Virus record (IMG/VR): IMGVR_UViG_3300031884_000002
Span: 289,773 to 353,772 of that record
DNA: 64,000 bases
Reading direction: 5' to 3' (one strand)
From: a virus
The position numbers and the translations under genes are program-made. Under the pieces are notes generated by a model. It was not told where the DNA came from, did not search any database, and saw nothing but the letters and a program-made list of their open reading frames with translations. Shown here piece after piece: positions 1 to 64,000 of the stretch (positions are counted from its first letter, which is position 1; every line of letters begins with the position of its first letter).

Positions 1-1428
1 ATATGATATAATTTTAATTGGTTTATAATTAGTAATAAAGTGTTTTAGTAGTTTATCGCATATGCCGGTTATTATATAAGAAGTTTTAACACATAATCTA
101 TATAATTCATATGTTCCATCTTTTTTAACCTGTCCTAAACATTTTCTAAGTTGTCCGAATGTTGCCACTGCTACTAATTCATTGTTATGATATGCACCAA
201 GTCGAATAGAAGACGTTTTTTCTTTTCCTTGAATGTGATTATTATTCAGAAAATCTATATAAGAATTATCGGTTATTTCTTTAATAATACATTTTCTTGC
301 ATTTATTTTAATTGAGGCATTACGTTTTAGGATATGTTTTAACTTTGATTTAATTAGTTCCTTTTTATTTATCCATTCATCCTCAAATAAATGAATAAGT
401 CTAATTCCTATTTTTTCACATTCTTCCGTTTTTGATACGTGATATGTTTTATTTTTACATCCTCCTATTTCACTGTGCCAGTATAATCCATCACATTCTA
501 TTGCAATTTTCAATATGGGTATGTATATATCTAACTCTCTATTATTTAATAATATTCGTTTGTTTTCTTCTACTGATATGGTAGACGGTAATATTGAACG
601 AATAAAATCGGTAACTTCTTTTTCAAATGTAGATATACCAGAATTGCAGGTAGTGCATCTAGGCAAATCTCCATCTTCTAAACAATCATCGAATACAACT
701 TTACATATATTACATTTAAACTTATATTTCTTAAATAATCCTCCGCTCAGATATTCATCTCTTGAAAATAACGGTTCGGCTAATGACTGTAACCTATTAC
801 TTGTAAACAAACTATCATAAAATATTCCCCGTCTTGTATTTATTCTTTTATTAGCCACCGACTTTACTTGTTGTATATTTTTTACTCCGTATTTCTTAAA
901 TACCGCATTTTCTATTTTAGATTTATCACTTAATATCCACTCTACTCCATAATTTTTTAAACACGTTTCTTTTTTCTTATTTGATATTTCTAATGATTTT
1001 GACACATTATCAACACCATATTTTTCCATGATTGTGGCTTTGCATTTTTCTTTCACTGTCGGATTCTGAAATCCATATTCAGTTCCGTATTTTTTAATAT
1101 TTGAGTATTTAATGTTATTTTTTGTAGATTGATTTGTCTGGGCGCATTTATATGAACAATTTTTGGAATACCCTAATCCGTAAGAATGAAATTTTACTAA
1201 ATTATTACAGTTTATATTAGAACATTTTATAGGTTCCAATTTATTATTTAGAATATGCCATACTCTTTGACCTATAGTTATATCATCTGGTAAAAACGAA
1301 GTTGCCGCAATTATTTCATTATATTCAAATAATTTAGAGTTTACCGTAAACCAACGTAATGACATTCTACTTGAAATGGTTATATTTTTACAAAATAAAT
1401 TTTCCAATATCCAGTTTTTTAAGTTCAT
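1..1428 (-). CDS. Vsr-like (EDxHD-type) homing endonuclease, 3' end outside window
   Basis: I translated this frame by hand: it stays open from an ATG at 1426-1428 to the left edge (476 codons), so the C-terminus lies outside the window. The N-terminal half has Cys pairs and repeated Lys-Tyr-Gly modules (for example MEKYGVDNVSKS, KKYGVKNIQQ), a DNA-binding repeat style common in phage homing enzymes. A CxxC-x-CxxC-like cluster follows, then the nuclease core ELDIYIPILKIAIECDGLYWHSE split as ELDIYIP and AIECDGLYWHSE, which matches the EDxHD/Vsr fold of I-Bth0305I-type enzymes. It sits downstream of the prohead protease, a typical place for a free-standing mobile nuclease. The family call is from motifs only. 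Confidence 0.8.
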   Translation of the reverse strand, partial: MNLKNWILENLFCKNITISSRMSLRWFTVNSKLFEYNEIIAATSFLPDDITIGQRVWHILNNKLEPIKCSNINCNNLVKFHSYGLGYSKNCSYKCAQTNQSTKNNIKYSNIKKYGTEYGFQNPTVKEKCKATIMEKYGVDNVSKSLEISNKKKETCLKNYGVEWILSDKSKIENAVFKKYGVKNIQQVKSVANKRINTRRGIFYDSLFTSNRLQSLAEPLFSRDEYLSGGLFKKYKFKCNICKVVFDDCLEDGDLPRCTTCNSGISTFEKEVTDFIRSILPSTISVEENKRILLNNRELDIYIPILKIAIECDGLYWHSEIGGCKNKTYHVSKTEECEKIGIRLIHLFEDEWINKKELIKSKLKHILKRNASIKINARKCIIKEITDNSYIDFLNNNHIQGKEKTSSIRLGAYHNNELVAVATFGQLRKCLGQVKKDGTYELYRLCVKTSYIITGICDKLLKHFITNYKPIKIISY

Positions 1429-1500
1429 ATGCTTAGTCTTTGTAATATAATTATAACAAAAAGACAAAATATATCAACTTATTTTAATTTCATTCTGGTA

Positions 1501-2127
1501 TTAGTTCAATTCGGAGAGAATGTTATAAATCAACTCGTCGGTTCGTTCCCATCGGTTGGTCATTGGATTTTTAACAATTCCTTCGGCAAGTGAAATTTGT
1601 TCTACGGGTGCCATAAACGCACCTTGAACTGAAGGATTACTTACAAAGTCCCAGCATATAATACTGTAATCATTATTAACTTCAACCGAAGATTCTGATA
1701 ATTTTCTTACGGAACCAGTTCCACGGCTTGATATTCCAACTCTGATATTACACTTGAATAACTCTCTCAAAATATTTCCACTTGGAGTTGTTAATACATC
1801 AATGTCAGCAATTAAATCATTACCATTCCATTTAAGACCAACTATATTATGAGATACATTTTTAAGATTTACAACTTCAGTTTCAGCATGGTCTAATTCT
1901 CCAACTGCTCGTTTTTCATTTATAAATGTATTAACATATTCCGATACACTTTTATCCAAAACATCATCGGGATATACTCTTCCATTTTGATTGCGGACAC
2001 CCTTTCTTTGTACTAAGCCACGAACTCTAAACGGTTTGGCTTCATTCATTAGGGACTCTTTTAATAAAGTATCATCTACCTCAAATGTTATACATTCTAT
2101 TAACAATTTTTTATTTATATCATTCAT
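1501..2127 (-). CDS. Prohead core protease (T4 gp21-like, S78/U9 peptidase)
   Basis: This 208-residue protein matches the phage prohead protease family that digests the scaffold and trims capsid proteins during head maturation. Visible signs are GELDH with a candidate catalytic His80, a GISSRGTGS segment with candidate catalytic Ser133/134, and an N-terminal VRGLVQRKGVRNQNGRVYP segment typical of the family. Length agrees with T4 gp21 (212 aa). It is in the head operon downstream of terminase and portal, as in T4-like phages. Its ATG overlaps the stop of the upstream nuclease gene by 4 nt. The major capsid gene is not in the window and probably lies to the left. Confidence 0.85.
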   Translation of the reverse strand: MNDINKKLLIECITFEVDDTLLKESLMNEAKPFRVRGLVQRKGVRNQNGRVYPDDVLDKSVSEYVNTFINEKRAVGELDHAETEVVNLKNVSHNIVGLKWNGNDLIADIDVLTTPSGNILRELFKCNIRVGISSRGTGSVRKLSESSVEVNNDYSIICWDFVSNPSVQGAFMAPVEQISLAEGIVKNPMTNRWERTDELIYNILSELN

Positions 2128-2843
2128 AATGGTATTGAATAAGTAGGATATGATTTATATAATTTATTATATTTCTTACTATATCTAATTATTTCTTTTA
2201 TTTTTTCGTTTTTTAACAATTTTTTCGTTCTTCCTAAATCAAGAAATTTATTTTTCTTTTTTTCGTGCTGTGGTTCATCATACTCAAATGCTATTGAGTT
2301 TTTATAATCGTATCCATCAAGACAAAATCCATCTATCCATACTTCTCCACCGTTTAACGCATGTTGAAAATTATATCCGTTTTTTGTTCCGTAATTTTCA
2401 ATAAATACACACGCATCTTTATTAAAATTTGACACTCCTCCTTGTGTTTTAATTCGAAGTATAGCCGATTGTTTCATTTTATTGCGACATTCCGATGAAT
2501 AAATTCTATTTTTAGAAATACATGAATAACATAAACAATTTATTCGTTTTAATGCTTTATTTGGAGTTGATGCTTTAACATCTTTTTTACAATTAGAACA
2601 TTTTCTATACCATATATTATTCAAGTCGTGCCATACTAATCCACTTGATATAGCATCCAAAACAGGTTGAGAATATTTTCCTTTTTTTGGACTCTCTTTA
2701 CCATATAAATGATGTCGGCTACCTTTTTTAGAACATGATAAGCACATAGAGCCTAATGATAATGCTCGTTTAAGATTGTGCTTAGACGAATATAATAATT
2801 CTTTATTACATATCGAACAAGTTGTCTTATAATCATTAGTCAT
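2124..2843 (-). CDS. NUMOD3/Vsr-like free-standing homing endonuclease
   Basis: The 239-residue protein carries several Cys pairs (CSICNK, CLSCSK, CSNCKK, CYSCIS), a NUMOD3-type DNA-binding segment (HHLYGKESPKKGK) and a Vsr/EDxHD-like core, VWIDGFCLDGYDY followed by AFEYDEPQHEKK. It is wedged between two structural genes and overlaps the protease start by 4 nt, as expected for a mobile endonuclease in a head operon. A TATTTATA element lies 4 nt upstream of the ATG, so it may have its own promoter. Its target is not predictable, but an intron- and intein-free position beside the protease is plausible. Confidence 0.75.
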   Translation of the reverse strand: MTNDYKTTCSICNKELLYSSKHNLKRALSLGSMCLSCSKKGSRHHLYGKESPKKGKYSQPVLDAISSGLVWHDLNNIWYRKCSNCKKDVKASTPNKALKRINCLCYSCISKNRIYSSECRNKMKQSAILRIKTQGGVSNFNKDACVFIENYGTKNGYNFQHALNGGEVWIDGFCLDGYDYKNSIAFEYDEPQHEKKKNKFLDLGRTKKLLKNEKIKEIIRYSKKYNKLYKSYPTYSIPL

Positions 2844-2847
2844 AATA

Positions 2848-2855
2848 TATAAATA
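2848..2855 (-). promoter_or_regulatory. TATTTATA element of the homing endonuclease gene
   Basis: The sense-strand octamer TATTTATA ends 4 nt before the ATG at 2843. The same element at the same spacing precedes many other genes in the window. Confidence 0.5.
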
Positions 2856-2858
2856 TAT

Positions 2859-3713
2859 TTATTTTTCTCTATAAACCTTCTTTATTCGTAAATCCCAATA
2901 TTGGTCTTTTTTATTCTCTTCCAATTTAACAACTTTTAACAACGGGGCTTTATTATAAAATAGATTTTGTAAACCTTTATTATCTAATTGATATTTTAAC
3001 ATATTGGACGGTATTTTTAATTCAAATACCGATACTATTACTCCATGTTCTTTTCGGTCAGTCCAACCTATTTTTTTAACTAAATCTTTTAACGGAGTTT
3101 CTTTTTTCTTTAACAGTAAAGGAAGCCATGATTTAATATCTTCAGTTATATCGAAAATTGAATATGCCTCATAATGTTTATTAACATTAACATCTTTTTC
3201 TTCTTCTTTAATATGAGATATAGGTTCCGGATTTAAAACAGGGACTTTAGATTGATTGCTATTAGGGCTATTATTGACAGGATTAGGATTATTGTTATTA
3301 TCATGTGGAACCTCCGGTTGTTTAATTTGGGCTGGATTGACTCCCTTTTGAGGAGATGGTTGACCGGTTGCCTGTCCTATAATTTTAATTTTCTCACTCG
3401 TGGATAAAAAATATTTTTTTGGTTTAGATGACATATCAGTAGCAATTATCACATAATGCCCATAATAATTTTCAATTGTAACGTTATTTATATCAAACTC
3501 ATATTTGGTAGAAAACTGTTTATATCCTCTTGAAGATTTAGCAATAACTCTTTTACCCTTTAGATATTGGTTAATTTTAGTTTGATATTTTTTAATCAAT
3601 TCTTTAGATTCTGTTTTTAATGAAGTTAAGAATTCAGAATACTCAATTCCAATATCAAAAAATTGAAGATTATCATCTGTTGTATTTTCTAACAATGTCG
3701 CTAATATTATCAT
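2859..3713 (-). CDS. Head-operon protein of unknown function, two domains joined by a Pro/Asn linker
   Basis: I do not recognise this 284-residue protein. An N-terminal lysine-rich domain (about 1-115) is followed by a low-complexity linker rich in Pro, Asn and Gln (about 116-170), then a C-terminal domain of about 110 residues. The gene lies between portal and protease, where T4-like phages keep core and scaffold genes, and its ATG overlaps the next upstream stop by 4 nt. A prohead core or head-completion role is inference from position. The linker could be a target of the prohead protease. Confidence 0.6.
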   Translation of the reverse strand: MIILATLLENTTDDNLQFFDIGIEYSEFLTSLKTESKELIKKYQTKINQYLKGKRVIAKSSRGYKQFSTKYEFDINNVTIENYYGHYVIIATDMSSKPKKYFLSTSEKIKIIGQATGQPSPQKGVNPAQIKQPEVPHDNNNNPNPVNNSPNSNQSKVPVLNPEPISHIKEEEKDVNVNKHYEAYSIFDITEDIKSWLPLLLKKKETPLKDLVKKIGWTDRKEHGVIVSVFELKIPSNMLKYQLDNKGLQNLFYNKAPLLKVVKLEENKKDQYWDLRIKKVYREK

Positions 3714-3979
3714 TTTAATTCGGATTGTAATATTTTTTCTGTTATATCAAACTCAGTATATTTTATTCGTAATAATTTTATATTCTTATTTTTAGCATAT
3801 TCGGTTTTAATATTATCTTTATATTTGATATATTCTAGGTCTTTATACGTTATTTTATGCCCGTTAAAATTTCCTCCATATGATACTTCAGCCGGAGTTT
3901 TATTATTTAATGAAAAATCCCATTCTTTACTTATTTCTGGATAAGTTATATCTAATTTATTTTGTAATTCCTTTAACAT
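3710..3979 (-). pseudogene. Remnant of a zinc-ribbon/Vsr-like homing endonuclease
   Basis: The 89-residue frame looks like the two ends of a larger nuclease joined by an internal deletion. The N-terminus (YPEISKEWDFSLNNKTPAEV) resembles the first module of treble-clef proteins of the DUF4379 type. The C-terminus (DNIKTEYAKNKNIKLLRIKY) is the usual C-terminal strand of Vsr-like phage endonucleases. The catalytic Asp/Glu/His core between them is missing. It overlaps the downstream gene by 4 nt, so it may persist because the reading frame couples translation. It could be a functional small protein, but a decayed mobile gene is more likely. Confidence 0.55.
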
Positions 3980-3985
3980 TTTTCA

Positions 3986-4312
3986 TTATTCTATCATTTT
4001 ATCAGGACGACGAGCCAAATCTTTTTTTCCAATTGGAGTTAATTCATATCCAAGTGCATTGCTTCCAGCTAACGCTTTTTTACTACCTCCATCATTTTTT
4101 GAAAATGCGGCAGGAATAGTATAACCTTCACCACCTGTAACCGACGATTCCTCGATTTTTTCCTCTTCTTCATCTTCCATTATTCTTCGTTGAAGTGGAA
4201 GTTTTCCGGTTGCTGGAGCAACTGCTCCCGTTGCCGATTCTTCCGTAGTCAATTCTTCCAACAATGTCTTAGTTATAATTTTAACTAATGATTTTAAATC
4301 GGATTGTTTCAT
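3986..4312 (-). CDS. Small acidic head-operon protein, unknown function
   Basis: This 108-residue protein has an N-terminal helix rich in Lys/Leu (KQSDLKSLVKIITKTLLEEL), then an Ala/Thr/Gly stretch, a run of Glu (MEDEEEEKIEE) and a basic C-terminus. Its position between portal and protease genes and its charge pattern fit a core/scaffold-type component such as T4 gp67/gp68, but no family match is visible. Its ATG overlaps the stop of the upstream gene by 4 nt, implying co-translation. Confidence 0.6.
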   Translation of the reverse strand: MKQSDLKSLVKIITKTLLEELTTEESATGAVAPATGKLPLQRRIMEDEEEEKIEESSVTGGEGYTIPAAFSKNDGGSKKALAGSNALGYELTPIGKKDLARRPDKMIE

Positions 4313-5205
4313 ATTACTCTCGAAGTAAGATTTTTATTGATTTCTTTCAATAATTCATAACTAAGCATAACTACGGTAACGTGATTATCTTTAACAACTT
4401 TATCTGGGTTAATTTTATCTAATTGATTTATAACTTCATTTATTTTAATCTTTATAACATCTGAATCTTTAATTTTTGTAGAAGATTCTTTAAGCTTGGA
4501 TTTAATTTTGGAGATATGTTCTTTTACTAATACATCAAACTTATTAGTATTGGCAACATTACATATATATTCTCTTAATATTTCATGTTGTTCGTCATCT
4601 AATATACTTGCAAACTTTTCGTTTAATTTTTCAACTAATAATTTATAAGTAAGTAATCGTATATCTTCTGATTGTTCGTTATAAGTTTCCATCGAAACTT
4701 CATTTTCTTTTAACATTGATTGCTTATTAACCAAATGTTCTACAATTGAGTTTTTTGCTTTATAGATTTCATCAACATCAAATTTTAAATCGGAAGTAGC
4801 ATTCTCAAATAGTTTATAAATAGATGCTGATATTTTATAATTTTTAACATGAGATTTTAACATCTGTTCCAATGGATATGCCGCTTTAATCTCCTTAATT
4901 AGTTCATATTTTTCAAATAACAATGATTTATCATCTAATTTTTTACGAGCATCTAAAATAGTAGAATAATAACGTTCAGCATATGCTTCGGTTTTAATAT
5001 TTTCACTTAATAATTTATTATATAATTGCCATTCTTTCCCAATTTCAGTATCTATTTTGAAAAACTTATGAAGTATTTCTGATGCTTTTGATGACTTTTT
5101 ACCGCTAATAATATCAGCGGTAACTTGCTTAGTCAATAATTCGAACAAAATGCCCGTATTTCTAAACTTTGAATGGCGCATTTTTTTCTGGGTTGTATTA
5201 TTCAT
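4309..5205 (-). CDS. Helical head-operon protein, possible prohead core/scaffold component
   Basis: The 298-residue protein is predicted mostly helical from its Lys/Glu/Leu/Ile heptad-like composition and has no recognisable catalytic motif. It is the first gene after portal in the packaging-to-head direction. Long helical proteins at this position are often scaffold or core proteins, but that assignment is inference. The region between it and portal (5206-5259) contains a TATTTATA element 18 nt upstream of the ATG, so a new transcript may begin here. Confidence 0.65.
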   Translation of the reverse strand: MNNTTQKKMRHSKFRNTGILFELLTKQVTADIISGKKSSKASEILHKFFKIDTEIGKEWQLYNKLLSENIKTEAYAERYYSTILDARKKLDDKSLLFEKYELIKEIKAAYPLEQMLKSHVKNYKISASIYKLFENATSDLKFDVDEIYKAKNSIVEHLVNKQSMLKENEVSMETYNEQSEDIRLLTYKLLVEKLNEKFASILDDEQHEILREYICNVANTNKFDVLVKEHISKIKSKLKESSTKIKDSDVIKIKINEVINQLDKINPDKVVKDNHVTVVMLSYELLKEINKNLTSRVI

Positions 5206-5223
5206 ATTATATTAAATGATAAT

Positions 5224-5231
5224 TATAAATA
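5224..5231 (-). promoter_or_regulatory. TATTTATA element upstream of the 298-aa head gene
   Basis: Sense-strand TATTTATA, 18 nt upstream of the ATG at 5205. The spacing is longer than at most other sites. Confidence 0.4.
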
Positions 5232-5259
5232 TATTCTTTTACCTGTAAAATATAATATA

Positions 5260-8200
5260 TTATAGTATTTCCTTTATATTTACCTCATCTAACATAGATG
5301 GTAATGTTGATTCTTTAATCAATTCTTTTTTTACATCAATAGGCTTGTCAAAAAACTCAGATAAAGACAATATTAACTTGGAGTTTCTGTTTTTCATTTG
5401 TTTATTATCTTGTACCGGTTTTTTTATTTCTTCAAGTGCATATGGAGAATCTCCTTCAAAGTTTTGATATAATTCGCTTTTCTTTTTAAACTCGCTATTC
5501 TTTCTTGGTTTTCTATTGAGTTCTAAATGTCCCAATGGGTCTTCTCCAAATGGATGATCGCTCGCCTTATGCTCTCCACTTTGGTCTCGATTAGCATCTT
5601 CTTTAACTATATCTTCCGGTTTTCCGATTTTAGGCTTCTCTTCGGTTTCGGGATTTGGTTCTTCTTCATTTCCCTCTCCTCCTTCTTTATTCCCTTCTCC
5701 CTCCTCACCCTCTCCTTCTAAATCTCCAAGATCGGAAAGTCCACCTCCACCACCATGTCCTCCACCACCACCGAGACCACCCAATCCACCACCTTCTCCT
5801 TTTTCTCCACCTCCACCACCCGTTCCTATTTTCTTCATAGGCATAGCTGGATCATCTCCATCATTTTCAATAGCCGCCAATCTATATTTGCGTTTTGCGA
5901 ACTCTATTACTGATTTCATTTCCGTTTCAATATCATCATTAGACATTTGGAATATATATTTATAGATATATTCAGGAGAAAATAAACCACTTTCCATCAT
6001 ATCTGTAGACAATGCTGTTTTTTCAGATAAAATGCTTATTTTCTCTTTTTCTAATATAGTACTAGAATTAGTTAGTTCAATTTTGAAATTGATTAAACTT
6101 TCATCTCTATATCCCTGAGCATATAAATGTATAACTCCTATCTTTTCCAATTCCACGCACAGTATTTTCTGAATACGTTGAATAGTTCGGGCAAATCGTA
6201 TATCTTCATTGCTTAATGTTGCCTTACTACCACCTTCTTCTCCAAAGTTTAAGAATGTTTTTGGTATTTTTAAAGCGGCAAACATCTTATTTTTAAGATA
6301 TTCAACATCATCAATACCTGTCCAATCCATACCTGGTAGAGTATCTATTCTAGTTCCCGAATCACTTCCACGAGTAGGGATATAAAAGTCATCCAACATA
6401 TTTTGAAGATTGAACTTGAGATTATATTCTCCTCGTTCATTCATATATGGAACTTTTTTAATTTTATCCTGTAATTTCTGCATGTAATTATCAACTTCGG
6501 CTGGTGGAATGTTGCCTATATCAACATAAAATATTCTTCTTTCGGGAGCACGAACTACACGATGAATCATCATTGCGTCTTCCAATAGGGATAATTGTTT
6601 CCATATTCTTCTTGCACCTTCCAAATAAGAACGACCATATGGGAAGAAGTTAGAATCGCCCGTTAATCTAAAATGGCAAATCTGCCAGTTTTCCAATACT
6701 TCGGCTTGGGATGTATCAGTCGGACGGATTTGAAACTTGACATACTTCTTATTATAAGGGTCGGCATTTTCAATTCGCTCTACATTTTCCGCATTTATAG
6801 GCTCCACCATATAAACACCATACTCTGGACTAACATATACTTTTAAAAAATGATCTCCTAATTTTAAAGTATTTCTAAGCCATCCCCATAAATTAAAGTC
6901 TAGGTTTAAAATATCATCGTATAAGTTTTCAAGTATTTCTTTAACATTATTATTTTCACAGTGTACGGTAAGCATTTTACCAAGTGCATTAGTCGTAAGA
7001 CAATTATGGGTAAATAATTTAGATCCATCCTTAGTTTCTATCGCATATAAATGTGAACTAGTTCCTACATTTACTAAATCATATGCTTTATATTCGCCAC
7101 ATGGTTCTACTGATATTACTCTATGATTATTTGATTTTGTATAATCAGCGTATGAGTTATATCCTATAATTTTATATTTTAATCTATCTATACGAGTAAT
7201 ATTATATTTATTACATATTTGTTTATTTAATACACTACAATCTTCTCTGAGAATGTTATATTTCTGTTTTAATTCTTTTCTAGATAATCCGTTTATTATA
7301 TCTTTTTCATATTCCTCCATATTTATGTGTTCGAAACGATTTACGGCTTCAATCCATCTTCCGTTTTTATTTTTGGTTAACTTATAACCATTTCCAAACA
7401 TTCCATTCTTATTTCCATTTCTTCCAAACTCTTTATTTCTATCTTCTTTAGACATTCCTTCCAGTCGCTTTAACATAGTAAAATGACAATTTTCGGAATG
7501 ATATTTTCTAGTTTCATCATTCCAATATCTTCTATGTCCTTCTCTGGTTTTTTCTTTATATTCGTGTGTTTTTGTTTTATCTGCCCATATTTCTTTATTA
7601 AATTGAGAGTGTATTTTTTTATGCTCTATATAACCAACCCATTTAAGATATTCTGGACTATTATTTAATTTATTAAACGACGAATGATGAATTACTTTAT
7701 CGGTTTCACATACTGTTTCTCGCTGAGTTATTAACGAAGGTTCATTTTTTGCAACTAATCTATGAGTAAATTGCCATTTTCCATTTATATATAACATCTC
7801 ATATCCATTCATAAATTTGAAATTGGATAATTTAGTATTAAATATTTTTAACGATGTCCCTAATTCAAGTTTATCGGTTGATATAATAGACATATCTGAT
7901 TTTACCCACATATGATTAGACGTACATTTTATCTCGGTTCCATCGTCCAATAATACTTTATACATTGGTTTAATACCATTATATGCCACTCGTTCACATT
8001 TTTCGGGTTTGAAGTTCCCATCGGAATCTATAGAATATACCCAGAAATCTGTTTTATTTTGATTATATAAATCTTCAATTTTTACTTTATCTCCATTCAA
8101 TAATGGTATAATAGTGTTCCCCTCTATGCATTCGTCTGCTACAATATCTAAAGTTGCATTTAGAATTGGGTCCATATCCATTGTATTGTGTGAAAATACA

Positions 8201-9522
8201 GTATCTGATGCAAAATTTTGATATTTTTCAACTGTTACATCATATACATCTATTTCTCCGACATATTCTATGGATTTTACTTTATGATTTAATTTAGTAA
8301 AAATCTCTTGTTTAAACGATTTCCAGTTATGATTGTTAGATTTTAATCGATTGGTTATAAGTGATATATCACAATGTAAATATTTAGATACTTCTTTAAG
8401 ATTTAATTTTCCATAATTTCTATAATACTCAAAAGATTGCTCTTTTATTATATCAAATGTTAATTCGTCTCTATAATTTGGATTTTTTCCTAAATTATAA
8501 TTTCTGGTTTTACAATATGTTTTTAATGATTTAGAACGTACTTCATTAGATTCTTTCGTATGTATTTTTCCATAAAATGGATTATTAGTTCCAGATCTTT
8601 CACCATTCCAATGATGAAACTTTCTATTTTTATATCCTTCGGAAGAATGTATTTTTTCTAATGTTTTTTGTTTATTTTCAAACGACCACATTTTATCAGT
8701 TACTAATTTAATATGATATTGTTTATGTGCTGTTTTATCCATTATAACTAAATTATCCGGCATATTATATGATGGATTGAACTGTTGATGATGAACCACT
8801 TCATTATCTTTGAGAGGTCTATTAAATTGTTCTGCTATTACATTGTGTTCTGGTTGCCATCCTTTTGAAAAATTATAAACATGCCTATATCCTTTGTTAT
8901 AAAAATCTTTTTGATAAAACGGCATTATAGAGTCCCCTACTTTTATATCTTCTAATTTTTTATAATCTCCATTTCTCATTAAGAACGGATGTCCTCCGCT
9001 TGCTATTATATATTTACCCTTTTCAAATGTTAATTTCCATGCTTTTAATTTTCCTCCATCTTTTTTTCTTGGATGATATGCATTTCCCAATTTTATAGAG
9101 TTTGATTCGTGGTCATAAGAATAAACATAAAATCTTTCTTGTGGTTTATTTTTATATTTTTCAGCCAACTCTGCTATTGTAGGATACGTTCCATCTGGCA
9201 GTGGAATGATAGTTTCTCCTGCCACACATTGATAATCCCTAAACATTTCAATACGAGCCGCTTGATAAGATAATGAAAAGTCTCTAGAATATGCATTATA
9301 CGCAGTTGAACGAATACGATTAAATCTATCTCGGAGAGAGTTTCTATCTCCTGCCATCATCGAATGGTCGGTGTCTTTAACAATTAATTGTTTTCCACCG
9401 ACATTTCTAACTATTGTTTCTGATGAGAATAAAGTTTTTAACCGAGCATATAAAGATTGTTTCTTTATATCTACGATATCATCGTTAATTGAATTTGGTC
9501 TATTTATTTGGTTAAGTGCCAT
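5260..9522 (-). CDS. Portal protein precursor with two inteins (T4 gp20-like)
   Basis: The 1420-residue product is a portal vertex protein interrupted by two inteins. Removing residues 99-446 and 465-840 leaves a 696-residue extein. Portal-type segments include RLTGDSNFFPYGRSYLEGA, MMIHRVVRAPERRIFYVDIG and KMFAALKIPKTFLNF, and the gene lies directly downstream of terminase, as in T4-like phages. The 18-residue piece between the inteins (TMDMDPILNATLDIVADE) is the conserved helix present in related portals. After the core there is an unusual Gly-rich then Glu-rich low-complexity tail (roughly residues 1215-1300), and about 110 further residues. The portal forms the dodecameric DNA entry ring and docks the terminase. 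Confidence 0.9.
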   Translation of the reverse strand: MALNQINRPNSINDDIVDIKKQSLYARLKTLFSSETIVRNVGGKQLIVKDTDHSMMAGDRNSLRDRFNRIRSTAYNAYSRDFSLSYQAARIEMFRDYQCVAGETIIPLPDGTYPTIAELAEKYKNKPQERFYVYSYDHESNSIKLGNAYHPRKKDGGKLKAWKLTFEKGKYIIASGGHPFLMRNGDYKKLEDIKVGDSIMPFYQKDFYNKGYRHVYNFSKGWQPEHNVIAEQFNRPLKDNEVVHHQQFNPSYNMPDNLVIMDKTAHKQYHIKLVTDKMWSFENKQKTLEKIHSSEGYKNRKFHHWNGERSGTNNPFYGKIHTKESNEVRSKSLKTYCKTRNYNLGKNPNYRDELTFDIIKEQSFEYYRNYGKLNLKEVSKYLHCDISLITNRLKSNNHNWKSFKQEIFTKLNHKVKSIEYVGEIDVYDVTVEKYQNFASDTVFSHNTMDMDPILNATLDIVADECIEGNTIIPLLNGDKVKIEDLYNQNKTDFWVYSIDSDGNFKPEKCERVAYNGIKPMYKVLLDDGTEIKCTSNHMWVKSDMSIISTDKLELGTSLKIFNTKLSNFKFMNGYEMLYINGKWQFTHRLVAKNEPSLITQRETVCETDKVIHHSSFNKLNNSPEYLKWVGYIEHKKIHSQFNKEIWADKTKTHEYKEKTREGHRRYWNDETRKYHSENCHFTMLKRLEGMSKEDRNKEFGRNGNKNGMFGNGYKLTKNKNGRWIEAVNRFEHINMEEYEKDIINGLSRKELKQKYNILREDCSVLNKQICNKYNITRIDRLKYKIIGYNSYADYTKSNNHRVISVEPCGEYKAYDLVNVGTSSHLYAIETKDGSKLFTHNCLTTNALGKMLTVHCENNNVKEILENLYDDILNLDFNLWGWLRNTLKLGDHFLKVYVSPEYGVYMVEPINAENVERIENADPYNKKYVKFQIRPTDTSQAEVLENWQICHFRLTGDSNFFPYGRSYLEGARRIWKQLSLLEDAMMIHRVVRAPERRIFYVDIGNIPPAEVDNYMQKLQDKIKKVPYMNERGEYNLKFNLQNMLDDFYIPTRGSDSGTRIDTLPGMDWTGIDDVEYLKNKMFAALKIPKTFLNFGEEGGSKATLSNEDIRFARTIQRIQKILCVELEKIGVIHLYAQGYRDESLINFKIELTNSSTILEKEKISILSEKTALSTDMMESGLFSPEYIYKYIFQMSNDDIETEMKSVIEFAKRKYRLAAIENDGDDPAMPMKKIGTGGGGGEKGEGGGLGGLGGGGGHGGGGGLSDLGDLEGEGEEGEGNKEGGEGNEEEPNPETEEKPKIGKPEDIVKEDANRDQSGEHKASDHPFGEDPLGHLELNRKPRKNSEFKKKSELYQNFEGDSPYALEEIKKPVQDNKQMKNRNSKLILSLSEFFDKPIDVKKELIKESTLPSMLDEVNIKEIL
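7003..8130 (-). other. Intein 2 in portal, with HNH endonuclease domain (376 aa)
   Basis: It begins with Cys (CIEGNTIIPLLNGD, block A), has a block B with TSNH, and ends in block F/G with LFTHN followed by Cys as the +1 residue. That is a complete class 1 splicing set. The middle carries an HNH-type signature, VIHHSSFNKLNNSPEYLKWV, and a NUMOD3-like NGMFGNGY motif, so it should be a homing endonuclease intein. The insertion is in the conserved helix after DIVADE, only 18 residues from intein 1. Confidence 0.9.
8185..9228 (-). other. Intein 1 in portal, with HNH endonuclease domain (348 aa)
   Basis: It begins with Cys (CVAGETIIPLPDG, block A) after FRDYQ, has a GGHPF block B and a DVTVEKYQNFA block F, and ends FSHN with Thr as the +1 residue. 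The HNH signature is VVHHQQFNPSYNMPDNL with a further AHKQYH histidine pair, and a NUMOD3-like NPFYGKIHTKES segment follows. All splicing residues look intact. Confidence 0.9.
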
Positions 9523-9543
9523 CGTATTATCTTTCTATTATTA

Positions 9544-9551
9544 TATAAATA
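9544..9551 (-). promoter_or_regulatory. TATTTATA element upstream of portal
   Basis: Sense-strand TATTTATA, 21 nt upstream of the portal ATG, with an AGAAAG purine stretch between the two that could serve as a weak ribosome-binding site. Confidence 0.4.
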
Positions 9552-9571
9552 TATCTATACATTGTCTAAAA

Positions 9572-11185
9572 TTAACCAATTAGCCATTTTAATGACTCAA
9601 CTTCATTGTTTATACCGCCCGTTTTCATACTCCATGGATCATTTGGCATGTTTCTTTGATTATTATGATATACTGGAACGTTGTCAATTTTTGCTTGTCT
9701 AAAATGGTCAAGAGATGACCTAGTTAAATCTATTCCTTTTTGTCTAAGTAATAATGCAGTATCTCTTATCCACAGTCCAATACATAAACTCATGACTAAA
9801 TCATCGTTATAACCTTGCATTGCTTGTGCCTTGAAGTTTTTCCAAATGAAAGTTTCCAATTCTGATAAGGTTCTGGCGGAATATATTTTAATTTCTTTTT
9901 CCGACATATATCTGCGAAGGTAATCTATCATCACAGGTCGAGTTTTCATAGATGTTGAAAATCCTGCCGTTGATTTTTTTTCTTCTGCATTATATCTATT
10001 AGAATGCTGATGTTCTGGGTCAACATATTTTAAATCATCCGTCATATAAAATAAGTTTGAATATTTTCTATTTATAACTTGTTGAATAACTGCCCATCCC
10101 GTATTTTCACGTTCAATTACTAATAATGCAGTGTTGTATTCCGCCGCAAGATTTACTAACATATTTCCATATTCTGTAGTTCCTATTTGACCTTTATATT
10201 CGGCACATTGTTCTAACGATACCGCATCTAAAACATGACATGCTTGATAATCTCCACCATCTCCACGAGCTGTATCGGCTGATAAAATATAAGATTTATC
10301 ATAATTGGGTTCTTTCCAATACCACAAACATCGGTCACTTAGTCGTTTATCATATGGGTCAGTTCTAATATGTTTTTTATAATATTCTATCAATTCTAGA
10401 GCTATAACGTTATCTCCGGATGCTAACCAATCACAATCACATTCCTGACCTGCTAATGATGCTCCCAATTCCTTTGTTTGAGCGTCTCTCCATGCTTGAT
10501 TTCTCTCTGGGTGTAAATCCCACGGAAGCCTAATAGGATTAAAATTATTTCTTTTTTCACTCGCATCGCACCACATTCTATGGAAAAAGTTTCCATATCC
10601 ATTGGGAGTTGATAAAATAATAGAATTACCACCCGTTGACAATGTACTCCAAGATGAAGCCCAAATATCATCTATGTTTTCAATAAATGCGGCTTCATCA
10701 ATAATAAGAAGATATACTGCCATAGAACGACCAGCATCACCACTGGATGATACTGCTCTTATATGTGATCCATTTTTAAATTTTAATGATAATCGATTAT
10801 CTTCAATGCATGGTATTTTTAACCAAACCGGCAAATTATCATTTGCAAATCTAACTTTTGAAATTAACTCTTTCGAAACTTCTTGTTTAATCGAAATAAT
10901 AAGAATATTCTTATCTTTATTGAATATCATTACCCATAATGAATATGCCGCCACTAATGTAGAGATACCCATTTGACGAGATTTTAAAACTATATTAAAC
11001 TTATTATCGGCAAATTGTTTAAGCGTATCTTCCTGAAATGGAAATAATTCAAATTTTAAGGTTCCTTTTATTTGATGTTGTATCTTTACATAATTTTTCA
11101 TGAAATATACAGGAGACGCTGCACATTTGGCATATTCTTCCGCTACTATTTCTTGTAATGTTTTCTTTTTTGCTGGCTCACTCAT
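9572..11185 (-). CDS. terL: Terminase large subunit (T4 gp17-like)
   Basis: The 537-residue protein is the ATP-driven packaging motor. The N-terminal ATPase has a Walker A-like LKSRQMGIS (about 67-75), Walker B LLIIDEA (about 159-165) and a STPNGYGN coupling segment. The C-terminal RuvC-like nuclease has SADTARGDGGD (about 302-312), a VIERENTG motif and a late acidic NDDLVMSL segment. Length is close to other T4-like large terminases. It is followed 49 nt later by portal. The upstream gene overlaps its ATG by 4 nt and could encode the small subunit. Confidence 0.93.
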   Translation of the reverse strand: MSEPAKKKTLQEIVAEEYAKCAASPVYFMKNYVKIQHQIKGTLKFELFPFQEDTLKQFADNKFNIVLKSRQMGISTLVAAYSLWVMIFNKDKNILIISIKQEVSKELISKVRFANDNLPVWLKIPCIEDNRLSLKFKNGSHIRAVSSSGDAGRSMAVYLLIIDEAAFIENIDDIWASSWSTLSTGGNSIILSTPNGYGNFFHRMWCDASEKRNNFNPIRLPWDLHPERNQAWRDAQTKELGASLAGQECDCDWLASGDNVIALELIEYYKKHIRTDPYDKRLSDRCLWYWKEPNYDKSYILSADTARGDGGDYQACHVLDAVSLEQCAEYKGQIGTTEYGNMLVNLAAEYNTALLVIERENTGWAVIQQVINRKYSNLFYMTDDLKYVDPEHQHSNRYNAEEKKSTAGFSTSMKTRPVMIDYLRRYMSEKEIKIYSARTLSELETFIWKNFKAQAMQGYNDDLVMSLCIGLWIRDTALLLRQKGIDLTRSSLDHFRQAKIDNVPVYHNNQRNMPNDPWSMKTGGINNEVESLKWLIG

Positions 11186-11844
11186 ATCGTATCTAATTTA
11201 TATTGTTTACATAACTTAGCATACTCTTTTTTATTTTCTGCTTTTATTTTTGTGGCTTCCTTAATAAGTTTCAATACTTTTTTTAAATCCGATTTAGAAT
11301 CGGCTAATATTTTATCTTTATTAGTATTTACCCATACCGCATCGTAACCAACTCCATCTTCACAGGGAAGTTTTACATCTCCATTGTCATTAGTAAAATA
11401 TTCAACTATCTCTTTTAATTTTTCTTTGCTATCTTTCAAATCTCCAAGTGCATAAGATGATAATTTATATTTTTCATATACATCCCATGCCCCTACAATT
11501 CTCAATTTGGTTTCATAATCTATCAAACAATTTTCACATAATCCGGTTCGATTGAAAAAATATTCATCTCGTTTAGTTCCCCATTTAATGTTTAATTTAC
11601 ATTTACAGATTTTATTTCCAATGGCTTCTCTAATTATGTCTCCTTGGGTCTTGGTTAATTTAACTATTTTGCCATTTTCTTTTCTATATTTAATGTCGTT
11701 ATGGTCTATCCATTCTTCCCCTTCTTTTCTAAACTTATCTTTTTCTGCTATGTGATTAGATACTTTAATCTCTGTCTTTTCTCCTTTTTGCCATTTTTTA
11801 ATGACTTCGATGTTACCCATTGATTTATGTAATTTTATAGCCAT
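11182..11844 (-). CDS. Zinc-motif protein next to terminase, unknown
   Basis: This 220-residue protein has a KICKCKLN plus GLCENCL pair of cysteines spaced like a small zinc ribbon (about residues 79-105). Flanking regions are lysine-rich and probably helical. The gene overlaps the terminase start by 4 nt. That is the usual place for a small terminase or packaging accessory protein, but I see no small-terminase helix-turn-helix, so the role is open. Confidence 0.6.
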   Translation of the reverse strand: MAIKLHKSMGNIEVIKKWQKGEKTEIKVSNHIAEKDKFRKEGEEWIDHNDIKYRKENGKIVKLTKTQGDIIREAIGNKICKCKLNIKWGTKRDEYFFNRTGLCENCLIDYETKLRIVGAWDVYEKYKLSSYALGDLKDSKEKLKEIVEYFTNDNGDVKLPCEDGVGYDAVWVNTNKDKILADSKSDLKKVLKLIKEATKIKAENKKEYAKLCKQYKLDTI

Positions 11845-11847
11845 AAC

Positions 11848-12018
11848 TTATTTTTTGATTTTTAATTTTTCCCACTGTTTAAGGTTATTTGATTTCCAAA
11901 GAAGATATTCTTTTTTAAGATGGAAATAACATGATTCTGGAACCATAATTGAAAAATACCGCCAGCCATCGCTTTCTTTTAATTTTCTATATTTTGATTG
12001 GTATTCTTTATTTGCCAT
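11848..12018 (-). CDS. Small protein of 56 aa, unknown
   Basis: Hand translation gives an uninterrupted 56-residue frame starting MANKEYQSKYRKLKESDG and ending KLKIKK. It is basic and aromatic with no known motif. A TATTTATA element lies 4 nt upstream of the ATG, which supports it being real. It ends 3 nt before the start of the terminase-adjacent gene and may lead that operon. Confidence 0.6.
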   Translation of the reverse strand: MANKEYQSKYRKLKESDGWRYFSIMVPESCYFHLKKEYLLWKSNNLKQWEKLKIKK

Positions 12019-12022
12019 CTCT

Positions 12023-12030
12023 TATAAATA
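12023..12030 (-). promoter_or_regulatory. TATTTATA element of the 56-aa gene
   Basis: Sense-strand TATTTATA, 4 nt before the ATG at 12018, on the minus side of a divergent intergenic region. Confidence 0.5.
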
Positions 12031-12090
12031 GCGTTAAAAACACTAAATAACACTAAAATAAACTAATTATGTTAATATAAGATAATAATA

Positions 12091-12098
12091 TATTTATA
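12091..12098 (+). promoter_or_regulatory. TATTTATA element of the PRTase-like gene
   Basis: Plus-strand TATTTATA, 4 nt before the ATG at 12103. It has the same sense orientation and spacing as the minus-strand examples, which argues that the element is directional. Confidence 0.55.
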
Positions 12099-12102
12099 TA
12101 AT

Positions 12103-12978
12103 ATGATTAGTTTAAAACAATTATTAGAAGGAATATCGTATCTATCAAATACTAATAAACTGAATTTTAGTTTTGATAGTGATTTTCCAGCACCCGACGA
12201 TAATTTAATATACTTGAAACCAAATAGAAGAAATTCTAGGTTATATAATATAAAAGGATTTAAAATTTTTTATGGATATTATTTCAATCGAAATTTTACT
12301 CCTAATAAACCTTCGTATTTTAAACCAAATAATACACAATCTATAAATGATGCAAGAACAACAATAAAACACGTTGATATTAAAAAAATATATATGTTTA
12401 ATGGGATGGATTCTGCTGGAAATTATACATGGACTAGGGATGAATCTCCAATTATAAAAATGATAGATTTAGCAATTGAACGATTTTCTGAATTGGTAGA
12501 TTTAAACTCATTTACATCCATCATATCGGCTCCTTCTAGTTCTCGGTTGAATGATTTAATATTAGATAGATTTCAAATGAGTGTTGGAACCCATATAATT
12601 ACAAAAAATGCACTTCAAAAAAATGAAATAAATCAAATTGCATATTTTATGGATGAATATAATAAATTAAGCGATGACGGTAAGCGAAAATTTCACTCTG
12701 TAAAAAACGGAATTGTTAAAAAAACAGGAACATTTGAAATGAAACACGTCCCTCCTACTATGCGAAGTTTATTCCATAATTTTATATCATTGAAACAAAA
12801 TAATCAAAAAGAATCTATTAAAATAGCAAATAAAATATCAAATGGAAAAGTTTTAATAATAGACGATACTATAGGAACTGGTGGAACATTTTTAGAAATA
12901 GTTAGAGAAATAAAACCATTAAAACCAAAAGAAATATATTTATTTGGACTTTTGCAAGATTATTATTATAGTGTATAA
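12103..12978 (+). CDS. Phosphoribosyltransferase-like protein
   Basis: The 291-residue protein ends with a type I PRTase PRPP-binding loop, VLIIDDTIGTGGT (about 248-260), preceded by hydrophobic strands and followed by a PKEIYLFGLLQD strand. The first 240 residues match no family I know. Type I PRTases transfer ribose-5-phosphate from PRPP to a base or pyrophosphate, so nucleotide salvage or modification is possible, though such folds also occur as regulators. It is one of only two + strand genes here. It converges with the Mre11-Rad50 gene with just 2 nt between stops and no visible terminator. Confidence 0.65.
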   Translation: MISLKQLLEGISYLSNTNKLNFSFDSDFPAPDDNLIYLKPNRRNSRLYNIKGFKIFYGYYFNRNFTPNKPSYFKPNNTQSINDARTTIKHVDIKKIYMFNGMDSAGNYTWTRDESPIIKMIDLAIERFSELVDLNSFTSIISAPSSSRLNDLILDRFQMSVGTHIITKNALQKNEINQIAYFMDEYNKLSDDGKRKFHSVKNGIVKKTGTFEMKHVPPTMRSLFHNFISLKQNNQKESIKIANKISNGKVLIIDDTIGTGGTFLEIVREIKPLKPKEIYLFGLLQDYYYSV

Positions 12979-12980
12979 AA

Positions 12981-15900
12981 TTATATATGTTTAACTTGAG
13001 AGAATCCTCCGATTCGTTTTACCTCTATATTATTTTCTATAATATCTTTGATTTCCGATTGATGGCTAATGATAAAAATACCAGAAAACTTTGATTTTAA
13101 CATAGAAAATAAAGTATCCATAGATAATAAGTTTTCACTATCAAGGACTCCAAATCCCTCATCACACAGAAGAACGTCAGTTCTAACTAAATTGGAAGCC
13201 ATTATAAGACCAACTCTTATAGCAAACTCCATTTCAAACCTTTCTGCTCCAGAACACGTTTCAATTACATTCTTTCTATCATCGTAACAGATATATGGAA
13301 TTATATCTGTTCCGGTATCCTCTAATTTCAATGTAAAATCAGTAATTTGAGTGAGTATATCATTTACTTCCTTTTCAATGGTAGGAATGGCGTTGCATAT
13401 AATACGATAGGGAATTCCATCTCGTCCGATTGCTTCTATATATTTTTCATAATCATCGAATTGTGCTTCTTTTTCTTTAATATTCTTAATTGTAGTTTTT
13501 AGATTTGATATGGTATTTTTAAATACTTCTGCTTTACCGTATATCTCGGTCATTTTACTATTTTGTTTATTTATAGAAGATTCAATATTATTTGCTTCGG
13601 TTTTATAAGTTGATAATGTCTTATTGATTGTATTATTATTTTCAACCGAGGTTAGATTTCTATTATATATATCTATTTTCAAACTGGTCGAAGTTAAGTT
13701 TTCTTTGTTTTTTGTCAATACATTGTTTTTATTTAGAATTGAAATTGATAATGACTGAGATATATCTTTTAAAACTCCTTGTTTACTTAATAATTTGGTA
13801 TATAATTCATATTTTGAAACCACCCATTTAATATTTTCAAACTCCGATTCTAATTTTTCAAGATTTTCTACTAATTCTTTTGCTATTATTTTATCTTGTT
13901 TTAATTGTTCTTTACAACTGGTAGCATCTTTTACAAACGCATTATCATTACAGAACTTACAATTTGGGTCGTATTTGTGATTTTTAAGTTTATCTACTTT
14001 GTCTAATTTTCCTTTAATTTCTATTTTTTTATCGTTCATTTTCTTTTTTGCCGCAGAAATTTTATCAACGATTGATTTATATTTTTTATGATTCTCTATT
14101 AAATCTAATTTTTCAATTTTAGACACGCTTTTTTCTACCATCCTAATATAACGCTCATATCTTGATGATTTATGTTTTAGAAATGAAATATCCGATGTTA
14201 ATTGATTAATAGCTGATTCCAATTTTGATTTTTCGATTGTTAGTGAACTTATATCAGTCGGAATATTAAAATCCAATTTAACCAATTTTGATGCCTCTTC
14301 CTGTATTTTATTATTGATATTATCTAATTCTAATTTTGATGATTTTGTTTCGTCTATTAGTTTATTGTATAATTCATTGGCATAAGCTAATGCATTTTCA
14401 TTTTGAAGTAGGTCAGTTTGATAATCCTTTCCTTTGTGTAATTTTAATTCAATGTTTAATTCTTTCCTATTTTCAGTTGCCACACCGCATAATTTATCAA
14501 ATACATCAATTCCTATAAACTTTACTAACATATCTTTCCGGTCACTATTCCCCATATCTATGAATGCTAAATTATTTTTTCCAAATTGAAAATAAGCAGA
14601 TGTTAAAATAAAATCATCAAATGTTCCAATATGATTTCGTATAATTTCATTTGTATCACTTCTTTCCGTTCCATTTAATTCTATTTTTTCATCATTTTCC
14701 AATTTCCAGAAATAAACATCCACTTTAACTGCTCCTGTCCTTCCGGTGGTTCCAATTCGCTCTATAAAATATCGGATTCCATCAATTTCAATTTCTAATT
14801 TGCATTTAAATGATGTTTTTTGATTATTTATAATATGATTTCCCTTGGATACTCTTGAAGTTTTATCAAATAGTGTAAATAATAAAATCTCGAAAATAGA
14901 ACTTTTACCGATTTTATTTTTGCCTAATATTCCATATATTCCATTTATATTTTCAAAATTGATACTATTATCCTCTCCATAAGAAAACATGTTTTCCCAT
15001 TCTAATTTTATGAGTTTGTATCTGGATGTTTTAGTATGGTCCAAGATTCCGATTTCATTATTAATTTTGCGATTTATATATAAGACACTATCGAGTTTAG
15101 TGACCGATATATCAGGTATTATTTCTTTTAAGTAATCTTCAATTAACTTATTTTGATATTCGACATTGAATATATTTTTAATATTTATATCAGACACTTG
15201 TTTATTTGTAGTATCTATATCGGAAGTTTCTCTGATGTATGAAGTTTCGACTATATTGGATTTTTCTTTTAATTTTGATATTATAGATTTTACTTCGGAT
15301 GGAATAGTTTCCTTACATATAGTTCTAAGTCTAACGTTTTTTGGAAGTTTACTAATATCAGTTACTAAATTTCCATGATTTATTTCAATAGTAAAAAATC
15401 CATAGTCGTTTGGAATTGTATTATGAATATACGTATTAGTTTCTAAATCCCATAATGAATATCCTTTATTACTTGTTTCTCCGTGATTTTGTTGAATTAA
15501 ACTACCAGCATATCTTACTGTTGGTTTATCATTATTAGAATCATATATTTGTAAATCTTGAGATTTATGAATATCTCCCATTAGAATTAAATGATGATTA
15601 TCAAACAATGGAAGCATTATATTTGGATTATTTAATATGTGTCCCGTATCGGAAATAGATTGGTCGATGGCACCATGAAATAATCCTATGATTCTTTTAT
15701 ATTTGTTTTTATAAACTGACGGAATATTTTTTCCTAACATGTATTTATCAGGAGAGTCAAACACCGACATATGATTAAATAATATGTCGGCATATCCATA
15801 TATACCAGAATCTTTTAAATAATATATATTATCATTATTTAACATGCTTATGATAGGAGTCAACGCATCCAATCTGTTTTTGTTTTGAACTAAACCGTCG

Positions 15901-16178
15901 TGATTTCCTGGAATAATAAGGGTTGGAAATATATCAGAACATCCTATAAATAACTCTTTAACTAATTCCAATCCTTCCGGTTCCATTGAAGTTTTTTGAT
16001 GAAATATATCTCCACATATTACAATTATACTATTATCTACAGGGAGTCCTTTAATCATCTCGAAAAAATTACTAAATACGTGTCTATATTCTTCTATACG
16101 TGAGTTATTTCTACAATGGATATCCGCCATATGGACGATGTATTTAATATCGTGTTGATTTGTTTTTAATATATTCAT
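12981..16178 (-). CDS. Fused Mre11-Rad50 (gp47-gp46-like) recombination nuclease/ATPase
   Basis: One 1065-residue polypeptide combines two proteins that are separate in T4. The N-terminal metallophosphoesterase (about 1-380) has HMADIH (16-21), CGDIFH (55-60), GNHD (91-94) and GDIHKS (about 200). The C-terminal SMC-like ATPase has Walker A GILGKNKIGKSS (about 420), long coiled coils flanking a CKFC zinc hook (about 740), signature CSGAERF (about 976) and Walker B VLLCDEGFGVLD (about 1010). It should process DNA ends for recombination-dependent replication. All catalytic motifs look intact and I see no intein in the junction. Confidence 0.9.
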   Translation of the reverse strand: MNILKTNQHDIKYIVHMADIHCRNNSRIEEYRHVFSNFFEMIKGLPVDNSIIVICGDIFHQKTSMEPEGLELVKELFIGCSDIFPTLIIPGNHDGLVQNKNRLDALTPIISMLNNDNIYYLKDSGIYGYADILFNHMSVFDSPDKYMLGKNIPSVYKNKYKRIIGLFHGAIDQSISDTGHILNNPNIMLPLFDNHHLILMGDIHKSQDLQIYDSNNDKPTVRYAGSLIQQNHGETSNKGYSLWDLETNTYIHNTIPNDYGFFTIEINHGNLVTDISKLPKNVRLRTICKETIPSEVKSIISKLKEKSNIVETSYIRETSDIDTTNKQVSDINIKNIFNVEYQNKLIEDYLKEIIPDISVTKLDSVLYINRKINNEIGILDHTKTSRYKLIKLEWENMFSYGEDNSINFENINGIYGILGKNKIGKSSIFEILLFTLFDKTSRVSKGNHIINNQKTSFKCKLEIEIDGIRYFIERIGTTGRTGAVKVDVYFWKLENDEKIELNGTERSDTNEIIRNHIGTFDDFILTSAYFQFGKNNLAFIDMGNSDRKDMLVKFIGIDVFDKLCGVATENRKELNIELKLHKGKDYQTDLLQNENALAYANELYNKLIDETKSSKLELDNINNKIQEEASKLVKLDFNIPTDISSLTIEKSKLESAINQLTSDISFLKHKSSRYERYIRMVEKSVSKIEKLDLIENHKKYKSIVDKISAAKKKMNDKKIEIKGKLDKVDKLKNHKYDPNCKFCNDNAFVKDATSCKEQLKQDKIIAKELVENLEKLESEFENIKWVVSKYELYTKLLSKQGVLKDISQSLSISILNKNNVLTKNKENLTSTSLKIDIYNRNLTSVENNNTINKTLSTYKTEANNIESSINKQNSKMTEIYGKAEVFKNTISNLKTTIKNIKEKEAQFDDYEKYIEAIGRDGIPYRIICNAIPTIEKEVNDILTQITDFTLKLEDTGTDIIPYICYDDRKNVIETCSGAERFEMEFAIRVGLIMASNLVRTDVLLCDEGFGVLDSENLLSMDTLFSMLKSKFSGIFIISHQSEIKDIIENNIEVKRIGGFSQVKHI

Positions 16179-16207
16179 AAATTAAGCAGTATAATTCCTA
16201 TAATAGA

Positions 16208-16492
16208 CTAAATAATTCCTATAAATTGTAAGTTGGTTATATGTTCCTTGAAAATTACCAATCCTAAAAATATAGTGGATAATGATGCTAAAATATTCCA
16301 CATACTTCCAGTAGTAGATAGATTTTTTCCATAGTAAATTGCTGGCAACCAACCTATAGTTCCTATTAAATATGATATACATACTATAATTGCTAATTTT
16401 ATATTAGGAGATATAGAAAATAATTTAGAATAATATTCTCCTATTATAAAAAAAATGGATGATATTATCAAATATAATATTGGTTGTCTCAT
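16208..16492 (-). CDS. Small four-helix membrane protein, SMR/EamA-like
   Basis: The 94-residue protein has four hydrophobic segments: after MRQ, around IKLAIIVCISYLIG, around GSMWNILASLSTIFLG and around ITNLQFIGII. Length and layout resemble small multidrug resistance or EamA half-transporters. The usual membrane Glu near residue 14 is represented by Glu in the GEYYS segment. It overlaps the primase stop by 4 nt. Substrate and function are unknown, and phage copies of such proteins are uncommon. Confidence 0.55.
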   Translation of the reverse strand: MRQPILYLIISSIFFIIGEYYSKLFSISPNIKLAIIVCISYLIGTIGWLPAIYYGKNLSTTGSMWNILASLSTIFLGLVIFKEHITNLQFIGII

Positions 16493-17439
16493 AATTTACT
16501 TAATTTATACAAAAGTCCTTGTTCCCAGTTATATGATACAGAGTTTCTAATCAATTCACTTACTTTTTGAAATCCTATTTGAGATGGGTCTTTCCCATTC
16601 AATCTTACCCAATGAACGTTTATTCCATATCTTATTAATTTTTCACAATTTTTAACGGCATCATCCATAGCATCATTATCCAAAATTATATTAACTCTTT
16701 TAACTCCTTTGAATATAAGTTTTTCTTGTAATTTTTTTGATGGATATTTACCAAATAATGGTATTGCGTTTTTCCGGACGGCAAATGCATCAAATACTCC
16801 TTCTACCAGATTAACATCTTCATTGAAGTTTATCATATTTTCAAATCCAATAATATTCATATCTCGATTTGGTTTTCGATATCTATAAACATCATTGTCA
16901 TAATATTGACGACCTATAAAAAAATTTAACTCATTATTAGAATCGTATGATGGAATTATAATATGATTCTGATATTCACCATCTTCACAATAACCTAAAT
17001 TATAACGTATAATATCATCTATTAATACGTTTCTTTTTTTGAGATATTTAATAGCATTTTTATATTCTTGTGTGTTGGTTGGACGTGACAATGAAATAAA
17101 TCCAGATGGAAGAGACAATTTTTCTTCTATTTTTTCAATGATTCCGGATTTTCTATAAGTTCTTATTTCTCCCGATAACTTGAATAATTTTTCTCTTAGA
17201 TAAGATGGAGAATTTAATTTTCTAAGCAACGACCCTAATGATTTACTTGGAACATTACATCTCCAACAATTACTATACCCAATATGCTCTCCTTCAATAC
17301 AAACTTCGAACTTTTTAGACCCATCATTACGTTTACAAAACGGACAATTAAACAATAATTGAGTATCGGCTCTTCTGAGCCTTCCGGTCTGTTTAAACGC
17401 CTCGTTTAATATTGAAATTATGTCGGACTTGATTAGCAT
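16489..17439 (-). CDS. DnaG-type DNA primase with zinc finger and Toprim
   Basis: The 316-residue protein has a zinc ribbon (Cys32, Cys35, Cys58, Cys61: CPFC and CWRC) and a Toprim domain with LVEGVFDAFA (Glu213) and IILDNDAMDD (Asp254, Asp256). This is the architecture of short phage primases such as T4 gp61, which make RNA primers on single-stranded DNA for lagging-strand synthesis. No helicase domain is attached. It lies in an operon with the recombination nuclease, as expected for replication genes. Confidence 0.85.
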   Translation of the reverse strand: MLIKSDIISILNEAFKQTGRLRRADTQLLFNCPFCKRNDGSKKFEVCIEGEHIGYSNCWRCNVPSKSLGSLLRKLNSPSYLREKLFKLSGEIRTYRKSGIIEKIEEKLSLPSGFISLSRPTNTQEYKNAIKYLKKRNVLIDDIIRYNLGYCEDGEYQNHIIIPSYDSNNELNFFIGRQYYDNDVYRYRKPNRDMNIIGFENMINFNEDVNLVEGVFDAFAVRKNAIPLFGKYPSKKLQEKLIFKGVKRVNIILDNDAMDDAVKNCEKLIRYGINVHWVRLNGKDPSQIGFQKVSELIRNSVSYNWEQGLLYKLSKL

Positions 17440-17441
17440 CC

Positions 17442-17630
17442 TTACTTGGAAGCTTTTTTAATCATTTCAACTGCCCATTTAGTTGGTGATTTTTCCATTT
17501 TTTTAAATGGAGAATTGGGCAAATCTTTAATTCTGAATTTGGGATGCATATACATAGAACTCACGGTAAGCCCATTTTCCAACGTAATCTCAATTTTAAT
17601 ATTTTTCACTTTAGTATTCATACTTTTCAT
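17442..17630 (-). CDS. Small basic protein, unknown
   Basis: The 62-residue protein is Lys/Met-rich with one beta-rich segment (KIEITLENGLTVSSMYMHPK). No motif is recognised. It ends 2 nt before the primase ATG and is probably co-expressed. A start at Met4 is equally possible. Confidence 0.55.
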   Translation of the reverse strand: MKSMNTKVKNIKIEITLENGLTVSSMYMHPKFRIKDLPNSPFKKMEKSPTKWAVEMIKKASK

Positions 17631-17665
17631 AGAATACCAGAAATCAAGTCACTTCTCAACTTTTT

Positions 17666-18064
17666 TTATTTGGCTCTATTAACTAATCTACATCCCACAT
17701 ATTTATTATAGTATTCTTTATCAAAAATAGCATTACTATCTATAATATGTTTTACCTCGGCATAATTCAATGTTAATTTTGAATCGCACCATTGTATAAT
17801 TTCAAACTTAAAATTATCTTTTCCTAATTTAGATATATCTTCCTGTAACGAAACACACGAACCACAATAGGTTTTCCAATCACTTTCCGTTGTTCCTCTT
17901 CTTTTATTTTTATTTCCTTTTAATGCCTTTTTACAGGTTTTAAATATAATAAGTTTTCTACCTATATATTTTTTGTTATTGGATTTATTAGTTATTAAAT
18001 ATATAAATCCAATACTACCATCTGGAATATTTCCTTCAAATTGCCAATGTCCATTATCATTCAT
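17666..18064 (-). CDS. GIY-YIG-type endonuclease (Seg-like)
   Basis: The 132-residue protein has the GIY-YIG fold signature GFIYLITNKSNNKKYIGRK (about 18-36), with both tyrosines, the Arg, and a later Glu in NYAEVKHI (about 100). Phage proteins of this size are free-standing homing endonucleases or related single-domain nucleases. A TATTTATA element is 4 nt upstream of the ATG, and a hairpin that may terminate the upstream transcript lies just beyond it. Confidence 0.75.
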   Translation of the reverse strand: MNDNGHWQFEGNIPDGSIGFIYLITNKSNNKKYIGRKLIIFKTCKKALKGNKNKRRGTTESDWKTYCGSCVSLQEDISKLGKDNFKFEIIQWCDSKLTLNYAEVKHIIDSNAIFDKEYYNKYVGCRLVNRAK

Positions 18065-18068
18065 AGTA

Positions 18069-18076
18069 TATAAATA
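18069..18076 (-). promoter_or_regulatory. TATTTATA element of the GIY-YIG gene
   Basis: Sense-strand TATTTATA, 4 nt before the ATG at 18064 and immediately downstream of a strong hairpin. Confidence 0.5.
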
Positions 18077-18081
18077 GCAAA

Positions 18082-18103
18082 CCCTCTCAATTAGATGAGA
18101 GGG
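18082..18103 (-). terminator. Hairpin with 7-bp GC-rich stem, possible terminator
   Basis: CCCTCTC and GAGAGGG flank an 8-nt loop, and TTTG follows on the minus strand. The hairpin contains the stop codon of the upstream gene. The T-run is short, so it may be an incomplete terminator or an mRNA-stabilising end. Confidence 0.5.
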
Positions 18104-18323
18104 CTGCTAAATATAACTCTTTAGGATTGTTTATTTGATTTTTTTTAAACGAACAGCCTCCAGTATATGGGAATGTTATATATTCAGATGTAAATACATC
18201 TTTCATATTTAAGTTTTTTAATCCACGATAATAGTCGGGCCAAGTATTATCAATCAAATATTCACTATTTTCATATTTAACTGCTTGTTCTTCTAACCAA
18301 GTATTCAATGTTTCAATATCCAT
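18087..18323 (-). CDS. Small protein, unknown
   Basis: I prefer the ATG at 18323 (MDIETLNTWLEEQAVKYEN), because an earlier in-frame ATG at 18362 would overlap the upstream gene. The product is 78 residues, acidic in the N-terminus, with a TFPYTGGCSFKKN segment near the C-terminus. No family is recognised. It starts 4 nt after the stop of the preceding virion-like gene. Confidence 0.5.
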   Translation of the reverse strand: MDIETLNTWLEEQAVKYENSEYLIDNTWPDYYRGLKNLNMKDVFTSEYITFPYTGGCSFKKNQINNPKELYLAALSSN

Positions 18324-18327
18324 ATAT

Positions 18328-19014
18328 TTAGAATGTTGATAATGCTGATAATGAACTTCCACTTATGGAACCAACTGCCCACGAAGAATTGGATACATCA
18401 AGTTGATGAGATGGATTTTTAATTCCCACTCCAATATTTACATTGGAATAACTTGAAATTCCCCCCCAACTTGAGGTTCCCCAAGTTGAACCTGTTATTG
18501 CAAAAGATGCATTTGAATGTGAAGAATATGATGAACTTAAGGCATATGAATTTGCATATCCCGTATTAGAATTAAGAAATGATTCTCTCCATTCCCATTT
18601 ATTACGAACATATTGGTCGAACTCTTTAGTATCCAATTCAATTTCTTTATCAACGGATAATTCCAATCTACGAATGGTTCCGATATAATCATCACCGTGA
18701 TCTTCGGGATACTTATTAGACATATACAAATATCCCCTCTTCTCTCTTTTTTCAACTAATTCCAATTCTTTTTTAACTTGTCCTTTGACTGCTGCTTTAT
18801 TTTCCCTCAACTGTTTTCTCATCTTCTTAATTGTTGCTTTATGATTTTTTTCTAATTCTGATAATTTATCCTTTTCATATTTCTTAAGAAAATTAGAAGC
18901 ATCATTCCAATAGCCTTCGATAGCATCATTGAGTATTTTATCGTGCTTTTGTTTGTTCTCCTTCACTATTTGAAGGACTTCTGGTGTTTTTACTTTGATT
19001 TGATACAGTGACAT
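18328..19014 (-). CDS. Coiled-coil protein with tail-fibre-like Ser/Ala repeats
   Basis: The 228-residue protein has two unlike halves. Residues 1-145 are a charged coiled-coil region (for example KMRKQLRENKAAVKGQVKKE). Residues 150-228 are fibre-like, with ANSYALSSSYSSHSNASFA repeats and a GVGIKNPSHQLDVSNSS segment resembling the GVNTTSPAYTLDVNG of the fibre gene at 38788. It looks like a fibre attachment or chaperone-like protein made by fusion. Its exact role is unknown. Confidence 0.6.
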   Translation of the reverse strand: MSLYQIKVKTPEVLQIVKENKQKHDKILNDAIEGYWNDASNFLKKYEKDKLSELEKNHKATIKKMRKQLRENKAAVKGQVKKELELVEKREKRGYLYMSNKYPEDHGDDYIGTIRRLELSVDKEIELDTKEFDQYVRNKWEWRESFLNSNTGYANSYALSSSYSSHSNASFAITGSTWGTSSWGGISSYSNVNIGVGIKNPSHQLDVSNSSWAVGSISGSSLSALSTF

Positions 19015-19129
19015 AACTTTTTGACTTTCTTTTTATTGTTTTTACGGCAAATGTTGTCATTGCCGACATTATATACATATATGAAAAATATTAAAAAATA
19101 ACAAAATAAATGAATTATTTTTATAATGA

Positions 19130-19153
19130 AAAAACTCTCCATTCGGAGAGTTT
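19130..19153 (-). terminator. Rho-independent terminator
   Basis: AAACTCTCC and GGAGAGTTT flank a 4-nt loop (GAAT) and are followed on the minus strand by a T-run. It lies just downstream of the 88-aa gene and closes the virion-surface operon. Confidence 0.8.
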
Positions 19154-19173
19154 AATCGAAAATTATTTAATTA

Positions 19174-19440
19174 TTATTTATACCTAGTTGTATTTATGTT
19201 ATTAGCATAGCGGGAGATTTCTTTATAATTTCCTCCATCAGTTACTCCTTCAAAATTACTCTGTCCTAATGTTTCTTTAACTTGAAACTGTGGATTTGTA
19301 TCATATAATTTTGATTGTAATGATGCCGGTGCAGTAGCAGTTCCAGCCGTTTTTGCATTAAATGCACCTCCTTCACTTTGCTGGGCATATCGAGTAGCTA
19401 GGTTAATAGTGAGGCTTGTTCTTTGTGTTTCGTTGGGCAT
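19174..19440 (-). CDS. Small putative structural protein
   Basis: The 88-residue protein is rich in Thr, Asn, Gln and Ala, with no Cys, like many small virion proteins. No fold is recognised. It is the last gene before the terminator, 35 nt downstream of the large FG-GAP/dockerin-like gene. A TATTTATA element lies 23 nt upstream of its ATG. Confidence 0.6.
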   Translation of the reverse strand: MPNETQRTSLTINLATRYAQQSEGGAFNAKTAGTATAPASLQSKLYDTNPQFQVKETLGQSNFEGVTDGGNYKEISRYANNINTTRYK

Positions 19441-19463
19441 AATGTTATATTTTTACTGTTATA

Positions 19464-19471
19464 TATAAATA
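19464..19471 (-). promoter_or_regulatory. TATTTATA element upstream of the 88-aa gene
   Basis: Sense-strand TATTTATA, 23 nt upstream of the ATG at 19440. Confidence 0.35.
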
Positions 19472-19475
19472 TAAA

Positions 19476-22196
19476 TTAAAAGTCTATTCTCATTAAAATA
19501 TTCAAAGGAACATTATTTCCATTTTTAATTGGAACTCCCAATTTACCTATTGCCACGAGTTGAAGATTATTATCATATAATCCAACCGCTGAAATATAAG
19601 GAGCCAAATAACTTCCAGTAGGATTTTGCTCCACCTGTTGATTATAGTTAAAAAAGTTAGGATTAATCATAGGCAAATTATTTTTACCAGATAATCCATC
19701 TAAATAAGTTAATACATCGGCTAAATTTTGACGACTGGAGTTTGGGGTAGTGTATTTATTGTAATTATTTCCAAATAAACGATTACTAAAATACTTCCAC
19801 AAAATATTCATATCTTTAATATCAATTACATTATCTCCGTTAATATCGAGATCGGTTTGAATTGATGTATTTTGGAAATCCCATATAGGAATATATTGAA
19901 TTACTTGTTGATTTATATATGAGGTATTCCACGTTGAAAGCGAAGTATAATAATTATATAAACTTATTTCATCATCATTTATAAGAACGGATGAACTCCA
20001 ATCAGTAGAATATGATAATCCTAATGCTTGGTTGTTTTTATATTTCATATATCTCATTAAAGTGTCCAAATCTTCAAAATCAAATGTTCCATTTTGATTT
20101 AAATCAAAAATTGAAATTGGAACTTGAATAGCCGTAGGATTTGTACTTACATTAAACTCGCTGGGGTTTATATTACATATTACTTGTTTTTCATAAATTG
20201 TATTTTGACCAGCAAAGTTTAAATTGTAGGAATAATTGGTTTGTCCGAATAATTCATCAAATATTGAACCAGAAGTCATCAATACTATATTTCCATTTCT
20301 ATAAAATGAATTTCCAATATGAAATGTTTCTTTAAGATTTGGAAAATTATAAATAAATGCTTTTCCGCAAATATCATCCAATACATAATATTGGCTCTGA
20401 GTAACTTGTATATTGATTATTCGATTAGCATCTGACATTATTATAGGTGCGCCTAATACCATTGAAAAACTTCCAATTGAAACATTATTTCCGACTGAAC
20501 GATACGGACTTAAATATTCTTTTTTACGTTGATAAACGTTCAATATGTCCCATGTATTATTGGTTTCTTGAATTAACAAACATTGACCACTCAATGAGTT
20601 TAATATTGACGAATCACATTCATGTAATTGAAATATTGTATTTCCGATATAACTAGATGACAAACTTAATTGATTATTTTTAGGGCATCCTGCTATTACA
20701 TTCGTATCCCATATATCAACTGAATATCCCAAATTGTTATTAGTTATAGTATTTTCATTTCCGTATGTTTTATATGCTAATTCAAAAAATGAAGATGATG
20801 CGTTACATTTGTTATAAATTGAAACCGATCCTTGATAATATAATGAAGACCCCGAAAACTCATATACGGTTCTATCTAAATATTCTCCTATTACTACAAC
20901 ATCTCCAAATGTAGAAACCGAATATCCAAATCCACTTCCGCTTGTCGTGCCAGCATTCCTACTTTCACTATAAGGTAAATAGTTATTAAAAGTTAATGGA
21001 TATTGTGTATAGTCTGGAGTAAATGTATATTCCAATTTCCATATCGATCCAGTTAATTCATAATAATATACCTGAGTGGAAGTTATGTTACCACAACCTA
21101 TAACTAATCTCCCAGATGGAGTATTACTGTCTTTATTTAATTTAATACTATTTCCAAACAAACTTCCTGATTTTGTTCCATATATAGATTGATATAAGGT
21201 CCACGTATTACTTACAAATTGATATAAATACACAGTTCCACTTCCGTTATTTTCAAGTGGAGATCCAACCGCTGCCCAAGTTCCATTTATAGCAACCGAA
21301 GTACCAAATGATCCGGTGCTTATGGTTGGATTTGGGTTTGGAAATACTGCAACTATGTTATCATACGATGAGGTCGAGTTAACAACTTCTAAATCTAGTA
21401 TATATACTTTAGATCCAACTGTACTTACTGATGTAACTCCTGAAAAATTAGTCATTTGATTATAAGAAGGACATCCTATAATTAAATTAGCATTATATAA
21501 ATCTATAGATTTTCCAAACGTATTATTATAATCATATGAACTTTGTTCGAGTCCCAGTGCTACAGTTCCGTTGGTAGAACTTAAAGTTAAATATTCGCTT
21601 CCTAGTGATCCATTTACCGATATTGTATATAACAAACTAGAAGTTGAATCATATATTAAAGGAGAAGTTAAAATATATGGATTGCTATTAGTTCCTATAT
21701 AAGTAACGGACAATGATTCGTGTCCCAATGTTCCAACTACATTTAAATTATAATATGCTTGCAATGCCGAATTATATAATTGAACTATTGATGCTGTAGA
21801 TGATCCTGTTACATTTAAATTTATAGATTCGGCTCCTACTGTTCCTATAATAGATATTGCATAATTTAATCCTGTAGAACTGTTATATAATGAAAATGGA
21901 GTTGCAGTATTTAGTCCATTATTAAGTTCAGTATGAATTGGAACTCTATACGTAACATCCGATCCAGTTTCTGCTGCCAATACTACTTGAATAACATCCA
22001 TCGGACGATATAACGTATTGATTAAATCATGTTGGTCTGTGCCTTTATTATATAGATAGTAATCTACTGAACTAGTGTGATATACAGTCGGATTTGCAAA
22101 ACTATATAGCATAAAATCGGGATTGGATATAGCTACATAATTATCATATGTTGTAGTCGATATTCCGTAGTTTGAATTGTTTATTGTAGTATACAT
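19476..22196 (-). CDS. Virion surface protein with FG-GAP-like propeller and dockerin-like repeats
   Basis: The 906-residue protein has an N-terminal Ser/Tyr/Asn-rich region. A set of FG-GAP-like blades follows (for example FGKSIDLYNANLIIGCPSYN, FGTSVAINGTWAAVGSPLEN, FGYSVSTFGDVVVIGEYLDR). Two dockerin-type calcium loops come next, DLNQNGTFDFEDLDTLMRY (about 690) and DINGDNVIDIKDMNILWKYF (about 790). The C-terminus (AVGLYDNNLQLVAIGKLGVP) is shared in pattern with the protein encoded at 23356. In bacteria these modules mediate adhesion and cohesin-dockerin assembly. Here they probably decorate the tail or baseplate and bind host glycans or envelope proteins. Confidence 0.75.
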   Translation of the reverse strand: MYTTINNSNYGISTTTYDNYVAISNPDFMLYSFANPTVYHTSSVDYYLYNKGTDQHDLINTLYRPMDVIQVVLAAETGSDVTYRVPIHTELNNGLNTATPFSLYNSSTGLNYAISIIGTVGAESINLNVTGSSTASIVQLYNSALQAYYNLNVVGTLGHESLSVTYIGTNSNPYILTSPLIYDSTSSLLYTISVNGSLGSEYLTLSSTNGTVALGLEQSSYDYNNTFGKSIDLYNANLIIGCPSYNQMTNFSGVTSVSTVGSKVYILDLEVVNSTSSYDNIVAVFPNPNPTISTGSFGTSVAINGTWAAVGSPLENNGSGTVYLYQFVSNTWTLYQSIYGTKSGSLFGNSIKLNKDSNTPSGRLVIGCGNITSTQVYYYELTGSIWKLEYTFTPDYTQYPLTFNNYLPYSESRNAGTTSGSGFGYSVSTFGDVVVIGEYLDRTVYEFSGSSLYYQGSVSIYNKCNASSSFFELAYKTYGNENTITNNNLGYSVDIWDTNVIAGCPKNNQLSLSSSYIGNTIFQLHECDSSILNSLSGQCLLIQETNNTWDILNVYQRKKEYLSPYRSVGNNVSIGSFSMVLGAPIIMSDANRIINIQVTQSQYYVLDDICGKAFIYNFPNLKETFHIGNSFYRNGNIVLMTSGSIFDELFGQTNYSYNLNFAGQNTIYEKQVICNINPSEFNVSTNPTAIQVPISIFDLNQNGTFDFEDLDTLMRYMKYKNNQALGLSYSTDWSSSVLINDDEISLYNYYTSLSTWNTSYINQQVIQYIPIWDFQNTSIQTDLDINGDNVIDIKDMNILWKYFSNRLFGNNYNKYTTPNSSRQNLADVLTYLDGLSGKNNLPMINPNFFNYNQQVEQNPTGSYLAPYISAVGLYDNNLQLVAIGKLGVPIKNGNNVPLNILMRIDF

Positions 22197-23288
22197 TTAT
22201 ATTGAAAGTCCAAAATTAGCAAATACGTTTATACTTTGGGTCACGGATACATTGGTTCTTGGATTTTGTATAGATCCATCCGTCCAATTTTCGAAATAAT
22301 AACTTGCACTTGGAATTGCAGTTACGGATGTTCCATTTCCACCATACGCTACAAGTTGGGAAAGACTTCCAGATACAGTTCCTCCGAAATTAGCATTATA
22401 ATTTAAATTAAAATACGAAGTTCCAAAACTTGCAGTTACACTAATATTATTAACAACTCCTGTATCTATTCTTGGATTTTGTGTTGATGTATCGCTCCAT
22501 TTAACAAAACTATAACCTGTATTCGGAATTGCAGTTATCGGAGTTCCAGATAACCCAAGAATTACAGACTGAGTTAATATTCCAGTTAAAGCTCCATATG
22601 AACTTGCAGTATAAGCCAACGAACATGAAATTATACTTCCTGTTAATATTGTATTTCCAAATGATCTAACTTCTTGTATTCTATAAAATATATTCGTTCC
22701 AACTGTAATGTTATCATATCCATCATCAGTTATAATAACATTATCATCTATATTTAGATCGGTTAATGATATACTAAAAGGAACAAGTTGGTCTCCAAAC
22801 ACAGTTGGAGATATATTAAAAATCAAAAAATTATTGGCTAAATATCTATATGTTTTAGATAACCCGAAATCTATATTGTCCAGTCCTAATATTTTTAATG
22901 GATTTTTATATTTATTATAAAATAAGTTTGATATTTCATTATAAACTAATCGTTTATAAGTTCCATCTGAGTTTTGATCGTCACTGGTATTAAATGGAGT
23001 ATTAACATATTCTCCTTCTCGAATGGTAATTCTAGAATCGGGAGTTGCTTCTAATGCTATCGAACAACTATAATTTTCTAATATTGGACCAGTTCCACTA
23101 TAATTGAAATAATCGAGATATTCCAATGCCATAGTATTAAGAGACGGATTATTGTCATATTGTGCTCCAAGTGGAACCGATGCGGTATCTAAAAGAATTA
23201 AATCAGTATCTGTATTATTCAAACTCCATTGTACGTTGGATACAATCGGAGTAACCATAATATTTTGAGGATTTAAAATCTTAATCAT
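22197..23288 (-). CDS. Virion surface protein with two InlB-type B-repeats
   Basis: The 363-residue protein has an N-terminal domain of about 210 residues of unknown fold. Two tandem repeats of about 72 residues follow, with the divergent InlB B-repeat pattern: a G-G/T-V-S/L-G start, GTPITAIPNTGYSFVKWSD, and a VTASFG-type end. This family is common in secreted adhesins of Bacteroidota and PVC bacteria. The stop is immediately followed by the start of the next gene (1-nt spacing). A host-binding appendage is the likely role. Confidence 0.7.
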   Translation of the reverse strand: MIKILNPQNIMVTPIVSNVQWSLNNTDTDLILLDTASVPLGAQYDNNPSLNTMALEYLDYFNYSGTGPILENYSCSIALEATPDSRITIREGEYVNTPFNTSDDQNSDGTYKRLVYNEISNLFYNKYKNPLKILGLDNIDFGLSKTYRYLANNFLIFNISPTVFGDQLVPFSISLTDLNIDDNVIITDDGYDNITVGTNIFYRIQEVRSFGNTILTGSIISCSLAYTASSYGALTGILTQSVILGLSGTPITAIPNTGYSFVKWSDTSTQNPRIDTGVVNNISVTASFGTSYFNLNYNANFGGTVSGSLSQLVAYGGNGTSVTAIPSASYYFENWTDGSIQNPRTNVSVTQSINVFANFGLSI

Positions 23289-23294
23289 TGTAAA

Positions 23295-23302
23295 TATAAA
23301 TA
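23295..23302 (-). promoter_or_regulatory. TATTTATA element of the InlB-repeat gene
   Basis: Sense-strand TATTTATA, 6 nt before the ATG at 23288. Confidence 0.5.
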
Positions 23303-23355
23303 TCTCATATCAAATGAAATATTATAGACGAAACAACTTATATGAAAACTATAGA

Positions 23356-24459
23356 TTATGTATTGATTTGAACTTTTATCAAAAGTTCAGAATTAAATGA
23401 TTTTACGGCTGGTTTACTCAATTTCGCAACTGCCACCAATTCATTCGAACTATTATATAATCCAATTGTTGTGATATACGTCTGTGGATTTGATATGAAA
23501 TCAGAGTTATAAATGAGTCCTTGGGCATGAACTCCATCAGTTCCGTCATATACAAATGTAGGATTATTGCTATAATTAAATAGCTGGTTCATAACTCTTA
23601 CATAATATTGAGAAGATGGAACATATTCACTTTGTTGAGCGGTAAATGCGCTATTTGCCAAGTTTAATGATAAAAATAAAACTTCATGATTTACTGTATA
23701 ATCTACAGGAGATACATTTGGAGAATACGTCCATATAGAGTTTCCATTTAAATTTGTAAGTCCCACTATACTTGAAATTACACTTGCATTTAATACAATT
23801 ATTCCAGATGCAGGATAAAATACTCCAATTCCTTGATAGTTAGGAGTTGTTGGCAAACTGTTCAATGACCCAGATATTATTTGATATGCAGTCTGAACGG
23901 TCGAATTATAAGGAGAATCATCAATAAAGGTAAACATTCCATTAGATCCACTTAGGCTAAATTGTATTCCTCCTGCATTAACATTGTCTTTCATTTTATA
24001 TGATGAAAATGCGATTACGAATATATCATTAGCAGAAATGGTACTACTTCCAGTATTCATTGTGAATGTTGCGCTTGCATTTAAGCTGGATAATAAAAGA
24101 TTTTTATATTCAGTATAAATTGCCTTTGCTGGAAATACATTTGAAGAACTTATATCGGAACCATATGATCCACTTCCATATTCGCCTGAAATATTTCCAT
24201 AACTTATTGAAAAATAAGGGTCATTGTTATTATATTCATTAGAAGTTGGAAATACATTTAAATAATACGCAGTTCTTCTAATATCATACACCGAAGTTCC
24301 ATATGATGGATTTCCAACAGAACCAGTTAATGAATAATAATCATTAACCATAATGCTTTGACTTATAGAAGTTCCATTATTAGGCCAGATACCACTGGTT
24401 ACTCTTAATGTTCTTCCTGATACTATATCGGTATTTGGATTAAATGGGGTGAATATCAT
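23356..24459 (-). CDS. Baseplate/tail-associated virion protein
   Basis: The 367-residue protein is rich in Ser, Tyr, Asn and Gly and lacks a recognisable catalytic motif. The C-terminal segment TIGLYNSSNELVAVAKLSKP matches in pattern the C-terminus of the 906-residue protein, so the two probably share a terminal attachment domain. It starts 2 nt after the stop of the 210-aa gene and belongs to the same tail operon. The exact component is unknown. Confidence 0.6.
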   Translation of the reverse strand: MIFTPFNPNTDIVSGRTLRVTSGIWPNNGTSISQSIMVNDYYSLTGSVGNPSYGTSVYDIRRTAYYLNVFPTSNEYNNNDPYFSISYGNISGEYGSGSYGSDISSSNVFPAKAIYTEYKNLLLSSLNASATFTMNTGSSTISANDIFVIAFSSYKMKDNVNAGGIQFSLSGSNGMFTFIDDSPYNSTVQTAYQIISGSLNSLPTTPNYQGIGVFYPASGIIVLNASVISSIVGLTNLNGNSIWTYSPNVSPVDYTVNHEVLFLSLNLANSAFTAQQSEYVPSSQYYVRVMNQLFNYSNNPTFVYDGTDGVHAQGLIYNSDFISNPQTYITTIGLYNSSNELVAVAKLSKPAVKSFNSELLIKVQINT

Positions 24460-24461
24460 AA

Positions 24462-25094
24462 TTAAGATTTAGGAACAGTTACAGTTACTTCAATTGCATT
24501 AGAAGCTCCGGAATCATTTCCAATTATTGTTAAGTTAGTAGTAGTAGTTACTGATAAACTGCTATTTGGTATAAATTGAAATACGTTTCCAACTACTGTT
24601 TGAGAACTTATAGTATTTATATTTCCAACTGATGAAGGAATAATATTAGATGGTGTATTGGTCGAGTTTGCTTGTTGAACTATTAAAGTTCCAACATTTT
24701 TATTTCCCAATACTAAAGTATATCCATCTTGTAAATCATATGCTGGAGTAGTTGAAGGTGTAATTGTAACGGTTCCTCCATAAGTACTAGCAACTACAAT
24801 ATTTGGCTGAGATACAGATATAACAGGAATTGAGGTAACTCCCTGAGTTAAACTAACTAATTTATGTTTTAACATCTGGCTTTCATCCGTAAGAGGTTCC
24901 ATAACTGGAGTATTTCTAAGTGCCAAATCATTAAATGTTGTATTTCCTCCATTTTGATAGAGGGTATAATCAATTTCATCATCGGATAATGCAAATGATG
25001 TTATATTTATATTTCCGTTTTGAGCCAGCAATTCTCTTCCTCGTTTGGTTAAAATTGCCTGAACTGTAATGGTAGTATTATCTAAAAATGCCAT
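24462..25094 (-). CDS. Tail/baseplate-associated structural protein
   Basis: The 210-residue protein begins with an ILTKRGRELLAQNGNINITS motif (about 14-33), which recurs in structural proteins of large T4-like phages. A Thr/Val-rich beta region makes up the rest. It sits between the large 1588-aa gene and the 367-aa gene. The name is by context and the N-terminal motif only. Confidence 0.6.
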   Translation of the reverse strand: MAFLDNTTITVQAILTKRGRELLAQNGNINITSFALSDDEIDYTLYQNGGNTTFNDLALRNTPVMEPLTDESQMLKHKLVSLTQGVTSIPVISVSQPNIVVASTYGGTVTITPSTTPAYDLQDGYTLVLGNKNVGTLIVQQANSTNTPSNIIPSSVGNINTISSQTVVGNVFQFIPNSSLSVTTTTNLTIIGNDSGASNAIEVTVTVPKS

Positions 25095-25144
25095 ATTATT
25101 TATTTTTGTTATTCTTTATATACATATTGGAAAAAATACATTTT

Positions 25145-28100
25145 TTACGATTTAATTGCGGCGAATTTTAAAGTTGCAGGAAATGGGTCTATTACAGTTC
25201 CCAATCCAATTGTGCTATATCCATACGATGTAGGATATCCACGAGTACTTCCATCTGGATTAAATCCAAGTTGAGTTCCCGCTGCCACCACTCCTTTTCC
25301 AATTATAGATTTTAACGAATATAATTCGGGTAATGTTGCTGGTCTATATCCTTGAGATGCTAATTGATATACTACCTGTTCTTCTGTTATATTTCCTGTG
25401 AATACACTGTTTAAATTGAATATTGACATTGTAATTCCAAACGAACCAGTTCTATTAAATATAGACGAATATCCATTGGCATTTGATTCGGTTATAAATT
25501 GATTATAATTACATGATCCAGTTACAATTTGCGATGCACTTATGAATGACGAGCTTCCTGATATTGTGGTACTTGATACACTTCCAGTTATCCATATATT
25601 GGTAACTGTAACGGGGCATCCTGTATTTATTACAGTAGGAGGAACTAATGAATATAATTTTGAAGTAGTATAGGTTGAGTTAGTTACTGAGTTAAATGAA
25701 CGATATGCCGAGAAAATATGTTGTCCGTGAGATTTATGATTTCTAGGAGTCCCCGAAACTATTTCAAAATATGTTTGACTATCCACTTGAATCGAAGAAT
25801 TATAAACATTCGGTACTATTGTAGGTACTAATTTTACATTATTTACGATTGAATTAGGAAAATTTTTAAATGTGTTCTGATAATGTTGCCAGCCTATAAA
25901 TGAAGTTCCGCTGAATATTTTATCAGTAACATAACTTGGGTCGGAATTTACTATAGATGAGGTATATACTAGTTTATTATAAGTTGAAGGAGATACCTTG
26001 ATATATTTAGATAAATATATTGATGAACTTGTTATATTTTCTTTTATATCTCCTAAATATGGAATTGTATATTTAGTCCACTGTTTGAGGGGATAATATG
26101 ATGCCGATGGAAAATATCCATTTAATATTTTTCCATTAGGAAGTATACCCAATCCTAACTGTATATCATCAGGAGAATATGAAATATAATTGTTTTCAAC
26201 ATACGTGGATGTTAATGCATCTGCATTCAGTTCCACTTCAAAATCATACGGAGTTAATCCTGCCATTCCATATGTAACATTTCCGGCTGGAACATAACAA
26301 TATGAACTTGACAAATCCACTAATAATTGTAAAGATTCGCTGGTATTTAATGATGATTGTATTTCTTGATATTGATATTTTGGTCGTTCTATTATAGTAG
26401 GAGATATCAATATTCCTTCAAATGTATTAGTTCTCGCTGGTATTAATTGTTTTATTGATTCGAATACTGACGGTGGAAAATATAAACGATAAATTGTCAT
26501 TAACTCATTAAACAGAGTTACTTGTGTTTTACTCTGAATCCCCGCTATGTAACTCCTCTGAAGTGTTAATAATTCTGGATATTGAGATTCAAATCTATTA
26601 GATGGATCGGAAATTGAACTCATTAAATCATAAGTTCCAAGCTGTCTAACTATATCTTTATTTTTAAAATCTTGAGGGTCAACAAATATACCCAATTGAT
26701 TAGATGACGGAAATCTAGGAGTGGTCGTAAATGAAGATGGTGAATTATTATCCAATCGACATAATAATTCTTGATCTATTTTTGTTATTTTATTATTATT
26801 GAATAGATTTGGACCATAATTAGATAATCCTACTTCATTCTCGTATTCTATGGCATTGAATTGATATGGATATATAGGAACCGGAGTATAATTACAAGAT
26901 GCAGAATTGTATATCGATGATGTATATGCACCGACCCATGCATTTGAACTAGTTAATGCGTTTGAATACCAATTATTTGCATTCATCCAATAAATACTTT
27001 GACTAACATTAAATGGATAATCTACATGCATTCTAAATAATAGATTAGTATAATTAGAACCGGAATCATTGGCATATGAGTTTATATTATTAGCATAATC
27101 TATGAACTTATCATTGGAAATTGCATTTGTAAATATTTCTAATTTATCAAATGAACCATTAAGTGGTTCACTATTCCAAGGTAAGAACCATCCTCCGATT
27201 ACAATTCTAGTAGATACATTTCCATCGAATATGGTATTGATAGATGGGTTATAAGCAATATATGAAGACGTTGAACTGACATATGTATATCCGTCATCAT
27301 TTCTCTGTACGATTAAATCATATTGACGAGGAACTATATCCAAATTAGTAGTAGATTCAAAATTGGAATCTATATCATTTCTTCTAATTAACACGCTATA
27401 TACATTTCCGTCAAATAATGGTATCTCATCTGATACAAGTGTAAAGTATTCATGTCCTTTATATCCTACTCTGAAATAAATATTAGCACCGGTAGAAGAT
27501 TCTGTTTTTATAAATCCAGTCGCCCATTCTCCCGACCCAGATAAACTAGAAGAAGTTGGATATTTTCCACTTCCGCTTGAATTGATAGTTCCGAATAAAA
27601 TATTATTATCTCCAGTATTATAATACTCTGGATTATTAAATAATAATTTATACATGAACGAATTAACATTTCCAGTTCCATTATATATTCCATTTAATGA
27701 AAACATGTCATTTGGGTAACTTTGATTCCACGAATACATGTAAGCTTGTTCTGTAAATGTATAACTTCCACTAAAAGTTGAAGCATATCCTCCATATTCA
27801 CGAATATTTAACAATGATGCAGGAATACCATAACATGTTAATAATGCATTAACCGAAGCTTCTGTTCCTTTAGTTTTATAAATTAATGGAAGATTTTCCA
27901 ATACTCTGGATTGAATCAATTTGGTTTGGTCCGATAAACTGGATAGACTCGATGAACTTGGTAAATAATACGAAGCTATAGAAGTGTCTGTTAAAATATC
28001 ATTAACATTCCACCCTAATTCATTTAACACCGTGTTTAACATATCAAGTGTAAGGAGATTTATGTCTCCTCCTAATTTAGAAGATGGAATATTTGATATA

Positions 28101-29911
28101 TACAACCGTATATTATCAAAAAAATGACCTATCATAGAGATGAATATTATGTAATCATCATTATTAGAATCGTGTAGAATATAAGCTGGAGTATTTTTTA
28201 CAAAACTATCATTGTTAGTTTTGTCATATTGGGTGGCTAAATAATCATTTTGTTTAACTATATCGGTATATACAAATGTTCCATTTTGTATGGCATAATT
28301 TCCGGAATTATATAAATAAGATTCATATCCATCAAATGAGTTTATTATACAGGTTGAACTGTCTGTTAATGTAGTTAATTCTTCTGTATAGTATGGATAC
28401 GTGGTATTATTATTTAATATAAAGTTTTGATTTTTTAAATTTAATTCGGCTATACTATTTTGAATATTATTTAATTGTATTGCTTTATTTTTAAATATTT
28501 TTAATCTTATTTCAGCCGATGAATACACTACAAAATTATAAAAGTTAGAATAATCAATATTTAATTCATTTATTTTTTTATTAAGGTTTATGTTTTGTTG
28601 AGTAGTAGCATCAATCAAGAAATCATTTCCAGAATATTTTTTATTTTCTATTGGTTTAACTTTTGTTTTATCTTCTGCAAAAAAATCAGGTTTACCTATA
28701 GTAACTAAAACTGGACTTGAAGTTTCGTTTATAGAGGTTTGTAATATAATAGGAACAAATGAAATATTTGAAATCCAACATGTATTTAATACTGAAAAAA
28801 TATTGGATAATGGAGATTTTAATTTTATAATTAAAGATTGACTTCCATCCGTTTCGTAAAATAATCCCTGATTTAAAATAGGAATTAACGTATTATTTCC
28901 AAAGTTTAATGAATTATTTAATGAAGAATAATAAATATTATTATATGATGTTTTAATCAATTCGGATATTGATATATAATAATATTTATATATTAAATCA
29001 ATTATAAATTGTTGCGAAGACGCATAAGTAGAGTTATAATTAAAACTAGAGCATCTGTCTGATACAATTGAAATTACTATATTAAAAAATATTAAATCCA
29101 ACTGGTCAAATGAACTTACAGATGAAATGTTATTTATTAAATAATTGAAAAATGTAGTTTTTATTCCTTGGTTAATTGTAACTTTTGACTTATCGTATTT
29201 GTATACATCTTCATATAAATTGGTTATAAAATCTATGAGAGCAGAATCACTTCCTAATGAGGGAATTGATTCTAATATGTTAATATCATTTGAATATGAA
29301 GATTTTAACCTCTCAAACAATTGAATAGCCGGAAACTTTGATAATTTGTTTATATATTCTTGATAAACTTCATTTATAGAAACTTGAAATTGTCCGAATT
29401 TCTGAATCGATTGTATAAGGTCCGAAGTTTGTCCTGATAATTTTAATTCAGTTCTACTAGGAGAAATCTGTTTAATCACCAATTGATTATTATACGAGCC
29501 AACTACATTTCTAACCATGTTATAGACTAAATAGTTACTTCCGGTTTCATAATATCCTATAGTGGTTAAATCGGAACTTGGATTTACTAATAATTTTGAA
29601 TTGTCATATATCCTAAACTTATTAGTAGTTTGATATGAATTAGCCGATACTGGAATATTTAAGTAGTTTAAATATATCAACGATGATGTATTATTTACTT
29701 CAGACCCTGTTATTATTCCCCATCCAAGTTGAGTCTGATTTAAGTCCCATATGCTTAATTCTACTACATCTGAGTTTGATAACCCATACCATATGTTATT
29801 ACTTCCTGTTTTCCAGCTCAATAAAGATAAATCGGAAGTTGATAAATATGAACCATTTGCCATTCCTACTTGAGAAATTGACATGGTTGAATTATACGAG
29901 TTAAATATCAT
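25145..29911 (-). CDS. Giant tail/baseplate appendage protein with LamG-like region
   Basis: The 1588-residue protein is the largest in the window apart from intein-bearing genes. A helical N-terminal third leads to a central region with LamG/concanavalin-like strand patterns around 760-940 (for example YFRVGYKGHEYFTLVSDEIP, IVIGGWFLPWNSEPLNG). The C-terminus is a small globular domain with QGYRPATLPELYSLKSIIGK. Carbohydrate binding at the tail tip or a long fibre is likely. Its ATG overlaps the upstream stop by 4 nt. Confidence 0.65.
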   Translation of the reverse strand: MIFNSYNSTMSISQVGMANGSYLSTSDLSLLSWKTGSNNIWYGLSNSDVVELSIWDLNQTQLGWGIITGSEVNNTSSLIYLNYLNIPVSANSYQTTNKFRIYDNSKLLVNPSSDLTTIGYYETGSNYLVYNMVRNVVGSYNNQLVIKQISPSRTELKLSGQTSDLIQSIQKFGQFQVSINEVYQEYINKLSKFPAIQLFERLKSSYSNDINILESIPSLGSDSALIDFITNLYEDVYKYDKSKVTINQGIKTTFFNYLINNISSVSSFDQLDLIFFNIVISIVSDRCSSFNYNSTYASSQQFIIDLIYKYYYISISELIKTSYNNIYYSSLNNSLNFGNNTLIPILNQGLFYETDGSQSLIIKLKSPLSNIFSVLNTCWISNISFVPIILQTSINETSSPVLVTIGKPDFFAEDKTKVKPIENKKYSGNDFLIDATTQQNINLNKKINELNIDYSNFYNFVVYSSAEIRLKIFKNKAIQLNNIQNSIAELNLKNQNFILNNNTTYPYYTEELTTLTDSSTCIINSFDGYESYLYNSGNYAIQNGTFVYTDIVKQNDYLATQYDKTNNDSFVKNTPAYILHDSNNDDYIIFISMIGHFFDNIRLYISNIPSSKLGGDINLLTLDMLNTVLNELGWNVNDILTDTSIASYYLPSSSSLSSLSDQTKLIQSRVLENLPLIYKTKGTEASVNALLTCYGIPASLLNIREYGGYASTFSGSYTFTEQAYMYSWNQSYPNDMFSLNGIYNGTGNVNSFMYKLLFNNPEYYNTGDNNILFGTINSSGSGKYPTSSSLSGSGEWATGFIKTESSTGANIYFRVGYKGHEYFTLVSDEIPLFDGNVYSVLIRRNDIDSNFESTTNLDIVPRQYDLIVQRNDDGYTYVSSTSSYIAYNPSINTIFDGNVSTRIVIGGWFLPWNSEPLNGSFDKLEIFTNAISNDKFIDYANNINSYANDSGSNYTNLLFRMHVDYPFNVSQSIYWMNANNWYSNALTSSNAWVGAYTSSIYNSASCNYTPVPIYPYQFNAIEYENEVGLSNYGPNLFNNNKITKIDQELLCRLDNNSPSSFTTTPRFPSSNQLGIFVDPQDFKNKDIVRQLGTYDLMSSISDPSNRFESQYPELLTLQRSYIAGIQSKTQVTLFNELMTIYRLYFPPSVFESIKQLIPARTNTFEGILISPTIIERPKYQYQEIQSSLNTSESLQLLVDLSSSYCYVPAGNVTYGMAGLTPYDFEVELNADALTSTYVENNYISYSPDDIQLGLGILPNGKILNGYFPSASYYPLKQWTKYTIPYLGDIKENITSSSIYLSKYIKVSPSTYNKLVYTSSIVNSDPSYVTDKIFSGTSFIGWQHYQNTFKNFPNSIVNNVKLVPTIVPNVYNSSIQVDSQTYFEIVSGTPRNHKSHGQHIFSAYRSFNSVTNSTYTTSKLYSLVPPTVINTGCPVTVTNIWITGSVSSTTISGSSSFISASQIVTGSCNYNQFITESNANGYSSIFNRTGSFGITMSIFNLNSVFTGNITEEQVVYQLASQGYRPATLPELYSLKSIIGKGVVAAGTQLGFNPDGSTRGYPTSYGYSTIGLGTVIDPFPATLKFAAIKS

Positions 29912-30393
29912 GACGTGAATGTTGGTTGTGTCATTTTAGTGGTTGATAGGCTTGATGACAATGGCGAATATGGAAATATATTTGAGAAATCAGAAGAAAC
30001 ATATCCTTGTCCCAGTGCTATTCGTAAGTTTATAATGACTTGACGATTAGCCTGTAAATCGGCAGATGTACTTCCCGTTGTTTGTGATGTCATTATATCA
30101 TTTAATTGCGTTTCTAATGATGATGTAATTGCGTTTAATTGTGATATTTGAGTGTTTAAATCTTGTATGCTGAGTGATGAAGTTAGAGGAATTGATATAA
30201 ACTCTGTGAATTGTATGGGATAATATGTTTCTATACTTGACGTATTATATACGGATGTTTGTAATGGAATTGGGATATAATTTTGATTAAAATTAGAAGA
30301 ACTTCCATTCAAATAAATATTGCCACCATCGTCAATTTGAGGAACTAGTATACCATTATTTAAAAAGTCGTTGATTTGTATTGAAAAATCCAT
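29908..30393 (-). CDS. Tail-operon protein, possible short coiled-coil connector
   Basis: The 161-residue protein has a beta-rich N-terminus, a helical segment (IQDLNTQISQLNAITSSLETQ) able to form a coiled coil, and a C-terminus ending in a Ser/Thr-rich stretch. It overlaps the 1588-aa gene by 4 nt, implying coupled translation, and may connect that protein to the baseplate. Function is unknown. Confidence 0.55.
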   Translation of the reverse strand: MDFSIQINDFLNNGILVPQIDDGGNIYLNGSSSNFNQNYIPIPLQTSVYNTSSIETYYPIQFTEFISIPLTSSLSIQDLNTQISQLNAITSSLETQLNDIMTSQTTGSTSADLQANRQVIINLRIALGQGYVSSDFSNIFPYSPLSSSLSTTKMTQPTFTS

Positions 30394-30421
30394 ACATATA
30401 CATATATTTGATATGGATTTT
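30383..30421 (-). other. Inverted repeat over the start of the 161-aa gene
   Basis: AAAAATCCAT and ATGGATTTTT flank about 19 nt of AT-rich DNA, and one arm contains the ATG at 30391-30393. It could be a weak terminator of the upstream gene or an mRNA hairpin limiting initiation. Confidence 0.35.
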
Positions 30422-30427
30422 TCTGTT

Positions 30428-32557
30428 TTATTTTACTATTTTAAACTTCTTACCGGTATTGACTGTAATTACTTCTCCATTATCTATTACTTGTATTAGT
30501 ATTTGATATTCTCTATCTGGAAATAAACAAGACGTATCTAATGTAAAATAATTTCCTAATTCTACATCACAATCTAATTGTGTATAATCATCAAATCCAA
30601 TCAGTATCTCTTGAGTTATATTGTCTTGGATTGCGTAATATGAACTACTGGGTAAATAATTAATCCCCGAATAGTTTGAATATTGAAACCCTCTATTGAA
30701 TGTTTTAGTTGGATATTTTTTTGTAGGATTTATATACACATTTATAACATCTCCTTGTTTATATGTATAGTTTAAATCGGTTACATTTATAGTAAATGGT
30801 TTAGTTATGTCGATTTCAAATAAATCACATGTTATATAATTTACACTTCCAGTATAATAAAAACTAGATGTATAAATACTACCTGTAAATTGTAAATTAA
30901 CTTGATTTCCGTTAAATATTCCATCGGTAAAATAACCAGTAAAAGATGCACTACTAGTCGAATAAAAAGCCATGGTTCCTATTAAATCTCCATTAAAATA
31001 AGAATTAAATACATTTGCAGTGTAATATGAACTATTGGCAGTTGGATACGATGAAAATTGTAAATTGGATAATATAGTAGATGGATAGATTCCGGTTAAA
31101 ATACAATTTTCAACTTCATTATTTAAATAATATCCTGTAAAATAACTACCGGTCCATATACCATCAACAAATGAGCCAGTTATTAACTGAGCGTTAAATT
31201 GAGTTCCACAAGACCCCGTAAATCCATATGAACCACTGGAAATCGTTCCTGTAATAGACCCAATTACCGGAATATTTATAATATTTCCATTAAATCCTTC
31301 GGCAAATATAATTCCACTTGCAGAATATAATGCATTACTTGAAGATGGGTCAGTATAAAATGTTAATGTTAATCCCGCACTTCCGGAAAACGACCCACTA
31401 ATATTAACATTTGAAATAAATGATGATGAAGAGTTTGTGAATCCGGATATAGATGCAGTTATTAAATCAATATTTACACTTCCCGTTTCAACACTTCCCG
31501 TAATATAACTGGAATTATTCCATGCAAAATCCAAAGTTGGAACATATATTGTATTTGTATCTTCGCTAAAATAATCTATAACATATCCCTGACTATTCTG
31601 TAATACTTCTGCCGAAGAAATCAATATAATCCCAGAATTGACAATACTTCCTGTTAACCATTGTTTAACAATTGAAGTAACATCCATATTTAAATCAGAT
31701 GTTTGATAATTGAAACTTTGAGAACATAAGCTCGAAGTATACCAATTTCCTCCTCCACCAGCCGAAGCAGTGTTATTCAATGAAATATAACTATAAGTCG
31801 ATGCAGTGAAGGTATCCCATGTATTAACACTATCTCTATATATCCATGAAACTCCATCGGTAAATGAACCACCATCGGAAAAATATCCATTTCCCATGGT
31901 CCAGCTTTGACTTACTGGTAATGCATAAATTGTATATTGAATTGGAACTTCTTTTGCTTGACATGTTTTTAATTTTAAAAAACATTGAAAACTGTCAATA
32001 TTATTACTATTTACTTGGTTTGTAATGTTAGTAATATCAAATTGAAGAAGCGACCTATAGGAAACTAATGTATTGGTTATGGTTTGACTTTGAACCGGTA
32101 TTTGACTATAACCAGTAAGCCAACCACCAAAACAACCCGTCATATTATCAATACTTCCCGATAAACTTGAACTTATATCAAATGTTTCTAGTGACCCACT
32201 TATATATCCATGAACTGACCCAGACACAATACTTCCACTAAAATTACTACTAGTAATATTATTTATACTTCCGCTAAAATGACTCGTAATAAATGAAGAA
32301 CTTGTGCTTGTTATACTTCCTGAAAAGAAATCTGCCATTCCTATGAAAGAACCGGATAACGTTCCATAGAAGTTTTGTATTGGAACTCCATAATAATATT
32401 GACTATTATAACTTTGACTAGTAGTTTGATTAGTTACTATAACTTGAGTTGGAGTTGCACCTATTTTTAATATTTCTGTGACTCCAAAATTACTGGCTTG
32501 TAATCCTGATTGATTAGTTATAAAAGAATCTTGGCTTGGAAATGTATAAAGATGCAT
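30428..32557 (-). CDS. Tail protein with DNRLRE-like and Ser-Gly repeat regions
   Basis: The 709-residue protein has an N-terminal half resembling DNRLRE/CBM96-type carbohydrate-associated domains (YRSLLQFDIT, SWIYRDSVNTWDTF, MDVTSIVKQWLTGS). This half is interrupted by runs of short SGSI/TGS repeats. The middle has many GSFSGS- and GNQVNLQFTGS-type strands suggesting a stacked beta-fibre. The C-terminus (residues about 600-709) is a compact domain ending in TGKKFKIVK. An appendage contacting host polysaccharide is the best guess. It overlaps neither neighbour but is 3 nt from the gp6-like stop. Confidence 0.65.
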   Translation of the reverse strand: MHLYTFPSQDSFITNQSGLQASNFGVTEILKIGATPTQVIVTNQTTSQSYNSQYYYGVPIQNFYGTLSGSFIGMADFFSGSITSTSSSFITSHFSGSINNITSSNFSGSIVSGSVHGYISGSLETFDISSSLSGSIDNMTGCFGGWLTGYSQIPVQSQTITNTLVSYRSLLQFDITNITNQVNSNNIDSFQCFLKLKTCQAKEVPIQYTIYALPVSQSWTMGNGYFSDGGSFTDGVSWIYRDSVNTWDTFTASTYSYISLNNTASAGGGGNWYTSSLCSQSFNYQTSDLNMDVTSIVKQWLTGSIVNSGIILISSAEVLQNSQGYVIDYFSEDTNTIYVPTLDFAWNNSSYITGSVETGSVNIDLITASISGFTNSSSSFISNVNISGSFSGSAGLTLTFYTDPSSSNALYSASGIIFAEGFNGNIINIPVIGSITGTISSGSYGFTGSCGTQFNAQLITGSFVDGIWTGSYFTGYYLNNEVENCILTGIYPSTILSNLQFSSYPTANSSYYTANVFNSYFNGDLIGTMAFYSTSSASFTGYFTDGIFNGNQVNLQFTGSIYTSSFYYTGSVNYITCDLFEIDITKPFTINVTDLNYTYKQGDVINVYINPTKKYPTKTFNRGFQYSNYSGINYLPSSSYYAIQDNITQEILIGFDDYTQLDCDVELGNYFTLDTSCLFPDREYQILIQVIDNGEVITVNTGKKFKIVK

Positions 32558-32560
32558 ATA

Positions 32561-34516
32561 TTATAAAATTGATACAGTTATATCTGTATTTGGATATTTA
32601 ACTTCGAAAATAGACGGGTCGGTTGATGGATATATTATGTTATTCATAGTAGCCGATTGTATATCATACGCAACGGCTGAATATAATCCATCCGTAATTG
32701 TTTTATTGGTTATTGTGATATTTGGAATTGATTGTACTCCTTGAACATTTGCAATTTGTAATTGTAATTGTCCTATGTTTATAGGCTGAGAAAAACTCCA
32801 ATTATCTATATTGAAGAAACTTTGGGCTGCATTTAAGCAGTTAGTTAAAACTTCTTGTTTATTATATCCTCCATATAAAGAAATAGAAATATCTACTCCT
32901 ATATTTATTATATATCCATCTATAATATTTAACTCATCCGTCATTATCTTAAATTGTTTAAGATAAGTCATAAGATTGAATAATGTTGCTGGATTTAATG
33001 TGGTAAGATTTTTATTACTATCATATGACAATACATATGCATTTATAGCAAACGGATTTGTGTTTGTAGTTACAAATTGTCTATTTAATGGAGTCTGTAA
33101 AAACATGTTACTTCCTGATATAATTCCTTGTTGAATATTTATAGGAGTATTTATATTGCTATTTGAGGTAACATATGCTTTTGCAATATATCCAAATTGG
33201 GCTGGTAAAGAATATATTCTTGTTAAATAATCACCTGAAGTAACCGCTCTATTCTGTGAAGAAAAACTTGCTACTGCATTCATTCGGATTTCATCATTAG
33301 TATCCGAATCTGCTCCACCAGTACATGGAACCGAATTATACACTTTTAATGAGTTTTTAACGGTATTTAAAAGATCTACTTGTGGAGGAGTTAAATTTTC
33401 ATATTGCGTTTGATAATTTATTCCTGCTATATTAGTAATATCTCCTACTTGGCAATTTGAATTTATACCTCCTCCGACTAGATATTGTATAGTTAATGTT
33501 GTGTTATATGGTGCGGCACCATAGTTTTGGTTATTTAAAAATGTATATGTATTTATTGGAATATTTATATTATTTAGATTTGATAATCCATTTCCAATTA
33601 GATTTGAGTCTAAATTAACCAATTCGTCACTAACTTGAGAAGTTCCATTTCCAAATGATAAAGTAGTTATACTATTTTCATTTACACTGACGGTAAACTT
33701 TCTTGAGGTAGATATATAATTTAATATTTGAGGAGTAGTATCTCTATAATCTGAAAATTGTGTGGCTACATTATTATTCAATTCAATTGGAATTAATTCC
33801 TGTGCCATATAATCTACTTCATACCATTCATTGTTGTTATCATCAATTACGCTTAAAATCTGCAATACGTTTGATTCTCCTAGTTGAATAGTATAATTTG
33901 GAATAGGTGAACTTACCACTATTTTTTTTGTATATATTTGTCCGCTGCTTATATTTCCTGTTTTTTGTAAAAGAAAAAACTGCGGAGTTCCATCTTGATT
34001 TCTAGAATAAACGGTGTCTATACGAGGAGAGTTATTGGTATTTAACGAAAAATCAATATCTTGTGTTAATATATAATATAACCCCCCATTACTTGAAAAT
34101 TGAGAGTTTTCTTGTATATAAAGCATATACATTGGGTCTGGTGTATAATTTCCATTACTATCAGATAAAGCAGGACATAATTGATAAATATCCAATGTTC
34201 CTAATGCTGCTTTGGTGGCTTGGACTTTGTATCCGAGATAAGAAGCCAATTGGATTATATTTTTTCGTTCCTGAGCACTTGCTAAAATATTTTCTTTAAA
34301 TATATAATCAGTATAAAATGAAAGAACATCTCCTACATATGCTGCTTGTTCTATAAACATAGTACCAGGAGCAGCAGGAGTAAAATCTTTATAAGTGTTA
34401 GGAAAATAGTTTTTAGAATATGCTATTAAAGCATTTTTAAGAGAATTGAAATCTCTATTTAGATATCGTATATCTCTAGTTAATGTGGGATTAAATGATT
34501 TATTTACATTACTCAT
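32561..34516 (-). CDS. Baseplate wedge protein, gp6/J-like
   Basis: The 651-residue protein has the N-terminal signature of gp6-like baseplate wedge proteins: IRYLNRDFNSLKNALIAY, then APGTMFIEQAAYVGDVLSFY. The following IIQLASYLGYKVQ stretch matches the usual pattern. The length is close to T4 gp6 (660 aa). In T4 it forms the dodecameric ring joining wedges. It follows the gp25-like gene, as in many T4-like phages, and starts under a TATTTATA element 6 nt upstream. Confidence 0.88.
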   Translation of the reverse strand: MSNVNKSFNPTLTRDIRYLNRDFNSLKNALIAYSKNYFPNTYKDFTPAAPGTMFIEQAAYVGDVLSFYTDYIFKENILASAQERKNIIQLASYLGYKVQATKAALGTLDIYQLCPALSDSNGNYTPDPMYMLYIQENSQFSSNGGLYYILTQDIDFSLNTNNSPRIDTVYSRNQDGTPQFFLLQKTGNISSGQIYTKKIVVSSPIPNYTIQLGESNVLQILSVIDDNNNEWYEVDYMAQELIPIELNNNVATQFSDYRDTTPQILNYISTSRKFTVSVNENSITTLSFGNGTSQVSDELVNLDSNLIGNGLSNLNNINIPINTYTFLNNQNYGAAPYNTTLTIQYLVGGGINSNCQVGDITNIAGINYQTQYENLTPPQVDLLNTVKNSLKVYNSVPCTGGADSDTNDEIRMNAVASFSSQNRAVTSGDYLTRIYSLPAQFGYIAKAYVTSNSNINTPINIQQGIISGSNMFLQTPLNRQFVTTNTNPFAINAYVLSYDSNKNLTTLNPATLFNLMTYLKQFKIMTDELNIIDGYIINIGVDISISLYGGYNKQEVLTNCLNAAQSFFNIDNWSFSQPINIGQLQLQIANVQGVQSIPNITITNKTITDGLYSAVAYDIQSATMNNIIYPSTDPSIFEVKYPNTDITVSIL

Positions 34517-34522
34517 ATAATG

Positions 34523-34530
34523 TATAAATA
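34523..34530 (-). promoter_or_regulatory. TATTTATA element of the gp6-like gene
   Basis: Sense-strand TATTTATA, 6 nt before the ATG at 34516. Confidence 0.5.
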
Positions 34531-34546
34531 TCTAACACCTTGGATA

Positions 34547-34930
34547 TTAGTAGGAATAATTGGGATTGAAAACTATGGTTAGACTATCACTTTGATTTGT
34601 AGAAGTGACTGTAAAATTGATTTGAATCTGATATATGTTTTGATCGGTTGCATCCGACGTTTGAATATTGACTGAAGTTATTGTAATTCCACCTATCCAG
34701 TTAGATACATCTTCATTTATGATATTTTGTATTTTAACTGGCAACATATCATCATTGGGTTCAAACACCATCGACCATAACCTACATCCAAATGGAGTAA
34801 ATCGCCGTTCATTTGGAATAGTATTCAACATATTTAAAAGATCGAACTTATAAGTTGAAAATGTATCTATTGTTTGATTAAAATAACCATTTGGTCCATC
34901 TTGAAGTGGTAATGATAACCCAATAGGCAT
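34547..34930 (-). CDS. Baseplate wedge protein, gp25-like
   Basis: The 127-residue protein fits the gp25/lysozyme-like baseplate wedge family in length and motifs: LLNMLNTIPNERRFTPFGCR is the conserved core (T4 gp25: 132 aa). The order gp25-like then gp6-like is conserved in T4-like phages. It bridges the sheath/wedge core in contractile tails, so the virion should be a myovirus. Confidence 0.88.
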   Translation of the reverse strand: MPIGLSLPLQDGPNGYFNQTIDTFSTYKFDLLNMLNTIPNERRFTPFGCRLWSMVFEPNDDMLPVKIQNIINEDVSNWIGGITITSVNIQTSDATDQNIYQIQINFTVTSTNQSDSLTIVFNPNYSY

Positions 34931-34931
34931 A

Positions 34932-35471
34932 TTATTTTTTCATTGATTTTTTTAAAATGGCACTAAAATCCCATTTCATTAAATTATCAACTGCCTCATT
35001 TTGACCCTTCAAATCAAGAACCGATTCTGCTCCAGTAGGAATAAATTGAGGAGCCTCGGAAATCTGACGTTGAGGCTGAGATATAATTGATTCATTTAAA
35101 TCATCTATTCTAGATTCCATTCCAATTTGACCATCCAATCCAACGGCTGGAACTGCTCTACCAGATTCTCGAAGAGATAAATCATTAACAGTACTATTTA
35201 ATATACTATTAATCATTGGGTTACTACTGTATTTTTTAGTTTGTTTTTGGCGTGGAGGTTGTACTGGAGGCGAAACATCTTTTTCTTCCGCTAATAATTC
35301 TCTCAATGATGATTTTTGTTTTATGGTTTCAGTTAATTGAGATTTTGGAGCATTAGTAGAAGATTGTGGATCGGTAAGTAACTCTTCTAACAATATTGGC
35401 AATTGTTTCTTAACTTCATTAGAAACCATTCTCTCTATTAAACCTTTTAAAATTGCGGTTTTATTGTTCAT
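34932..35471 (-). CDS. Baseplate-region protein, unknown
   Basis: I take the ATG at 35471 (MNNKTAILKGLIERMVSNEV). The longer frame starting at 35528 runs back over the end of the upstream gene, and a TATTTATA element sits 3 nt before 35471. The 179-residue product has helical ends and a Pro/Ser/Gln-rich middle (for example KDVSPPVQPPRQKQTKKYSS). Between gp5-like and gp25-like genes, it is probably a tail assembly protein, but no homology is visible. Confidence 0.6.
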   Translation of the reverse strand: MNNKTAILKGLIERMVSNEVKKQLPILLEELLTDPQSSTNAPKSQLTETIKQKSSLRELLAEEKDVSPPVQPPRQKQTKKYSSNPMINSILNSTVNDLSLRESGRAVPAVGLDGQIGMESRIDDLNESIISQPQRQISEAPQFIPTGAESVLDLKGQNEAVDNLMKWDFSAILKKSMKK

Positions 35472-35474
35472 AAT

Positions 35475-35482
35475 TATAAATA
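35475..35482 (-). promoter_or_regulatory. TATTTATA element of the 179-aa baseplate-region gene
   Basis: Sense-strand TATTTATA, 3 nt before the ATG at 35471, a few bases downstream of the gp5-like stop codon. Confidence 0.5.
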
Positions 35483-35496
35483 TAATGTATTTTTTC

Positions 35497-37071
35497 TTAT
35501 ACTCTATAATTTTGACCATTCCAACCACCTGGAACTCCTACTCCACTTCCAACATCTATTTTAGTAGGAGTCGATCCTTCCGTTATAGATGCTCCATTTT
35601 GTCCGGAAGCAAATCCTCCCCCAGTAATAAATACCCTTTTACTCATTAATGTTTTTAAAGTTGCTCTCAGTGCTATTAACTGTTGAAGTTGAGGCTGAAT
35701 AACTGTCTGGCTTTGATCTGGATTTGCATTTCCGGCAGATGGATTTTCATGACCGTGTTTATATTGGTGTATATGTTCCAACATCCAATTACATAGTTCA
35801 TATAACCAATTTACGGTAGTTTGTCCGAGTAATGCTGGCTCATTTGTTTGATCGTATTCTCCTAAATATATAGCAGGAGAGTTTATAACTGTTTTTACAT
35901 TAGTAGTAAATACAATTTGGTCATGAGCATCCACTGTATATTCATTATCAGTAACAATTCCGAATCTTTTTTTAGAATATTGAAATAATTCTCCATATCT
36001 GGATGAAAAAATCAATCTGTCACTGTTAATTATAACTTGGTCTTTATTAAGTGATGGATATACAAATGAGGTAGTTCCATTAAACTTGGATACTTCTTCT
36101 CCGTTTCCAAACATTTTTTTATAACATGTAGTTACCCATTTGCTTATGGTTAATCCGCTGGTAATATGTATAGAAGAACCATCGTGATTTATATTTTCGG
36201 GAATATATCCACCGACGTTTTTCTCTATTGATGTACCTATAATTGTTGCTGGATTTGGGCTATGATTTAACGATAATGCTTCCCCATCTTTTAATATTTT
36301 ACGCTGACGATTTCGTATTAATAACATTGGGTTTCCTCCGTTATTAGAATAATCTGCCAATGTTAAATCTCCAACATCATTATTTCTATTTTCATCATAT
36401 GCCGAAAAATGAATAGATTGTCCGAATCTACTTTCTATGTTTAAATCTCCTTCAAACCTTTGTAAGTTTCTAATCTTATTATTTGCTACAAAATATTTAC
36501 CGGCATATCCAGAATATCCGGCTTCGGATTTCCAGTTTGTATCTGATTTTTCTTTTCCAGTTAATGGTGCATCAGTAAATAATATTGTATTTTTAGGACT
36601 ATCCAAATCAACACTGAAATCTAAATTGTTATTAGCCCAATTATGATAATTTACCTTTCTAGAATAATAGGTTTTATGATTAAATGTAGATAACACCACA
36701 GTCTCGTTTATTAACGGATATTCCGATAAATTGGATTCTAATGGATATGCCCATATCAAACTATCTTTTGGAGTTTTTTTACCAGATACTAACGGTCTAA
36801 CCAATACTCTTCCTATTATAGAATAATTTACATCCGTAGGAAGTGCTGGAGTATTGTAAATAGAGGCTGGCCATCTATCGACATCAATTTTGGTAAATAC
36901 GGGAGATCCATCTATAATAAATGGATGTTTATCATCCAATATAACGTCTAATACTATACCCAATTCCAATTCATAAAACTCCAATTGAACTGCATTTCCC
37001 GCAGATTTATGAGTTAATCCGAATTTATCATTTGATCTGATATTTTTATTATTGGTATTCCAATGTGACAT
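35497..37071 (-). CDS. Baseplate hub/spike protein, gp5-like
   Basis: The 524-residue protein has an N-terminal OB-fold-like region (YELELGIVLDVILDDKHPF, DVNYSIIGRVLVRPLVSGKK), as in gp5/VgrG hub proteins. A central region has a repeating DxxSSIHITSG and SNGDRLIFSSR-like beta pattern. The C-terminus is Gly-rich (GGFASGQNGASITEG, GVGVPGGWNG). No lysozyme domain is obvious, in contrast to T4 gp5. It should form the central hub under the tail tube and contact the puncturing tip. Confidence 0.75.
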   Translation of the reverse strand: MSHWNTNNKNIRSNDKFGLTHKSAGNAVQLEFYELELGIVLDVILDDKHPFIIDGSPVFTKIDVDRWPASIYNTPALPTDVNYSIIGRVLVRPLVSGKKTPKDSLIWAYPLESNLSEYPLINETVVLSTFNHKTYYSRKVNYHNWANNNLDFSVDLDSPKNTILFTDAPLTGKEKSDTNWKSEAGYSGYAGKYFVANNKIRNLQRFEGDLNIESRFGQSIHFSAYDENRNNDVGDLTLADYSNNGGNPMLLIRNRQRKILKDGEALSLNHSPNPATIIGTSIEKNVGGYIPENINHDGSSIHITSGLTISKWVTTCYKKMFGNGEEVSKFNGTTSFVYPSLNKDQVIINSDRLIFSSRYGELFQYSKKRFGIVTDNEYTVDAHDQIVFTTNVKTVINSPAIYLGEYDQTNEPALLGQTTVNWLYELCNWMLEHIHQYKHGHENPSAGNANPDQSQTVIQPQLQQLIALRATLKTLMSKRVFITGGGFASGQNGASITEGSTPTKIDVGSGVGVPGGWNGQNYRV

Positions 37072-37072
37072 A

Positions 37073-37429
37073 TTATTTTAAAGGATCGGATACTTCTTTT
37101 TTAATAGAATCAAGTGAGACAGAGGTAAGTTTTAATATAGTTTCTTTTTCCTCTTCTGATAGTAACTCCGTAGTTCCTCCTTTGACAGTTATTACTTTTT
37201 GGGCTACCCCTGCTAATTTTACTAATTGTTCGTTATTGTGAACTCCAACTTCCAATAATTCTTTTATTCTTGGAAGAAATACTATCGCATCGTTTTTATC
37301 ATCTAAAAACTTATTAAGACCTGATAATATATCATTTATCTGAGTTTGTTTTTCATCAGTTCTGATTTTTATTTCTTTAAACAGTTCGCTTAATTTGTAA
37401 TCATCAAATATATTTGCATCGTTTTCCAT
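37073..37429 (-). CDS. Small acidic helical protein, unknown
   Basis: The 118-residue protein is acidic and probably all helical (YKLSELFKEIKIRTDEKQTQ). It lies between the sigma-like gene and the hub gene, with 1-3 nt on either side. Position invites comparison with T4 gp33, the small co-activator working with gp55, but no sequence evidence supports this. Confidence 0.55.
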   Translation of the reverse strand: MENDANIFDDYKLSELFKEIKIRTDEKQTQINDILSGLNKFLDDKNDAIVFLPRIKELLEVGVHNNEQLVKLAGVAQKVITVKGGTTELLSEEEKETILKLTSVSLDSIKKEVSDPLK

Positions 37430-37432
37430 ATA

Positions 37433-38278
37433 TTACTCATCAATTACGCCACAATTTTTATATTGGTTACTAATGTTTGCGTAATGACCTCTCATTTTAG
37501 TTAATATCTTCGTAATCTGTTGAGTTTTACAATCTGATATATCTCTTATATATAAATATAACATTTTCTTATTAAATACATCAATTCTATCAGAGCTTCT
37601 TAATATTTCTATAATCGCATTTGCTATATTAAGGTCTTTTTCTTTGTTAAATATTTTTCCTACATTATTTTCAAAATATTTAACCATTAGACCCATAAAC
37701 TCATTCATTTCTTTTTGAACGTGGTGTTTATCAGTATGTTGAAGTTGAACTGTATGTTCTGCATGGTCTTCTCCCGTTTCTACGTTTCTATTCCATATTT
37801 TATGATTATTATTATTTAATAAAATAAGAAAATGTTTAGCTACAATGCTAAAATAAGCATATGCTTTGGTTTTTTTGAGAGGATTTACTTTACTTCTTCG
37901 ATTTGGATCGTATTTATGAATATTTGCCACTAAATGACTAAGGCATTCTTTTTGAGCATCCAATGCACCAGTTTCGAAATACGAAAACTTAAATGTATAA
38001 AATATGTTTTCTACTAATTTTGAAAATGGATAATGGATTCGTTCATTATAAATCTTATCTTTTTCCAGTTTATCTTCGGTATTATTATATAATATAATAG
38101 CCTGTTCAGTATCATCCGTAAAATACATCAACGGAGAAGTTGGACTTGTTAATTTTCGTGGCTTTCTTTGTTTTTTGACTTTATTGTATTTAATCTGTTT
38201 TACTTTGAACTTCTTAACTCTTGATTTTACTATTGCTTTGTTTTTTCTGGTTTTTTTTAGATATTTTAGTTTTTTCAT
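37433..38278 (-). CDS. Putative late-transcription sigma factor, gp55-like
   Basis: The 281-residue protein has a lysine-rich N-terminal extension of about 50 residues. The rest resembles a sigma-70 region 2-type fold like that of T4 gp55 and relatives: AQKECLSHLVANIHKYDPN, KTKAYAYFSIVAKHFLILLN, then a C-terminal helical part. Gp55-type factors redirect host RNA polymerase to late promoters. The gene overlaps the next upstream stop by 1 nt, within the tail operon. The call rests on the Y-F-S-I-(V/I)-A-K motif and helical pattern, so a profile search would settle it. Confidence 0.6.
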   Translation of the reverse strand: MKKLKYLKKTRKNKAIVKSRVKKFKVKQIKYNKVKKQRKPRKLTSPTSPLMYFTDDTEQAIILYNNTEDKLEKDKIYNERIHYPFSKLVENIFYTFKFSYFETGALDAQKECLSHLVANIHKYDPNRRSKVNPLKKTKAYAYFSIVAKHFLILLNNNNHKIWNRNVETGEDHAEHTVQLQHTDKHHVQKEMNEFMGLMVKYFENNVGKIFNKEKDLNIANAIIEILRSSDRIDVFNKKMLYLYIRDISDCKTQQITKILTKMRGHYANISNQYKNCGVIDE

Positions 38279-38574
38279 TATTCTATCTTTTTGTTAAGGT
38301 CTTCTACAATTTCGGTTAATTGCTTGAATATTTGACCTACTAAATCATCCGATTCGAATATTCCCTGTTCTACTTCTCGTGAAGAAAACACTCCTTGTTT
38401 ATCAATATCACGCATGAATTCCAATGTTTCTTGTACACTATTTCTAGTGGTTAATATCCATTGTTCGTATGTCTTTTGTTTATTTAGTAATATTTTTATA
38501 AGTATAAATTGTGTAATTGCGGCTGCAAATATTAGCACAAATGCCACGGTTAAAATTATTGTAAATATTAACAT
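38278..38574 (-). CDS. Single-pass membrane protein with coiled coil
   Basis: The 98-residue protein has one N-terminal membrane helix (LIFTIILTVAFVLIFAAAIT) followed by a cytoplasmic-like coiled-coil region (SVQETLEFMRDIDKQGVF). Such small membrane proteins occur in tail/late operons of T4-like phages, but the role is unknown. Its stop overlaps the sigma-like ATG by 1 nt. Confidence 0.6.
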   Translation of the reverse strand: MLIFTIILTVAFVLIFAAAITQFILIKILLNKQKTYEQWILTTRNSVQETLEFMRDIDKQGVFSSREVEQGIFESDDLVGQIFKQLTEIVEDLNKKIE

Positions 38575-38690
38575 ATATCGTCTAAATATTCTTTCAGTTG
38601 TTCTATAGTGTCAATAATGATTTCTTCATCTTTTTCAAGTAAAAAATCATTTAGTTTCTGTATTATTTCTTTTATATCTTGTTGTTCCAT
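38568..38690 (-). CDS. Small acidic protein of 40 aa
   Basis: Hand translation gives MEQQDIKEIIQKLNDFLLEK and 20 further residues before TAA. It overlaps the membrane protein start by 7 nt, so translational coupling is likely. No family is recognised. Confidence 0.5.
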   Translation of the reverse strand: MEQQDIKEIIQKLNDFLLEKDEEIIIDTIEQLKEYLDDIC

Positions 38691-38787
38691 AATAGTTTTT
38701 GTAAGTTTTACCTTCCATATATATTATGAAATATAAATAAAATAACATTATATGTAGTTTATACTAAAATATATAATAGTCAAGTTA

Positions 38788-40089
38788 TTATATGGAATAA
38801 TATACTTTTAATTTTAATGATGCTGATATTGAAGAATCCCATGACCCAGTATTATACACGCTAATTATTTGTGGATAATTAGACCAAGTACCAGAACAAA
38901 ATCTAAGTGATGTGGAATTAGCAAGTGTAGTTAGTTGTGGATGTTGTTCTGGTGGATTTTGAGATGCACAACCAACGTCAATTTCGTCTCCTATTTGAAG
39001 CCCCTGTGCTGTAGGAGATGTTACTACAAATACCCATCTTACATATGAAGGAGTAACACCTAATGAATGTGGTATTACCACTGGTGCTCCGGGAGTCCAA
39101 TATGAAAATGAACTGGAATACACTGTCCTAACAGTACTTAAGTTGCTGAAATAACTTGCAGTTGCCGCACAACTTGCGCTTATAGCATAACTAGAAGTTC
39201 CAATAAATCCAACGGCAGGACTTCCTGTTGTAGCAGTGTATGATATGGCAACACTTGAAGACCCATAAGTGCCTTCAAATCCGGTATTATAATCATGTCC
39301 TACGAACCTATCTCCCATGAAAAATTTTCCATACGTCCATCCATTTATAACATCTACGAAAAATGCACTCGATGTTTGTAATGATATAATAGGTGGAGCT
39401 GGAGTGCTAGTACCCCATGTAGAAATTACAAATCCTTTACTTGTTGATTTTAAATATTCTATATTTGGTCCTGCCAATGTATAGTTTCCTCCGGGACCAG
39501 TATTAGTAGTCGAGGCAGTAATACCATCATCACCAATTGAAACGTTTAATTGTCCACAATGTCCCGTAGCATCAGTATAGAATATAGTAGCCCAATCAGT
39601 TCCGTATCCATATAATGTATGTGTAAATGCATCATCATCATATGGACCAGCATTAAAATAAATAGAACTTTGATTTTGTTGAGTTGTAAAATAATTAAAT
39701 GGTTTATATGGAATTCCCAATGTGTTCGAATGTAAGGAAAGACTGCAAGTTATAATAGATGCAGTAATAACGTGACCAACTTGTAAATTAGTGCTATTTG
39801 TTTTTCCATTTACATCTAATGTATAAGCGGGAGAAGTTGTATTAACTCCAACATTTCCTACATTAGAATTATTTATATTAAGAGGAGAATTAGACGCAAG
39901 TTGCCAATATGCCGATGGAGAATAAGACGAAGATAATGCAGACCCACTAGCACTCATCCATCTATTTAATGATGTTATATCAGTTCTTAATGTGGTTAAT
40001 GATGCACTATGAACAATAGGAAAAAAATCACTACTACTAATATTTGTTAATGGATTTAATTCGCTTATTTTTATTTCGGTTATTGTCAT
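38788..40089 (-). CDS. Tail fibre protein
   Basis: The 433-residue protein begins with an attachment-like segment, ISELNPLTNISSSDFFPIVH, that is also paralleled in the next gene upstream (SSLNALTWNQVASNDLFCIV). A shaft with Ser/Ala/Tyr repeats follows, then a VGVNTTSPAYTLDVNG motif common at the beginning of fibre tip domains. The C-terminal third is a beta-rich tip. Together with the neighbour it probably makes the receptor-binding fibre. Confidence 0.75.
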   Translation of the reverse strand: MTITEIKISELNPLTNISSSDFFPIVHSASLTTLRTDITSLNRWMSASGSALSSSYSPSAYWQLASNSPLNINNSNVGNVGVNTTSPAYTLDVNGKTNSTNLQVGHVITASIITCSLSLHSNTLGIPYKPFNYFTTQQNQSSIYFNAGPYDDDAFTHTLYGYGTDWATIFYTDATGHCGQLNVSIGDDGITASTTNTGPGGNYTLAGPNIEYLKSTSKGFVISTWGTSTPAPPIISLQTSSAFFVDVINGWTYGKFFMGDRFVGHDYNTGFEGTYGSSSVAISYTATTGSPAVGFIGTSSYAISASCAATASYFSNLSTVRTVYSSSFSYWTPGAPVVIPHSLGVTPSYVRWVFVVTSPTAQGLQIGDEIDVGCASQNPPEQHPQLTTLANSTSLRFCSGTWSNYPQIISVYNTGSWDSSISASLKLKVYYSI

Positions 40090-40094
40090 ATAGA

Positions 40095-40937
40095 TTATTG
40101 ATGTATGGTAATATCGGCATTTAACAAGCGTGGAAACGACCCAGTAAATGGTATATATAGAGCAGTCGTTAATTTTTGCATATTATAAGATGCACTTGTA
40201 GATAAATTGACAGATACATAATAATTAACACTTGGTAATGGAGTGGTAAATGACATTGTTATGCATGACTGTGTTACTGCGCTGCTGACTGTATTTACAT
40301 TATATTGATAAAATATACTGGATGTATTACCTGACATAGCGGCTACTATTTGAGGAGCAGTATATCCATTATATCCATTAACATAGGTAGTATACGTTGA
40401 ATTGACAGCATTTACTGCATTTGTTGATGAACCAGCATTCATTGCATATGATGCAATTACTGAATTATCAGAATTAAGGGCATGACTTGCTGATACAGCA
40501 TACGAAGCAGTTCCGTTCGGAGTTACTCCATCATAATACAAATTAGCCGCAGTGTTTGCAAATGTGGTCGATGCAATGGAAGTAAACGCATATGATGAAG
40601 TTAAAGCATATGATGAACTTAAAGCGTTAGATGATTTAACTGCATATGACGAACTAACCGAACTGGAGGCATATGACGAACTGTTGGAACTAGTAGCATA
40701 TGGAACTTGATTTACACTTGGAGCATTTAATGAATATACTGAAGTATTTGCCCAGCTTGCTGTTCCATTTATCGAAGCAGTTACACTTCCATTATTTAAT
40801 ACATAGGTTGCGACATCTCCTGCCGTTATCTTTTTAGATTCCGGCAGAGACATATCAACTATGCAAAATAAATCATTCGATGCAACTTGATTCCAAGTCA
40901 ATGCGTTTAAACTACTTACTCTTGAATTAATACCCAT
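40095..40937 (-). CDS. Tail fibre shaft protein with SSYA repeats
   Basis: The 280-residue protein has a N-terminal attachment segment like that of the 433-residue fibre, then about 15 short SSYA/ASYA-type repeats (SSYASSSVSSSYAV, SSYALTSSYAFTS). Such runs form trimeric beta-helical or collagen-like fibres. A small C-terminal tip domain ends the protein. Paired with the 433-aa gene 5 nt downstream, it is probably the proximal part of the same fibre or a paralogue of it. Confidence 0.75.
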   Translation of the reverse strand: MGINSRVSSLNALTWNQVASNDLFCIVDMSLPESKKITAGDVATYVLNNGSVTASINGTASWANTSVYSLNAPSVNQVPYATSSNSSSYASSSVSSSYAVKSSNALSSSYALTSSYAFTSIASTTFANTAANLYYDGVTPNGTASYAVSASHALNSDNSVIASYAMNAGSSTNAVNAVNSTYTTYVNGYNGYTAPQIVAAMSGNTSSIFYQYNVNTVSSAVTQSCITMSFTTPLPSVNYYVSVNLSTSASYNMQKLTTALYIPFTGSFPRLLNADITIHQ

Positions 40938-40966
40938 ACTGTATAACTATATGAGAATTATGTTTT

Positions 40967-42844
40967 TTACTTGGGATTTTTCAATTTATCTGCTTCGATG
41001 GTTTCTAATATATGCTTAACCAATCCACTTCTAACACAATCTTCAATAGTAAATCTAAATACATATATTCCTTTTTTTCTATGATTCTCACCATCGAATA
41101 GGTTCATCATTTTTTCAAACCCAGATTTTCCATTTATATCACTCTGTCCTACATCTCCAAGAATGAAAACTTTACTAAACTCTCCAGTTCTAGTTATAAA
41201 CGTCAATATCTCCTTATAGGTACAATTTTGAAATTCATCTCCTATAATTGCCTTTGCATTGAAGTTTAATCCTCTTAAAAAACTTATAGGTATGCCGGAT
41301 ATTCTTTTATCCTTATTTAACATTTCTATTTCGTGTTTTGGTAATAATTCTTCCAGTTTATCAATAAGAGGTTGTAAATACACATGTACCTTATCGTCTA
41401 CTGTACCTGGCAATGCTCCCATCGATTTATCGGAACATTCAACTATACTTCTAGCATATATTATATCGCTTACTTTTTTATCACTTAATAATTGCAATGC
41501 CGCCATAATTGATAAATATGTATTATGAGTTACAATAAAATTATTTGTTAAATATAAATGTGATGTGTTATCCACTAAAATACATTGACATTCTTTTTTA
41601 CCTACTAATTCTATGTTTGTGATATATCTGATAGGTTTATATTTTGTCTTGGGGACTAATAAATCTGCTTTTCTTTTTAAGAAAAATGGATTGATATGTG
41701 GTGGCATACATACACTAATATTATAATAGTCTAATCCTTGTATTTCTTCGGTTAAATATGTATAATGATTTTTATATTTGTTTATTCTACAAACTCCTCC
41801 CAAAGATTCTATTAAAAATCTTATGTTATTTGCTAACTGTTGTGATGTAGTAGTATAACTAGTTTCTGTTCCGCTTCTTTTCCCTACTGTCCCATCAGTA
41901 TCCATCAATCCTCTTAATAAGTCTATTCTATTTTCTATCGAATCAAATAAATAATCATTGGGTATGAATTTAGAATCCGACTTTATCATATCTAAATTAA
42001 ATCTTTTTATTTCATTTTTAATATAGTTTCCATTATTTAATGATTCTGATTTATTTTTATGAATTATAGAATATTCATATATTGCAGATGGTATTTTATT
42101 TATTATTATATTAGAAGGAAGTTCATTTTCAATTTTTTTAATAATTTCATCATCAGCCGATGTAAATCTAACATATCCCGGAACTCTAAAACATCCATCT
42201 CCAAGTAATGCTCCCAATATATATGGAGATATAATATGAGATTTTGAACTAAACTTAACTGGGGCTGTTATGGGAATTGAATGATTTAATCTAGTTCCAT
42301 TTCTAAGTTTTAACGAATTGATTATTTCTGCTGTAGTTTTAACTGTTCCGTTTTTTGGATTAGTCCAATATCGTTTTCCTTTTATTTTAATTCGTTGATT
42401 CCTGTCTTTTTCAGTTTGAGTTAACCATAAATGTTCCAGTGTTGATTCGGTTGATGTATCATCTGAAAATGTAATTTTATATATATCCTTAATACCTTGT
42501 GGGTGTATGGATATTACTTTATGAGATATTCCATCTTCTCCGAATATCATATCTCCAATCTTAACATTTCCCATTTGTATAATACCGGATTCTCCTATGA
42601 GTTCAGCATCTAATGGTTGTGCTTTTGATGTTCCAGCAGGACCAGAGACAAATATCATTTTTACTTCTTTATTGGATGCTAATTCTAAAAACTCCTTCTG
42701 TCTAGGAGTTAAATCGCTTCTTTTAAAAATGTTTAATGCAGATTTTAATTTATTTCTCTGAAATATTACAGGAGTTTTATCTTTACTATAATCGGTTGAT
42801 TCTGGGGTTGGTTCATGATTTAGTTTCTTGTTTTTTTTACTCAT
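40967..42844 (-). CDS. phoH: PhoH-like ATPase with an intein in the P-loop
   Basis: The 625-residue precursor contains a 367-residue intein (75-441). Splicing gives a 258-residue PhoH-like protein with Walker A GPAGTSKT formed exactly across the splice junction, Walker B AIIGDEFQN and a later GDVGQSDI motif. The N-terminal LTPRQKEFLELA and C-terminal segments match PhoH relatives. The protein is widespread in marine and lake phages and is thought to act in RNA or phosphate-related metabolism. It could not bind ATP before splicing. Confidence 0.88.
   Translation of the reverse strand: MSKKNKKLNHEPTPESTDYSKDKTPVIFQRNKLKSALNIFKRSDLTPRQKEFLELASNKEVKMIFVSGPAGTSKAQPLDAELIGESGIIQMGNVKIGDMIFGEDGISHKVISIHPQGIKDIYKITFSDDTSTESTLEHLWLTQTEKDRNQRIKIKGKRYWTNPKNGTVKTTAEIINSLKLRNGTRLNHSIPITAPVKFSSKSHIISPYILGALLGDGCFRVPGYVRFTSADDEIIKKIENELPSNIIINKIPSAIYEYSIIHKNKSESLNNGNYIKNEIKRFNLDMIKSDSKFIPNDYLFDSIENRIDLLRGLMDTDGTVGKRSGTETSYTTTSQQLANNIRFLIESLGGVCRINKYKNHYTYLTEEIQGLDYYNISVCMPPHINPFFLKRKADLLVPKTKYKPIRYITNIELVGKKECQCILVDNTSHLYLTNNFIVTHNTYLSIMAALQLLSDKKVSDIIYARSIVECSDKSMGALPGTVDDKVHVYLQPLIDKLEELLPKHEIEMLNKDKRISGIPISFLRGLNFNAKAIIGDEFQNCTYKEILTFITRTGEFSKVFILGDVGQSDINGKSGFEKMMNLFDGENHRKKGIYVFRFTIEDCVRSGLVKHILETIEADKLKNPK
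41522..42622 (-). other. Intein in PhoH, with LAGLIDADG endonuclease (367 aa)
   Basis: It starts with Ala (AQPLDAELIGESG), so it is a class 2-type (Ala1) intein, and has block B TESTLEHLW and ends FIVTHN with Thr as +1. The insert carries two LAGLIDADG motifs, ISPYILGALLGDGC and LLRGLMDTDGTVG, unlike the HNH type in the portal inteins. The site is the Lys-Thr junction of the Walker A loop, a known intein hot spot in P-loop proteins. Confidence 0.9.
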
Positions 42845-43157
42845 ATTTTTTTAACTTGTCCTTGATTTTTTCTATTCTAGGGCATAACTCATACAACTGA
42901 CATTTGTTATATAAATCGTGAATATGGGTTAAGTTAAGTTCATAGTCTTTTTCGGCTATGGTAATAACATAATCACTATTTTTGAATTGAAATACTTCTA
43001 CGATTGGAGACTTATTATCAACTGCAAATTCTATGGAAGATACTATATGTTCGGTAATGTCTATTTTAAACTTTTGGATGAATTGCTCCATTTCTTCATT
43101 TGAAGACGGCAGAATATATGTGTCATTCTCTGGTATTGGTACTTTTCGCTTTGCCAT
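42837..43157 (-). CDS. Small protein upstream of PhoH, unknown
   Basis: The 106-residue protein is acidic in the middle and basic at the ends, with no recognised motif. It overlaps the PhoH start by 8 nt. The TnpB element ends within about 12-20 nt of its ATG, so that element lies in or replaces its promoter region. Confidence 0.55.
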   Translation of the reverse strand: MAKRKVPIPENDTYILPSSNEEMEQFIQKFKIDITEHIVSSIEFAVDNKSPIVEVFQFKNSDYVITIAEKDYELNLTHIHDLYNKCQLYELCPRIEKIKDKLKKYE

Positions 43158-43159
43158 TA

Positions 43160-44530
43160 CACAAATGAACTACCCACCCGCTAAAGCAGGTGGGTTTCCC
43201 ACACCTAACTTTAGTTTCTTGGTTTCGCAGGTCATTGACTTGATTACTCTTTCTGTTTTATCAGATACCATCCTCAACGCCTTGCTGCGTTTTTGTTTAG
43301 GGTCCGATTTGGTTCCCAAACCAGACAAACCTTGTTTCAATATATTCAAGGACGCATTATAGTCCCTGTCGTGATGGACATTACAAATAGGACACTCCCA
43401 TTCTCTATCACTTTCCTTTAATGATTGGTTTATGTATCCACAATCATTACAGGTTTTAGAGGACGGAAACCATCTATCTATCTGGACAAACTTCCTATTA
43501 TTCCATTCACTTTTGTATTTGAGTTGTCTTACAATCTCATACCAAGATACTTCTTGTATTGACCTTGCTTTCCTATGGTCTTTCATCATATTGGAGATAC
43601 TCAAGTCTTCCATCACAATAATGTCGTGGTTTTTGACAATATCGTTGGTGAGTTTGTGGGTATAGTCCAATTTTACATTGGTTATCTTTTCGTATGTTTT
43701 TGCTAACTCAACTCTTGCTCTTTCTCTATTCTTTCCTTTCTTTGTTTTTTTGGAATGTTGTCTCTGCTGATATTCCAGTTTCTTTCGGTATTTCTTTGCT
43801 ATTCTTGGATTGGGAATCTTCTTTCCATCTGAGAAAGTAATCAAATCAATCAGTCCCAAATCAATGCCTACACTCTTGTTTGTTTTCTTAACCTTCGGCG
43901 TAAAATCTTCTTCAACAATGAAAGAGACAAAGTATTTGTTCGTCTTGGTCTTGGAAATGATAAGAAAAGCAATCTCATAGTTCTCTCCAAATGGTCTATG
44001 ATGATTTACCTTAATAGGAGTTTTGAGTTTTGGTATTGTAAGCAATCCATTCTCAAATGAGAAGTGTTGGGGAACACAAAATGATTGCTTGTCATATTTG
44101 GACTTAAACGATGGAAACTTGGCAATCTTCTTAAAAAATCGTTGGTATGCTACATCAAGTTGTCGCAAAGATTGCTGGAGAGATTGACTATTGACTTCAT
44201 TCAACCATTCAGTATCTTTCTGTTCCTTGAGTTCCGTTAGAAGTTTAGCAGTATCATTGTATCCAATACCTTTACCATTTTTGAGGTAGTATTCTTTGCG
44301 AGCATTAAGAAATCGGTTAAAGACAAAGCGGGAACATCCAAAGGATTTAGCAAAGAATATTTTCTGTTCTTCGGTTGGAAGAACTTGGAACTTGTATCCT
44401 CTGGTTATTCTTTTTATTGTCATCAGATATAAGTATATTGGACTTTTACAAGAAGTTATTTTATTTGTAAATATTTCAATGTTGTCTATGGGTCGCATTC
44501 ATCCCACGCCCTAAAGGACGTGGGTTTTCT
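43160..44530 (-). mobile_element. IS200/IS605-type TnpB-only element with hairpin ends
   Basis: The tnpB gene is bounded by two GC-rich hairpins: ACCCACC/GGTGGGT arms at about 43172-43195 (right end, overlapping the tnpB stop) and CCCACG/CGTGGG arms at about 44503-44524 (left end). There is no tnpA. This is the organisation of IS1341-like or decayed IS605 elements, where the 3' end of tnpB also encodes the omega (re)RNA. The exact ends and the TAM are not determined. The element is clearly less AT-rich than the flanking phage DNA, so it may be a recent arrival. Confidence 0.75.
43170..44423 (-). CDS. tnpB: TnpB RNA-guided nuclease
   Basis: I take the ATG at 44423 (MTIKRITRGYKFQVLPTEEQK), giving 417 residues, because this is the usual TnpB start. 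The longer frame adds an upstream leader. All RuvC residues are present: GIDLG (Asp about 188), VMEDLS (Glu about 272) and HDRD (Asp about 354). A zinc ribbon CNDCG/CPIC lies between the last two. TnpB cuts DNA guided by an omega RNA made from the element's right end. It should be active on sequence evidence. The stop codon TAG is inside the right-end hairpin. Confidence 0.9.
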   Translation of the reverse strand: MTIKRITRGYKFQVLPTEEQKIFFAKSFGCSRFVFNRFLNARKEYYLKNGKGIGYNDTAKLLTELKEQKDTEWLNEVNSQSLQQSLRQLDVAYQRFFKKIAKFPSFKSKYDKQSFCVPQHFSFENGLLTIPKLKTPIKVNHHRPFGENYEIAFLIISKTKTNKYFVSFIVEEDFTPKVKKTNKSVGIDLGLIDLITFSDGKKIPNPRIAKKYRKKLEYQQRQHSKKTKKGKNRERARVELAKTYEKITNVKLDYTHKLTNDIVKNHDIIVMEDLSISNMMKDHRKARSIQEVSWYEIVRQLKYKSEWNNRKFVQIDRWFPSSKTCNDCGYINQSLKESDREWECPICNVHHDRDYNASLNILKQGLSGLGTKSDPKQKRSKALRMVSDKTERVIKSMTCETKKLKLGVGNPPALAGG

Positions 44531-44571
44531 GCTCCCAGAAATATAAATATAAACCATTTGTGTATAAAAAC

Positions 44572-44597
44572 AAAAAAGCCGGAAAATTTTCCGGCTT
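44572..44597 (-). terminator. Rho-independent terminator
   Basis: AAGCCGGAAAA and TTTTCCGGCTT arms are followed on the minus strand by a T-run. It ends the small-gene operon 44620-45871, just before the TnpB element. Confidence 0.85.
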
Positions 44598-44619
44598 GTA
44601 ACAATTGAGATAATATTTA

Positions 44620-44832
44620 TTACCAAACTTTATGTTTTAATGGATTATATTTTACAATTTCCACTTTTTCACGATTGGAGGCTCTAGTCCAGAATGATTT
44701 TTCTGCTAATGCATCTACATCATCAAAAAATAGATATTCTTTATCTGATACTCGATATCCATCCCTAAGTACTACATATTTAGTTTCTTCTGCATTTGCA
44801 GAAATTAGTTCGTTATTTATTTGACTTTTCAT
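44620..44832 (-). CDS. Small protein, unknown
   Basis: The 70-residue protein has a central VVLRDGYRVSDKEYLFFDDV segment and no known family. It overlaps the upstream stop by 20 nt and ends just before the terminator. Confidence 0.55.
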   Translation of the reverse strand: MKSQINNELISANAEETKYVVLRDGYRVSDKEYLFFDDVDALAEKSFWTRASNREKVEIVKYNPLKHKVW

Positions 44833-45112
44833 TTTTTAATTCTGAAGTTATAAAGTTTACAAGTTCTAATGCTTTTTCATCCGTAATAATAACACTATCT
44901 GCCCATAACGTTCCGGTAGTAAATAATTTCCAACTCCATCGTACCCGTTCCATAAAACTTAATTTTCCATATATTCCATAATACCAAATTGCAAAATTAA
45001 ATCCTTTATCATACACATCTTCATTATACCGTTCGGCTTGAAGCATATGAGAAGTACAATCACATTTAAGATAAATGGATTTGTAATATTTATCTATTAC
45101 AGTATTATTCAT
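44813..45112 (-). CDS. Conserved-looking phage protein, unknown
   Basis: I take the ATG at 45112 (MNNTVIDKYYKSIYLKCDCT), because it avoids most of the overlap with the upstream frame. The 99-residue product has several aromatic residues (NFAIWYYGIYGK, RVRWSWKLF) of a kind seen in phage proteins of unknown function. An acidic C-terminal helix follows. Confidence 0.55.
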   Translation of the reverse strand: MNNTVIDKYYKSIYLKCDCTSHMLQAERYNEDVYDKGFNFAIWYYGIYGKLSFMERVRWSWKLFTTGTLWADSVIITDEKALELVNFITSELKNEKSNK

Positions 45113-45443
45113 TTTTTGATTTGTATTTTTCCACAAACTCGATAGGATTGTCTCTATAGATTTTAAGCATTCGAATCAATCCATTGATATCTTTAAATGA
45201 AACCAGCCCATTAACAAAACTTTCGATATCATTATCACTCGGAAGCCAGTTGAACTCGTTTATAACATCAATTACCTTTTTTCCAGATTCCTCAATTTTA
45301 ACACTTCCTTCCAAAATACCAAGTTCTTGAAAATCTGATAAATATTGAGTTATAACAAGTGCCGATAACATCATTGGGTCGAACTCAGTATTTTCTGATT
45401 TGAGTCGTTCAATTATACCATTTTGTTTATCTTCATTAGTCAT
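45105..45443 (-). CDS. Small acidic protein, unknown
   Basis: The 112-residue protein is acidic and probably helical with no motif recognised. It overlaps the 99-aa gene by 8 nt, within a run of five small genes likely co-transcribed. Confidence 0.55.
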   Translation of the reverse strand: MTNEDKQNGIIERLKSENTEFDPMMLSALVITQYLSDFQELGILEGSVKIEESGKKVIDVINEFNWLPSDNDIESFVNGLVSFKDINGLIRMLKIYRDNPIEFVEKYKSKNE

Positions 45444-45445
45444 AA

Positions 45446-45658
45446 TTAAGAATTAATAGTTTTTTCAGCAACTTCTCGAATATCAGATGGAAGATTTTCT
45501 CCGACTGCTTTAATAAGGTCAGCGGCAAACTCTTTATCAGATTCGGCTCGTTCCTTAACCATTGCCAATGCTAATTCTTTTTTCTTGTCGTGGGTTCTAA
45601 TAGCAATATCAACACGATAGGGGTTTAATTTTCTAGCCATGCTTTTTAATTTACTCAT
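45446..45658 (-). CDS. Small basic-to-acidic helical protein, unknown
   Basis: The 70-residue protein begins MSKLKSMARKLNPYRVDIAI and has an acidic C-terminal helix. It is separated from its neighbour by 2 nt. No function is suggested. Confidence 0.55.
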   Translation of the reverse strand: MSKLKSMARKLNPYRVDIAIRTHDKKKELALAMVKERAESDKEFAADLIKAVGENLPSDIREVAEKTINS

Positions 45659-45700
45659 ATAATAAAGTATATCAAATATTTTAAAAATGTCAAGTAGATT

Positions 45701-45871
45701 TTATTTTGATAATACTCTATCTAATTCAATTTCAAGTGCAATAAGAGTAGAATGTTTCGTTCCAGTTACAGGATCAATCCACCTTAATGTATAATCATCC
45801 AGTTTCCAACTAGACGCTTCTAAATAATTAGATATATCCTGTAGTATTTTGTCGGCTTTATCTCTATTCAT
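45701..45871 (-). CDS. Small protein of 56 aa, unknown
   Basis: Hand translation gives a clean frame starting MNRDKADKILQDISNYLEAS and ending DRVLSK. It overlaps the upstream TrpC-like stop by 4 nt, which supports a real, coupled gene. No family is recognised. Confidence 0.55.
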   Translation of the reverse strand: MNRDKADKILQDISNYLEASSWKLDDYTLRWIDPVTGTKHSTLIALEIELDRVLSK

Positions 45872-46500
45872 AAATTTTTACAAAAATTAACCAAATTTTC
45901 TCCAACAATAAATGCCTTTACGTTGGAATTAACATCTCTCATAGATACAATATTACTTGCTTGTATTACTTCTCCACATTTATTTAAATATTCATTAATA
46001 TTTCTATTGTTAATAGATCCATCTTTTAAATTTCTAGAATTACAAACAATTATATTTTCTTTAAGAAATGTATTCCATTTTGTTTTATGTAAATTATTCA
46101 TTTGGTTATATCCTTCTATATCACCGACATCTAAAAATGCTTTATAACTCAATTGTCTATCCAATGGCAATTCAAGACTTGATAATTCAAATATACAACG
46201 GCTGGCAAGATAATCTGATTTTGGAATTCTATCAACTGATAATACATAAGTTGCACCATGATATAAGGCTGATTGAACTGCTTCATCAGACCCATGAATT
46301 CCTTTGGCGAGAATTGGTTTATCTGTGAATTTACGAACATAAGATATAGCATCAAAATCTCCGCCCCATAAAGCATTAGTATGAACGGATATCCAATCTC
46401 CATATACAATGGCATATTCCATCAATTCATTAAATGAATGCGAAGATTTATACCCAAATGGTGATTGTGTTTTTATTTCGGCTATAAATGTAGGTATCAT
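45868..46500 (-). CDS. Indole-3-glycerol-phosphate synthase-like TIM barrel (TrpC-like)
   Basis: I start at the ATG at 46500 (MIPTFIAEIKTQSPFGYKSS), since the longer frame runs through the adjacent tRNA-Ser. The 210-residue protein has the TrpC signature FIAEIKTQSP (catalytic Lys of strand 1), KPILAKGIHGSDEAVQSA, a VCNSRNL motif and AFIVGENLV at the phosphate site. Several TrpC active-site residues are recognisable, but it is short for TrpC (about 250-270 aa). It could be a true tryptophan-pathway enzyme or a barrel with another role. A metabolic gene of this type is rare in phages. Confidence 0.65.
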   Translation of the reverse strand: MIPTFIAEIKTQSPFGYKSSHSFNELMEYAIVYGDWISVHTNALWGGDFDAISYVRKFTDKPILAKGIHGSDEAVQSALYHGATYVLSVDRIPKSDYLASRCIFELSSLELPLDRQLSYKAFLDVGDIEGYNQMNNLHKTKWNTFLKENIIVCNSRNLKDGSINNRNINEYLNKCGEVIQASNIVSMRDVNSNVKAFIVGENLVNFCKNL

Positions 46501-46560
46501 ATTGATTAGAAGTATAATAGAATTTTTAGAAGAAGTCAAGAAGAAGTTTTGAAGACTGAC

Positions 46561-46650
46561 TGGCGGAATAGGAGAGAATTGAACTCTCGCTGGTTTAACC
46601 CAGCCTTGTTTAGCAGACAAGTCCAACAAACCAACATTTGGCTCTATTCC
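46561..46650 (-). tRNA. tRNA-Ser(GCT)
   Basis: Cloverleaf with acceptor GGAATAG/CTATTCC, anticodon arm CTTGT-CTGCTAA-ACAAG, long variable arm (GCTGG/CCAGC), consensus T-loop TTCAATT, discriminator G and an encoded CCA. Confidence 0.9.
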
Positions 46651-46710
46651 ATTGACAATAGTGAGTTTTAATTATTTGGCGGAAAGGTGTATTTTAAGAA
46701 AGTTAAATGA

Positions 46711-46718
46711 TATTTATA
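46711..46718 (+). promoter_or_regulatory. TATTTATA element of the + strand endonuclease gene
   Basis: Plus-strand TATTTATA, 4 nt before the ATG at 46723. With 12091 it is the second + strand example. Confidence 0.55.
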
Positions 46719-46722
46719 ATAT

Positions 46723-47406
46723 ATGATTATAAAATATAAAGAAGAAGAGTTTAAATTGGCAAAATCCAGAGATTTATTAAATTTAGAATGTGAATGTTGT
46801 CATAAAATATTTGGAGCACGGAAAAAAGATATAAATTGGGCGTTAAATTGCACTTATAGAGATATGTTAAAATATTGTGGGCGGAAATGTAGTGGGAAAA
46901 CATCAAGAATTGGAGACGAACTAAACTGTACCACTTGTGGAAAATTATTTTATAGAAATAAATGTAGACAAAAACTATCCAAAAATTACTTCTGTTCTTC
47001 TATGTGTGCGTATAAACATAATAAAAATAATTTCTTGAAAAAATATGGAACTCGTAGATCAAAATTAGAAAAATGGTTAGAAGTACATTTAATTTTACTA
47101 TATCCAACATTAAATATAGTTTATAATTCACGAATGGATATAAACGCTGAATTGGATATTTATATTCCTTCATTAAAATTAGCATTTGAGTTAAATGGTA
47201 TATTCCACTATGAACCAATCTATGGAAAAGAAACTTTAAATAAAGTAAAAACTAATGATAATAGGAAATTTCAAGCCTGTATAGAAAAAGAAATTGAACT
47301 TTGTATTATAGATACAAGTAAACAAAGATGTTGTAGTGATAAGTCATCTCAAAAATATTTAGATATAATTACTAAAATTATAAATGAAAAATTGGCGGTA
47401 GGCTGA
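46723..47406 (+). CDS. Vsr-like (EDxHD-type) homing endonuclease
   Basis: The 227-residue protein has Cys pairs (CECCHK, CTTCGK) and a SSMCAYKHNKNNFLKKYGTR repeat segment, then ELDIYIP and AFELNGIFHYEP, the EDxHD/Vsr core. It is the only + strand gene in the accessory region. Its last 14 bases overlap, in antisense, the CCA end of tRNA-Ser(TGA), and the stop codon TGA at 47404-47406 lies in the tRNA. That placement suggests insertion at or targeting of the tRNA locus. Confidence 0.75.
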   Translation: MIIKYKEEEFKLAKSRDLLNLECECCHKIFGARKKDINWALNCTYRDMLKYCGRKCSGKTSRIGDELNCTTCGKLFYRNKCRQKLSKNYFCSSMCAYKHNKNNFLKKYGTRRSKLEKWLEVHLILLYPTLNIVYNSRMDINAELDIYIPSLKLAFELNGIFHYEPIYGKETLNKVKTNDNRKFQACIEKEIELCIIDTSKQRCCSDKSSQKYLDIITKIINEKLAVG

Positions 47407-47483
47407 GGTCACGCTCCCCATCCCCGTTTTAGGGGGACATACTGATTTCAAGTCAGTTCCGAATCTCATTCGGTTAACCTACC
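47393..47483 (-). tRNA. tRNA-Ser(TGA)
   Basis: Acceptor GGTAGGT/GCCTACC, anticodon arm ACTGA-CTTGAAA-TCAGT, long variable arm, discriminator G and encoded CCA. The T-loop is AGCGTGA instead of TTCRANY, which is unusual. Its 3' end overlaps the + strand endonuclease gene. Confidence 0.8.
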
Positions 47484-47485
47484 AA

Positions 47486-47623
47486 TTAAATCTTAAATCT
47501 ATATTTAGAATGTCTTCTATGACAGTTGGAACATTTTTCACCATCACTTACTTTCCAAATATCACATATACACCAAGAAGATTTGTCTCCTTTGGGATTT
47601 AATTTTCTTTCCCGATTAGTCAT
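47486..47623 (-). CDS. Small zinc-ribbon-like protein (45 aa)
   Basis: Hand translation gives MTNRERKLNPKGDKSSWCIC and 25 more residues with CIC...CSNCH spacing, a likely single zinc site. It ends 3 nt before tRNA-Ser(TGA). Function is unknown. Confidence 0.5.
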   Translation of the reverse strand: MTNRERKLNPKGDKSSWCICDIWKVSDGEKCSNCHRRHSKYRFKI

Positions 47624-47676
47624 TTTATAATCTATATCATAATATGATTGATGCATATCTATAACTATAATCCAAA

Positions 47677-47766
47677 TGGCGGAAAATACTGATGTCGATT
47701 CAGATGCACAGTTAAGGCACGTATAGTTTTCGAAACTATCCTAAGAGCCGTCTTAGTTTATTTTCC
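47677..47766 (-). tRNA. tRNA-Ser(CGA)
   Basis: Acceptor GGAAAAT/ATTTTCC, anticodon arm ATAGT-TTCGAAA-ACTAT, long variable arm, discriminator G and encoded CCA. The T-loop is ATCGACA, again non-consensus, and the T-stem has one mismatch. Confidence 0.75.
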
Positions 47767-47768
47767 AA

Positions 47769-47845
47769 TGGAGATGCTAGTCGGGATTGAACCGACATAA
47801 TCCAATTACGGTAATTTGTTTAGGAAACAAATCCGATATAGCATC
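47769..47845 (-). tRNA. tRNA-like gene without a normal D-arm, possibly Arg(CCT)
   Basis: Acceptor GATGCTA/TAGCATC, consensus T-arm GTCGG-TTCAATC-CCGAC and CCA are perfect. The only anticodon-like arm is TTTGT-TTCCTAA-ACAAA directly after position 14, leaving no room for a D-arm and about 18 nt before the T-arm. That 3' segment contains AATTGGATTA, which looks like a D-loop. Either a rearranged tRNA or an element with another job. Confidence 0.5.
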
Positions 47846-47868
47846 AAAGTTTTTCACCATAAACACAT

Positions 47869-48294
47869 TCAATAATAATTTACCATTGCCCACTCAAACT
47901 CGTTATTTTTTAATTTATCCATTGCCATTTCAATTAACCACGGCACATTTGTTAATAATTCATCTCTCAACAAATCCATTTGATTTATATCAAAAATTAT
48001 TACTTCTTCTTCGGTTGTAGTTTTTAATTTTGTTAAATCACCAATAGCAGCATATACATATACTTTAAAAGTATCATCCTTTGCCATAGTACAATAATGT
48101 TTCCAATCATTTATAGTAACTCCCGTTTCTTCTATAAACTCACGCACCATAGCATCTGGTAATGATTCGGTTGGTTCTATCTTACCACCAATTCCATTTA
48201 CTTTACCAGCTTGCCATTCTGGTTTTGTTTTTCTAATCAATGCCACTTGTGTTAATTTTTCATTAAATAAAAATCCTAAACAATATTGTGTCAT
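47869..48294 (-). CDS. NUDIX hydrolase
   Basis: The 141-residue protein has a full Nudix box, GIGGKIEPTESLPDAMVREF then IEETGV (about 34-59), matching GX5EX7REUXEEXGU. Such enzymes hydrolyse nucleoside diphosphates linked to another group, such as oxidised nucleotides, ADP-ribose or caps. Substrate is not predictable. It overlaps nothing and is 2 nt from the next small gene. NUDIX genes are common in large phages. Confidence 0.88.
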   Translation of the reverse strand: MTQYCLGFLFNEKLTQVALIRKTKPEWQAGKVNGIGGKIEPTESLPDAMVREFIEETGVTINDWKHYCTMAKDDTFKVYVYAAIGDLTKLKTTTEEEVIIFDINQMDLLRDELLTNVPWLIEMAMDKLKNNEFEWAMVNYY

Positions 48295-48296
48295 AA

Positions 48297-48485
48297 TTAA
48301 GAAATCGTTAAATTGTTAAACTCGCTGGCATTTTTATATTTTTTAATTATTTTTTCACATGCTTTCATATACGAACGAGCATATACTAAACAAGTTTCAT
48401 CATCATTATTCCATATTGTTACCGGATAAGAAAACTTTATTAAATAAGGTTTCTCATTTTCTGATGTTTTTCGTATTGTATTCAT
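48297..48485 (-). CDS. Small protein, unknown
   Basis: The 62-residue protein begins MNTIRKTSENEKPYLIKFSY and has a mixed alpha/beta pattern, with no known family. It is tightly packed between the NUDIX gene and a 65-aa gene, with 1-2 nt spacing. Confidence 0.5.
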   Translation of the reverse strand: MNTIRKTSENEKPYLIKFSYPVTIWNNDDETCLVYARSYMKACEKIIKKYKNASEFNNLTIS

Positions 48486-48486
48486 A

Positions 48487-48684
48487 TTAGCACATTCTTC
48501 CAGTTATCATCTGTCTCCAAGGATAGTGCCTCCTGATTTTTTGAGTTACTATCCAATATTCCGTAATTATCTTACCATATTCTCTTTGATTGGAAATCGA
48601 TTTTTGTCTAATTGCATCTATTCTTTTTTTCCATTCGTCACGAATGCGTCTTCTTTTTTGATACTTTTCTAAATTATGTCTCAT
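48487..48684 (-). CDS. Small basic protein, unknown
   Basis: The 65-residue protein is highly basic (MRHNLEKYQKRRRIRDEWKK), so nucleic-acid binding is possible. Its ATG begins with the last A of the CCA of tRNA-Arg(TCT), so tRNA processing would leave a leaderless message. Confidence 0.5.
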   Translation of the reverse strand: MRHNLEKYQKRRRIRDEWKKRIDAIRQKSISNQREYGKIITEYWIVTQKIRRHYPWRQMITGRMC

Positions 48685-48774
48685 GGTGCTGCCGGGAGGA
48701 TTCGAACCTCCATAGAGTAATTAAACTCACAGATTAGAAATCTGTTGCCTAAATCCAATTCGAGCCACGACAGC
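48684..48774 (-). tRNA. tRNA with Arg anticodon TCT and long variable arm
   Basis: Acceptor GCTGTCG/CGGCAGC, anticodon arm ACAGA-TTTCTAA-TCTGT, T-loop TTCGAAT, discriminator A, encoded CCA. Between anticodon and T-stem is a 17-nt variable region with a GAGT/ACTC stem, so it is class II, not expected for Arg. D-loop GAATTGGATTTA is similar to that of the Arg(ACG) gene. Confidence 0.8.
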
Positions 48775-48820
48775 ATTAACACTTTAATAATATCACAGTA
48801 ATAAATTAAAGTCAAGTGAA

Positions 48821-49588
48821 TTATTTAATTACTTGTAATGAATATGCTTCCGATAAATAATCATTTAAATAAACATAGGGTAATAGAAAATAACCATTTA
48901 ATGCCCATTGGTCCGACCAACTATTTCTAACGATAAGATATTGTAAATTATTTACATATCCACACACTAAAACCGCATGACCTCCCAATAATTTTTCTTT
49001 TGTGATATCTGGTAATGGAACTATTCCTGTTTTTGCTACTGTATCACTTTCAAAACTTTCATATAATGTAATTCCAATAATAACCGGATGATTATTTGCC
49101 AAACTATGTTGAATATCGTTTAAATTATTACAGGTATTAAATTGTAATAATACATTAGAAGATGCCGATGCATAACATTCATTTAATGGTTTGACCGTAA
49201 ACTTAGTAATATCATACGGCCAATCAGATTCCGCACATATTCCTTGTTGTTTTAATGATATACATCCATCACCTAAACAAGCACCGCTATCTTGGTCTAT
49301 TGTATTTTCAATAGTTCTTTCGTTATAATATAGAAATAAACGAGAAGGATTCGGATTTAGAGATGGTAAATTTTGAGATTTTAATTCGTAATTAAAAGCA
49401 GCGGCAAATGCGTTAGCAGAACACGAACCCAAATTTCCTTGGTCATATACTGGGTCTAATAGTAAAGTTTCTCTTAAATCAACTGTATCTGGCAATGGAA
49501 CTGAAGAAGGTTCTGCCACCATCAACTTAGATGGATGAAATAAATGATGTTTTGGAGTTGGTTTTAAATTGTAAATGTGTTTATTCAT
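48821..49588 (-). CDS. Papain-like cysteine protease (C1 family)
   Basis: From the ATG at 49588 (MNKHIYNLKPTPKHHLFHPS) the protein has 255 residues. It carries the C1 triad region: YDQGNLGSCSANA (oxyanion Gln50, nucleophile Cys56), LGGHAVLVCG (His204) and VRNSWSD (Asn222). There is no signal peptide and only a short prodomain. It may cleave host or phage proteins in the cytoplasm, or act in lysis or superinfection control. C1 proteases are unusual in phages. A TATTTATA element is 11 nt upstream, with an AGGAAA purine run in between. Confidence 0.85.
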   Translation of the reverse strand: MNKHIYNLKPTPKHHLFHPSKLMVAEPSSVPLPDTVDLRETLLLDPVYDQGNLGSCSANAFAAAFNYELKSQNLPSLNPNPSRLFLYYNERTIENTIDQDSGACLGDGCISLKQQGICAESDWPYDITKFTVKPLNECYASASSNVLLQFNTCNNLNDIQHSLANNHPVIIGITLYESFESDTVAKTGIVPLPDITKEKLLGGHAVLVCGYVNNLQYLIVRNSWSDQWALNGYFLLPYVYLNDYLSEAYSLQVIK

Positions 49589-49599
49589 ATAGTTTCCTA

Positions 49600-49607
49600 T
49601 ATAAATA
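49600..49607 (-). promoter_or_regulatory. TATTTATA element of the papain-like protease gene
   Basis: Sense-strand TATTTATA, 11 nt before the ATG at 49588. A Shine-Dalgarno-like AGGAAA lies between them, one of the few visible here. Confidence 0.5.
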
Positions 49608-49613
49608 TAACAA

Positions 49614-49742
49614 TCAACCATTATTATTTTTTAATAATTTATGTATTTTATAAAACTTAGATGGTTTTAATTTAGCCTCTTTACGAAACTCCTTTTCGGA
49701 TTTTATTCGCTTATTCCAAGATGGTAAGTTTAAGTTTTTCAT
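49614..49742 (-). CDS. Small basic protein of 42 aa
   Basis: Hand translation gives MKNLNLPSWNKRIKSEKEFR and 22 further residues, rich in Lys. It starts 9 nt downstream of the CCA of tRNA-Arg(TCG). Low complexity makes the call moderate. Confidence 0.4.
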   Translation of the reverse strand: MKNLNLPSWNKRIKSEKEFRKEAKLKPSKFYKIHKLLKNNNG

Positions 49743-49751
49743 TATAAACAA

Positions 49752-49827
49752 TGGTACTGCCGAGAGGATTTGAACCTCTAACTTTTCGCTTCGAAGGCGA
49801 TTACTCTTCCAATTGAGTTACGACAGC
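49752..49827 (-). tRNA. tRNA-Arg(TCG)
   Basis: Acceptor GCTGTCG/CGGCAGT (one G-T wobble), anticodon arm TCGC-CTTCGAA-GCGA, normal short variable loop, T-loop TTCAAAT, discriminator A, encoded CCA. Its first 27 bases are also the C-terminal codons and stop of the adjacent 68-aa gene. Confidence 0.85.
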
Positions 49828-50007
49828 ATTTAATTTGACCTGTTTAATTAAATCTCTGGCTTTTTGGGCATCTTTTCGAGTGATTGGTGCTTCACTTAAA
49901 TTAACAATGCCATACGGAACACCTTCTCCCCGTTTCCAAGCATCCAATACTAATTGTCTAAACTTTGGATTAACCAGTTCAATTTCTTCTTTTTTTAATA
50001 GTTTCAT
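49801..50007 (-). CDS. Small protein ending inside tRNA-Arg(TCG)
   Basis: The 68-residue protein is helical (IKQVKLNAVVTQLEE at the end). Its last nine codons and TAA are read from the 5' half of tRNA-Arg(TCG), the stop falling in the D-loop. RNase P cleavage would therefore remove the end of the coding region. No family is recognised. Confidence 0.6.
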   Translation of the reverse strand: MKLLKKEEIELVNPKFRQLVLDAWKRGEGVPYGIVNLSEAPITRKDAQKARDLIKQVKLNAVVTQLEE

Positions 50008-50225
50008 AAATTATTTATATCATCAAATATTAACTCTGGAGCACCGGCTAAAATACTTTCTTTGTCAATACACGCATCGGCACCAAATATATAAAAAAAT
50101 GTTTGCTTTAATGTCTTATGATATGCCTCGCAGTATTTAAATCCTGCCTGACTAATTTTTATTTTTCCCCTGAACTCGTGGGAACACCACTTTTCTTGTA
50201 TTTCTTTACTAACATATATATTCAT
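50004..50225 (-). CDS. Small protein, unknown
   Basis: I take the ATG at 50225 (MNIYVSKEIQEKWCSHEFRG). The longer frame to 50321 runs through non-coding-looking sequence. The 73-residue product has Cys/His residues (WCSHEFRG, KYCEAYH) and an acidic C-terminus. It overlaps the next ATG by 4 nt. Confidence 0.55.
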   Translation of the reverse strand: MNIYVSKEIQEKWCSHEFRGKIKISQAGFKYCEAYHKTLKQTFFYIFGADACIDKESILAGAPELIFDDINNL

Positions 50226-50328
50226 AAATTGTTCTTTATTCTGGGTGGAGAGAATAAAGATGTTTACTTGGTTATGGCTTGCCGCACGTTTGTATATCCC
50301 ACCATTCACCCAACTCACCACTTGGGAG

Positions 50329-50493
50329 TTATTTTAATATTTTTAACACCAATTTTGCCTTTTTTAATTTTGCGGCAGTCTTTTTATACTCTTCTTCCGT
50401 TGAGTTTTTCTTAAAATTATTACTATTAAGTCTTCTTTCTAAGAACTCAATGTAATTTTTTTCGTGTTTTAATCTTGTTTCCTTTTCGCTCAT
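50329..50493 (-). CDS. Small lysine-rich protein of 54 aa
   Basis: Hand translation gives MSEKETRLKHEKNYIEFLER followed by a Lys/Asn/Glu-rich helix. No motif. Between 50228 and 50328 there is a GGGTGAATGG/TTCTCTCCACCC pairing that resembles tRNA ends but no clear cloverleaf. Confidence 0.45.
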   Translation of the reverse strand: MSEKETRLKHEKNYIEFLERRLNSNNFKKNSTEEEYKKTAAKLKKAKLVLKILK

Positions 50494-50565
50494 ATAGTAT
50501 AATCAATAGAGTTTTTAATTATATGCAAGTTATAAAACTCACTGTTATTCTAAAATTATTTTATT

Positions 50566-50922
50566 TCAATGATGATGACTTCCTCCATTATTAAAATGGT
50601 CGTCATGACCAGAATGAGATTTCCAATTTCCATGTCCTCTTTCCCATCCATGGAAACGTTCTAACCGCCAAGGTTCGCAATGATACCAAAATCCACTGGG
50701 ACCAAGATACATATATTCTCCCCCAGCAACTCCTACATATTCAAATCCATCCCATATATACGTTTCGGGATATAATCCAATTCCCACTACGGGTTGCGAT
50801 ACAACCACTGGAGCAGGACCACTAATAACCATGCTAGGAGTAGTCCATGTAGCAACACATCCTGATAAGGTTAATGACATTAACAATCCAACTAATATAC
50901 TAACTGTTTTTGTATTTTTCAT
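50566..50922 (-). CDS. Secreted lipoprotein rich in aromatic and His residues
   Basis: I start at the ATG at 50922, where MKNTKTVSILVGLLMSLTLS is followed by GCVATW: a signal peptide with lipobox LSGC. The earlier frame start is upstream in a tRNA. The mature 98-residue part is rich in Trp, Tyr and Gly and ends in His/Ser-rich sequence. Similar lipoproteins occur in PVC bacteria. It may modify the host surface, for example superinfection exclusion. It begins 3 nt after the CCA of tRNA-Val(TAC). Confidence 0.7.
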   Translation of the reverse strand: MKNTKTVSILVGLLMSLTLSGCVATWTTPSMVISGPAPVVVSQPVVGIGLYPETYIWDGFEYVGVAGGEYMYLGPSGFWYHCEPWRLERFHGWERGHGNWKSHSGHDDHFNNGGSHHH

Positions 50923-50925
50923 AAA

Positions 50926-50999
50926 TGGTACGGGATAAAGGAATTGAACCTTTTCTTTTTGAGTGTAAATCAAAATCGCTACCATTACAACAATCCCGC
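50926..50999 (-). tRNA. tRNA-Val(TAC)
   Basis: Acceptor GCGGGAT/ATCCCGT, anticodon arm TTTGA-TTTACAC-TCAAA, T-arm AAAGG-TTCAATT-CCTTT, discriminator A, encoded CCA. Confidence 0.9.
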
Positions 51000-51015
51000 A
51001 TACTAACTAAAGACG

Positions 51016-51037
51016 GGGTTCATATTTTACTACGAAC
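51016..51037. terminator. Hairpin, possible transcript end
   Basis: GGTTC and GAACC arms flank an AT-rich loop between the 81-aa gene and tRNA-Val. There is no T-run, so a processing or stability hairpin is equally possible. Confidence 0.35.
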
Positions 51038-51086
51038 CTTACAGCAATTCCTACATATGGTAAGTATGTCAAAATACCAATACAGT

Positions 51087-51332
51087 TTAAACTTTATTAT
51101 CTTGCCAATCTTTTACTATTTTATCTAAAATCTCTTTATCTATTCTTTGTGCTAATAAGTTGGCAGATGGAGAGGGATTAAATTCCCACTTATTACATTT
51201 AGGACACTTATAATATGACGGTATAACTGGATTTCCCATATCTCCAATTATGGGGTCACTATCCTCGATGACTTCCATTTTAATTATTAAATTATCTATC
51301 TCTTCACATTTTTTACATATTTCATTATTCAT
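51087..51332 (-). CDS. Small two-CxxC zinc protein
   Basis: The 81-residue protein has CKKCEE near the N-terminus and [11 protein letters not shown] in the middle, giving one zinc site of four cysteines. It overlaps the pseudopilin stop by 4 nt. It could be a small regulator or a nuclease fragment. Confidence 0.6.
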
Positions 51333-52174
51333 AAATTATTTCTCGCAGTCAAGTTTTGCAACCATATCAAGTCATTATTTCCAACAGTTGGAGCAAGCGA
51401 CGGAATATTAGGATATGAGAATCTCATATTAAGAACAATTGGGTCGGTCCATTTTTTAATTTGAACATGTCCATCACAAAACGATATTCCATTTGCTCCA
51501 TTATGATATGTAGCTGGATAATCTACCCAATATAATGTAGATACATCATCAGAATTTGATTTTGGATATTCTATAAAATATGCATCATTTATAGTATATG
51601 GACTTTCATCCATCATTAACCATATATTAGATGGTCCCATAATAGCAAGTGAGTTTTCAGTTCTCATTGCAATTCCCGTTTTGTTTTTATTAAAAACATT
51701 AATCGGATTAAGCCATCCATTCATAGACATACTTCTACATCTAGGAACCAATTGATTATGAATCGAAACCGTACTAACATCAGATGGACAATGATAAATG
51801 TTTGGTTGTTTAGAATAAGGATAAATACATCCTATTTTAATCCATGCCGCATTCGTAGGTTCTCCTACCGGAGCAATTGAATCCATTCTCCCCGGACACC
51901 ATTGTAGAGTTGCCCCTTGAGAATCCATTGCCGTATTTGGCTGAGACCCGATTTCTCCATTTGGAGCCAAAATACCATTATTATCTTGCGAATACATCGT
52001 CCATGCCATTCCAAGTTGTTTTAAATTATTAACACATGCTATACCCTGTGCCGTTTGTTTAGCTTTAGTTAATACTGGCAATAACATTGCAGCCAAAATT
52101 GAAATGATTGCAATTACAACTAGTAATTCTACTAATGTAAATCCCAAACATATTTTGCTGTTTTTTATTTTCAT
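51329..52174 (-). CDS. Type II/IV pseudopilin-like protein (DUF1559-type)
   Basis: The 281-residue protein has a prepilin N-terminus: short basic leader KIKNSK then CLG with cleavage before [18 protein letters not shown], the classical class III signal. The ectodomain has a [12 protein letters not shown] motif and a C-terminal [14 protein letters not shown] segment, both hallmarks of the large DUF1559 pseudopilin families of Planctomycetota, Verrucomicrobiota and Lentisphaerota. Its presence in a phage is very unusual. It could change host pili or secretion machinery, or be incorporated in them. Confidence 0.85.
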
Positions 52175-52180
52175 AAAATA

Positions 52181-52360
52181 TTATTGTCCGTTCACGGATT
52201 TCCATTCTTCTGTAGTATAATAAGATGAATATTGATATATATCGTCTTTATAATGTTTTTCAACATATTCGATTTCCCATAATTGCATTAACAATTTATT
52301 TACAAAATGTAAATGTGCTGACGGAGTTTCTCGTGTGATTTCAGTAATAACTTTTTTCAT
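52181..52360 (-). CDS. Small protein, unknown
   Basis: I take the ATG at 52360 (MKKVITEITRETPSAHLHFV), 7 nt from the CCA of tRNA-Cys, since the longer frame begins inside the tRNA. The 59-residue product is followed 6 nt later by the pseudopilin. No motif is visible. Confidence 0.5.
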   Translation of the reverse strand: MKKVITEITRETPSAHLHFVNKLLMQLWEIEYVEKHYKDDIYQYSSYYTTEEWKSVNGQ

Positions 52361-52366
52361 AAAAGA

Positions 52367-52447
52367 TGGAGCACAGTGTTGGAATCGAACCAACTCTTTT
52401 AATTAGCAGTTTTGCAGACTGCCGCCTTCCCATTTGGCTAACCGTGC
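52367..52447 (-). tRNA. tRNA-Cys(GCA)
   Basis: Acceptor GCACGGT/ACTGTGC, anticodon arm GCAGT-CTGCAAA-ACTGC, T-loop TTCGATT, discriminator T, encoded CCA. The variable region (TAATTAAAAGA) is slightly long. Confidence 0.9.
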
Positions 52448-52453
52448 ATTAAA

Positions 52454-52597
52454 CTAATACATAAATAACCACAATAACAATAATATTATTGCGATTACAG
52501 ACCAGAACTTCCAAAACAATGATATTTTACAGTCCGGTACATATGGAGAATAAGTTGAATATTTATTCTCATTTTCATTATCACGCATTTCATTCAT
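52454..52597 (-). CDS. Small single-pass membrane protein of 47 aa
   Basis: Hand translation gives MNEMRDNENENKYSTYSPYV, then a C-terminal hydrophobic helix (VIAIILLLLWLFMY). It ends 7 nt before tRNA-Cys. A tail-anchored membrane peptide, possibly with an effect on the host membrane. Confidence 0.5.
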   Translation of the reverse strand: MNEMRDNENENKYSTYSPYVPDCKISLFWKFWSVIAIILLLLWLFMY

Positions 52598-52644
52598 AAA
52601 ATTGTAAGGTATCCTATATTATATAACATTTACCAATGGAACTA

Positions 52645-52720
52645 TGGTAGCACATATTAGAATTGCACTAATATCTTGTCTTAATGAGAGACTTATTCTT
52701 AACTATTGAACTAATGTGCC
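52645..52720 (-). tRNA. tRNA-Met(CAT)
   Basis: Acceptor GGCACAT/ATGTGCT, D-stem GTTC/GAAT, anticodon loop CTCATTA on a four-pair stem, T-arm ATTAG-TGCAATT-CTAAT, discriminator A, encoded CCA. T37 is unusual. Whether it is elongator, initiator or lysidine-modified Ile is unclear. Confidence 0.75.
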
Positions 52721-52978
52721 ATTATATCTACTTTCGTTAATTATCGCAACATGTGGAATTACTATTGACTTATATTGATAATCTTTAAACTTTTCTGCGG
52801 CAATAGTTTTTTCAAAATCTATAATCCACATATCTATTACATTTTCATATGAAAATGAAAATCCAACAATTCTACCTTCCCATACTTCATCTTGTGGAAA
52901 TCCAGAATGAGCCATATCTACTTTAACCATTTCACCATACTTGAACTTTGGTTTATTTTCCATCGTGTAATGTTTCAT
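52703..52978 (-). CDS. Small beta-rich protein ending inside tRNA-Met
   Basis: The 91-residue protein has an SH3-like composition (KFKYGEMVKVDMAHSGFPQD, WEGRIVGF). The start is 52978 or the internal Met at 52963. Its final codons and TAG stop are read from the first 18 bases of the tRNA-Met gene, the same arrangement as at 49801. Confidence 0.6.
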   Translation of the reverse strand: MKHYTMENKPKFKYGEMVKVDMAHSGFPQDEVWEGRIVGFSFSYENVIDMWIIDFEKTIAAEKFKDYQYKSIVIPHVAIINESRYNGTLVQ

Positions 52979-53030
52979 ATTGTTACAAGTATATAGATTA
53001 TGGATTAAAAGTCAAGTATTAAAAATTATG

Positions 53031-53102
53031 AGGGAATGGACGGTGCCGCCCCGTCGTTTCAAGTTTACAAAACTCGTGTTCTAGCTGTTGAACTACAAAC
53101 CC
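53031..53102 (-). tRNA. tRNA-Thr(TGT), possibly decaying
   Basis: D-stem GTTC/GAAC, anticodon arm CGAGT-TTTGTAA-ACTTG and T-stem GACGG/CCGTC are good. Acceptor GGGTTTG/CATTCCC has two mismatches, the T-loop is GGCGGCA and no CCA is encoded. Confidence 0.6.
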
Positions 53103-53200
53103 AAAATTATTCTTTTCTACATATATTACATAACACAACATGAGTGTTTTAAGGTCATGACTCCCTATGACTGCCGAAATTATTTATATTTTCTCTTACT

Positions 53201-53286
53201 TGGTGCTGCCGAGAGGATTTGAACCTCTATAAACTTTCGTTTCAGATTCGTAATCTGATGCCTAATCCAATTCGAGCCACGACAGC
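53201..53286 (-). tRNA. tRNA with Arg anticodon ACG and long variable arm
   Basis: Acceptor GCTGTCG/CGGCAGC, anticodon arm TCAGA-TTACGAA-TCTGA, T-loop TTCAAAT, discriminator A, encoded CCA. The 13-nt variable region contains an AAC/GTT stem, so it is class II like the Arg(TCT) gene. Confidence 0.8.
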
Positions 53287-53287
53287 A

Positions 53288-53470
53288 TTATTTATTTTTT
53301 AATGATTTTTCAACTTGTTTCTTTGCTTCTTCAAAAGAAACTAATTTAGGAGAAGTATCAATGGCACGTTGAACTTTTTCTCTAATTATTCGGAAACATT
53401 CATCTTCTTCTATATATTTTTCTACATATTGAAGAGTATTTTCCGATATAATATTAAAATCTAAGTTCAT
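53288..53470 (-). CDS. Small acidic helical protein, unknown
   Basis: The 60-residue protein (for example YIEEDECFRIIREKVQRAID) is charged and helical. Its stop lies 1 nt before tRNA-Arg(ACG) and its ATG overlaps the stop of the 48-aa gene by 4 nt. Function unknown. Confidence 0.5.
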   Translation of the reverse strand: MNLDFNIISENTLQYVEKYIEEDECFRIIREKVQRAIDTSPKLVSFEEAKKQVEKSLKNK

Positions 53471-53613
53471 TTATTTCTCAATAATTGTTCCAACTCTGCT
53501 TGACGTTGAATTAAATTATTGCGTTGTTCCGACACTAACTCTTTAGAGTTTAATCTCTTGGCACAACGTTTTAGACGATTTCTTAATTTTCCGGTCTTAT
53601 GTCCTTCATTCAT
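53467..53613 (-). CDS. Small basic coiled-coil protein of 48 aa
   Basis: Hand translation gives MNEGHKTGKLRNRLKRCAKR followed by a Leu/Gln/Glu helix. It overlaps both neighbours by a few bases (53467-53470 and 53606-53613), supporting coupled expression. Nucleic-acid binding is possible. Confidence 0.5.
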   Translation of the reverse strand: MNEGHKTGKLRNRLKRCAKRLNSKELVSEQRNNLIQRQAELEQLLRNK

Positions 53614-53806
53614 ATATTTTATTTTTTGTTTTTTGTTTTTCTATCCACAAATCACATTCTTTTTTATGTTTTAAATAATTACGTGCGGCATCTGGACAAA
53701 TTAGGTCTACTTCTCCATTCTCTAAAATAATAATGGCTGGTTGATTGCCTATATAAAATATATTTCTGTCTAAGAAGCAATCATATCCTTCAATTTTTAA
53801 TATCAT
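53606..53806 (-). CDS. Small protein, unknown
   Basis: The 66-residue protein is beta-rich in the first half (ILKIEGYDCFLDRNIFYIGN), then helical and basic. No known family. Confidence 0.5.
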   Translation of the reverse strand: MILKIEGYDCFLDRNIFYIGNQPAIIILENGEVDLICPDAARNYLKHKKECDLWIEKQKTKNKIYE

Positions 53807-53829
53807 TGTAAAATGATGATACCGTACAT

Positions 53830-53973
53830 TTAATTATTTGTCAATTTTTTATTTTGTTCTATACTTGCTTTCCATTGTGCCTTTGCTTTTTCCAAAGTAG
53901 GCAATGGTCTATTTTTTAATTTATTCATTCTATCTATTACATCTTGTCTATTTTTAATATAATCTGTTTTCAT
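53830..53973 (-). CDS. Small lysine-rich protein of 47 aa
   Basis: Hand translation gives MKTDYIKNRQDVIDRMNKLK and a Lys-rich remainder. It starts 3 nt after the CCA of tRNA-Gly(GCC), the same tight spacing as for the lipoprotein gene. Confidence 0.5.
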   Translation of the reverse strand: MKTDYIKNRQDVIDRMNKLKNRPLPTLEKAKAQWKASIEQNKKLTNN

Positions 53974-53976
53974 AAT

Positions 53977-54050
53977 TGGAGCAGGTAAAGGGAATCGAAC
54001 CCTCGCATAAAAACTGGCAATTTTTCAGGCTACCATTACATCATACCTGC
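53977..54050 (-). tRNA. tRNA-Gly(GCC)
   Basis: Acceptor GCAGGTA/TACCTGC, anticodon arm AAAAA-TTGCCAG-TTTTT, T-loop TTCGATT, discriminator T, encoded CCA. Confidence 0.9.
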
Positions 54051-54068
54051 TTTAAAATCTAAATTACG

Positions 54069-54142
54069 AGCCTCTTCTTCGGATTGAACGAGAGATATCA
54101 ACTTTACCAAAGTTGTATGTTAACCATTTACATCAAAGAGGC
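54069..54142 (-). tRNA. tRNA-Thr(GGT)
   Basis: Acceptor GCCTCTT/AAGAGGC, D-stem ATGT/ACAT, anticodon arm CAACT-TTGGTAA-AGTTG, T-loop TTCAATC on a stem with one mismatch, discriminator T. CCA is not encoded (CGT follows). Confidence 0.8.
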
Positions 54143-54158
54143 ATACTAAATATTAAAC

Positions 54159-54233
54159 TGGCACTCCATAATTGAATCGAACAATTATATATTCTTTCAG
54201 AGAGAATTGTAATCACCGTTATACGAATGGAGT
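54159..54233 (-). tRNA. tRNA-Gln(CTG)
   Basis: Acceptor ACTCCAT/ATGGAGT, anticodon arm ATTCT-CTCTGAA-AGAAT, T-arm AATTG-TTCGATT-CAATT, discriminator G, encoded CCA. It starts 1 nt after the stop of the fibronectin-domain gene. Confidence 0.9.
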
Positions 54234-54234
54234 A

Positions 54235-54837
54235 TCAAAATGGATTATTAGTTTCTATTAAAAGACCGCTATAAAATACAAATGGAGATGGATTGGTAAA
54301 ATTACACAAATCAAATACCTGAGTTTGTATATTAAATAAACTATTACCATATTGTAATAATTCACATAAATACGTATGAGTATATCCATCATTTGGAACA
54401 TTTCCATTGACAGGTGAATTGGTAATTACTAACTCCGATGAATAATAATTTCCTAATATGCCGCTATCTACGTAAGTCATTATTGATAATGTATTTATAT
54501 TGATAAAATCTCCATAATTCACTAACATTCCTAAATATATCGGAGACGTATTGGTATAGATTGCTTCGTTACTAAATGAGGATTGATTTCCGGAAATATC
54601 ATACGCAGTTGAACTGAAATAATAAACCGAATTAGAAAATCCACTTAAAATAATATTAGTTACATTTCCTACATTTAGATTATTATTATAAACTTTACTA
54701 TTAGTTCCATAATAGACAGTATATCCAATTGTGGTTGAACTTGGAGATGCTATCCAACTTAATTGGACCGGATATGAGTATCCCAACAATGCAATAAAAA
54801 TTGTAAAAATCGTATAATTCAGTATTTTTAAACTCAT
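54235..54837 (-). CDS. Secreted fibronectin type III protein
   Basis: The 200-residue protein has a signal peptide (LKILNYTIFTIFIALLGYSY) and one fibronectin III domain: VQLSWIASPSSTTIGYTVYY, a NLNVGNVTNIILSGF middle and YFSSTAYDISGNQSSFSNEA at the end (about 22-95). This exact style is abundant in Verrucomicrobiota surface proteins. The remaining 100 residues are beta-rich and Asn/Ser-rich. A phage-encoded surface or secreted adhesin is likely. Stop and tRNA-Gln are 1 nt apart. Confidence 0.75.
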   Translation of the reverse strand: MSLKILNYTIFTIFIALLGYSYPVQLSWIASPSSTTIGYTVYYGTNSKVYNNNLNVGNVTNIILSGFSNSVYYFSSTAYDISGNQSSFSNEAIYTNTSPIYLGMLVNYGDFININTLSIMTYVDSGILGNYYSSELVITNSPVNGNVPNDGYTHTYLCELLQYGNSLFNIQTQVFDLCNFTNPSPFVFYSGLLIETNNPF

Positions 54838-54877
54838 ACTGAATTATACCTTAACTTACCTGTTAAGTCAATAAAAA

Positions 54878-55189
54878 TTATTGAAGGAATGGTATGCCTG
54901 AACTAATATTTAATGCGGCAGCAGGAGCAGAAGTTACACTTAATACAAACGAACCACTAATTGGTAATGGGGCAGCGACGGTTCCTGCATTTGCAATTAC
55001 ATTTATAGTAGAACTCCCCGATGCGGCAGCGATTGCGGTAGCCGATAAGCCATTGGCGGCAACAACTAATGTTATTGCACTTAAATTAGAAGAGTTCCAC
55101 ATTGGATTTCCTGTGATTGATGCTGGATTTCCTAATTGAGTTACGGGTGCTACGGTTAAAACTACTTCTTGTTCAGTGGTGAGAATCAT
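54878..55189 (-). CDS. Ig-like (Big2-type) domain protein
   Basis: The 103-residue protein is a single bacterial Ig-like domain: ILTTEQEVVLTVAPVTQLGN, SNLSAITLVVAANGLSATAI and a C-terminal SGSFVLSVTSAPAA strand. Such stand-alone Ig-like proteins are frequent in phages as decoration or adhesion proteins on the head or tail. It is rich in Ala and more GC-rich than its neighbours. Confidence 0.75.
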   Translation of the reverse strand: MILTTEQEVVLTVAPVTQLGNPASITGNPMWNSSNLSAITLVVAANGLSATAIAAASGSSTINVIANAGTVAAPLPISGSFVLSVTSAPAAALNISSGIPFLQ

Positions 55190-55193
55190 ATTG

Positions 55194-55340
55194 TTATATT
55201 AATATTTTTTTTGGGTTATATGTTATTTTACCAGCCGTAATTATTAATCTTATAGCTGGTTTGTTTTTTATTGGACCGGTTGTGATTATTAATCTATTTG
55301 CCATTGGAATCAGTATTGGTCGTGGTCCCACTGGCGGCAT
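55194..55340 (-). CDS. Possible small repeat protein of 48 aa
   Basis: Hand translation gives a frame starting MPPVGPRPILIPMANRLIIT. The unit RLIIT-xG-xIK/T recurs (RLIITTGPIK, RLIITAGKIT). No clear start signal; it could be a decayed gene. Included at low confidence because the internal repeat is clean. Confidence 0.35.
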   Translation of the reverse strand: MPPVGPRPILIPMANRLIITTGPIKNKPAIRLIITAGKITYNPKKILI

Positions 55341-55411
55341 CTTGAATATTAGATTTTTTAGATTTCTAAACACACTTCATATATATAACAAACTTTATTA
55401 AAGATGATATC

Positions 55412-56215
55412 TTATAGATTTGATTTGGACCAATAACCACGTCCATTTGAAACGTTTATTCCATATGATTTACACCATTTTCTCACTGCATTATCACTAA
55501 CTCCATATTTTTTTCCTAAGTGTGTCATTGGAACTTCTAAAATTTCCTTTTCAAGAGTTTCTTTAGATGGACGTATTACTTTTCGTGTAAATTCCCTAGA
55601 TGTTGAATTATATTGGGTTGTTCTATTTTCGGATTTTTGATAACATGTATTGCACAAAATAGAAGTTTTACATCTTTCATTTCCACACGGACATAAAAAT
55701 ATTTTTTTGTGTTTTTTACCAGCATATGTGTCAGTTTGAGAATGACAGTTAGGACAAATCCACTGCAAATTATTTATATTATTATCATTTGATATTCCAT
55801 TTTTATGGTCTAATTGCAATGACAATGGTTTATTATTCCATACAGGATGGATTTTACATTCATTACAAATATATGGTAATAAGTTGTAATGTTTTAAATA
55901 TCGTTTTACGGTATCTCTTGAAAATTTTGAATCTTTTATTAATAAATTTAAATTAACTTCTTCGATTGTCATTTTACCTAAATTATAAAATTTTCGACCT
56001 TTATTTGAATCTATACCAAGTGGTATATGAGAATAATCAATTTTTTCTTCAATCAATCTTCGTTTTAAGGTATTTGTGTTGCCTCCTTTATTTTCAAGTC
56101 CACACTTATTTAGTAGTTCACTTAAAGAAGTGGATGACTGAACATGATTTTGAAATTCTTCTATTGGAATTTTCCATATTATACTTCGCTTTGCCCTTTT
56201 ATGTATTTGTCTCAT
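55412..56215 (-). CDS. HNH homing endonuclease
   Basis: I take the ATG at 56215 (MRQIHKRAKRSIIWKIPIEE), with a TATTTATA element 3 nt upstream. The 267-residue protein has an HNH domain (LSLQLDHKNGISNDNN then LQWICPNCHSQT) and Cys pairs nearby (CNECK, CPNC, CPCGNERCK). A C-terminal helix-turn-helix (LEVPMTHLGKKYGVSDNAVR) follows. It resembles the HNH gene at 58570 and phage enzymes that cut near their own gene. Confidence 0.8.
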   Translation of the reverse strand: MRQIHKRAKRSIIWKIPIEEFQNHVQSSTSLSELLNKCGLENKGGNTNTLKRRLIEEKIDYSHIPLGIDSNKGRKFYNLGKMTIEEVNLNLLIKDSKFSRDTVKRYLKHYNLLPYICNECKIHPVWNNKPLSLQLDHKNGISNDNNINNLQWICPNCHSQTDTYAGKKHKKIFLCPCGNERCKTSILCNTCYQKSENRTTQYNSTSREFTRKVIRPSKETLEKEILEVPMTHLGKKYGVSDNAVRKWCKSYGINVSNGRGYWSKSNL

Positions 56216-56524
56216 ACATATAAATATATAATAGAAAGACAAATAATCGAACTTTCCTGTGTCTAAACATTAATAATTGGTTCCCCATCTATTACTCGAA
56301 AATAGTCTTAAAAGTTCAAAGCTTTCCGTGCAAAACCCTTACACTAATGGGAATTAAGTTGGCACTGTCTTTCCAGTAGTCACTCTTCATATTCCCCGAT
56401 TGGATTCGGTTCCTATTTTTAGACGATTCGAGTTGCCGCCTATTTAATAAATTTAAGCTGGTATCGCCTACCTAACGATACCGAAAGCACTATCTACACA
56501 TGGTAGTAGTGACAAAATGATGAA
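56216..56524. other. Non-coding stretch with a hairpin and weak tRNA-like pieces
   Basis: No convincing ORF. A 7-bp hairpin GGTATCG/CGATACC lies at about 56460-56482. A CTATT-TTCGAGT-AATAG arm near 56294-56310 (minus) looks like a Ser-type anticodon arm with weak GAAAG/CTTTC ends, but no full cloverleaf. It may hold tRNA remnants. Confidence 0.4.
56219..56226 (-). promoter_or_regulatory. TATTTATA element of the HNH gene
   Basis: Sense-strand TATTTATA, 3 nt before the ATG at 56215. Confidence 0.5.
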
Positions 56525-57253
56525 TTATTTTAATTTAAACGTATTGCCACCAACACATTCAAATGGAACATCATCAACTACATCATTAGCGGGTTGAGCA
56601 GTTGATTTAACTGACTCTGGACTTACAATATTAACCCCATCAGAATGTCCTACTAATGCCGCCGCAGCTTTTTCTGCTTCTTGACTATTAGGATGAACCG
56701 ATTCAATTGAAACATGTTGTCCTAACACTGCATCGGTTGCTTTATCATGCATATTGTTTATAGAAATAACTACATACTTGCCTTGAGCAGCAAGAGCTTT
56801 TGCTTTTTCAGTATCATCTTCCGTAGGACCGTGAGTTGTTTGAGCATGAGCAAACGCACGTTGAGCATCATTTCTATATCCATCACCATGTTCTTCGGCG
56901 GTATCCTCTGGATGAATTTCTTCCAGTCCAGTTATATCACCAACCGTCCATTTTTTAGGAGTCATTGCATTTTGAGTGGCAGATTGATGTTGTTTTTCAT
57001 CATTTCTTTCACGTTCTAACATATCATGAATGTTTTGTGATAATTCATCGGCAATTTGTCTTAATTCTTCAATGGATAATTCATCATATTTAATCATTCT
57101 GGGACGCATACCATGTAAACTTTTATAGTCATCAGATATTTGACTTATTAAGTAACTCTTTTCCTTCTCTTCAGGAGATTGAAGCGGCACATTTTCTACA
57201 ATTTTCATGCGAAAACGATTACCCACCATACATTCAAATAATTTATTACTCAT
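56525..57253 (-). CDS. Acidic protein with duplicated end motif, unknown
   Basis: The 242-residue protein has the motif FECMVGNRFRMKI at the N-terminus and FECVGGNTFKLK at the very C-terminus. In between, a helical region (IEELRQIADELSQNIHDMLE) leads to an Ala/His/Asp-rich segment with two H-N/S-xD elements. I do not recognise the family. A TATTTATA element is 6 nt upstream. Confidence 0.6.
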   Translation of the reverse strand: MSNKLFECMVGNRFRMKIVENVPLQSPEEKEKSYLISQISDDYKSLHGMRPRMIKYDELSIEELRQIADELSQNIHDMLERERNDEKQHQSATQNAMTPKKWTVGDITGLEEIHPEDTAEEHGDGYRNDAQRAFAHAQTTHGPTEDDTEKAKALAAQGKYVVISINNMHDKATDAVLGQHVSIESVHPNSQEAEKAAAALVGHSDGVNIVSPESVKSTAQPANDVVDDVPFECVGGNTFKLK

Positions 57254-57259
57254 AATAGA

Positions 57260-57267
57260 TATAAATA
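57260..57267 (-). promoter_or_regulatory. TATTTATA element of the 242-aa gene
   Basis: Sense-strand TATTTATA, 6 nt before the ATG at 57253. Confidence 0.5.
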
Positions 57268-57288
57268 TATTGAATTATATTAAAAATG

Positions 57289-57368
57289 AAGAGGTTACAG
57301 GAATTGAACCTGTCACTTCGGAAATATAATTCAACTTATACCCGACTTCTCACCAGATAGCAACCCCA
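57289..57368 (-). tRNA. tRNA-like gene, anticodon not resolved
   Basis: Acceptor GGGGTT/AACCTC and T-arm ACAGG-TTCAATT-CCTGT are clear. The anticodon arm appears as TATAA-GTTGAA-TTATA with a six-base loop, so the reading (TGA or another) is uncertain. No CCA. The interval 57385-57485 beyond it has a further T-loop-like GTTCGATT and a CATA/TGTG variable-arm-like hairpin but no complete fold. Confidence 0.5.
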
Positions 57369-57505
57369 ATTTTTAATTCAATATAACATACTCGCCAGAG
57401 CAAGGGAATCGAACCTACATCACATTGAATATGGTAGTTTAGCAATAGTTAAAAATAATTTTTCAACCGTTTAAACGACTCTTAAATTGAATATTTTGAT
57501 AATCT

Positions 57506-57580
57506 TGGTAGCAATGGAGAATTTCGAAATCTCAACTTTTCGCTTATCGAGCGAACATTCTGCCTTTGAATTACATTGCC
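57506..57580 (-). tRNA. tRNA-Ile(GAT) with C at position 33
   Basis: Acceptor GGCAATG/CATTGCT, D-stem ATTC/GAAT, anticodon arm TTCGC-TCGATAA-GCGAA, T-loop TTCGAAA, discriminator A, encoded CCA. The loop has C33 where T33 is nearly universal. Confidence 0.7.
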
Positions 57581-57585
57581 AAATA

Positions 57586-57658
57586 TGGTAGTCCCGAGTG
57601 GATTTGCACCACTAAGCTTCGGACATCAACCGAAGATGTTACATTACATCACAGGACC
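57586..57658 (-). tRNA. tRNA with Ile anticodon GAT
   Basis: Acceptor GGTCCTG/CGGGACT, D-stem ATGT/ACAT, anticodon arm TTCGG-TTGATGT-CCGAA, T-loop TGCAAAT, discriminator A, encoded CCA. G37 is unusual for Ile, so identity is provisional. Confidence 0.75.
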
Positions 57659-57664
57659 ATTAAA

Positions 57665-57737
57665 TAAGTAAATTCGGGGTTAAAAACCGAAATCTTTCGT
57701 TTATCAATCAAATATTTTTCCATTAAATTATTTACTT
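57665..57737 (-). tRNA. tRNA-like gene, possibly Ile(GAT)
   Basis: Acceptor AAGTAAA/TTTACTT and D-stem ATTT/AAAT are perfect. Anticodon arm TTTGA-TTGATAA-ACGAA has one mismatch. The T-stem TTCGG/CCGAA closes a nine-base loop, two more than normal. No CCA. Confidence 0.5.
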
Positions 57738-57742
57738 AAAAC

Positions 57743-57816
57743 ATTATGAACCACGATTTGAACGTGAACTCCTGCCGTTGCGTGGCGGTATGTTGCCCGA
57801 TTACAATAATTCATAA
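57743..57816 (-). tRNA. tRNA-like gene, anticodon not resolved
   Basis: Acceptor TTATGAA/TTCATAA and T-arm TCACG-TTCAAAT-CGTGG fit. The anticodon arm can be drawn as CCGCC-ACGCAAC-GGCAG with one mismatch (GCA) but has C33, or with an eight-base loop. No CCA. Confidence 0.5.
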
Positions 57817-57818
57817 AA

Positions 57819-57894
57819 TGGCGGGATATAGTGGAATCGAACCTCTATTCTTCGGGCGACAGCCGAGCGTAATAAACCGTTATACGAATACCCC
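57819..57894 (-). tRNA. tRNA-Asp(GTC)
   Basis: Acceptor GGGGTAT/ATATCCC, anticodon loop CTGTCGC on a TCGG/CCGA stem, T-loop TTCGATT, discriminator G, encoded CCA. Confidence 0.88.
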
Positions 57895-57981
57895 ATTAAA
57901 AATTGGTGTCGGCAACGTAATTTTAATATATGTATTTTTTAAATAGATATAATTAAACTCATATCACCAACATTAAAATAC

Positions 57982-58057
57982 TGGTTGCGGGTAGCCGGAT
58001 TCAACGACTCTAAAAATGCTTACGATACATTCCAGTTCAGCAGAACTGTAACCCGCA
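57982..58057 (-). tRNA. tRNA-Thr(CGT)
   Basis: Acceptor TGCGGGT/ACCCGCA, long D-arm CAGTTC/GAACTG, anticodon arm AATGT-ATCGTAA-GCATT, T-arm AGTCG-TTGAATC-CGGCT, discriminator A, encoded CCA. The following interval 58070-58175 has TTAGTAT/ATACTAA ends and an AATGTTGCAACATT palindrome but no cloverleaf. Confidence 0.75.
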
Positions 58058-58222
58058 ATTAAAACTCTAATTAGTATAGGATTGAATCGGCAAATGTTGC
58101 AACATTCCAAACCACTAAATAATCGTCAATCTATATTGGTTTTTTCTATACTAAATCAATTCGCCCCACCTATAACACTATAGACTTTATTTATTCTTGA
58201 CAAATGCGATAATTTGTTGGGA

Positions 58223-58423
58223 CTACTGAAAAAAATCCAATTCATCTGGATCATAGGTGGCAATTTCGCCATTATTAAACATTAAATCATAACATAATCC
58301 GTGACTGTTATGTTCAGCAATAATATCACCAACCCGATCTCTAAATTTTAGACGTTGTATATGACATTCATCATTATAGTCATGTTGTGTTAATTTTTTA
58401 TTAACTCTTGCTCTCTCTTTCAT
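58223..58423 (-). CDS. Small SH3-like protein, unknown
   Basis: The 66-residue protein has a basic N-terminus and a C-terminal beta pattern (DRVGDIIAEHNSHGLCYDLM) ending EIATYDPDELDFFQ. Such short SH3-like proteins are common and of unknown role in phages. The interval 58430-58560 downstream holds no gene that I can see. Confidence 0.5.
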   Translation of the reverse strand: MKERARVNKKLTQHDYNDECHIQRLKFRDRVGDIIAEHNSHGLCYDLMFNNGEIATYDPDELDFFQ

Positions 58424-58569
58424 ACTGCTATCATAGCATAGATAAAAAATAAGTCAAGTAATTAAATAAAGCCGCTACTTTATTATGTTTATAACCATAA
58501 TATTTTGCCTTGTTTAACCCATCCTATGGGCACTTTATCGTTTCATGAAACCTATTTCATGACACCAAA

Positions 58570-59154
58570 TTAATCTTCTACATAATGTTTTATTCCGTGA
58601 CAATTAGGACATAAATATTCTAAATTTGAAATATGATTATTGCGTTTATTTTCATCTTTATGATGGATATGTAATTTAAGTTTTTTATCACGCCACATTG
58701 AAATTTTACAATCTATACATTCATATGGAATGTTTTCTAAATCCATTGCCTTTTTTAGTGCCGGTCTTGGTAATCTTATTTTTTTCTTAATATTTTCTCT
58801 ATTTTTTAATTTGGCAGTTTTTTGACCTCCTCGACTTCTTCCATTTAAAGTAGAATCGGATAAATCTATTCCTAACTTTTCCAATCTGGTTTTATAATGA
58901 TACCATGCTCCTCCACTCGTTCCTACATTTAAATTTAACAAAAATTGATTGATAGAATCACTCGACTTCCAAACTTCTAATATTTTTTCATTATTATATT
59001 TGTATCTATTTTCCAATAGATGTAATGGACATGTTTTTAAATTGTATTTTTTAAGCCAATACCTAGCACATGATTGACTTAAATTTATTTGTCTTCCTAT
59101 TTCTGTAGTTGACATTCCTTGATTTACTAAATTTTCTAATATTTCTTTCTTCAT
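58570..59154 (-). CDS. HNH homing endonuclease with N-terminal helix-turn-helix
   Basis: I take the ATG at 59154 (MKKEILENLVNQGMSTTEIG); 59160 is also possible. The protein has a helix-turn-helix (TTEIGRQINLSQSCARYWLK) and a C-terminal HNH domain, KLHIHHKDENKRNNH and LEYLCPNCHGIKH, with a CIDCK zinc pair in front. It resembles the 55412 protein with its domains in opposite order. It is among tRNA genes in an accessory block. Confidence 0.8.
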   Translation of the reverse strand: MKKEILENLVNQGMSTTEIGRQINLSQSCARYWLKKYNLKTCPLHLLENRYKYNNEKILEVWKSSDSINQFLLNLNVGTSGGAWYHYKTRLEKLGIDLSDSTLNGRSRGGQKTAKLKNRENIKKKIRLPRPALKKAMDLENIPYECIDCKISMWRDKKLKLHIHHKDENKRNNHISNLEYLCPNCHGIKHYVED

Positions 59155-59217
59155 ATACATATATGTGAAGTAGCACAAACAACAATAATAGTGCTACTAT
59201 TTCTTAGTTAAAAGAGT

Positions 59218-59293
59218 TGGCCCGCTGTTTCCGAGTTGAACGGAATTTTTCGCTTCTTCAGAGCAAACCTATAACCCTACAAATTCACAGCGG
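59218..59293 (-). tRNA. tRNA-Phe(GAA)
   Basis: Acceptor CCGCTGT/ACAGCGG, anticodon arm TTGCT-CTGAAGA-AGCGA, T-arm TTCCG-TTCAACT-CGGAA, encoded CCA. Discriminator is G rather than the usual A. Confidence 0.75.
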
Positions 59294-59408
59294 ATTAAAA
59301 AAATGTTTCAGGATTTCACATATCGATAAATAAACCGCCCATTGCGATTTAATTATCAGTTCCGGCTGCGCTGCCGTCTATCTGTATCATCTTAATATAA
59401 TTTACTAC

Positions 59409-59477
59409 ATTATTCGTGCGGAATCGAACCGTGCCTTTCCCTGCAACGGGAACGTTCTTCCATTGAACTATATACAA
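59409..59477 (-). tRNA. tRNA-like gene, possibly Ala(TGC), decayed
   Basis: D-stem GTTC/GAAC and T-loop TTCGATT are good. The anticodon arm is TTCCC-GTTGCA-GGGAA with a six-base loop, and the acceptor TTGTATA/CGAATAA pairs poorly. No CCA. Confidence 0.45.
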
Positions 59478-59610
59478 ACACCTTCGATTATATTAAGATT
59501 AAATTGGAGGACTTTTATTTATACTTGATATGTCCATTCAAGTTTTACCATCGGTAAATAAACCATAAAACAACAGGTCTTATGAATATGATGATAAATT
59601 ATTAAAAAGG

Positions 59611-59695
59611 CGAGTGAGGTTGGATTTGAACCAACATGTTCCGAGCCTTATCATAGGCTGAGCTACCAAATGCACTTTATCGGTCACTTTCACTC
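59611..59695 (-). tRNA. tRNA-like gene with enlarged D-region, possibly Ile(GAT)
   Basis: Acceptor GAGTGAA/CTCACTC and T-arm GTTGG-TTCAAAT-CCAAC are near-perfect. A D-arm GTGC-ATTTGGTA-GCTC is present but about 14 nt too far from the acceptor. The anticodon arm AGCCT-ATGATA-AGGCT has a six-base loop. CCT, not CCA, follows the discriminator. Confidence 0.55.
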
Positions 59696-59712
59696 ATTAG
59701 GCTGTAAATCTT

Positions 59713-60636
59713 CTAATTTCCATAATATTCTATAAACTTGTCTATTTTTTCTTTCATCAACTTCTTACCATCATCGGTATTTATTGTATTCCACTCTATT
59801 CTATAGACTTTCCAGCCATTGTCAAGTAAATATTTATCTTTCTCCGCATCTTTTAACATTCTATCGGGATACTTATGTTGTTTACCATCAATTTCTAATG
59901 CTATTTTTTTATTTTCAATAGCAAAATCTATATAATATTTACCACATCGTTCATCGTGTTTATAGTCAATGTTATTATTTTTTAATACAGTCATAAAAAA
60001 TAATTCAGCATACGAAGGATTGGAGCGAGGTTTCCATCCTTTATGTGTTCCATTTGCTACTAAAATTTTATTGGCATCACTTAACCTTTTTCTGTATTCT
60101 AAATTATTTATTCTATCTTTGGCAGAGCATTTATTAGAACAATATTTTGAATCAACTCTACAAGGATAATATTTATTACTACAAAATTTACAATTATATT
60201 CTAATTTATGTCTAATTGTTTTTACTTTTGTTGATTTTATTTGAGGAATGTGTCCTATTGATAAATTATACTTTTTAATAGCGTCTGATTGTTTTTTCTT
60301 ACTTGCTTCTGTATATCGAATACTCTTAAAATGTGTATTGCTACATTTAGTAGAACAAGTAGATGTTTCTCGTGGATGTCCTTGTTGAGTATTAAATATA
60401 GTTTTACATATCGGACATTCTTTTTCAATCCACGGATATTTTATAGGATGTGACTTTATACCAAAATGAGAAATATCTAAATCATATTCAGATATATATT
60501 TTTTAATTGTATTTCGTGATTTTCCATTATCATTAAAATTATATTTTCTACATATATCTCCAGTTCCATTACTTATGGAAACTGTTGTTTTGAAATGTTC
60601 TATATTTTCCTGTATTTTTTCGTCTATTATACTCAT
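59713..60636 (-). CDS. Zinc-finger/Vsr-like homing endonuclease
   Basis: The 307-residue protein has an N-terminal DNA-binding region with Cys pairs (CPICKT, CSTKCSNTH, CKFCSN, CSNKCS). The C-terminal PD-(D/E)XK/DUF559-like core is SYAELFFMTVLKNNNIDY, KYYIDFAIENKKIALEIDGK and QHKYPDR, then GWKVYRIEW. A TATTTATA element is 6 nt upstream of the ATG. It lies 17 nt from a degenerate tRNA-like gene, so it may be involved in tRNA-region mobility. Confidence 0.8.
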   Translation of the reverse strand: MSIIDEKIQENIEHFKTTVSISNGTGDICRKYNFNDNGKSRNTIKKYISEYDLDISHFGIKSHPIKYPWIEKECPICKTIFNTQQGHPRETSTCSTKCSNTHFKSIRYTEASKKKQSDAIKKYNLSIGHIPQIKSTKVKTIRHKLEYNCKFCSNKYYPCRVDSKYCSNKCSAKDRINNLEYRKRLSDANKILVANGTHKGWKPRSNPSYAELFFMTVLKNNNIDYKHDERCGKYYIDFAIENKKIALEIDGKQHKYPDRMLKDAEKDKYLLDNGWKVYRIEWNTINTDDGKKLMKEKIDKFIEYYGN

Positions 60637-60642
60637 ATACAG

Positions 60643-60650
60643 TATAAATA
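60643..60650 (-). promoter_or_regulatory. TATTTATA element of the 307-aa endonuclease gene
   Basis: Sense-strand TATTTATA, 6 nt before the ATG at 60636. Confidence 0.5.
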
Positions 60651-60704
60651 TAAACGATTTTAGGAAAAGTCGGATAAAAATGATTTGAACTACAAGTTTC
60701 TCTG

Positions 60705-60776
60705 TCGGTGGTGAGAATTTCGAAATCTCGGCCTCTAAATCCCAAATTTAGCGTTCTTCCTCTGAACTAACCACCG
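60705..60776 (-). tRNA. tRNA-Pro(TGG)
   Basis: Acceptor CGGTGGT/ACCACCG, D-stem GTTC/GAAC, anticodon arm CTAAA-TTTGGGA-TTTAG, T-loop TTCGAAA, discriminator A. CCA is not encoded. Confidence 0.85.
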
Positions 60777-60786
60777 TTGAAAACTA

Positions 60787-60873
60787 TTAAAGTGTTACAT
60801 TCTCAGTGTAAAGAGCCATTGCTATGTTGACCGAGTTCACTCGTTCTCTGATATATAAATATCTTTCACTTTA
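60787..60873 (-). tRNA. Class II-length tRNA-like gene, anticodon not resolved
   Basis: Acceptor TAAAGTG/CACTTTA and T-stem TTACA/TGTAA (loop CTGAGAA) are perfect, and AGC/GCT fits a variable arm. The only hairpin where the anticodon should be is CGAG-TGAA-CTCG. At 87 nt it has Ser/Leu length. Probably decayed. Confidence 0.4.
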
Positions 60874-60879
60874 AAAAAT

Positions 60880-61110
60880 TATACTACAAGAAGCCGCCAT
60901 TCTCTTTCAAAGAGTGTCAAAGCAGGGTTTATCCCCGAGTAGTCTCTTCCGAAACTTTACTTTCTTGTTAGCGTAAATAACTTATTATTAAAAGGACAAC
61001 TATTAATAATAAATAAAGGTACATTACTGCCCTTTGAACGATCCTTACTGGTGCGCTTTGTCCGATTGACATGCACATCAATCAAGCGTTAAGGATACAT
61101 TATAAATTAT
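60880..61110. other. Non-coding stretch with two structured elements
   Basis: 60893-60970 has ACAAGAA/TTCTTGT ends and CTCTT/AAGAG and GGG/CCC hairpins, tRNA-like in size but not in fold. 61038-61096 forms a long irregular hairpin with ATCCTTA/TAAGGAT outer arms and GATTG/CAATC inner arms. No ORF is seen in this stretch. One or both may be processed RNAs or terminators. Confidence 0.4.
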
Positions 61111-61113
61111 CTA

Positions 61114-61302
61114 TTAAACTTTACTTAAAATAGTAGTAAGTTCTTCTTTATGAGTTACCATCCATTCAGCAATTGTTTTAAGATCTTCGTCATATTGTTT
61201 TGATTTTGGTAATAATGACGTTTCATAATCTGGTTCGTTTAAAAAAACAGTGGAACTCATCAAGGTATATAATTTTTTAGTATTTTTATTTAATTTTTTC
61301 AT
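61114..61302 (-). CDS. Small protein, unknown
   Basis: The 62-residue protein starts MKKLNKNTKKLYTLMSSTVF and is helical toward the C-terminus. No motif. It is flanked on the 5' side by about 50 nt without a feature. Confidence 0.45.
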   Translation of the reverse strand: MKKLNKNTKKLYTLMSSTVFLNEPDYETSLLPKSKQYDEDLKTIAEWMVTHKEELTTILSKV

Positions 61303-61354
61303 AGGTGATTATCATATCAGAATGTCACTATATTGTCAATATTTTTGGTATAAA

Positions 61355-61555
61355 TTATTTATTGTAATATGTTCTCACGCACCAAATTCCGATTTCAGAA
61401 ACCATCCAATCACATTTTATACATTTATACATATCACCTGATGAATCACGTTCATGTCCTGATGATATAAATTCAACTTCATTACCACACACTGGACATT
61501 CATGTGAATATCCACTATCCAAATATTTTTTAATCAATATATCTTCATTTGACAT
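61355..61555 (-). CDS. Small zinc-ribbon protein (Lar/Com-like size)
   Basis: The 66-residue protein has CPVCGNEVE and YKCIKCDWMV, a four-Cys zinc ribbon of the kind seen in restriction-alleviation (Lar) and Com-type phage proteins. It ends VSEIGIWCVRTYYNK. Anti-restriction function is possible but not demonstrated by sequence. Confidence 0.55.
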   Translation of the reverse strand: MSNEDILIKKYLDSGYSHECPVCGNEVEFISSGHERDSSGDMYKCIKCDWMVSEIGIWCVRTYYNK

Positions 61556-61567
61556 ATGAAAACTATA

Positions 61568-62377
61568 TCACTGAGGAATTAAATTATTTATTGTTTCTTT
61601 AATATATGGTAATAATCCCCATACTAAGTTTATATTGTTTTCTTTTATAACTTGATTCATTTTATATTCATCAAGTGTAATTTTATATTTATTTTTTGGA
61701 TCTAAGTATAGATTGTATTTTGGTAAATAAAAATCTGGGTAATATCTTCTTTTTGTTCCGGTTTCATCAGTCCACCAGAACATATGATTTTTTCTACTTC
61801 GTTCCCAAATTATATTTTTATCATCCATTAATTTAGCAACTTCAACTTCCCAAGAAGAATCCATCCAAATATCTTTATATTTTATTTTTTTATAATTAGT
61901 GGAGCCGCCACAATTAGGATTAAATGTTGAGTTTTTTCGTAATAATTCTCTAAAACATTTATCCGAACAAGTTTTTTTAGGGTTCCAAGTTTCTATATTG
62001 AATATTACGTTACACATTTTACATTTTCTATTTTCAACTGTAATGTGTTTTTTTATTGGGTTATTTTTATAATATAGTTTTAATGTTTTTGATATATTAG
62101 TATAATTTACAAACGACTGTGATTGTTTTTTGGCACAATCTAACGAACAACATTTACGTGCCTTTTTATGAGTTGTAGTTAAAAATAATTTTTTACAAAA
62201 TAAACAATTTGATACTATCTCTTTACATTTTATTCTTCCATCGGAAGTATATTTACTACTACAATTAAGATTACAATAGAAAAATATTCGTCCTTTTCTA
62301 AGTTGTCTATTGTATTCATTCGTAGGTTTATTAAATGTTATTCCACATCCACTACATTTCAATTCTATTGTTCTCAT
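61568..62377 (-). CDS. Zinc-finger PD-(D/E)XK homing endonuclease
   Basis: The 269-residue protein has five Cys-pair zinc modules (CSGCGITF, CNLNCS, CLFCKKLF, CSLDCA, CKMCNVIF plus CSDKCF). The nuclease core is SWEVEVAKLMDDKNIIWE, RRYYPDFYLPKYNLYLD and PKNKY, the E-x-D-xnK order of restriction-type homing enzymes. It ends with NLVWGLLPYIK. A TATTTATA element is 4 nt upstream of its ATG. It sits beside tRNA-Ala. Confidence 0.78.
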   Translation of the reverse strand: MRTIELKCSGCGITFNKPTNEYNRQLRKGRIFFYCNLNCSSKYTSDGRIKCKEIVSNCLFCKKLFLTTTHKKARKCCSLDCAKKQSQSFVNYTNISKTLKLYYKNNPIKKHITVENRKCKMCNVIFNIETWNPKKTCSDKCFRELLRKNSTFNPNCGGSTNYKKIKYKDIWMDSSWEVEVAKLMDDKNIIWERSRKNHMFWWTDETGTKRRYYPDFYLPKYNLYLDPKNKYKITLDEYKMNQVIKENNINLVWGLLPYIKETINNLIPQ

Positions 62378-62381
62378 ACAT

Positions 62382-62389
62382 TATAAATA
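62382..62389 (-). promoter_or_regulatory. TATTTATA element of the 269-aa endonuclease gene
   Basis: Sense-strand TATTTATA, 4 nt before the ATG at 62377. Confidence 0.5.
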
Positions 62390-62431
62390 TAAGTGTGGAG
62401 ACAAAAAAGCGTGGAAATGTGAACTTTCAGG

Positions 62432-62505
62432 TGGAGCATTCGGGACTTGAACCCGACTTATTTCAGTTTGCAGAACTGATGCCATACCAACTAGGCGAAT
62501 GCCCC
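62432..62505 (-). tRNA. tRNA-Ala(TGC) with C at position 33
   Basis: Acceptor GGGGCAT/ATGCTCC, D-stem GCCT/TGGC, anticodon arm TCAGT-TCTGCAA-ACTGA, T-arm GTCGG-GTTCAAG-type loop, discriminator A. The loop has C33, and CCT instead of CCA follows. A Cys (GCA) reading would need a six-base loop. Confidence 0.7.
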
Positions 62506-62657
62506 ATTTATAAAAACTTTTATTAAATATTTCAATGTCACCTATTCTACTATACGTTATTTAAAAGTGGTTTCCCACGATGATTGTGATAAAAGATATC
62601 TTATTATCCACCATACACATTTTGTCCACCCTCGTCAGGGGATATATTTAATAAAAT

Positions 62658-62730
62658 TGGCGGGACCGAATGGATTTTAACCATTATCTCCGGTTGGATA
62701 CCGGCGTAATAACATTTATACCACAGTCCC
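62658..62730 (-). tRNA. tRNA with ambiguous anticodon: Trp(CCA) or Gly(TCC)
   Basis: Acceptor GGGACTG/CGGTCCC, D-stem GTA/TAC, discriminator G, encoded CCA. The anticodon arm is CCGGT-ATCCA-ACCGG with only five loop bases (CCA after T33), or CCGG-TATCCAA-CCGG (TCC with A33). Discriminator G and the CCGGT stem favour Trp. The T-loop is TTAAAAT. Confidence 0.65.
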
Positions 62731-62832
62731 TTAATTAAAAAACGTGTTAGGCTAGTGATTTACATTATCACATTTACAATTCTCAGTTTGGTTCAACCTA
62801 ACAACAAAGGGTTCTTAAAAACCCTTCTAAAT

Positions 62833-62907
62833 TGGAGCACATGGAGAATTTTGAAATCTCGACCTTTGCATTGGAAGTGCAATACTCTGCCTCTGAGTTA
62901 CATGTGC
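62833..62907 (-). tRNA. tRNA-Gly(TCC)
   Basis: Acceptor GCACATG/CATGTGC, D-stem ACTC/GAGT, anticodon arm TTGCA-CTTCCAA-TGCAA, T-loop TTCAAAA, discriminator T, encoded CCA. Confidence 0.88.
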
Positions 62908-62983
62908 AAATAAATTGGCCTAACTTTACACATTTAAGTGTCTTACTGCTTCATATATTTCTATATAAGGTCAGGTTAATCAT

Positions 62984-63058
62984 TGGTGAGTTCTATCGGT
63001 ACTGCCCCGATTTCTGAAGGGTAAGAGCCTACTGCATCGCTTTTTATGCTTAGAACCC
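62984..63058 (-). tRNA. tRNA-Lys(CTT)
   Basis: Acceptor GGGTTCT/AGAACTC, D-stem GCAT/ATGC, anticodon arm GTAGG-CTCTTAC-CCTTC with one mismatch, T-stem ATCGG/CCGAT, discriminator A, encoded CCA. The T-loop is GGCAGTA, another non-consensus loop. Confidence 0.75.
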
Positions 63059-63132
63059 ATTTAAAATAATAGTTTCCGTTTTGATACTTTCGGGGAAGAC
63101 GTTTATCTATCAAACAAACTTCCTATATTTAT

Positions 63133-64000
63133 TTATTTATTTAAAAATGTTAACCATTCTCGTTTAGCATCTTCATTTGATTTATTTAATAATTGTAAGT
63201 TTTGTTTATTTAACTTTGCAATTTCAGAATTGTTCAAACATAGATACATAGATTTATTAACTTCATCGGGATATGATATGTTAACGGTTGATTTTTTGTT
63301 AATAAAATTGATTTCTTCTGATACTATTATAGGTATGCCGCAATAAACAAAATCAGCGGCAACAATGCAATAGGTTTCAGTAAATGATAACTGCATACCA
63401 AAATCCATCTGTTTTACTAATTGAAGAAAATCATCATGTGGCATCCATCCATGTTCTACTAATTTATGTCTGGTATTTTGAAACAGACTTTTTAGATTTT
63501 TAAGAAGTGGTATTCCTTCTCCAGTTTCGTGTTCAGTTACATTTATATGAAAATATAAAGTTTTTCCAATTTCATTGGCAACGTTAATTGCCCAGATTGC
63601 TTGTTGAACGTGATTTTTTAATATTCTTAATGCTCCAAATGAACCTACATTTAATATATTTTTACCGGTTATTGCATCAATATCGGATTTGGCATTTATG
63701 TTAACAAAATATTCATCATTTAATTTATACATATTAGGAGTATAAATTACATATTTATATAAATCTGATAATTCATCATAAACCTGTTTATTATTACATG
63801 CAATTGAAATTTTAATTCCTTGTTTTCTTAAATCCATATATTCATTCAACCATTGAAATGATATTCCTTCAGTTGCCAAAAATGGAATCATACTATGTAA
63901 TCTAACATACCAATTTACATTCGGATGTAATTTGGATAATTCTTTAAATTTTTAAGGTACTACCCATAATGCTTCAATAAAGCAATGAGTTGGTTTATAA
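63133..64000 (-). pseudogene. GT-B glycosyltransferase interrupted by an in-frame stop, 5' end outside window
   Basis: The frame after ATG 63891 (252 aa) is a GT4-like C-terminal domain: NVGSFGALRILKNHV, HGWMPHDDFLQLVKQMDF and the donor-site-like ETYCIVAADFVYCGIPIIVS. Reading further upstream in the same frame gives sensible coding sequence (KELSKLHPNVNWYVRLHS, before it YKPTHCFIEALWVVP) broken only by a TAA at 63952-63954. A Glu codon changed to TAA would explain it. The 5' part continues past the window. The gene may be dead, or the 252-aa part may be expressed from the internal ATG. Confidence 0.65.

Follow-up and report, generated by a model that had tools for sequence, protein, structure and literature searches.

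A pair of adjacent class 1 inteins in the portal gene of a large phage

A single structural gene in the IMG/VR virus record IMGVR_UViG_3300031884_000002 carries two inteins that are separated by a very short piece of the host protein, which raises the question of how two such elements came to lie side by side, and of what they do to the portal. We addressed this question in a window comprising the whole stretch of 64,000 nucleotides that was analysed (positions 289,773 to 353,772 of the record), together with contigs of related viruses. The reading that we favour, with a probability of about 0.92, is that these are two class 1 inteins at neighbouring portal sites, each of which would have arrived independently as a mobile element and is predicted to excise itself to yield a 696-aa portal.

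The portal gene and its two inteins

The gene occupies positions 5260–9522 on the minus strand of the window and encodes a stop-free precursor of 1420 aa that is open under the standard code; the record as a whole (353,772 bp) holds one open frame of 1424 codons for the portal. Profile searches and reading of the ORF identified a T4-type (gp20-type) portal, with Portal_T4 (PF07230) matching the C-extein at E=2.3e-63. On the whole ORF, the Pfam model Intein_splicing matched two stretches (E=1e-27), as did the NCBIfam intein N-terminal model and each of two PHROG 'HNH endonuclease' families, while the Pfam models HNH_3 and NUMOD3 matched one stretch each, both inside the first intein. The terminase (9572–11185) gave no intein match in the profile search.

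A boundary script, supplemented by profiles and structure models, resolved the layout of the precursor, all of it on the minus strand. The N-extein (aa 1–98, 98 aa; 9229–9522) ends in FRDYQ and is followed by intein a (aa 99–446, 348 aa; 8185–9228), a Hint splicing domain with an HNH/NUMOD3 insert and Thr at the +1 position. The middle extein TMDMDPILNATLDIVADE (aa 447–464; 8131–8184) is exactly 18 aa long and leads into intein b (aa 465–840, 376 aa; 7003–8130), whose Hint domain contains an HNH-derived insert that has no HNH Asn, and which has Cys at +1. The C-extein (aa 841–1420, 580 aa; 5263–7002) comprises the Portal_T4 match and a Gly-rich tail. The insertion points lie after extein residues 98 and 116. 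An earlier note on this DNA had described two complete inteins, separated by 18 residues of extein, that make up most of the N-terminal coding length of the portal gene; intein profile models, boundaries, splice residues and Hint matches all bear this out, with 724 of the first 840 codons being intein and the joined exteins adding up to the 696 aa that it had predicted for the product. As elements, such inteins belong to a familiar type; the gene that harbours them here has been little described.

Both inteins display the residues of class 1 inteins. Intein a begins with C1 and ends in SHN before the +1 T, and its TxxH block reads SGGH; intein b has C1, a TSNH block and a terminal THN before the +1 C. 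Among distinct copies of the intein a family, C1 and the last N are present in 24/24 and +1 is T in 23/24 and C in 1/24, while the penultimate His is found in only 12/24, the window copy being one of those that have it. At site a, the window copy has Gln at −1, versus Asp in the 23 other distinct a inteins. In the b family, C1 and the HN pair are conserved in 7/7, with C at +1 in 6/7 and S in 1/7. The splicing profile PF14890 matched intein a over 1–155 of its 155 positions (E=3.3e-18) and intein b at E=4.4e-9. The model of intein b (pLDDT 78) superposed on the DnaB intein 1mi8 with Z 18.4 over 128 residues (rmsd 1.6), and that of intein a, of low confidence (pLDDT 66), with Z 13.2 over 126 residues (rmsd 3.2). 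For both models, every structure match listed is a Hint domain; the lack of a nuclease domain in the list excludes nothing.

Endonuclease domains

The claim that both inteins carry HNH/NUMOD3 homing domains stands for intein a and falls for intein b. In intein a, an HNH_3 match spans ORF aa 226–266 (8725–8847, minus strand; 24.9 bits against a cut-off of 24.8 in the whole ORF) and a NUMOD3 match spans ORF aa 310–325 (8548–8595, minus strand; 19.8 bits, just below the curated 20.4); scanned alone, the window intein a falls below the curated cut-offs of both models. In its family, both models match 23/23 aligned members (Pfam, E<=0.1; the 189-aa copy of contig L023 was left out of this alignment), and the nuclease profile of the family matches I-HmuI (E=0.0042). 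The HNH Asn is present in 53/55 distinct a copies, that is, in 53/53 with the motif, none having been found in L023 and L255.

In intein b, the HNH-derived region, with the pattern HH...Y...H, lies at 7486–7809 on the minus strand (the stretch used in alignment A4). The window copy scanned alone matched neither HNH_3 nor NUMOD3 at E<=0.1, and at the same threshold HNH_3 matched 2/7 and NUMOD3 0/7 members of the b family. Both His are kept in the b-type nucleases, and the HNH Asn occurs in 0/9 distinct full-length copies (with L170 and L172 read, and L166, L168, L169 and L173 left out). A search of the b-nuclease profile against solved structures recovered no nuclease, the best matches being unrelated (E~0.05). 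Thus, a clear HNH/NUMOD3 nuclease is recognizable by sequence in intein a only, while that of intein b descends from an HNH enzyme and has no Asn at the HNH position. Since this residue is absent from 9/9 distinct b-type copies, intein b may be unable to move on its own.

Presence and absence among relatives

Relatives were gathered as the best 80 of at least 599, the best 80 of 597 (C-extein alone) and the best 80 of 190 across scans. The first set retained 124 loci (25 second stretches of already included contigs and L082 were left out) and a later set 66 (26 second stretches left out), for a total of 190. We counted intein states in the 166 contigs picked by the motif of the 18-residue extein; the other 24 had no readable 18-residue extein, for example on account of a site-107 intein, frame breaks or contig ends, or because they are other genes. 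All four states were observed: 81 contigs are empty, 66 have a only, 14 have b only and 5 have both. An empty/filled pair, L016 and L012, is 92–94% identical in the DNA flanking a 1041-bp insertion on both sides. At site b, L084 and L085 have inteins of 429 aa versus 165 aa, the latter having lost the endonuclease, in surrounding DNA that is 97–99% identical.

Independent insertion had earlier been argued from the differing +1 residues. This argument is unsound because the +1 position is part of the extein, where clade relatives with an empty site mostly have Thr (a) or Cys (b) anyway: empty site a mostly has T at +1 (L016, L018, L020, L114, L083, L084, L085; V in L003), and empty site b has C, S or T. 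The conclusion itself survives on other grounds, namely the four states, the sorting of inteins by site and the placement of other-gene inteins between a and b (see below), which indicate that inteins a and b came in independently. The L016/L012 pair, the 166-contig census and the AU tests show the pattern expected of mobile alleles.

We also considered mutual exclusion of a and b. Doubles number 2/40 in the clade (Fisher p=0.0095) and 2/33 without near-copies (p=0.020), yet 5/166 in the wider set (p=0.145); given that there is no depletion in the wider set and that the sample was partly drawn with intein queries, we make no claim of exclusion. The same 40-portal clade sample, which includes near-copies, qualifies the view that paired portal inteins are rare: in it, 11/40 portals have at least two inteins at any site, and rarity holds among the best 80 of 597 by C-extein alone, where 3 have an intein, one each.

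Histories of the inteins and of the portal

In trees the inteins sort by site, with the exception of L243. A tree with 9 outside inteins (from gyrase, dCTP deaminase, ribonucleotide reductase, TerL and polymerase), in which branches are long, separated the a and b groups by the inteins of other genes (split support 96/94): the a group lies with the ribonucleotide reductase and polymerase inteins, and the b group on the side of those from gyrase, dCTP deaminase and TerL. All portal inteins formed one group in 0% of 200 bootstrap trees, and the window b grouped with other b inteins at 100/100.

The portal tree (built without L067, L110, L147, L038, L040 and L129, and with L004 and L104 assigned to 'a' by hand because of a frame break and a contig start inside the intein) placed the window portal as sister to L002 at 100/100. 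AU tests rejected the joining of the window a with the L002 a (p=0.0043 with 24 a rows; p=5e-48 with 54 rows) and of the window b with the L001 b (p=0.025, 7 rows). By these comparisons the intein history is unlike the portal history. With 24 a rows, the window a is sister to L022 (96/91), and the window b is sister to L003 (96/95), L022 and L003 falling in one portal clade (99/96). Naming a single donor lineage for both inteins was nevertheless abandoned, as the L022 link of a is missing from the best 54-row tree, where it is not rejected (p=0.31). The identity of portal windows revealed no imported stretch near sites a and b.

Alternative explanations

The resemblance of the two inteins, which can be aligned over their whole length (25% identity, E=3e-20) and have a common Hint plus HNH layout, could mean that the second is a local copy of the first, made by duplication or by a 54-bp hop within the gene, and the a-type intein at site b of L243 indicates that local hops seem to occur. 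This would make a and b sisters, an improbable outcome given that inteins of other genes come between them, that a single portal-intein group appears in none of the 200 bootstrap trees, and that the window b belongs with the other b inteins. An artefactual chimera of two intein-bearing reads would be conceivable for a single metagenomic record, and is close to negligible here: the pair lies in one open frame, and the same a+b pair with its 18-residue spacer recurs in other contigs, namely L001, L174, L244 and L245 (the last two nearly identical), making chance or mis-assembly very unlikely.

The remaining alternatives concern function. The earlier note proposed that splicing order and efficiency control portal assembly, making the inteins a regulatory switch in which splicing rate or order sets the timing; the mycobacterial DnaB, reported to have two inteins with different splicing rates and stress responses (PMC6195587), offers a precedent. 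We consider a switch very unlikely, as portals that are otherwise similar do without one or both inteins in close relatives, the endonuclease has disappeared from some copies, and the intein history departs from that of the portal, which together form the pattern of mobile, dispensable elements. Homologous Hint domains just 18 residues apart might also cross-react in part, the N half of a with the C half of b, so that the 18-residue peptide is skipped. This is highly improbable between inteins only 25% identical, and a product without the 18 residues is probably selected against, since their motif is kept in portals with and without inteins (the 166 contigs, having been picked by that motif, are no test of its conservation).

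The favoured reading remains that of two independently acquired mobile elements, each predicted to excise itself. An intein with a homing endonuclease would cut an intein-less portal allele at its own site, and repair would copy the intein in. Splicing of such inteins proceeds by an N–S shift at Cys1, attack by the +1 residue (Thr for a, Cys for b) and Asn cyclisation with the penultimate His. After translation, each Hint domain would excise itself to give the 696-aa portal, the order of the two events probably being immaterial. What can be read from the sequences is the boundaries, the splice residues, the independent presence and absence, a history unlike that of the portal and endonuclease loss in some copies.

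A portal family with many intein sites

At least nine intein sites are known in this portal family, and a single gene carries as many as four inteins; some sites are empty, and some copies have no endonuclease. The window pair is one of the states in which the family occurs, its inteins being gained and lost independently at many positions of the gene. LAGLIDADG-like motifs were seen, by eye only, in relatives' inteins at sites 240 and 253. An insertion near 374 in L146 has an uncertain start, and one near 117 in L147 is doubtful. Recoded stops were discarded as the cause of the broken L110 portal, for which no plus-strand frame exceeds 600 aa with any one stop read through. The a-type intein at site b of L243, a single short contig, shares 63% identity with the site-a intein of L105. 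Uniting the 8 site-b rows including L243 in one clade was not rejected (AU p=0.47), which says little, since L243 there came out basal to the a group; the direction of its shift is taken from the tree with inteins of other genes.

L243 is in keeping with a further, doubtful reading, in which the portal gene is a local intein nursery: neighbouring sites would swap inteins over tens of bp, and a pair 54 bp apart would be carried as a compound element, since homing of either intein would copy both. If so, b could depend on the endonuclease of a for its transfer, and this would account for the missing HNH Asn in the b-type nucleases. Against this, b occurs without a in 14/166 contigs and with a in only 5, and L243 stands by itself.

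Comparison with known systems

The haloarchaeal MCM, with inteins MCM-a, b, c and d, is similar in its close intein sites within one gene, independent gain and loss, lineage transfer and endonuclease-less copies, and a and d occur together in 38/129 Haloferacales (PMC10643990). It differs in that its inteins are LAGLIDADG elements of an archaeal helicase with measured homing, whereas those of the portal are HNH-type and reside in a structural phage protein. The cluster C1 mycobacteriophages, likened here by description, likewise have inteins in the portal gene, with 6 in Table 1, and the accessible text does not mention more than one per portal (PMC5050341). A crAss-like Delta-group phage has two inteins in one packaging gene (PMC7886860); there, however, the gene is TerL, the inteins are of the Hint-Hop type and the gene contains TAG codons, in contrast to a portal with a standard-code frame and an intein-free terminase.

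The C-terminal part of the family's intein-free portals matches the T4 gp20 portal (PDB 3ja7, 6uzc, 9lu6; E~1e-32). Their N-terminal part with sites a and b gave no significant alignment to T4 gp20, and the sites are not mappable there.

Implications

The portal is a ring-shaped assembly whose protein is produced in a fixed quantity, which raises the issue of how a virus tolerates up to four self-removals in a structural protein. A testable question is posed by the absence of the HNH Asn from the b-type nucleases, which may be either dead passengers or a variant enzyme. The relatives constitute a natural experiment in intein gain, loss, endonuclease decay and change of site at closely spaced positions, in a non-archaeal system.

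Structure of the portal gene and its predicted splicing

The stop-free minus-strand ORF at 5260-9522 (1420 codons) is a portal precursor, whose C-terminal part matches Portal_T4 in a profile search (E=2.3e-63) and which has two stretches matched by the Intein_splicing profile. Cutting at the conserved intein blocks divides it, all on the minus strand, into a 98-aa N-extein, intein a (8185-9228, 348 aa), a middle extein (8131-8184) exactly 18 aa long, intein b (7003-8130, 376 aa) and a 580-aa C-extein; the joined exteins give a portal of 696 aa. The intein profile matches and block-based boundaries thus bear out the main point of the earlier note, namely two inteins with an 18-aa spacer and a 696-aa joined product: the two-intein portal is real and had been correctly read. 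The window is the final 64 kb of a 353,772-bp virus contig, and the large terminase adjoining the portal (9572-11185, 537 aa) showed no intein match in the profile search.

Intein a displays Cys1, SGGH in block B, a terminal His-Asn and a +1 Thr; intein b displays Cys1, TSNH, a terminal His-Asn and a +1 Cys. Cys1 and the last Asn are found in all 24 distinct a inteins and all 7 distinct b inteins, while the penultimate His is present in only 12/24 of the former versus 7/7 of the latter. When compared to the DnaB intein (1mi8), the predicted structure of intein b (pLDDT 78) gave a Z of 18.4 over 128 residues (rmsd 1.6), and that of intein a (pLDDT 66) a Z of 13.2 over 126 residues (rmsd 3.2), the latter match being weaker because of the pLDDT of its model. 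From the splice residues, their conservation and the Hint matches, we infer that both inteins splice. Nothing in these data favors the further proposal that splicing controls portal assembly.

Distribution and probable separate origins of the two inteins

Relatives were collected from viral contigs using as queries the portal as a whole, its C-extein, intein a, intein b and alignments of the a-type and b-type inteins, with the best-scoring rows kept; as the queries included inteins, the sample is tilted toward intein-bearing genes. Among the matches listed, the 18-residue middle extein is readable in 166 of 190 distinct contigs. Of these, 81 have no intein at either site, 66 have intein a alone, 14 have intein b alone and 5 have the pair (the window, the loci L001 and L174, and L244 and L245, which are nearly identical to each other). 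The clade around the window in the portal tree (40 rows) comprises 30 with a, 4 with b, 2 with both and 4 with none. Of the nearest loci by the C-extein alone (best 80 of 597), seven fall inside this clade (3 with a, 4 with none), and the remaining 73 show no insertion >100 aa. Intein a is present in L012 and absent from the closely related L016, and their DNA is 92-94% identical on both sides of a 1041-bp insertion; these loci form a natural filled/empty pair suited to homing tests.

In a tree of 47 distinct inteins, the 10 site groups require 9 changes, the minimum possible; an exception, L243, was found later. We then added 9 inteins of other genes, with those of gyrase subunits and dCTP deaminase coming from genome contigs, and those of ribonucleotide reductase, TerL and polymerase from viral records. 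The site-98 (a) and site-116 (b) groups are split by these other-gene inteins (96/94), and all portal inteins formed a single group in 0 of 200 bootstrap trees; therefore, the two most likely entered the portal separately. This tree, together with the occurrence of all four presence/absence states, upholds the independent insertion proposed in the earlier note, though not the differing +1 residues from which it was argued, as the same residues occur at empty sites of clade members: Thr is at +1 of empty site a in L016, L018, L020, L114, L083, L084 and L085 (Val in L003), and C, S or T at +1 of empty site b. The +1 residue informs on the insertion site, not on the origin of the intein.

The sister of the window portal is L002 (100/100). 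A clade of their a inteins is rejected, both in a 24-row tree (p=0.0043) and in a 54-row tree (5e-48), and the history of intein a differs from that of its portal. A clade of the window and L001 b inteins is likewise rejected, a weaker result than that for a (p=0.025, 7 rows only).

The exceptional L243 intein (307 aa), known from a single contig of 6,496 bp, occupies site b but is of a-type: all four of its best matches are site-98 inteins, the closest being that of L105 (63%), and it lies inside the site-98 group in the tree with outside inteins (100/96). A shift of an a-type intein to site b is the likely, not certain, direction, because in the larger a tree it adjoins L022 (89/91) close to the midpoint root, and an AU test that grouped it with site-b inteins was uninformative.

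Predicted homing endonucleases and their loss

Two PHROG HNH families each match two stretches of the window portal ORF. The view that both inteins carry HNH/NUMOD3 domains holds for a, with HNH_3 and NUMOD3 in 23/23 aligned members (E<=0.1), but not for b, where HNH_3 matches 2/7 inteins and NUMOD3 0/7. The a-family nuclease profile matches I-HmuI (1u3e; E=0.0042) with the motif Asn aligned to Asn, and this Asn is retained in 53/55 a-type copies, the remaining 2 being without the motif. The b family keeps both His, with the Asn absent from all 9 distinct copies read (Y, H, C, V, E, E, Q, K or S in its place). Much of the remaining b motif does not vary among six sequences with identity down to 36%, so the putative b nuclease does not look to be in free decay. 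Loss of the insert is seen in L085, whose b intein has 165 aa versus 429 aa in L084, with surrounding DNA 97-99% identical; other short versions are the b inteins of L174 (149 aa) and L175 (148 aa) and the a intein of L023 (189 aa).

Other possible mobile elements and tRNAs

A minus-strand ORF of 239 aa (2124-2843), flanked by 2859-3713 and the prohead protease (1501-2127), matches no PHROG family and no Pfam model above its cut-off; by reading, it ends in a Vsr-type nuclease-like stretch and is perhaps a free-standing homing endonuclease. The minus strand also bears 17 tRNA genes in ~16 kb (46561-62907), of which that at 59409-59477 has an unreadable anticodon. Outside the window, in L163 (G000:C1:189000-206000), split inteins seem to interrupt several genes, close to an endonuclease-like ORF: by eye, a ribonucleotide reductase (three pieces), a gp41-like helicase and a UvsX/RecA-like gene, with intein N- and C-terminal profiles matching several of these frames. 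The arrangement resembles what Dassa et al. (2009) reportedly termed "fractured genes". A dUTPase-like gene in L164 (G000:C1:161500-166500, also outside the window) is seemingly split likewise: 3235-3777 reads like an N half, 1739-2305 matches the intein C-terminal profile, and a 300-aa endonuclease-like ORF lies between.

The portal gene as an intein hot spot

Mapped onto the extein numbering of the window, portal inteins lie after residues 98, 107, 116, 161, 240, 253, 373, 376 and 380, with additional sites in the divergent L177 group. The 40-row clade has 0 inteins in 4 portals, 1 in 25, 2 in 6, 3 in 2 and 4 in 3, counting the near-copies L009/L107 and L019/L100. L009/L107 have four (98, 107, 161, 380), the first two only 9 extein residues apart, and L083 has four (116, 240, 253, 380) within a 2306-codon frame. 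LR756508, a 484-kb uncultured phage from the phage collection, has three portal insertions, one with an uncertain start. The site-240 and site-253 inteins form a separate group (100/100) with LAGLIDADG-like motifs, read by eye from the letters.

The site-161 inteins of L098, L107 (also L009), L172 and L173 begin with Pro rather than Cys/Ser and have a Lys-Asn terminus and a +1 Cys; that of L251 starts with Cys. The Pro-start versions may represent either a non-standard splicing start or non-splicing inteins. In L110, L249 and L256, a-type intein pieces occur in portal genes broken into many frames, probably by sequencing errors; the L110 frame stays broken with any one stop codon read through.

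PMC10643990 describes a comparable case in the haloarchaeal MCM gene, with several inteins at close sites undergoing frequent gain, loss and transfer, and two neighboring inteins co-homing inefficiently into an empty gene. Other studies list portal inteins in C1 mycobacteriophages (PMC5050341), a crAss-like phage TerL with two inteins (PMC7886860) and "fragmented and/or divergent" portal genes in huge phages of the gut that contain introns and putative inteins (PMC12363816). None of the open-access matches listed was titled for multi-intein T4-type portals. The intein mechanism is ordinary; the interest lies in a structural gene densely invaded by inteins, with intermediate states preserved.
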